A stretch of DNA of 17,768 nucleotides. Source: Desulfovibrio oxyclinae DSM 11498. Lineage in GTDB: Bacteria > Desulfobacterota > Desulfovibrionia > Desulfovibrionales > Desulfovibrionaceae. The position numbers were made by a program, and so were the translations under genes. This document shows, one piece after another, positions 1 to 17,768 of the stretch. The stretch is taken from assembly GCF_000375485.1 (NCBI RefSeq), contig NZ_AQXE01000020.1, forward strand, positions 192 through 17,959, given 5' to 3'. Position 1 is the stretch's first letter, and every line of letters starts with the position of its first letter. A model generated the notes under the pieces. The model saw nothing but the letters and a program-made list of their open reading frames with translations. It had not been told where the DNA came from and searched no databases.

Positions 1-345
1 TCCGTCCCCGGTTTTTCGGAGGTGTTCAGCTTTGAGGGCAACGGCTCCAACGCAGGGCCGAGAGCAAATCTGGGTTTTCTGCCCCTGGCCATGCTGGGGA
101 AAAATGCAACTGCCACGCAGGACTGGTTTTTCGTTTCCTCTGACATGGACGGAGGCCGGAACAATATTGAGCGATGGGTTGAGGGCAACACGGTTGAGCA
201 GGCGTTCGGCTCGCCCGGGCTGTTTTCGTTCTTCTCGGGTGGCTTCGACGTCATAAACTCGTCGTCGCTGATTGACGGCAACGGCGACACCATCGTCGGC
301 ATCGCATGGGCGGCGCAGCCTTTCAAATATTCCAACGCATTCTAG
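1..345 (+). CDS. Phage tail/receptor-binding-like protein, C-terminal part (5' end outside window)
   Basis: The reading frame is open from the first base and ends at TAG 343-345, so the gene begins upstream of the window; the internal ATG at 22 is not a credible start. The 114 visible residues are rich in Gly, Asn and aromatic residues and end in a motif close to GIAWAAQPFKYSNAF. Endings of this kind (AxxPFKYANA) are familiar from lectin-like C-terminal modules of phage tail and receptor-binding proteins. The stop codon is followed 10 bases later by the next gene, whose Shine-Dalgarno AGGAGG overlaps this stop, so the two are translationally coupled. The family call rests on that motif and on the neighbour, not on a search. 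It could alternatively be a bacterial surface protein with the same module. Confidence 0.5.
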   Translation, partial: SVPGFSEVFSFEGNGSNAGPRANLGFLPLAMLGKNATATQDWFFVSSDMDGGRNNIERWVEGNTVEQAFGSPGLFSFFSGGFDVINSSSLIDGNGDTIVGIAWAAQPFKYSNAF

Positions 346-355
346 GAGGTTTATC

Positions 356-802
356 ATGTGGAGATATCCGGACAACACCTTTCGACAGACCCCGCCCGCG
401 CAGGTGGTGCAGGGTGGCAGCGTCCGCCTTTTTGCGGATCTGACCCGCGAGGAGCGCGCAACGCTTGGCTACCACGAGGCGCGGCCGTTGCGGCGCGAAC
501 CGTTCACCAGCTACGTCACTGAGTGGTTGCTGGGCGAGGATCTGATCCTGCGGGAGCAGATCGTGGAGGCCGTGGTGGACGAGGCGGCGAGGCGTGAGCA
601 TCAGGCGAACGGAATCCGCAAGGAACGGGACCGGCGCATCGAGGAAGTCATGTGGCGCGTGCAGCGTTTTGAATCGGAGACGCGGCTGGGGTTGACGCCC
701 TGCGACGACATCGCGGCTCTGGACGCCTATGTGCAGGCGCTGCGGGATGTGCCCCAGCAGGTGGGGTTTCCGGAGATCGTGGAGTGGCCTGCAAAAACAT
801 AA
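356..802 (+). CDS. Phage tail fibre assembly chaperone-like protein
   Basis: A 148-residue protein. The ATG at 356 is chosen because AGGAGG (344-349) lies six bases upstream; a longer in-frame start at 272 would overlap the preceding gene heavily. The first half is charged and contains the helix-rich segment FADLTREERATLGYHEAR. The centre is a Glu/Arg-rich helix (about residues 78-112). The C-terminus contains LDAYVQALRDVPQQVGFPEI followed by a Trp-Pro, which is the signature ending of many small phage tail fibre assembly proteins that fold or attach the distal fibre encoded just upstream. It is the last gene before a strong terminator, as expected at the end of a phage late operon. The precise family is uncertain; the phage context is fairly secure. 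Confidence 0.6.
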   Translation: MWRYPDNTFRQTPPAQVVQGGSVRLFADLTREERATLGYHEARPLRREPFTSYVTEWLLGEDLILREQIVEAVVDEAARREHQANGIRKERDRRIEEVMWRVQRFESETRLGLTPCDDIAALDAYVQALRDVPQQVGFPEIVEWPAKT

Positions 803-803
803 G

Positions 804-835
804 AAAAGGCCCCCGGCTTAAGCCGGGGGCCTTTT
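804..835. terminator. Bidirectional intrinsic terminator between convergent genes
   Basis: This is a perfect 32-bp palindrome. The left half is AAAAGGCCCCCGGCTT and the right half is its exact complement, ending in a T run (five Ts to 836). The GC-rich 12-bp core with A and T tracts on both sides works on either strand. It starts immediately after the phage-like gene's TAA (plus strand) and lies about 30 bases past the stop of the outer-membrane protein gene (minus strand). Confidence 0.93.
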
Positions 836-864
836 TGAAATCATGGGTGGATACAGGCAGGAAC

Positions 865-1500
865 CTAGAAATCGTAGCGGAGACCGAGGCCCATGCGGTG
901 GGAACGGTATTCAGCTTCGAACAGACCGTAGTCCAGCTTTTCAAGACCGGCCATGAACTTGTAATCGGCCTGCACGCTCCAGTTCTCATCGATACGGTAG
1001 CGCAGACCGGCGATGGGCTGCACCAGAGGAATGCTCGCGGTATCGGAGAAGTCGTCACCTTCGAGGTCCAGCTCGCCATAGGACCAGCCGTAACCGAAGC
1101 CGAGACCACCGTAGACGCTCAGCGGGCAATCTTCCTTGAGCTGATATTCGTAAAGAGCATTCACCATCAGCGCGGTCATATCGAATTTGCCGCCCACATC
1201 GAGATTGCCGATGTTGGAAGTGACTTTATCGAGGTCGCTGCTGAAATAACTGCCTTCCAGTTCAACGCGAATGCCACTTTCCCACTGGTAGCCGCTGGCG
1301 GCGGAAAGTCCCCAGCCCCATCCGGACTCGATTTTCGCATCCGCTTCGCGCAACTCCGCGTTGGTGGCCGAGTCGTTCGACGAGATGTCGCTGTCCATCA
1401 GATACTGGGTGGAAACGCTGCCGGAGACATAGTGCTGTCCAGCATTGGCGGCGGTGGCGACAACGAGAACCATCGTGAGTGCGAGCAGAACTTTTTTCAT
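865..1500 (-). CDS. Outer-membrane beta-barrel protein (OmpA/OMP_b-brl-like porin family)
   Basis: A 211-residue secreted protein. The start ATG is at 1500, preceded by an AGAGG ribosome site. Residues 1-21 form a classical Sec signal peptide (MKK, a hydrophobic core, then a cleavage site after ANA). The mature protein alternates polar and hydrophobic/aromatic residues in short strands, includes GGLGFGYGWSYGELD and ends with RYDF; a C-terminal aromatic residue is the recognition signal for BAM-dependent insertion into the outer membrane. Length and pattern fit the 8-stranded OMP_b-brl superfamily of small surface proteins. No OmpA peptidoglycan-binding domain follows, so it is barrel only. 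It lies 104 bases downstream of the PH-domain gene, but a candidate promoter in that gap suggests independent transcription, and transcription ends at the 804-835 terminator. The specific substrate or ligand cannot be told. Confidence 0.82.
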   Translation of the reverse strand: MKKVLLALTMVLVVATAANAGQHYVSGSVSTQYLMDSDISSNDSATNAELREADAKIESGWGWGLSAASGYQWESGIRVELEGSYFSSDLDKVTSNIGNLDVGGKFDMTALMVNALYEYQLKEDCPLSVYGGLGFGYGWSYGELDLEGDDFSDTASIPLVQPIAGLRYRIDENWSVQADYKFMAGLEKLDYGLFEAEYRSHRMGLGLRYDF

Positions 1501-1532
1501 GGGAGACCTCTTTTCTTCTGTGCCGAAGTTGA

Positions 1533-1555
1533 ATTCCTACCAGGCAGCTAGGAAT
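1533..1555. repeat. Inverted repeat overlapping the candidate -10 (possible operator or 5' leader hairpin)
   Basis: ATTCCTA (1533-1539) and TAGGAAT (1549-1555) are perfect 7-bp arms separated by 9 bases. The right arm overlaps the proposed -10 and the rest would lie in the 5' leader. It could bind a dimeric regulator or fold in the mRNA; nothing in the sequence decides between these. Confidence 0.4.
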
Positions 1556-1579
1556 ACACGTGGTGGAAAAGATTGTCCA
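1551..1579 (-). promoter_or_regulatory. Candidate sigma70-type promoter for the outer-membrane protein gene
   Basis: On the minus strand TGGACA (1579-1574) is followed after exactly 17 bases by TATTCC (1556-1551). The -35 matches the consensus at 5 of 6 positions; the -10 is weak (3 of 6). The spacing and position, about 50 bases before the start codon, are right. Two short inverted repeats flank or overlap it, which could make it a regulated promoter. Confidence 0.35.
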
Positions 1580-1596
1580 TTACAAATTCCTGTAAT
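1579..1596. repeat. Inverted repeat ATTACA-N6-TGTAAT upstream of the outer-membrane protein gene
   Basis: Perfect 6-bp arms, ATTACA (1579-1584) and TGTAAT (1591-1596), lie between the PH-domain gene stop and the candidate -35, touching its first base. There is no T tract after it on the minus strand, so it does not look like a terminator of the PH-domain gene. An operator for a dimeric repressor or activator is the more natural reading, but this is inference. Confidence 0.35.
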
Positions 1597-1604
1597 CCTA
1601 TACA

Positions 1605-1982
1605 CTACTTCAGAATCCCGTTGGCCAACAGCTTCTGGATACCGACCACGTCGGTGCCTTTCTTCAGTTCCTTGACCACCGGTTCGCTTCGGCCCGACAT
1701 CCAGATTTTCAGTTCGGCGTCCAGATCGAAGTGGCCCGCGGTCTCCACCGAAAAACAGGTCATGGAACGGTACGGCAGGGAGAGATAGTCCACCTTGGAG
1801 CCGGTTATGCCCTGCTTGTCGATGAGCAGCAGCCTGCGGTCCGTGAAAACGAACATGTCGCGGATGACCTTGAACACGCGCTGGACGTGCTCGGCGTCCG
1901 CCAGAATCGGGGCAAGTTCTTCGGCGACGTCTTCGGACTTCACTTCCGAGGCGTTACCCATCAGTCCGTCGAGAAATCCCAT
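1605..1982 (-). CDS. Bacterial PH-domain protein (bPH_1 family)
   Basis: A 125-residue cytoplasmic protein with no signal peptide or membrane segment. It starts at ATG 1982 behind AGAGGAG. It has the highly conserved hallmarks of the small bacterial pleckstrin-homology family: an N-terminal MGFLDGLMGNASEV, the central strand run FVFTDRRLLLIDKQGITG, then SLPYRSMTCFSVETAGHFDL and a C-terminal helix KKGTDVVGIQKLLANGIL. It covers essentially one PH fold, the normal family length. The molecular role of these proteins is poorly known; envelope-stress or membrane-associated roles have been proposed for relatives. It sits 28 bases downstream of the histidine kinase stop, so it may be read from the same transcript. 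Family assignment is firm; function is unknown. Confidence 0.88.
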   Translation of the reverse strand: MGFLDGLMGNASEVKSEDVAEELAPILADAEHVQRVFKVIRDMFVFTDRRLLLIDKQGITGSKVDYLSLPYRSMTCFSVETAGHFDLDAELKIWMSGRSEPVVKELKKGTDVVGIQKLLANGILK

Positions 1983-2010
1983 GTTCGCTCCTCTTTGAAG
2001 GGGTTATGTA

Positions 2011-4146
2011 CTAATCGATGAGGTCGGGCCGCTTTTCGCCAAGCAGCCTGCCGATGGCTTCCATCATCTCATGGCGCAGGATCGGCTTCATGATGAAGTC
2101 GCCTATGCCTATCTCGCGGATGCGTTCGTAACTCACGGCCTCGGAAAAACCGGTGCACAGGATGATGGGCACGCCGGGGCGAATACGCACCATCTCACGC
2201 GCCAGTTCTATGCCGGTCATGTTGGGCATGGACTGGTCGGTAATCACCAGGTCGAAATCATCGCTGCGATACTTGAAGGCTTCAAGCGCCTCGATACTGC
2301 TGGTGCGAGTGACCACGTCAAAGCCCATGGACTCCAGCATCTCCTTGCCGATGTCCACCAATGCCTTCTCGTCGTCCACGAACAGGATGCGCCCCTTGGT
2401 AAAGACGAGCTGAGGCCGGGACTCCGTCTGCGGACGTTCCAGCGACGGGGTGCGCGGAAGAAAAACATGAAAGACCGTGCCGCTGCCCGGCTCGCTTTCC
2501 ACAGTGATATGCCCGTCGTGCCGCTTGACGATGCCGTGCACCATGGCGAGACCCATTCCAGTGCCCTCGCCGGGTCCCTTGGTGGTGAAAAACGGATCGA
2601 AAATGCGCTCAAGCGTCTCGGCATCCATGCCGGGGCCGTTGTCGCGAACGGTCAAACGGACGAACCATTCGGGACCGCCCAGCTCTTCCGGGGGTTCCGG
2701 GCCATCGGCGTCCGCATCGGCCAGTTCCACGTCAACCCTGCCGCCTCCACGCTCCATGGCTTGTGCAGCGTTGGTGCAGAGGTTGAGCATGATCTGGTGC
2801 AGCTGGGTGGCATCGGCCATCACCTGATCATCCTTTGCATCGACGGTAAGGGTCAGCTCGATGTTGGCGGGAATGCTGGAACGCAGCATCTTGAACGCTT
2901 CCTTGAGAAGCGGCGAAAGCGACATGGGCTGCCGCTCCTCGGGACTCTGGCGGCTGAAGTTGAGAATCTGCGTCACGAGATCGCGCGCACGCCGCCCGGC
3001 GGAAAGAATCTCGCCCACGCGACGGGCAAGGCCCGACCCCTCGTCTGCCGAGGATTCGATGATTTCCGCATACCCGAGGATCACGCCGAGAATGTTGTTG
3101 AAGTCGTGCGCGATGCCACCTGCGAGCGTGCCGAGCGACTCCATCTTCTGGGCCAGTCTGAGCTGCTGCTCCAGCCGTTTGCGCTCGGTAATGTCGAAGA
3201 AATATCCGCGGATTTCATGACCGCCGCGTTCGTTGGTCACCACGTCCACGTTGCCCAGCAGCTCCCTGCCCCTTGGCCCTGCGCTGAGTTCGTGATTCCT
3301 GACGCTGCCGCGTTGCCGCAGCAGTTCATCCAGCGGCTCCTTGCCGCCGAGCTTTCCCCATATTTCAAACAGGCTCATGCCTGCCGCGGCTTCCGGTGAG
3401 GCCAGCCCGAGCACCTCGGCAAAAGCGAGGTTGCAGTCCACGATCCGCCCCTTGGCGTCAGCGAGAAAATTGCCGGTGATGTTCTTTTCGAAGAGTTCGC
3501 GATACCGCTCTTCACTGGCCTTGAGGTCCTTGAGCACGTCGGCACGCTTGGCAATGTCGTTGAGCAGCCGCTGGTTGGCCTTGTTGAGTTCCTCGGTTCG
3601 GGCCTCAACAACCAGTGCGAGGCTTTCGTTGAGTTCGCGAAGCTCGGTCTCGGCGCGCCACTTGTTGCAGAGCGACACGGCCACCTGACGGAACTCCTGC
3701 GAGCGAAAAGGCTTTTGCAGGTACAGCAGCTTTTCCGGAGGCTGAACGCGACGGTTGAGTTCGGCAAGCGGCACACTGGTGGCCGAAGACATCATGAGCA
3801 CTTCGACGCCAGCGTCCATTTCCCGCAGCATTTCTGCGGTTTCCACGCCGTCCATCCCGTGTTCAAGGCGGACTTCGACCACGGCAAGGGCAAAGGGCCT
3901 GCCCTCGGCCACACCATCGGCCATGGCTTGAACAGCTTCGGCACCGGTTGTGGTCCTGACCACCTCGAAACGGAAGGAATCCACGGGCGCGTCCGTCATC
4001 GGCGCCGCAGAGGCATCGGAAAAGAGTGCTTCGAGCGCTTCGGGTTCCTGCCCTTCATAACAGAGGATGTCGCGATACAGCGTGAGCGCATCGCGATCGG
4101 GGTCCACGGCGAGTACCCGGAATACGGTGGTGTCCTGAACGGGCAA
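2011..4146 (-). CDS. Hybrid sensor histidine kinase (REC-PAS-HisKA-HATPase-REC)
   Basis: A 711-residue cytoplasmic signalling kinase with no membrane segments. I place the start at TTG 4146 because GAGGAG lies six bases upstream and a candidate promoter sits about 50 bases before it; the longer frame to an ATG at 4299 crosses a strong hairpin and has low-complexity residues. Order from the TTG: receiver-like domain (about 8-160), coiled segment (about 163-205), PAS (about 212-320), HisKA with H-box GGIAHDFNN (His347), HATPase with the N-box NLCTNAAQAM and G-boxes DNGPGM and GEGTGMGL (to about 564), and a C-terminal receiver (586-700, acceptor Asp637 in VITDQSMP). In the first receiver the acceptor position is Glu91 (AVVEVRL) instead of Asp, though the conserved Ser/Thr and the Lys of LQKPF remain. 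It lies just downstream of the Tad operon and could control surface attachment, but there is no direct evidence. Confidence 0.92.
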   Translation of the reverse strand: MPVQDTTVFRVLAVDPDRDALTLYRDILCYEGQEPEALEALFSDASAAPMTDAPVDSFRFEVVRTTTGAEAVQAMADGVAEGRPFALAVVEVRLEHGMDGVETAEMLREMDAGVEVLMMSSATSVPLAELNRRVQPPEKLLYLQKPFRSQEFRQVAVSLCNKWRAETELRELNESLALVVEARTEELNKANQRLLNDIAKRADVLKDLKASEERYRELFEKNITGNFLADAKGRIVDCNLAFAEVLGLASPEAAAGMSLFEIWGKLGGKEPLDELLRQRGSVRNHELSAGPRGRELLGNVDVVTNERGGHEIRGYFFDITERKRLEQQLRLAQKMESLGTLAGGIAHDFNNILGVILGYAEIIESSADEGSGLARRVGEILSAGRRARDLVTQILNFSRQSPEERQPMSLSPLLKEAFKMLRSSIPANIELTLTVDAKDDQVMADATQLHQIMLNLCTNAAQAMERGGGRVDVELADADADGPEPPEELGGPEWFVRLTVRDNGPGMDAETLERIFDPFFTTKGPGEGTGMGLAMVHGIVKRHDGHITVESEPGSGTVFHVFLPRTPSLERPQTESRPQLVFTKGRILFVDDEKALVDIGKEMLESMGFDVVTRTSSIEALEAFKYRSDDFDLVITDQSMPNMTGIELAREMVRIRPGVPIILCTGFSEAVSYERIREIGIGDFIMKPILRHEMMEAIGRLLGEKRPDLID

Positions 4147-4194
4147 GAAACGCTCCTCTATTTCCTTGAGGGATGCATGGCCCCCTTTCGTCGG

Positions 4195-4223
4195 AATATA
4201 TTGGAACGAACGGAAAAAGTGAA
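4195..4223 (-). promoter_or_regulatory. Candidate promoter for the hybrid histidine kinase
   Basis: On the minus strand TTCACT (4223-4218) is followed after 17 bases by TATATT (4200-4195). Matches to the sigma70 consensus are 4/6 and 5/6. It lies downstream of the hairpin at 4237-4274 and about 50 bases before the TTG start at 4146, which supports the shorter protein and separate transcription from the Tad operon. Confidence 0.42.
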
Positions 4224-4236
4224 GCGGTGCGGGAAA

Positions 4237-4274
4237 CCGCGCGCCCGAAGGGGCAAAACCCAGCGGGCGCGCGG
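4237..4274 (-). terminator. Strong hairpin after the Tad operon, probable terminator or attenuator
   Basis: CCGCGCGCCCG (4237-4247) and its exact complement (4264-4274) form an 11-bp GC-only stem around a 16-base loop that itself contains GGG/CCC. On the minus strand, the direction of the tadD-like gene ending 30 bases earlier, the stem is followed by only three Ts and then CCC. It is therefore a weak intrinsic terminator by the U-tract rule, and partial read-through into the kinase gene is possible. Confidence 0.6.
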
Positions 4275-4303
4275 ATGTCTGGCGGTTGGAGCGGGCCACG
4301 AGG

Positions 4304-5785
4304 CTACTGTGCGGCCTCGGTCAGAGGGTAGACACCGGCCTGCTCAAGACCCAGCCTCTTCAATACGGCGGGTCTGGCATCCATGGCCTCCTGAAGAGAG
4401 GAATAGTGGCCGACCAGCACCCGGTGCCAAACGCCCTTTTCTCCGAGGTCTGCGGTGGCGAGAGAGCTTTCAAAGCCATCGTGCTTCAGGGCCTCCATGT
4501 GCTTTCTCGCGTGCTCGGTGTCGCGCCATGAGCTGACGTGCAGTCCATATTCGGCGCGCTTTTCTTCGATAGTATCAGACACCCCTTCTGCCGCAGACAC
4601 GTCAGTCGCGTCCTCGGCGACCATTTCCCCGACGGTCGCTTCGGTCGCAACTGTTTCCGTGGCGGCCGCTTCGGTTACGGTCGCTTCGGTTGCCGTCGGT
4701 GCGCTGGCTGTCGCTTCGGGTTCATCCGCAAATCCCGGAGGGAGGGAGGTGAAACCGAGCGAATCCGGATCCGCGGCGGGTCCGGTCGCCGTGGCCGCGG
4801 CGGGGAGAGCCGCGGCCTCGGCGATGGACCGACGCTCGTTCCCGGAGGATGCGAGCGGCGGCAGGTTCGGGGTGGAACCTTCGTTTTCGGTGCCCGAAGA
4901 GGCAGCCATACGCGCCCGCTTCAGGTTTTCGAAAGCCTTATCGTAAAAGGTCGGGGAGAGCTCCACCGCCCTTTCGAAATATCCAGCGGCCTGCTGCGGA
5001 CGCCCTTCCATGAGCAGCACGTAGCCGAGGTTGTTGTACGCCTTGGATTCATTGCCGCCGTAGCGGAAGGCCTCAAGCGCCTCGTCGAGCCGCCCCATGC
5101 GGGTCAGGGCGAGACCGAGGTTGTTGTAGGTGCGCGCGGAAGCGCCGCCGCTTTCCAGTGCATTGCGGAAGAGCCGTGCCGCCTGCCGATACTGCTGGCG
5201 GGCCATGTGCGTCACGCCGAGATTGTTCACCACGCGGGCCGCGTCCTTGCCGTTGGCAGACTTGAGCGCGAGCCGGAAGTGCTTCGCGGCCAGATCGGGG
5301 TTGCCCCGACGATCATGCAGCACGCCGTAATAACAATTGGCCTTCCACCGTTCTGGGTTGGTTTCCAGCGCGCTTTGCAGATGCTCTTCCGCCTCGTCGT
5401 CAAGCCCGGCGAGATAGAAGACCACGCCCGCCCCTTCATGTGCACCGGCATGATCCGGTTGCTTTTCGAGCACGGCGCGAAATTCGCGCAGAGCCGCTTC
5501 CGTGGCACCCTGCTCAAGGAGCATTTCGCCCTTGAAGGCGCGGATTTCGATATTTTCGGGAGCCATGTTCTGAGCCCGGTTCAGGTGCACAAGGGCCATC
5601 TCGGGCTTGCCGTCGGCAGCCATGCCGCGACCCACCTGAAGATGCTGGTCGGCAGTGAGTTCGGAGTCGCCGCCCCAGGCAAATTCCTGAAAGGACTCCC
5701 CGTTGCCGGTCTTGCGTGCGGCGCATCCGCCCAGCAGCGTTGCGGCCAACAGTATCGCGAGTGTTCTGATGACGATGGCGTTCAT
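4304..5785 (-). CDS. tadD: TadD-like TPR lipoprotein with C-terminal SPOR domain
   Basis: A 493-residue protein with start ATG 5785 after GGGGAG. Residues 1-20 are a lipoprotein signal with lipobox LLGGC (Cys21), so it should be anchored by lipid, probably in the outer membrane. Residues about 45-295 hold around seven tetratricopeptide repeats, recognisable by Ala/Gly/Tyr spacing and NNLG repeats (YNNLGLAL, YNNLGYVL). TadD proteins of this type are lipoproteins needed for Tad pilus biogenesis, probably assisting the secretin. Residues about 296-405 are a low-complexity Ala/Thr/Glu linker. Residues about 412-487 (YGLHVSSW to AGVYPL) look like a SPOR domain, a fold that binds denuded peptidoglycan. 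Most TadD proteins end after the TPRs, so this is a two-part version. It is the last gene of the operon, 22 bases after tadC. Confidence 0.85.
   Translation of the reverse strand: MNAIVIRTLAILLAATLLGGCAARKTGNGESFQEFAWGGDSELTADQHLQVGRGMAADGKPEMALVHLNRAQNMAPENIEIRAFKGEMLLEQGATEAALREFRAVLEKQPDHAGAHEGAGVVFYLAGLDDEAEEHLQSALETNPERWKANCYYGVLHDRRGNPDLAAKHFRLALKSANGKDAARVVNNLGVTHMARQQYRQAARLFRNALESGGASARTYNNLGLALTRMGRLDEALEAFRYGGNESKAYNNLGYVLLMEGRPQQAAGYFERAVELSPTFYDKAFENLKRARMAASSGTENEGSTPNLPPLASSGNERRSIAEAAALPAAATATGPAADPDSLGFTSLPPGFADEPEATASAPTATEATVTEAAATETVATEATVGEMVAEDATDVSAAEGVSDTIEEKRAEYGLHVSSWRDTEHARKHMEALKHDGFESSLATADLGEKGVWHRVLVGHYSSLQEAMDARPAVLKRLGLEQAGVYPLTEAAQ
4631..4716 (-). repeat. Degenerate GTCGCTTCGGT repeats encoding an Ala/Thr/Glu linker
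   Basis: A short motif close to GGTCGCTTCGGT recurs four times on the plus strand (starting near 4634, 4664, 4679 and 4709), in register with codons for repeated TEA(T/A)V-like residues of the TadD-like protein. It is an internal coding tandem repeat that links the TPR and SPOR domains and could vary in copy number between strains. Confidence 0.5.
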
Positions 5786-5807
5786 ATCGGTTCTCCCCTT
5801 TTTGACG

Positions 5808-6761
5808 CTATTGCGGCAGCGCCGCGAAAACGTCGATGAAAAGCATAATGGCCGGCCCCATGATGACCACGAACAGCGCGGGCAGGATGAAAAGGATCAA
5901 GGGCAGCAGCAGAAGCACGGGCAGCTTGGCGGCCTTTTCCTCGGCCAGCTGGAACCGCTTGGTGCGCATGGTGTCCGAATACACGCGCAGAGTGCGCCCC
6001 ACGCTGATGCCGAACGTGTCCGCTTGCACGAGCAGGGATATCAGGCTGTTCAGGTCTTCCACGCCGCAGCGGCGGCCAAGGTCGCGCAGGGCATCCGTGC
6101 GCTTCCTGCCGGCGCGCAGCTCCAGCGTGAGCTGATAGAATTCGAGGCTGATCTCGGGCGATGAGTTTCTCATCTCATTGCACACGCGGGTGATGGCCTG
6201 ATCCAGCCCCATGCCGGATTCCACGCAGACCACCAGAAGGTCCAGCGCATCGGGCAGGGCGTTAAGGATGGCCTCGGCCCGTTTCTTGGTACGCATCCGC
6301 AGCCAGATGTCCGGGGCGTAGCAGCCCACGGCGGCCAGTCCCACGGCGCCGAGCACGGTGGGCGGCAGCCCGAGGTCTTCGAAGACGAGCTGACGCAGCA
6401 GCAGGAATCCGCCCGCAAGAGCAACGGTGAGGGAAGCCTTGGCCCCCTGAAACACGCGCCAGCCGTCAGGCCTGCGGATGCCCGCGCGAATGAGCGCAAG
6501 CTGGTTGGCCCGGCGTTCCTCGTCGGTCTTGGGACCTATGCGCGCGCCGAGCTGGCCGAACATGTCGGAAACCGGATGCCAGAGGCCGCCCAGAAGGGAT
6601 CCGCCAGTCTTCCCGGTGCTACGGGGGCGACCGGAAATGCGCTGGGCGATCTCTTCGGACCGTTTCGCGCCGCCGCTGAGACTCATGAAGCCCATGAGGG
6701 CCATGAGCACCGCGGCGAAGGCGGCCCCTGCCGCTATGAGTGGAATGTACTGTTCGAACAT
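5808..6761 (-). CDS. tadC: Tad pilus inner-membrane platform protein TadC
   Basis: A 317-residue polytopic membrane protein. It has an N-terminal membrane helix (about 8-28), two more around 105-125 and 133-150, a cytoplasmic T2SSF (GspF-like) domain (about 168-270, with LPDALDLLVVCVESGMGLDQ and the matching QADTFGISVGRTLRVYSDTM motif) and a C-terminal helix (about 280-312). TadB and TadC together form the platform that couples the CpaF ATPase to pilin insertion. The PDALDLLVVCVESG motif is typical of TadC. The start at ATG 6761 has only a weak AGGGA site, but the gene begins 10 bases after the tadB stop, so translational coupling is likely. Length is normal for the family. Confidence 0.93.
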   Translation of the reverse strand: MFEQYIPLIAAGAAFAAVLMALMGFMSLSGGAKRSEEIAQRISGRPRSTGKTGGSLLGGLWHPVSDMFGQLGARIGPKTDEERRANQLALIRAGIRRPDGWRVFQGAKASLTVALAGGFLLLRQLVFEDLGLPPTVLGAVGLAAVGCYAPDIWLRMRTKKRAEAILNALPDALDLLVVCVESGMGLDQAITRVCNEMRNSSPEISLEFYQLTLELRAGRKRTDALRDLGRRCGVEDLNSLISLLVQADTFGISVGRTLRVYSDTMRTKRFQLAEEKAAKLPVLLLLPLILFILPALFVVIMGPAIMLFIDVFAALPQ

Positions 6762-6771
6762 GGTTCGGTCC

Positions 6772-7733
6772 CTACACCTTGATCTTGATCATCCGACGGA
6801 TGATGACGATGCCGAGCGTCATGGAACATGCTGCCCCGATGGCCATGCTCCGACCCAGTTCCGTGGTCCACAGAAGGCTCATGTATTCACGGTTGAGCAG
6901 GAAGAGGACGCCCGCCACGGCAAAGGGCAGCAGGGTGAGGATGAGTGCGGAGATGCGGCCCTCGGCGGACAGCACCTTGATCTTGCCGTGCAGCTTGAAC
7001 CGTTCGCGTACCAGCCGGGCTATGTTGCCGACGATTTCGGCGAGGTTGCCGCCGGTCTCCCGCTGAATGTTCACGGAGACCACGAAAAATTTCAGGTCCG
7101 GGCAGTCCACCCGGTTGAGCAGGTTGTCCAACGCGCGGTCGGAATCCATACCATAGTTGATCTCGTCGATGGTCTTGCCGAATTCGGAGCCGATGGGTTC
7201 GTCGAATTCGTCGGCAACCATGCGCATGCCGCCGCCGAAGGTGTGCCCCGCCTTGAGGGCGCGGGCCAACAGATCCAGCGCTTCGGGCAACTGCTCCTGA
7301 AAACGGTCCATGCGCTTGGTGCATCGGCGTTTGAGCCACCAGATGGGTATATACCCCACGATTCCGGCGAGCACGGCGGCCGCGATCAGCATCTTGCTGA
7401 GCAGGAAAACCGCGTAACCGGTGAGCAGGCCCAACGTGAGACTGAGCAGCAGATACAGCCCCGGCGTGCCGGGGGCCTTGGCCATGGAGACGAGACGACT
7501 CAGGTTGGCTGCCCAGCGCATCTGCTGCAGCATGGTGTTGAACCACGGCACTTCGCTCATCTGCCTGCGTACGAGGTATTCCACGGTTTCCACGTCCGCG
7601 TCCGAGGCGGCCAGCGCGCCCAGACGGCTGCGGATGCGCTCGTCCGAGTCGTCCCGGCGCGAGCGCAGGAACGAGGCGACGCCCACCACGAGCAGGAAAA
7701 CCACGAAAGCGCAAAGCACCACGATGAGCAGCA

Positions 7734-7737
<4 letters not shown>
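6772..7737 (-). CDS. tadB: Tad pilus inner-membrane platform protein TadB
   Basis: A 321-residue membrane protein. There is an N-terminal helix (about 2-22), a helix pair around 93-135, a T2SSF domain (about 145-255, with [20 protein letters not shown] and [19 protein letters not shown]) and C-terminal helices (about 262-282 and 295-315). The start is GTG 7737, which overlaps the cpaF stop as GTGA; a second in-frame ATG follows directly at 7734. GGGAGG lies eight bases before the GTG and eleven before the ATG, so the GTG is favoured. It partners TadC in the platform over the CpaF motor. The tight overlap shows translational coupling with cpaF. Confidence 0.94.
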
Positions 7738-9145
<1,408 letters not shown>

Positions 9146-9149
<4 letters not shown>

Positions 9150-10327
9150 GCGTTCACCCTCCCTGCGGAGCCGCTCTTGCGGCCGCCCTTGCGCGACAGG
9201 AGTCCGGACAGACCGGAGAACAGGCCGCCGCGTCTGGCGACGGGCAATCCGAGTTCACGGGCCATTTCGTTCACGGGCTTGGCATACGCGCTCTTGGGGG
9301 ACGCGGTCAGCAACGGCACGCCCTGATTGATGGCGGCCGAGGCATCCGCGAACACGCCGGGGAGCGTCAGGCCGATCTCGCAGCCGAGGGCCTCGGCTGC
9401 ATCGGTCGGCTCCACGCCGCCGCCCTTGACCACGCGCGAGGCCACCACCCGCAGCTTACGGGAGGCTTCGGGATCGGCACGCCTGAAAGCGTCCACGGCA
9501 CGCTTGGCATCCGCCAGCGCGGGCATGGTCAGCTCCGTGACCAGCAACAGATCGTCCGCCTGCTCCGCTGCGGTGGGCAGGGAGCCGTCGGACTCAAGAG
9601 CCGCGTCCACGATGATGTGATCGTAGGCTCCGCGCATGGTCTCGAAAAGGGTATGCACGGCCTGCGGATCGGGCTTTGCGGGATTGCGCGGCCCGGCCAG
9701 CACGGCCAGCTTGTCAGGGCCTTCGCCCACCGCGCTGGCGAGGAAGGTTTCGTCCAGACGGGAGGCGTCCGCCAACAGGTCTTCCCAAGTGTAGTCGCAC
9801 TGGGCTTCAAGGAAGAAGCGCACATCGCCGCACGGTCTGCCCATGTCCGCCAGCAGCACCCTGCCCGGTGCTGCCTTGGCAAACACGTTGGCCAGATTCA
9901 CGGCCAGCGTGGTGCTTCCCATGCCCGGACGCGCGCCGAGCACAACGCTCACGCGTCCGCTGCTTTCCTGTCCTTCCACGACCACGTTGCGGCTGCGGAT
10001 GCGCATGAGCACGTCACGCACCGCCCGAGGCTCCAGCGGATACGGAAGATATTCCCGGATGCCGCCGCGCATGGCTTCGATGAGCAGTTCGGGGGCGGGC
10101 TTTTCGCCCACCAACACCACGTCCGTGGCCGAGCCGTTTTCCAGCGCACCGGCTATCTCCGCCAGTTCCTGAACGGCCTCCGGGCCGGGCTCGTAGAAAA
10201 GCACGCCCATGTGTTCGGCGTTTTCCGGCGCGTGAACAACCCACGGCAGAGCCTCGACAACCTTGTCGAGCACCTTGCGCTGGGTGTCGTCCGCCACCAC
10301 CACGGTCATGGTCAGCTTGCCTCTCAT
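9146..10327 (-). CDS. cpaE: Tad pilus localisation ATPase-like protein CpaE/TadZ
   Basis: A 393-residue protein. Residues about 5-115 form a receiver-like domain without an obvious phosphoacceptor, and about 125-360 form a MinD/ParA-like domain. The P-loop reads [10 protein letters not shown] (131-140): both lysines of the usual KGGxGKT deviant Walker A are absent (Arg133 in place of the signature Lys, Ser138 in place of the second). The A' motif VLLADMG (Asp161) and a Walker B-like HIIVDAA (Asp241) are present. The last 25 residues are Gly/Ser/Lys/Arg-rich with a short hydrophobic patch, possibly a membrane-binding tail. CpaE/TadZ proteins mark where the pilus is built. The start ATG 10327 follows GGAGGAG; four-base overlaps with both neighbours show coupling. 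Confidence 0.9.
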
Positions 10328-10497
10328 CGTGCTCCTCCGGCATGGGATGCAAGCTCCACCTGCGCATGGCCTGCGGAACGCATCGGTTCGACATGGAAGC
10401 TGTCCAGCACGAAGACATCCGCGAGGATGACCACCGCCATGACCAGCATCAGCACCAGTTCCCGCCAGTAGGTAACATTGTCTTCGAAATAATACAT
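10324..10497 (-). CDS. Small single-pass membrane protein of the Tad operon (57 aa)
   Basis: A 57-residue reading frame starts at ATG 10497 and stops at TGA 10326-10324. Its start overlaps the preceding lipoprotein stop (TGATG) and its stop overlaps the cpaE start (ATGA), with no gap on either side, which is strong evidence that it is translated. It begins MYYFEDNVTYWRE, has one hydrophobic helix (about residues 13-32, with a single Asp at 27) and a short, mostly hydrophilic tail with two His-Ala pairs. The N-terminus is probably cytoplasmic or periplasmic by length alone; topology is not clear. I do not recognise a family. Its fixed place between the secretin-side lipoprotein and the cytoplasmic CpaE suggests a small inner-membrane component or connector of the pilus machine. 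Confidence 0.8.
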   Translation of the reverse strand: MYYFEDNVTYWRELVLMLVMAVVILADVFVLDSFHVEPMRSAGHAQVELASHAGGAR

Positions 10498-10787
10498 CAG
10501 TTCAGCATCTCCCCGAGAACCTCCTGAAAAAGGCTCTCACCCTCGGAACTCCCCGACTTGGGGCCTTCCTGATATTGCTCCAGAACCTTGAGCGCATATT
10601 CGCCGTCGGCGCCCTTCACGGGCTCGGTGCCCGCGGGCATGGGATTGAGCTTCTGGGCTTCCACCGCCTGACTCACGGCCGTGCCGTGCGGCATGGTGCT
10701 GGGTTCGTGCTGCACCTGCATGACGCTGCAGCCGGACAGTCCCAGCGAGGCGAGGAAGACGATGACGGTCATTGCGACGTTTCTCAT
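10497..10787 (-). CDS. Small Tad-locus lipoprotein of unknown function
   Basis: A 96-residue protein with start ATG 10787 after AAGGAGA. Residues 1-19 are a signal with lipobox LGLSGC (Cys20), followed by Ser21, which does not signal inner-membrane retention, so outer-membrane sorting is expected. The remainder (SVMQVQHEPSTMPHG, then a charged Gly/Glu-rich helix ending QEVLGEML) is largely hydrophilic. It lies 22 bases after the secretin gene. Small lipoproteins next to secretins often act as pilotins or stabilisers, and Tad loci commonly carry one (RcpB-like or CpaD-like). No sequence feature ties it to those families, so that role is inference from position. Confidence 0.8.
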   Translation of the reverse strand: MRNVAMTVIVFLASLGLSGCSVMQVQHEPSTMPHGTAVSQAVEAQKLNPMPAGTEPVKGADGEYALKVLEQYQEGPKSGSSEGESLFQEVLGEMLN

Positions 10788-10809
10788 GAAGACTTCTCCT
10801 TGTGCCCGC

Positions 10810-12195
10810 CTAGTTCGGCAGGGAATGGCCCAGGTCGCCGTCGAAACCGCTTTCGGGGCTGACCACGACGGACTCGCGGCGGTTCTTCGGGGCGCTCGTC
10901 AGCGCAGGCTTGTCGCGGCGGCCCTCCAGAAGACCGAGCAGATAGAACTCGTAATCGCTCGGTTCGCGGAATCCGTCAGTGGGCAGCGACTGGGTCGCGG
11001 CATCCACCGGCTTGACCAGATGCGCGGTGACGATGATCACCAGTTCGGTCTTGTTGCTCCTGAAGTCGTTGCTGCTGAACAGCGAGCCGAGCACCGGCAC
11101 GTCGCCGAGCACCGGGAAGCGGTTGGCGTTCTCGCGCAGAGAGTCGCTGATCAGGCCGCCCACCACGAAGCTCTGGCCGTCGGCAAGCTCCACCACGGTG
11201 GATGCCTTTCGGGTCTGCACGGCCGGGATGGTGTAACCTTGGAAGGTGACGGCATTGGAATAGTCCAGCTCGGAAACCTCGGGCTTGACCTTGAGATTGA
11301 TGACGCCGGAGCTGAGTACGGTGGGGGTGAACTTGAGCCCCACGCCGAAGGGCTTGTACTCGATGGAGACCATGCCGAGCGCCTGCGGGACGGGGATCGG
11401 AATCTCACCGCCTGCGAGGAAGTCGGCGGTCTCGCCGGACACGCACACCAGATTCGGTTCGGCCAGCACCTTGACCAGACCGTTGGCCTTGAGCGCGTCG
11501 ATGAAGCCGCTGAAAGAGCTGCTGCCCTGCGTGGCCTGCACCACGCCGTTGATACGGTCCGTGAGATTGATCTTGGTACCGTCCTGATCAAGCGAAGTCA
11601 GGCCGTTGAGAAACGAGTATGCCGTGAAATTGTTGGACAGGTAGGCGAAGTTCACACCCATGCGCTTGAGCACGGTGCGGGTCATCTCGGCCACGCGCAC
11701 CTCCAGCATGACCTGCATCACGCCGTCCACCCGCAGCAGGTTCACGACCTTTTCCGGGGCCACGGTCTGGGCCAGCTCGTTGGCGGCCTTGAGGGCCGAG
11801 GCGCTGCTTACGCTGCCAGTGAGCGTGATGGACTCGGAGTTGGCCCGCACGCTGATGTCGGTCTCGGCGGGCAGCACTTCGTGCAGCATCCGCTTGAGGC
11901 CCGTGACGTCCGGCACCACCTTGATGTCCTTGACCACGATGCCGCCGTCGGTCCACAGCGTCAGGGTGGTTGCCCCGAACTCCTTGCCCGCGAGATATAT
12001 CTGACGCGGGGAAAGAAGGAGCATGCTGGCAATCTCGGGCGAACCCAGCGAAACGCGGCTGACCGGCGATTCCACATCGATCACCACGGACTTGTTCTTG
12101 ACCAGCATCACCTCGTCGGGCGACTCGGCCGAGGCCGCCGCCGGCGCGAGGGCCAGCAGCACGATTGCCGTTATGACGTATATTGCATGCCGCAT
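10810..12195 (-). CDS. cpaC: Tad pilus outer-membrane secretin CpaC/RcpA
   Basis: A 461-residue protein that forms the outer-membrane channel through which the Flp pilus exits. The start ATG 12195 follows AGGAGA. Residues 1-23 are a Sec signal peptide with cleavage after ASA. The N-terminal pilus-secretin domain (about 29-98, with LGSPEIASMLLLSPRQIYLAG) is followed by a BON domain (about 98-158, with SITLTGSVSS) and the secretin core (about 235-397). The core holds LAEPNLVCVSGETADFLAGG, the GVGLKFTPTV strand and the hallmark VPVLGSLF segment. The last 60 residues form a charged tail that could be where a pilotin or the neighbouring lipoprotein binds. It begins 8 bases after the cpaB stop. All diagnostic motifs are intact. 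Confidence 0.96.
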   Translation of the reverse strand: MRHAIYVITAIVLLALAPAAASAESPDEVMLVKNKSVVIDVESPVSRVSLGSPEIASMLLLSPRQIYLAGKEFGATTLTLWTDGGIVVKDIKVVPDVTGLKRMLHEVLPAETDISVRANSESITLTGSVSSASALKAANELAQTVAPEKVVNLLRVDGVMQVMLEVRVAEMTRTVLKRMGVNFAYLSNNFTAYSFLNGLTSLDQDGTKINLTDRINGVVQATQGSSSFSGFIDALKANGLVKVLAEPNLVCVSGETADFLAGGEIPIPVPQALGMVSIEYKPFGVGLKFTPTVLSSGVINLKVKPEVSELDYSNAVTFQGYTIPAVQTRKASTVVELADGQSFVVGGLISDSLRENANRFPVLGDVPVLGSLFSSNDFRSNKTELVIIVTAHLVKPVDAATQSLPTDGFREPSDYEFYLLGLLEGRRDKPALTSAPKNRRESVVVSPESGFDGDLGHSLPN

Positions 12196-12203
12196 GATAT
12201 CTC

Positions 12204-13019
12204 CTAGAACTTCACCTTGCTGCGTTCGCCGCCGGTAATGACCTCCACGCTCACCCTGCGTCTGCGCGGGGCCCGCTTGCGCCTTGGCGGAGCCTTGCGA
12301 TAGGCCGCCAACGCACTGTTCACGGTGGAGCCGGGGGTCAGCACGGTCTCGGTATCCTCGCCGTTGCGAAGCGCGAAGTGCAGGGTGCCGCGGGTGGCGG
12401 CCAGAGCCAGTCGTTCGCTTTCTTCGGGGGTGAGTTCGAGCGTGTAGACGTCCACCGAGGCGGTCTTGCCCTCACCCTTGGGGGAGGAGAGCTGCGTGCC
12501 CGTGGCGAGCACCGGGACGTTCGCCAGCACCAGCTTGGTGACGGGCTTTTCATCGCGTCCCTTGGTCAGGGAGACGAGCACGTCCACCTTGTCACCGGGG
12601 AGCACGAATCCGGAAAGGCCCATGACGGGGTTGCCCTTGACGGCCATGGCCCGCTTGCCGGGGGTGATCATGGCGCTCACGCCGGGAACCTTGAGCTCCA
12701 GCGGTTCGAGCATGGAGGCGGTCAGCGCCTCGCCCTTGGCCAGATCCTGCGCCAGCACGCGGCCAACAACAGGGCCGGTGGAAAGAAAAACGTCAGGCGG
12801 AGTTTCCGCCGTGCGCCTGCCCTTGAGGGCCACCGCCTCGGGGCCGATCTTCATGCCCTTCTTGAGGTCCGCGGCTGCCACGGCGTAGTAACTCACCGGC
12901 GCCTCGGGCCCGGTCTGGGCAGGGCGCTGGGCCATCCAGCGGAAGACCATGAAGGCCGCCACCAGCGACAGGACAAGGGCCAGTCCTATCTGAAGGGCTG
13001 CTTTCGTGGATCTGGTCAT
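12204..13019 (-). CDS. cpaB: Tad pilus assembly protein CpaB/RcpC
   Basis: A 271-residue envelope protein with start ATG 13019 after AAGGAGG. It has one N-terminal membrane helix (about 7-26), then a SAF domain (about 43-104, with YYAVAAADLKKGMKIG) and an RcpC/CpaB domain (about 112-230, with FVLPGDKVDVLVS and YTLELTPEESERLALAATRG). The end is VSVEVITGGERSKVKF, the family's typical final strand pair. Between them lies a strongly basic stretch (residues 241-255, nine Arg/Lys among 15), which could contact peptidoglycan or lipid headgroups. The SAF domain resembles that of FlgA and may bind peptidoglycan. CpaB works with the CpaC secretin, whose gene follows by 8 bases. Confidence 0.93.
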   Translation of the reverse strand: MTRSTKAALQIGLALVLSLVAAFMVFRWMAQRPAQTGPEAPVSYYAVAAADLKKGMKIGPEAVALKGRRTAETPPDVFLSTGPVVGRVLAQDLAKGEALTASMLEPLELKVPGVSAMITPGKRAMAVKGNPVMGLSGFVLPGDKVDVLVSLTKGRDEKPVTKLVLANVPVLATGTQLSSPKGEGKTASVDVYTLELTPEESERLALAATRGTLHFALRNGEDTETVLTPGSTVNSALAAYRKAPPRRKRAPRRRRVSVEVITGGERSKVKF

Positions 13020-13085
13020 GGTGCTTCCTCCTTGCTGTCCGGAACCGCTCCTGCCGCCGTGACGGCGAAGCGTCTTCCGCAGGGG

Positions 13086-13631
13086 CTACCGTGCGAACGG
13101 TGCGCCGGTTTCAATCATGGTCAGTGCCATGGCGGTCACGGTTCCCGCGGCTATGGCCACGCCGTAGCAGAGGCGCGGCAGGGAACCTTCGGGGGTGACG
13201 GGGGTGTATTCAACGGTCCGGGTGGTGAGAAATGCGAGGATTGTGTAGCGGAAGTTGGCGAGGATCGCCTTGAGATGGTCCATGTGCCGAAGCAACATGC
13301 CCAGTGCGTAAATCCCGCCCGCGAGGCAGGTGACAAGAAAGGCGATGAAGGCCGTTTCAACGCCGAGACAGGCGCCGACACCGGCCATGAGCTTGACGTC
13401 TCCGGCACCCATAACGCCCATCAGAAATGGAATGAACATCACGCCGAAGCCGAGACCGAAGCCGCCCAGCGAAAACAGCAGGCCATCCAGCCCACCGGTG
13501 GCGGTGTGCAGTCCCAGTCCCGCGAGTATCAGCGGAAACGTGAGCAGGTTGGGTATGCGCTGGCTCCTGACGTCAGTGACGACAGCCGCCACCAGGGCGG
13601 CCAGCAGCAGCGCGGCGATAACGAAATCCAT
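13086..13631 (-). CDS. cpaA: Type IV (Flp) prepilin peptidase CpaA/TadV
   Basis: A 181-residue inner-membrane aspartyl protease (A24 family) that removes the leader of Flp prepilin. It consists almost wholly of hydrophobic helices. The two catalytic aspartates are visible: Asp20 in VVTDVRSQRIPN and Asp78 in the GAGDVK motif, in the usual spacing. It lacks the N-terminal methylase domain of large PilD enzymes, as is normal for TadV-type peptidases. The start ATG 13631 follows GGGGAAG. It lies between the flp remnant and cpaB; the 66-base gap before cpaB shows no clear promoter. Its usual substrate gene is the broken flp next to it. Confidence 0.94.
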   Translation of the reverse strand: MDFVIAALLLAALVAAVVTDVRSQRIPNLLTFPLILAGLGLHTATGGLDGLLFSLGGFGLGFGVMFIPFLMGVMGAGDVKLMAGVGACLGVETAFIAFLVTCLAGGIYALGMLLRHMDHLKAILANFRYTILAFLTTRTVEYTPVTPEGSLPRLCYGVAIAAGTVTAMALTMIETGAPFAR

Positions 13632-13700
13632 GGTTCTTCCCCGAATCCTTTCATTGAATTGCCTCGATGATTTCCTGCGTTCCCATCTCCCCGGGAACCC

Positions 13701-13734
13701 CGGGGCCTGCGGTTTCTCCCCTCCGCAGGCCCCG
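13701..13734 (-). promoter_or_regulatory. Stem-loop between flp and cpaA (mRNA stabiliser or partial terminator)
   Basis: CGGGGCCTGCGG (13701-13712) pairs perfectly with 13723-13734 around a 10-base loop. Read on the minus strand it follows the flp stop by 16 bases. The sequence after it is G-rich rather than T-rich, so full termination is unlikely. A hairpin here would fit the common pattern where an abundant pilin message is protected or uncoupled from weaker downstream genes. A second short GC palindrome (CCCGGG) lies just beyond it at about 13690. Confidence 0.6.
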
Positions 13735-13750
13735 AACAGGCTTCCATGGC

Positions 13751-13879
13751 CTAGCTGCCTGCGGCGGCGCCGGTCATGCTGTTGGCGATGGAGGTAAAGG
13801 TGTTGGAGACGGTGGATCCGAGCGTGGAGACTGCGGTCACGATGCCTGCTGCGATGAGTGCGGCGATCAGGCCGTATTC
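13751..13879 (-). pseudogene. flp: Flp-type pilin, 3' fragment interrupted by a Tn3-family transposon
   Basis: Reading from the transposon edge, the fragment encodes 42 residues starting EYGLIAALIAAGIVTAVSTL and ending MTGAAAGS before TAG 13753-13751. EYGLIAALIA is the signature of Flp/Fap pilins, with the Glu that is the fifth residue of the mature protein. Only the part before it is missing: the charged leader, the Gly cleavage site and the first mature residues. The break is exactly at the codon boundary before Glu. The frame continuing into the transposon repeat meets a TAA within 12 codons, so no fused product with a pilin leader can form. The missing 5' part should lie beyond the transposon's far end, outside the window. 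Confidence 0.92.
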
Positions 13880-13917
13880 GGGGTCACTCCATAGAACGGA
13901 CAAAATTGCACGTTAAG
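13880..13917. repeat. 38-bp terminal inverted repeat of the Tn3-family element
   Basis: It begins GGGGTCACTCCATAGAACGG and ends GCACGTTAAG. Length 38, the GGGG start and the ACGTTAAG inner end are the hallmarks of Tn3-family repeats; the last eight bases equal those of Tn3 itself. The tnpA stop codon (13915-13913) lies inside it. Confidence 0.93.
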
Positions 13918-16837
13918 GGTTTTGGCCAAGATTCCAGATGTAATCCCCTGTGAGATTGATGTGCTCCCATCCAAGCGGAGAAAGGTAGCTCTGGAACTCC
14001 TCCGGAACATCCATTTCCTCTCGCACCTTCTCCACGGCTTTTTCCAGATATACAGTGTTCCAGAGGATTATCGCTGCTACGACAAGGTTTAGGCCGGAAG
14101 TCCTGTAGCACTGACTTTCAAAAGAACGATCTCGGACTTCTCCGAGCCGGTTGAAAAACACTGCACGAGCAAGTGCGTTTCTGGACTCACCTTTGTTCAG
14201 ACCGGCTTGGACACGAGAACGTAGTTCTGGCTTCTTTACCCAATCCAACAAAAACAGAGTCCTCTCCAAACGCCCAAGTTCGCGTATGGCCAAGGCCAAC
14301 TTGTTTTGCCGTGGATAGGAGGCCAGCTTACGAATTATGAGGGATGCCGTAACGGTTCCCAACCTAATTGAGCTTGCCAGCCTCAATATCTCTTCCCATT
14401 GGTTCTCGATGTCCTTCTGCTTGATCTTTGATCCTATCAATGGCTCTAGATCAGCCCAGCGCCTTGCGCTGCCGAAGGTGTAAAGCTTTACGTCACCTAT
14501 GTTTCGAATGCGAGGAGCAAAGCGAAATCCTAGCAAATGGCAAAGAGCAAACACATGATCCGTAAACCCTGCGGTGTCAGTGTAATGCTCCTCAATATTG
14601 AGATTGCTTTCATGATAAAGCAGGCCGTCCAGGACATAGGTTGCATCGCGTGCTGTTGCGTTGATGAGCTGGCTGTGAAACGGAGTGTATTGATCTGAGA
14701 TATGGGTATAGAAAATCACACCGGGATCTCGCCCGTATCGTGCGTTCACATCTCCGAGGCCTCGGCCAACACTGCCAAGGGGAAAGTGCTGCCCGTCTGA
14801 AGACGAGGTGGAGCCATCCCCCCACTGTCCTGCAAGTGGAATTATGTGGTGGTAATTGGTGATCTCAGCCAATCCTCTGGAATAGCACTCGCTTCTGACA
14901 TACCAATCCGAAACCCAAGACAATTGTTTATACGAGGCTCCAGAACTGGCCTCTGCCATCCTTGTCAGGCCAAGATTAATCCCATCTGAGAGAATCACTG
15001 ACAGAAGAGATTCTTTGTCTTGAGATGGTTGGCCAGTCCTCAAATGAGTGAACTGTTCGGCGAAGCCTGTCCACTGATCTACCTCAATGAGAAGGTCGGT
15101 AATTTTGATACGTGGAAGCTTTGCATATACGCGCTGACCGAATTGCTTTGCTTCATCGGGCACAGAGTTACCCCTGTAGGGCTGCATTGAAAGCCTACCA
15201 TTCTTGAGACAAACCGTATCCAGATCATTGCTTCTGAGAAGCCTTTGAAATTCTTCCAACTGGCTTCCAAGGAGTTCTTTTCGCTCTGAGATGTATCGTG
15301 CGCAGTCCGTTTCGACCGCCACAGGTACTTCATGAGAGTCTTGAAGCTGACGAAAAGCGGAAGGCCCCATGAGGTATTCATTGAAATCTTCAAATTGACG
15401 GCTACCTGGCACCCATACATCGCCAGAACGGAGTCGGTTGCGAAGCTCGCTCAATGCGCACAATTCATAATATCTACGGTTCATCCCATCATCTTCAAAG
15501 ATAAATGGTTGCCAGCGTTTTGGGATAAATGATGTCGGAGCCTGGTCGGGCAATTTGCGTTTGCCCGTTTTGTTCATGTCTCGGATGATATCAATAGCAG
15601 TGAGGACATCCCGCCCACCAGAGCTTGCACGGAAGTCAAAATGCTCCAACATGGCCGGGGCATATCGACGAATCTGGTTAAAACTCGTATCAATATAATG
15701 GAGGTAATCGAATCGTTGAGGTTGTGATAGGTTTTCAGCGGCTTCAACCGTTGCACGAAAATCATCCCAGGACAGTTCAGCTTCAATGACCTCCCAAGGG
15801 TCTAAATGCTCCTCACGCGCTTTGATTAAGGCCCGCCCAAGCTTTGAGAAAACGTTGACGGTTGTTTTGATGTTCTTTGCATCATCTTGTAGCTGAGCAG
15901 CCTGTTTTCGTTGGCTACGTCTCATTAGGGAGCCAATGATGCGGTCATGCATGTTAACGACCTCATCCATTAAGGAGCGTTGAATTTCAAGCAAGCATAC
16001 GGCCATGATCGTATAGCGTCTTTGCTCATTCAACATTCGCAGATTATGCACCGCAATTCGATTACCTTCTTGGGAGAGCTGCTTGCGACGAATTGTTGGT
16101 ACTGCGCCCAACACCTCGGAAGGAAGATCGAGCTGCCGGATAGCGGCCAGCTTTCCCATGATCAAAATCACATTTGTAGGCGAAGGACGGCCAGCAGGTT
16201 GGCGAATCCATGAAAGTCTACTCTGGGATTTCTCTCCTCGTGGATTGAGCCAAAATTCAAGGTCTGCCTGGTGCCTGTCGGACAACAGTCCATTCACTTC
16301 ATTGTAGACTTTACGATCTGCTTGAATCTTCACCTGAGCAACAAGGCGTTCCACAACGCTCAAAGCAGGATGAAGAATTTTGCGGCGTCTCAATTCATTT
16401 AGGATTGCACCTACGAGGAAAGCACTTTTTGGATTGTCTACGGCAATGGGCGTCAACCAGCGCACCATCTCTCGATAGTGACTGTCTCCAAACCTCGAAA
16501 GCCGGAAAAACTTTATCAAGGTCTTTAAATGTTCTCTTCGCGTTTGATCTCTGTCCGCGTAGCCACTGAAGACTTCCGACTCTTCTCCTATTTGTTCAGC
16601 AATGAATTCGACCAAGGAGTCGGGGATTTCTTCCTCTGGCCGCAAGGCCCTTCCAGGGAATTTGATGAGGCAGAGTTGTAAAGCAAATCCGAGCCGATTG
16701 TGTGGCCGTCTACATTTGGAAATAAGCGCAAGCTCGTCTTCGTCCAAAACGTAGTATCGTGTGAGTAAATCTGGAACGCTTGGTAAGGCTTCGAAAACGG
16801 CTCTTTGAGAAGAGGAAAGGACTGTTCTACGAGGCAT
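13913..16837 (-). CDS. tnpA: Tn3-family transposase TnpA
   Basis: A 974-residue DDE transposase that carries out replicative transposition, binding the 38-bp repeats and forming cointegrates. Length is normal (about 950-1000). The N-terminal part (about 10-200) is the DNA-binding DUF4158-type region, and about 580-960 is the catalytic domain. Likely catalytic residues are Asp681 (TSSSDGQ), Asp754 (YTDTAGFTD) and Glu884 (NKGESRNAL); their spacing (73 and 130) matches that known for the family. The frame is intact end to end, so the element may be active. ATG 16837 has only a weak GTGGG site. The gene points toward the pilus operon, so read-through could transcribe cpaA onward. Confidence 0.97.
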   Translation of the reverse strand: MPRRTVLSSSQRAVFEALPSVPDLLTRYYVLDEDELALISKCRRPHNRLGFALQLCLIKFPGRALRPEEEIPDSLVEFIAEQIGEESEVFSGYADRDQTRREHLKTLIKFFRLSRFGDSHYREMVRWLTPIAVDNPKSAFLVGAILNELRRRKILHPALSVVERLVAQVKIQADRKVYNEVNGLLSDRHQADLEFWLNPRGEKSQSRLSWIRQPAGRPSPTNVILIMGKLAAIRQLDLPSEVLGAVPTIRRKQLSQEGNRIAVHNLRMLNEQRRYTIMAVCLLEIQRSLMDEVVNMHDRIIGSLMRRSQRKQAAQLQDDAKNIKTTVNVFSKLGRALIKAREEHLDPWEVIEAELSWDDFRATVEAAENLSQPQRFDYLHYIDTSFNQIRRYAPAMLEHFDFRASSGGRDVLTAIDIIRDMNKTGKRKLPDQAPTSFIPKRWQPFIFEDDGMNRRYYELCALSELRNRLRSGDVWVPGSRQFEDFNEYLMGPSAFRQLQDSHEVPVAVETDCARYISERKELLGSQLEEFQRLLRSNDLDTVCLKNGRLSMQPYRGNSVPDEAKQFGQRVYAKLPRIKITDLLIEVDQWTGFAEQFTHLRTGQPSQDKESLLSVILSDGINLGLTRMAEASSGASYKQLSWVSDWYVRSECYSRGLAEITNYHHIIPLAGQWGDGSTSSSDGQHFPLGSVGRGLGDVNARYGRDPGVIFYTHISDQYTPFHSQLINATARDATYVLDGLLYHESNLNIEEHYTDTAGFTDHVFALCHLLGFRFAPRIRNIGDVKLYTFGSARRWADLEPLIGSKIKQKDIENQWEEILRLASSIRLGTVTASLIIRKLASYPRQNKLALAIRELGRLERTLFLLDWVKKPELRSRVQAGLNKGESRNALARAVFFNRLGEVRDRSFESQCYRTSGLNLVVAAIILWNTVYLEKAVEKVREEMDVPEEFQSYLSPLGWEHINLTGDYIWNLGQNP

Positions 16838-16973
16838 TTGAACCCACTTGTATCTTTTCTTGAATCAATGACGTATTGTTAACATAGTTTGTGATACGGA
16901 ATAAGGTACAGAATATCGTACCCACCTGAACTATATTGGACATGTAACTCAAACGAGGGTTTGTGAACAGCCT
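16838..16973. promoter_or_regulatory. res-like resolution site and divergent promoter region between tnpA and tnpR
   Basis: This 136-base AT-rich gap lies between divergent tnpA and tnpR, where Tn3-branch elements keep their res site. It contains imperfect dyads: CGTAT/ATACG (16872-16898, 27 bases, a size usual for a resolvase core site) and GGTAC/GTACC (16905-16922). GTTTGTGA occurs twice (near 16887 and 16958). The subsites are not assigned with certainty, and the tnpA and tnpR promoters must overlap this region, which gives resolvase autoregulation in relatives. Confidence 0.65.
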
Positions 16974-17600
16974 ATGAAAATTGGTTACGCACGAGTGTCA
17001 AAAGCTGATGGCTCACAAAATTTAGATCTCCAACGAGATGCTTTGCTGAAGGCAGGAGTTCCTGCTAAGCGCATTTATGAAGACATGGCTTCCGGCAAGA
17101 AAGGCAAACGTCCAGGTTTGGACGCTTGCCTAAAAGCTCTACGCCAAGGAGACATTCTGTTGATTTGGAAGCTTGATCGCCTAGGGCGAGATCTCAAGCA
17201 CCTTGTATGCGTGGTGCAAGAACTTGCTGAGAAGGATATTGGCTTTAAAGTCCTCACAGGGCGTGGGGCAGATATCGACACAACCTCTGCAAGTGGCAAG
17301 CTGATTTTTGGCATCTTCGCAGCCCTTGCCGAGTTCGAGCGTGAATTGATCAGAGAGCGAACCATGGCAGGGCTTGAAGCCGCCCGCGCTCGCGGTCGCA
17401 AGGGAGGACGGCGATTCGCTCTAAACAAGACCCAAGTACAAATGGCGCAAGCTGCAATGAAAAACAAGACAACTAGCGTGAGGAATCTCTGTAAAGAGCT
17501 TGGGGTAACACGGGTCACCCTTTATAGGTATGTAAGTCCAAGTGGTGCGTTAAGGGGGCATGGCATACAGGTTTTAAATCCACATGCCCCACATGCATAA
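16974..17600 (+). CDS. tnpR: Tn3-family serine resolvase TnpR
   Basis: A 208-residue site-specific recombinase that resolves transposition cointegrates at res and often represses its own and tnpA promoters. The N-terminal catalytic domain starts MKIGYARVSKADG with nucleophile Ser9. It holds LDRLGRD (about 67-73) and the FERELIRERTMAGLEAARARG helix region. The C-terminal helix-turn-helix is about 155-190 (SVRNLCKELGVTRVTLYRYV). The tail SPSGALRGHG and a His/Pro-rich end follow, slightly longer than the usual 185 residues. ATG 16974 is preceded by GAGGG about 14 bases upstream, a poor site, but it is the only start that preserves the conserved N-terminus. All catalytic residues are present. Confidence 0.95.
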   Translation: MKIGYARVSKADGSQNLDLQRDALLKAGVPAKRIYEDMASGKKGKRPGLDACLKALRQGDILLIWKLDRLGRDLKHLVCVVQELAEKDIGFKVLTGRGADIDTTSASGKLIFGIFAALAEFERELIRERTMAGLEAARARGRKGGRRFALNKTQVQMAQAAMKNKTTSVRNLCKELGVTRVTLYRYVSPSGALRGHGIQVLNPHAPHA

Positions 17601-17627
17601 GTCGTCAACTTCATTTATTGCGATATC

Positions 17628-17768
17628 TTATTGTCTTGTCAGCACTTCCTTCATTCGTTGGTATTCATCCGCAGTGAGTTCTCCCTTTGCGAATTTTTCC
17701 TTGATGATGTTCAGGGAGTCATCTCTGTCCGGTCGTCCACCTTGTCGGGAGGTGAAGGCTTGAAAGAG
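17628..17768 (-). CDS. SHOCT-domain protein, C-terminal part (5' end outside window)
   Basis: The frame is open from the window edge to TAA 17630-17628 and gives 46 residues. The final 30 (DSLNIIKEKFAKGELTADEY and on to a Lys-Glu-Val-Leu) match the SHOCT pattern, a short amphipathic helix pair found at the ends of many small bacterial proteins and thought to mediate oligomerisation or membrane association. The preceding SRQGGRPDRD looks like a linker. It converges on tnpR with 27 bases between the stops. It is either transposon cargo or, less likely, flanking DNA. Function cannot be inferred from the visible part. Confidence 0.7.
   Translation of the reverse strand, partial: LFQAFTSRQGGRPDRDDSLNIIKEKFAKGELTADEYQRMKEVLTRQ

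Follow-up and report, generated by a model that had tools for sequence, protein, structure and literature searches.

A Tn3-family transposon interrupts the last gene of a tandem Flp pilin triplet heading the Tad operon of Desulfovibrio oxyclinae

Results

A transposon splits flp3

In D. oxyclinae DSM 11498, a genuine and well-formed Tn3-family insertion has destroyed flp3, the last member of a tandem triplet of flp pilin genes. The best explanation, to which we assign a probability of about 0.88, is that the element inserted by ordinary transposition, with duplication of TATTC, into flp3 at the head of the Tad operon, and that the main effect would be polar and regulatory. We analysed a stretch of 17,768 nucleotides (the window), which ends at the end of contig C20 (17959 bases), inside the transposon. 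The other side of the insertion was located on contig C19. The features are collected in Table 1.

On the minus strand, positions 13751-13879 of the window encode EYGLIAALIAAGIVTAVSTLGSTVSNTFTSIANSMTGAAAGS-stop (GAA TAC GGC ... TAG), the portion of a Flp pilin that begins at EYG and runs to the stop, which scores 39.8 bits against Flp_Fap (PF04964), over the cut-off, from model position 12 onward. This part has no leader. The 38-bp terminal repeat directly abuts GAA-TAC-GGC, as the initial annotation had described in placing a Tn3-family insertion at the Glu codon of EYG, and the GAATA found on both sides is the target duplication. The 5-bp duplication is perfect, with TATTC (GAATA on the flp strand) flanking the transposon at either end. 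Allowing up to 3 mismatches, the window contains the repeat GGGGTCACTCCATAGAACGGACAAAATTGCACGTTAAG once, and none of 200 shuffles contains it.

The leader, the peptidase site and the first mature residues had been expected across the transposon, and alignment with intact Flp sequences places them on C19, where the open frame MQIIKNLIHNEEGATALE ends ...ATALE and is closed by a TAG stop that the transposon's first bases create. Neither of the two halves makes up a whole pilin. Aligned separately with flp1, flp2 and three Flp sequences of Salidesulfovibrio brasiliensis, the two halves together show the features of a Flp pilin, with a leader whose last residue before the mature start is G, E at mature position 5 and the EYG hydrophobic segment; the position of the peptidase site is the one we presume for this family. 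The right end of the transposon, also sought on the strength of the earlier claim, was found on C19 with its second TATTC and the flp 5' part directly after it; the two terminal repeats are identical at 33 of 38 positions. The suggestion that the insertion is recent is weakly supported, both flp3 pieces and the duplication being undecayed.

Table 1. Features of the split flp locus and its transposon (window positions unless a contig or locus is named).
Feature	Position	Strand	Details
Remaining Tad genes, all	4304..13019	-	
tadD-like TPR gene	4304-5785	-	named from TPR domain and order
tadC	5808-6761	-	named from T2SSF domain and order
tadB	6772-7737	-	named from T2SSF domain and order
cpaF/tadA	7734-9149	-	CpaF-type ATPase; 344.0 of 373.15, under NCBIfam TadA cut-off
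cpaE-like gene	9146-10327	-	no Pfam match; CpaE-type NCBIfam 58.9 of 154.45 bits, below cut-off
Small lipoprotein-like gene	10497-10787	-	no Pfam match
Secretin	10810-12195	-	
cpaB/rcpC	12204-13019	-	
cpaA, prepilin peptidase	13086..13631	-	first machinery gene downstream of flp3; PF01478 76.6 bits; 181 aa, as in S. brasiliensis
Stem-loop, flp3-cpaA spacer	13701..13734	-	12 pairs; fold of 13640-13765, z -3.50
flp3 3' part	13751..13879	-	third of three tandem flp; Glu of EYG to stop; EYGLIAALIAAGIV...GAAAGS-stop; PF04964
Target-site duplication, left	13875..13879		TATTC, 5 bp
Left terminal inverted repeat	13880..13917	+	38 bp; GGGGTCACTCCATAGAACGGACAAAATTGCACGTTAAG
tnpA, Tn3-family transposase	13913..16837	-	974 aa; PF01526 516.7 bits, PF13700 179.1 bits; NF033527 1103.6 bits (cut-off 500)
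tnpA-tnpR intergenic interval	16838..16973		last difference between the flp copy and copy 2 at 16923
tnpR-type serine resolvase	16974..17600	+	208 aa; PF00239 148.3 bits, PF02796 23.9 bits
SHOCT-type passenger gene, 3' end	17628..17768	-	cut by contig end; equivalents L140 6146-6409, L006 1936-2199
IS256-type element in transposon	L006 (C19) ~520-1872		ends GTGCTGTAAATTC; transposase NF033543 378.9 bits (cut-off 150)
Right terminal inverted repeat	C19 6228-6265		33/38 identical to left
Target-site duplication, right	C19 6266-6270		TATTC
flp3 5' part	C19 (L006) 6266-6321	-	short open frame MQIIKNLIHNEEGATALE
flp2, intact	C19 6357-6533	-	PF04964 61.2 bits; just beyond flp3 5' part
flp1, intact	C19 6566-6745	-	PF04964 59.1 bits
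sigma-54 response regulator	C19 7036-8496		beyond flp1
TadE-type matches	C19 8702-8830, 9102-9209, 10347-10475	opposite to flp	far side of regulator

Pairing of the contigs

A whole-genome search for the repeat (up to 3 mismatches) gave two matches, in the window (C20) and in contig C16. A looser search (up to 13 mismatches), confined to the two ends of each of the 32 contigs and to the small contigs over their full length, added C19 and C2; six contigs under 3 kb within this search (C27-C32) read entirely as N. Exact overlaps among the ends of all 32 contigs joined neither C20 to C19 nor C16 to C2. We paired C20 with C19 because the duplicated 5-bp target, the split flp3 frame and the repeat ends agree. 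Evidence for the proposed join comes from the duplication, the divided flp3 and synteny, with no single continuous contig spanning it, and 2675 bp from the middle of the transposon would be absent from the readable sequence if the element is colinear with its relative L140 (by arithmetic).

We considered whether C20 and C19 could be chimeric at the repeat ends, with flp3 free of any insertion. The assembly does break within the repeat, C20 and C16 share an identical terminal stretch (16924 to the contig end), as do C19 and C2 (505 bp), and an N stands at the same base, 191, in C19 and C2. These shared ends and the shared N suggest that the assembler probably copied collapsed repeat sequence into both; the copies should be near-identical in the collapsed stretches, and the exact path there is only a candidate. 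However, the flp3/repeat and repeat/flp3 junctions both lie in assembled sequence far from contig ends, the duplications pair C20 with C19 (TATTC) and C16 with C2 (TACAC), and the gene order on either side of the insert is that of S. brasiliensis. We therefore regard such an artefact as extremely improbable.

The transposon and its relatives

Marks of the Tn3 family are a DDE transposase of about 1000 aa, terminal repeats of about 38 bp and a 5-bp duplication, and the element has all three. A serine resolvase was found; res subsites were not located, and res would be expected in the tnpA-tnpR interval. The flp copy resembles Tn3-family elements in its DDE_Tnp_Tn3 transposase, its serine resolvase, its 38-bp inverted repeats starting GGGG and its 5-bp duplication, and it differs in carrying a SHOCT protein and ZraP/ZraS/ZraR-like passengers, in being probably mosaic and in containing an IS256-type element. 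TnpA is 51.8% identical to that of the plasmid element TnAs1 and 50.5% to that of TnAs3, the best among the matches listed being 52.7%. On C19, the SHOCT-type gene (L006 1936-2199) scores 31.7 bits against PF09851. The best NCBIfam names of the C19 passengers are those of the ZraPSR two-component system (ZraS, 468.3 of 479; ZraR, 579.2 of 760; ZraP, 31.5 of 200), with all three under the curated cut-offs, and we call them ZraPSR-like only.

Transposase matches occur in 3 of the 36 genomes of the genus, this one included, and the others are 95–96% identical. The two congeners each hold one full-length unit, with 8133 and 8100 bp between the repeats and duplications CTGAA and TATAA. The L140 unit (G031) comprises tnpA, tnpR, a SHOCT-type gene, a ZraP-like gene, a kinase and a sigma-54 regulator (open reading frames named by likeness to the C19 genes), and the L141 unit (G035) is 97.4% identical to it. 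Copy 2 in the present genome (C16 and C2) is flanked by TACAC at each end, interrupts the first gene of an IS3-type element (read by eye) and is 99.9% identical to L140 over its readable parts (3889 and 1569 bp). These three other copies show that the element makes 5-bp duplications. Beside copy 2 lie dndD-, dndC- and dndB-like genes of DNA phosphorothioation (L009 (C16) 4405-8859; by eye from translations).

Probable mosaic structure of the flp copy

The left 3889 bp of the flp copy are 93.5% identical to L140 and differ from copy 2 at 253 positions (one of them, 15756, being an N in C16). The last of these differences is at 16923, and the sequence beyond it as far as 17768 is free of them, which would place a mosaic change-over in the tnpA-tnpR interval. 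At the other end, C19 1-505 is part of an L140-type regulator gene (99.8%), and after the IS256-type element comes a second SHOCT-zraP-kinase-regulator set, 77.8% identical to that of L140, followed by the right end of the transposon. IS256 insertion produces an 8-9-bp direct duplication. No flanking duplication of the IS256-type element was found, its flanks being unlike each other, which fits a later adjacent deletion. The whole flp copy would measure about 12.8 kb if colinear with L140 (by arithmetic).

We lean towards reading the flp copy as two related transposons fused within the tnpA-tnpR interval, with a later deletion next to the IS256-type element that left a near-tandem double passenger set. 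At the boundary of the 253 differences, the tnpA of one lineage would be joined to the tnpR and passengers of another, and the L140-type regulator piece, the unlike flanks of the IS256-type element and the divergent second set point the same way. Against this, the identical stretches coincide with sequence that the assembler collapsed or copied, no res site was located, the 14 bp on C19 that separate position 505 from the IS256-type element agree neither with copy 2 nor with the second set, and the order across the unread middle is taken from L140. Such a fusion adds to the insertion in flp3 and is compatible with it.

Tad genes and tandem pilins

Judged by secretin sequence, the nearest relative is S. 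brasiliensis JCM 12178 (L099; L142 from G009, taken as the same genome), whose secretin is 80–81% identical. With one genome per species compared, the uninterrupted locus that had been sought in a relative is present there, in the order sigma-54 regulator, flp1, flp2, flp3, cpaA, cpaB, secretin, with no insert. Both loci thus share the regulator, three tandem flp genes, cpaA, cpaB and secretin in the same order, and they differ in that S. brasiliensis lacks the transposon and its flp3 is whole.

By Pfam, the locus in D. oxyclinae holds a prepilin peptidase, RcpC/CpaB, a secretin, a CpaF-type ATPase, two T2SSF proteins and TadE-type proteins. The initial annotation called the rest of the Tad operon intact; all its genes are open frames, and a length match is shown for four of them (cpaA, cpaB, secretin and the small lipoprotein-like gene), each within 3 aa of its S. 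brasiliensis counterpart. Downstream of the Tad genes lies a PAS histidine kinase with two receiver-domain matches (2011-4299), which may act together with the sigma-54 regulator on C19. Elsewhere in the genome there is another pair of TadE-type matches (G000:C2:28895-29414).

The insertion had been described as a knock-out of the structural pilin. That description does not hold, as a search for other flp genes found two, both complete and adjoining the flp3 5' part at the right end of the transposon. Over the comparable half, 2 positions distinguish Flp3 from Flp1, and one substitution and one extra Ala near the end distinguish it from Flp2. With flp1 and flp2 intact, the loss is confined to the third of three closely similar pilins. 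Flp_Fap matches occur in 36 of 36 genus genomes, with one match in 28, two in 5 and three in 3, counted per genome, the copies not all being in one locus; a single match in 28 genomes suggests that one flp is enough for such a locus.

The insertion would still abolish the pilus if Flp3 were the major, non-redundant pilin. Flp3 is truly split, with no complete half, but the near identity of the intact Flp1 and Flp2 to it where they can be compared, and the single Flp_Fap match in most genomes of the genus, make this improbable. Loss of pilus function through the insertion is unproven from the sequence, and a regulatory and partial consequence appears more likely than a pilin knock-out.

Putative promoter and operon split

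A sigma-54-type motif, TGGCACG-N4-TTGC[AT], starts 137 bp before the EYG of flp1, and the same motif stands 136 bp before the EYG of the first flp in S. brasiliensis. It is found in 11 of 31 flp loci (this one included), against 0.1 expected per mononucleotide shuffle of the whole set, and its strict form is missing from the other 20; since L142 and L107 are one genome, the count is 10 of 30 genomes, and 6 of the 36 genus genomes lie outside the set. The string EYGLI follows 136–166 bp downstream in 9 of the 11 motif loci and was not found as an exact string in 2. A pattern requiring one extra base had no match in 3 sequences, and the plain consensus was used instead.

A regulon study in D. 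vulgaris (PMC4641369) assigns the sigma-54 response regulator DVU2114 to pili and gives the promoter consensus tGGcacg and tTGCt. The present locus resembles those pili operons in having a regulator with a sigma-54 domain and that consensus; the D. vulgaris work is a regulon study, whereas here the comparison is one of motif and gene neighbourhood only.

The insert sits between this motif and cpaA and separates the motif and two pilins from cpaA and the assembly genes. The statement that the machinery was left in place overlooked this position of the insert, between the likely sigma-54 promoter and the machinery genes. If the machinery loses the sigma-54-type promoter while flp1 and flp2 are kept, the main effect would be polar and regulatory rather than a loss of pilin.

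The stem-loop in the flp3-cpaA spacer stays on the machinery side of the insert. S. brasiliensis has an 11-pair counterpart in the same spacer (z -3.62); in either genome 0 of 200 shuffles were as stable, and two other spacers gave z 0.14 and -0.23. The stem-loop may set the ratio of pilin to machinery transcripts.

The transposase gene is oriented toward cpaA. Over 13500-17768, a sigma-70 promoter scan gave 3 sites against 3.5 in shuffles and a terminator scan 4 sites against 4.4, no excess in either case; within tnpA, the minus strand carries two promoter-like and two terminator-like sites from these scans, which do not rise above shuffles. Expression of the machinery could be maintained by promoters inside the transposon or immediately ahead of cpaA. 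One reading of this arrangement is a re-wired pilus operon, in which flp1 and flp2 would be under sigma-54, the assembly machinery would be read from the tnpA transcript and assembly would follow transposon signals. We consider this unlikely. The two terminator-like sites in tnpA would argue against read-out toward the machinery.

Discussion

An insertion of a Tn3-family element in flp3 is an ordinary event in kind. Among the papers listed on transposons in flp, no title or abstract opening describes a natural insertion in a tandem flp gene, which leaves the absence of such a case unproven. In the course of events that we propose, the transposon (about 12.8 kb in its present form, as estimated against L140) would have transposed into flp3 and duplicated TATTC. 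Flp3 is destroyed, and pilins would still be made from flp1 and flp2. From cpaA onward, the genes would no longer be transcribed from the sigma-54-type promoter that lies upstream of flp1, and the machinery genes would then depend on read-out from tnpA or on local starts.

The pairing of the two flp3 halves indicates that contigs C20 and C19 are neighbours. Through its ZraPSR-like passengers, the transposon may be a vehicle for a stress-response module among these bacteria. For the pilus locus, an apparent pilin knock-out is settled as the loss of one of three tandem pilins together with a split of the operon. If the split operon is functional, this strain would be a natural test of whether Flp pilin and Tad machinery need to be co-transcribed.
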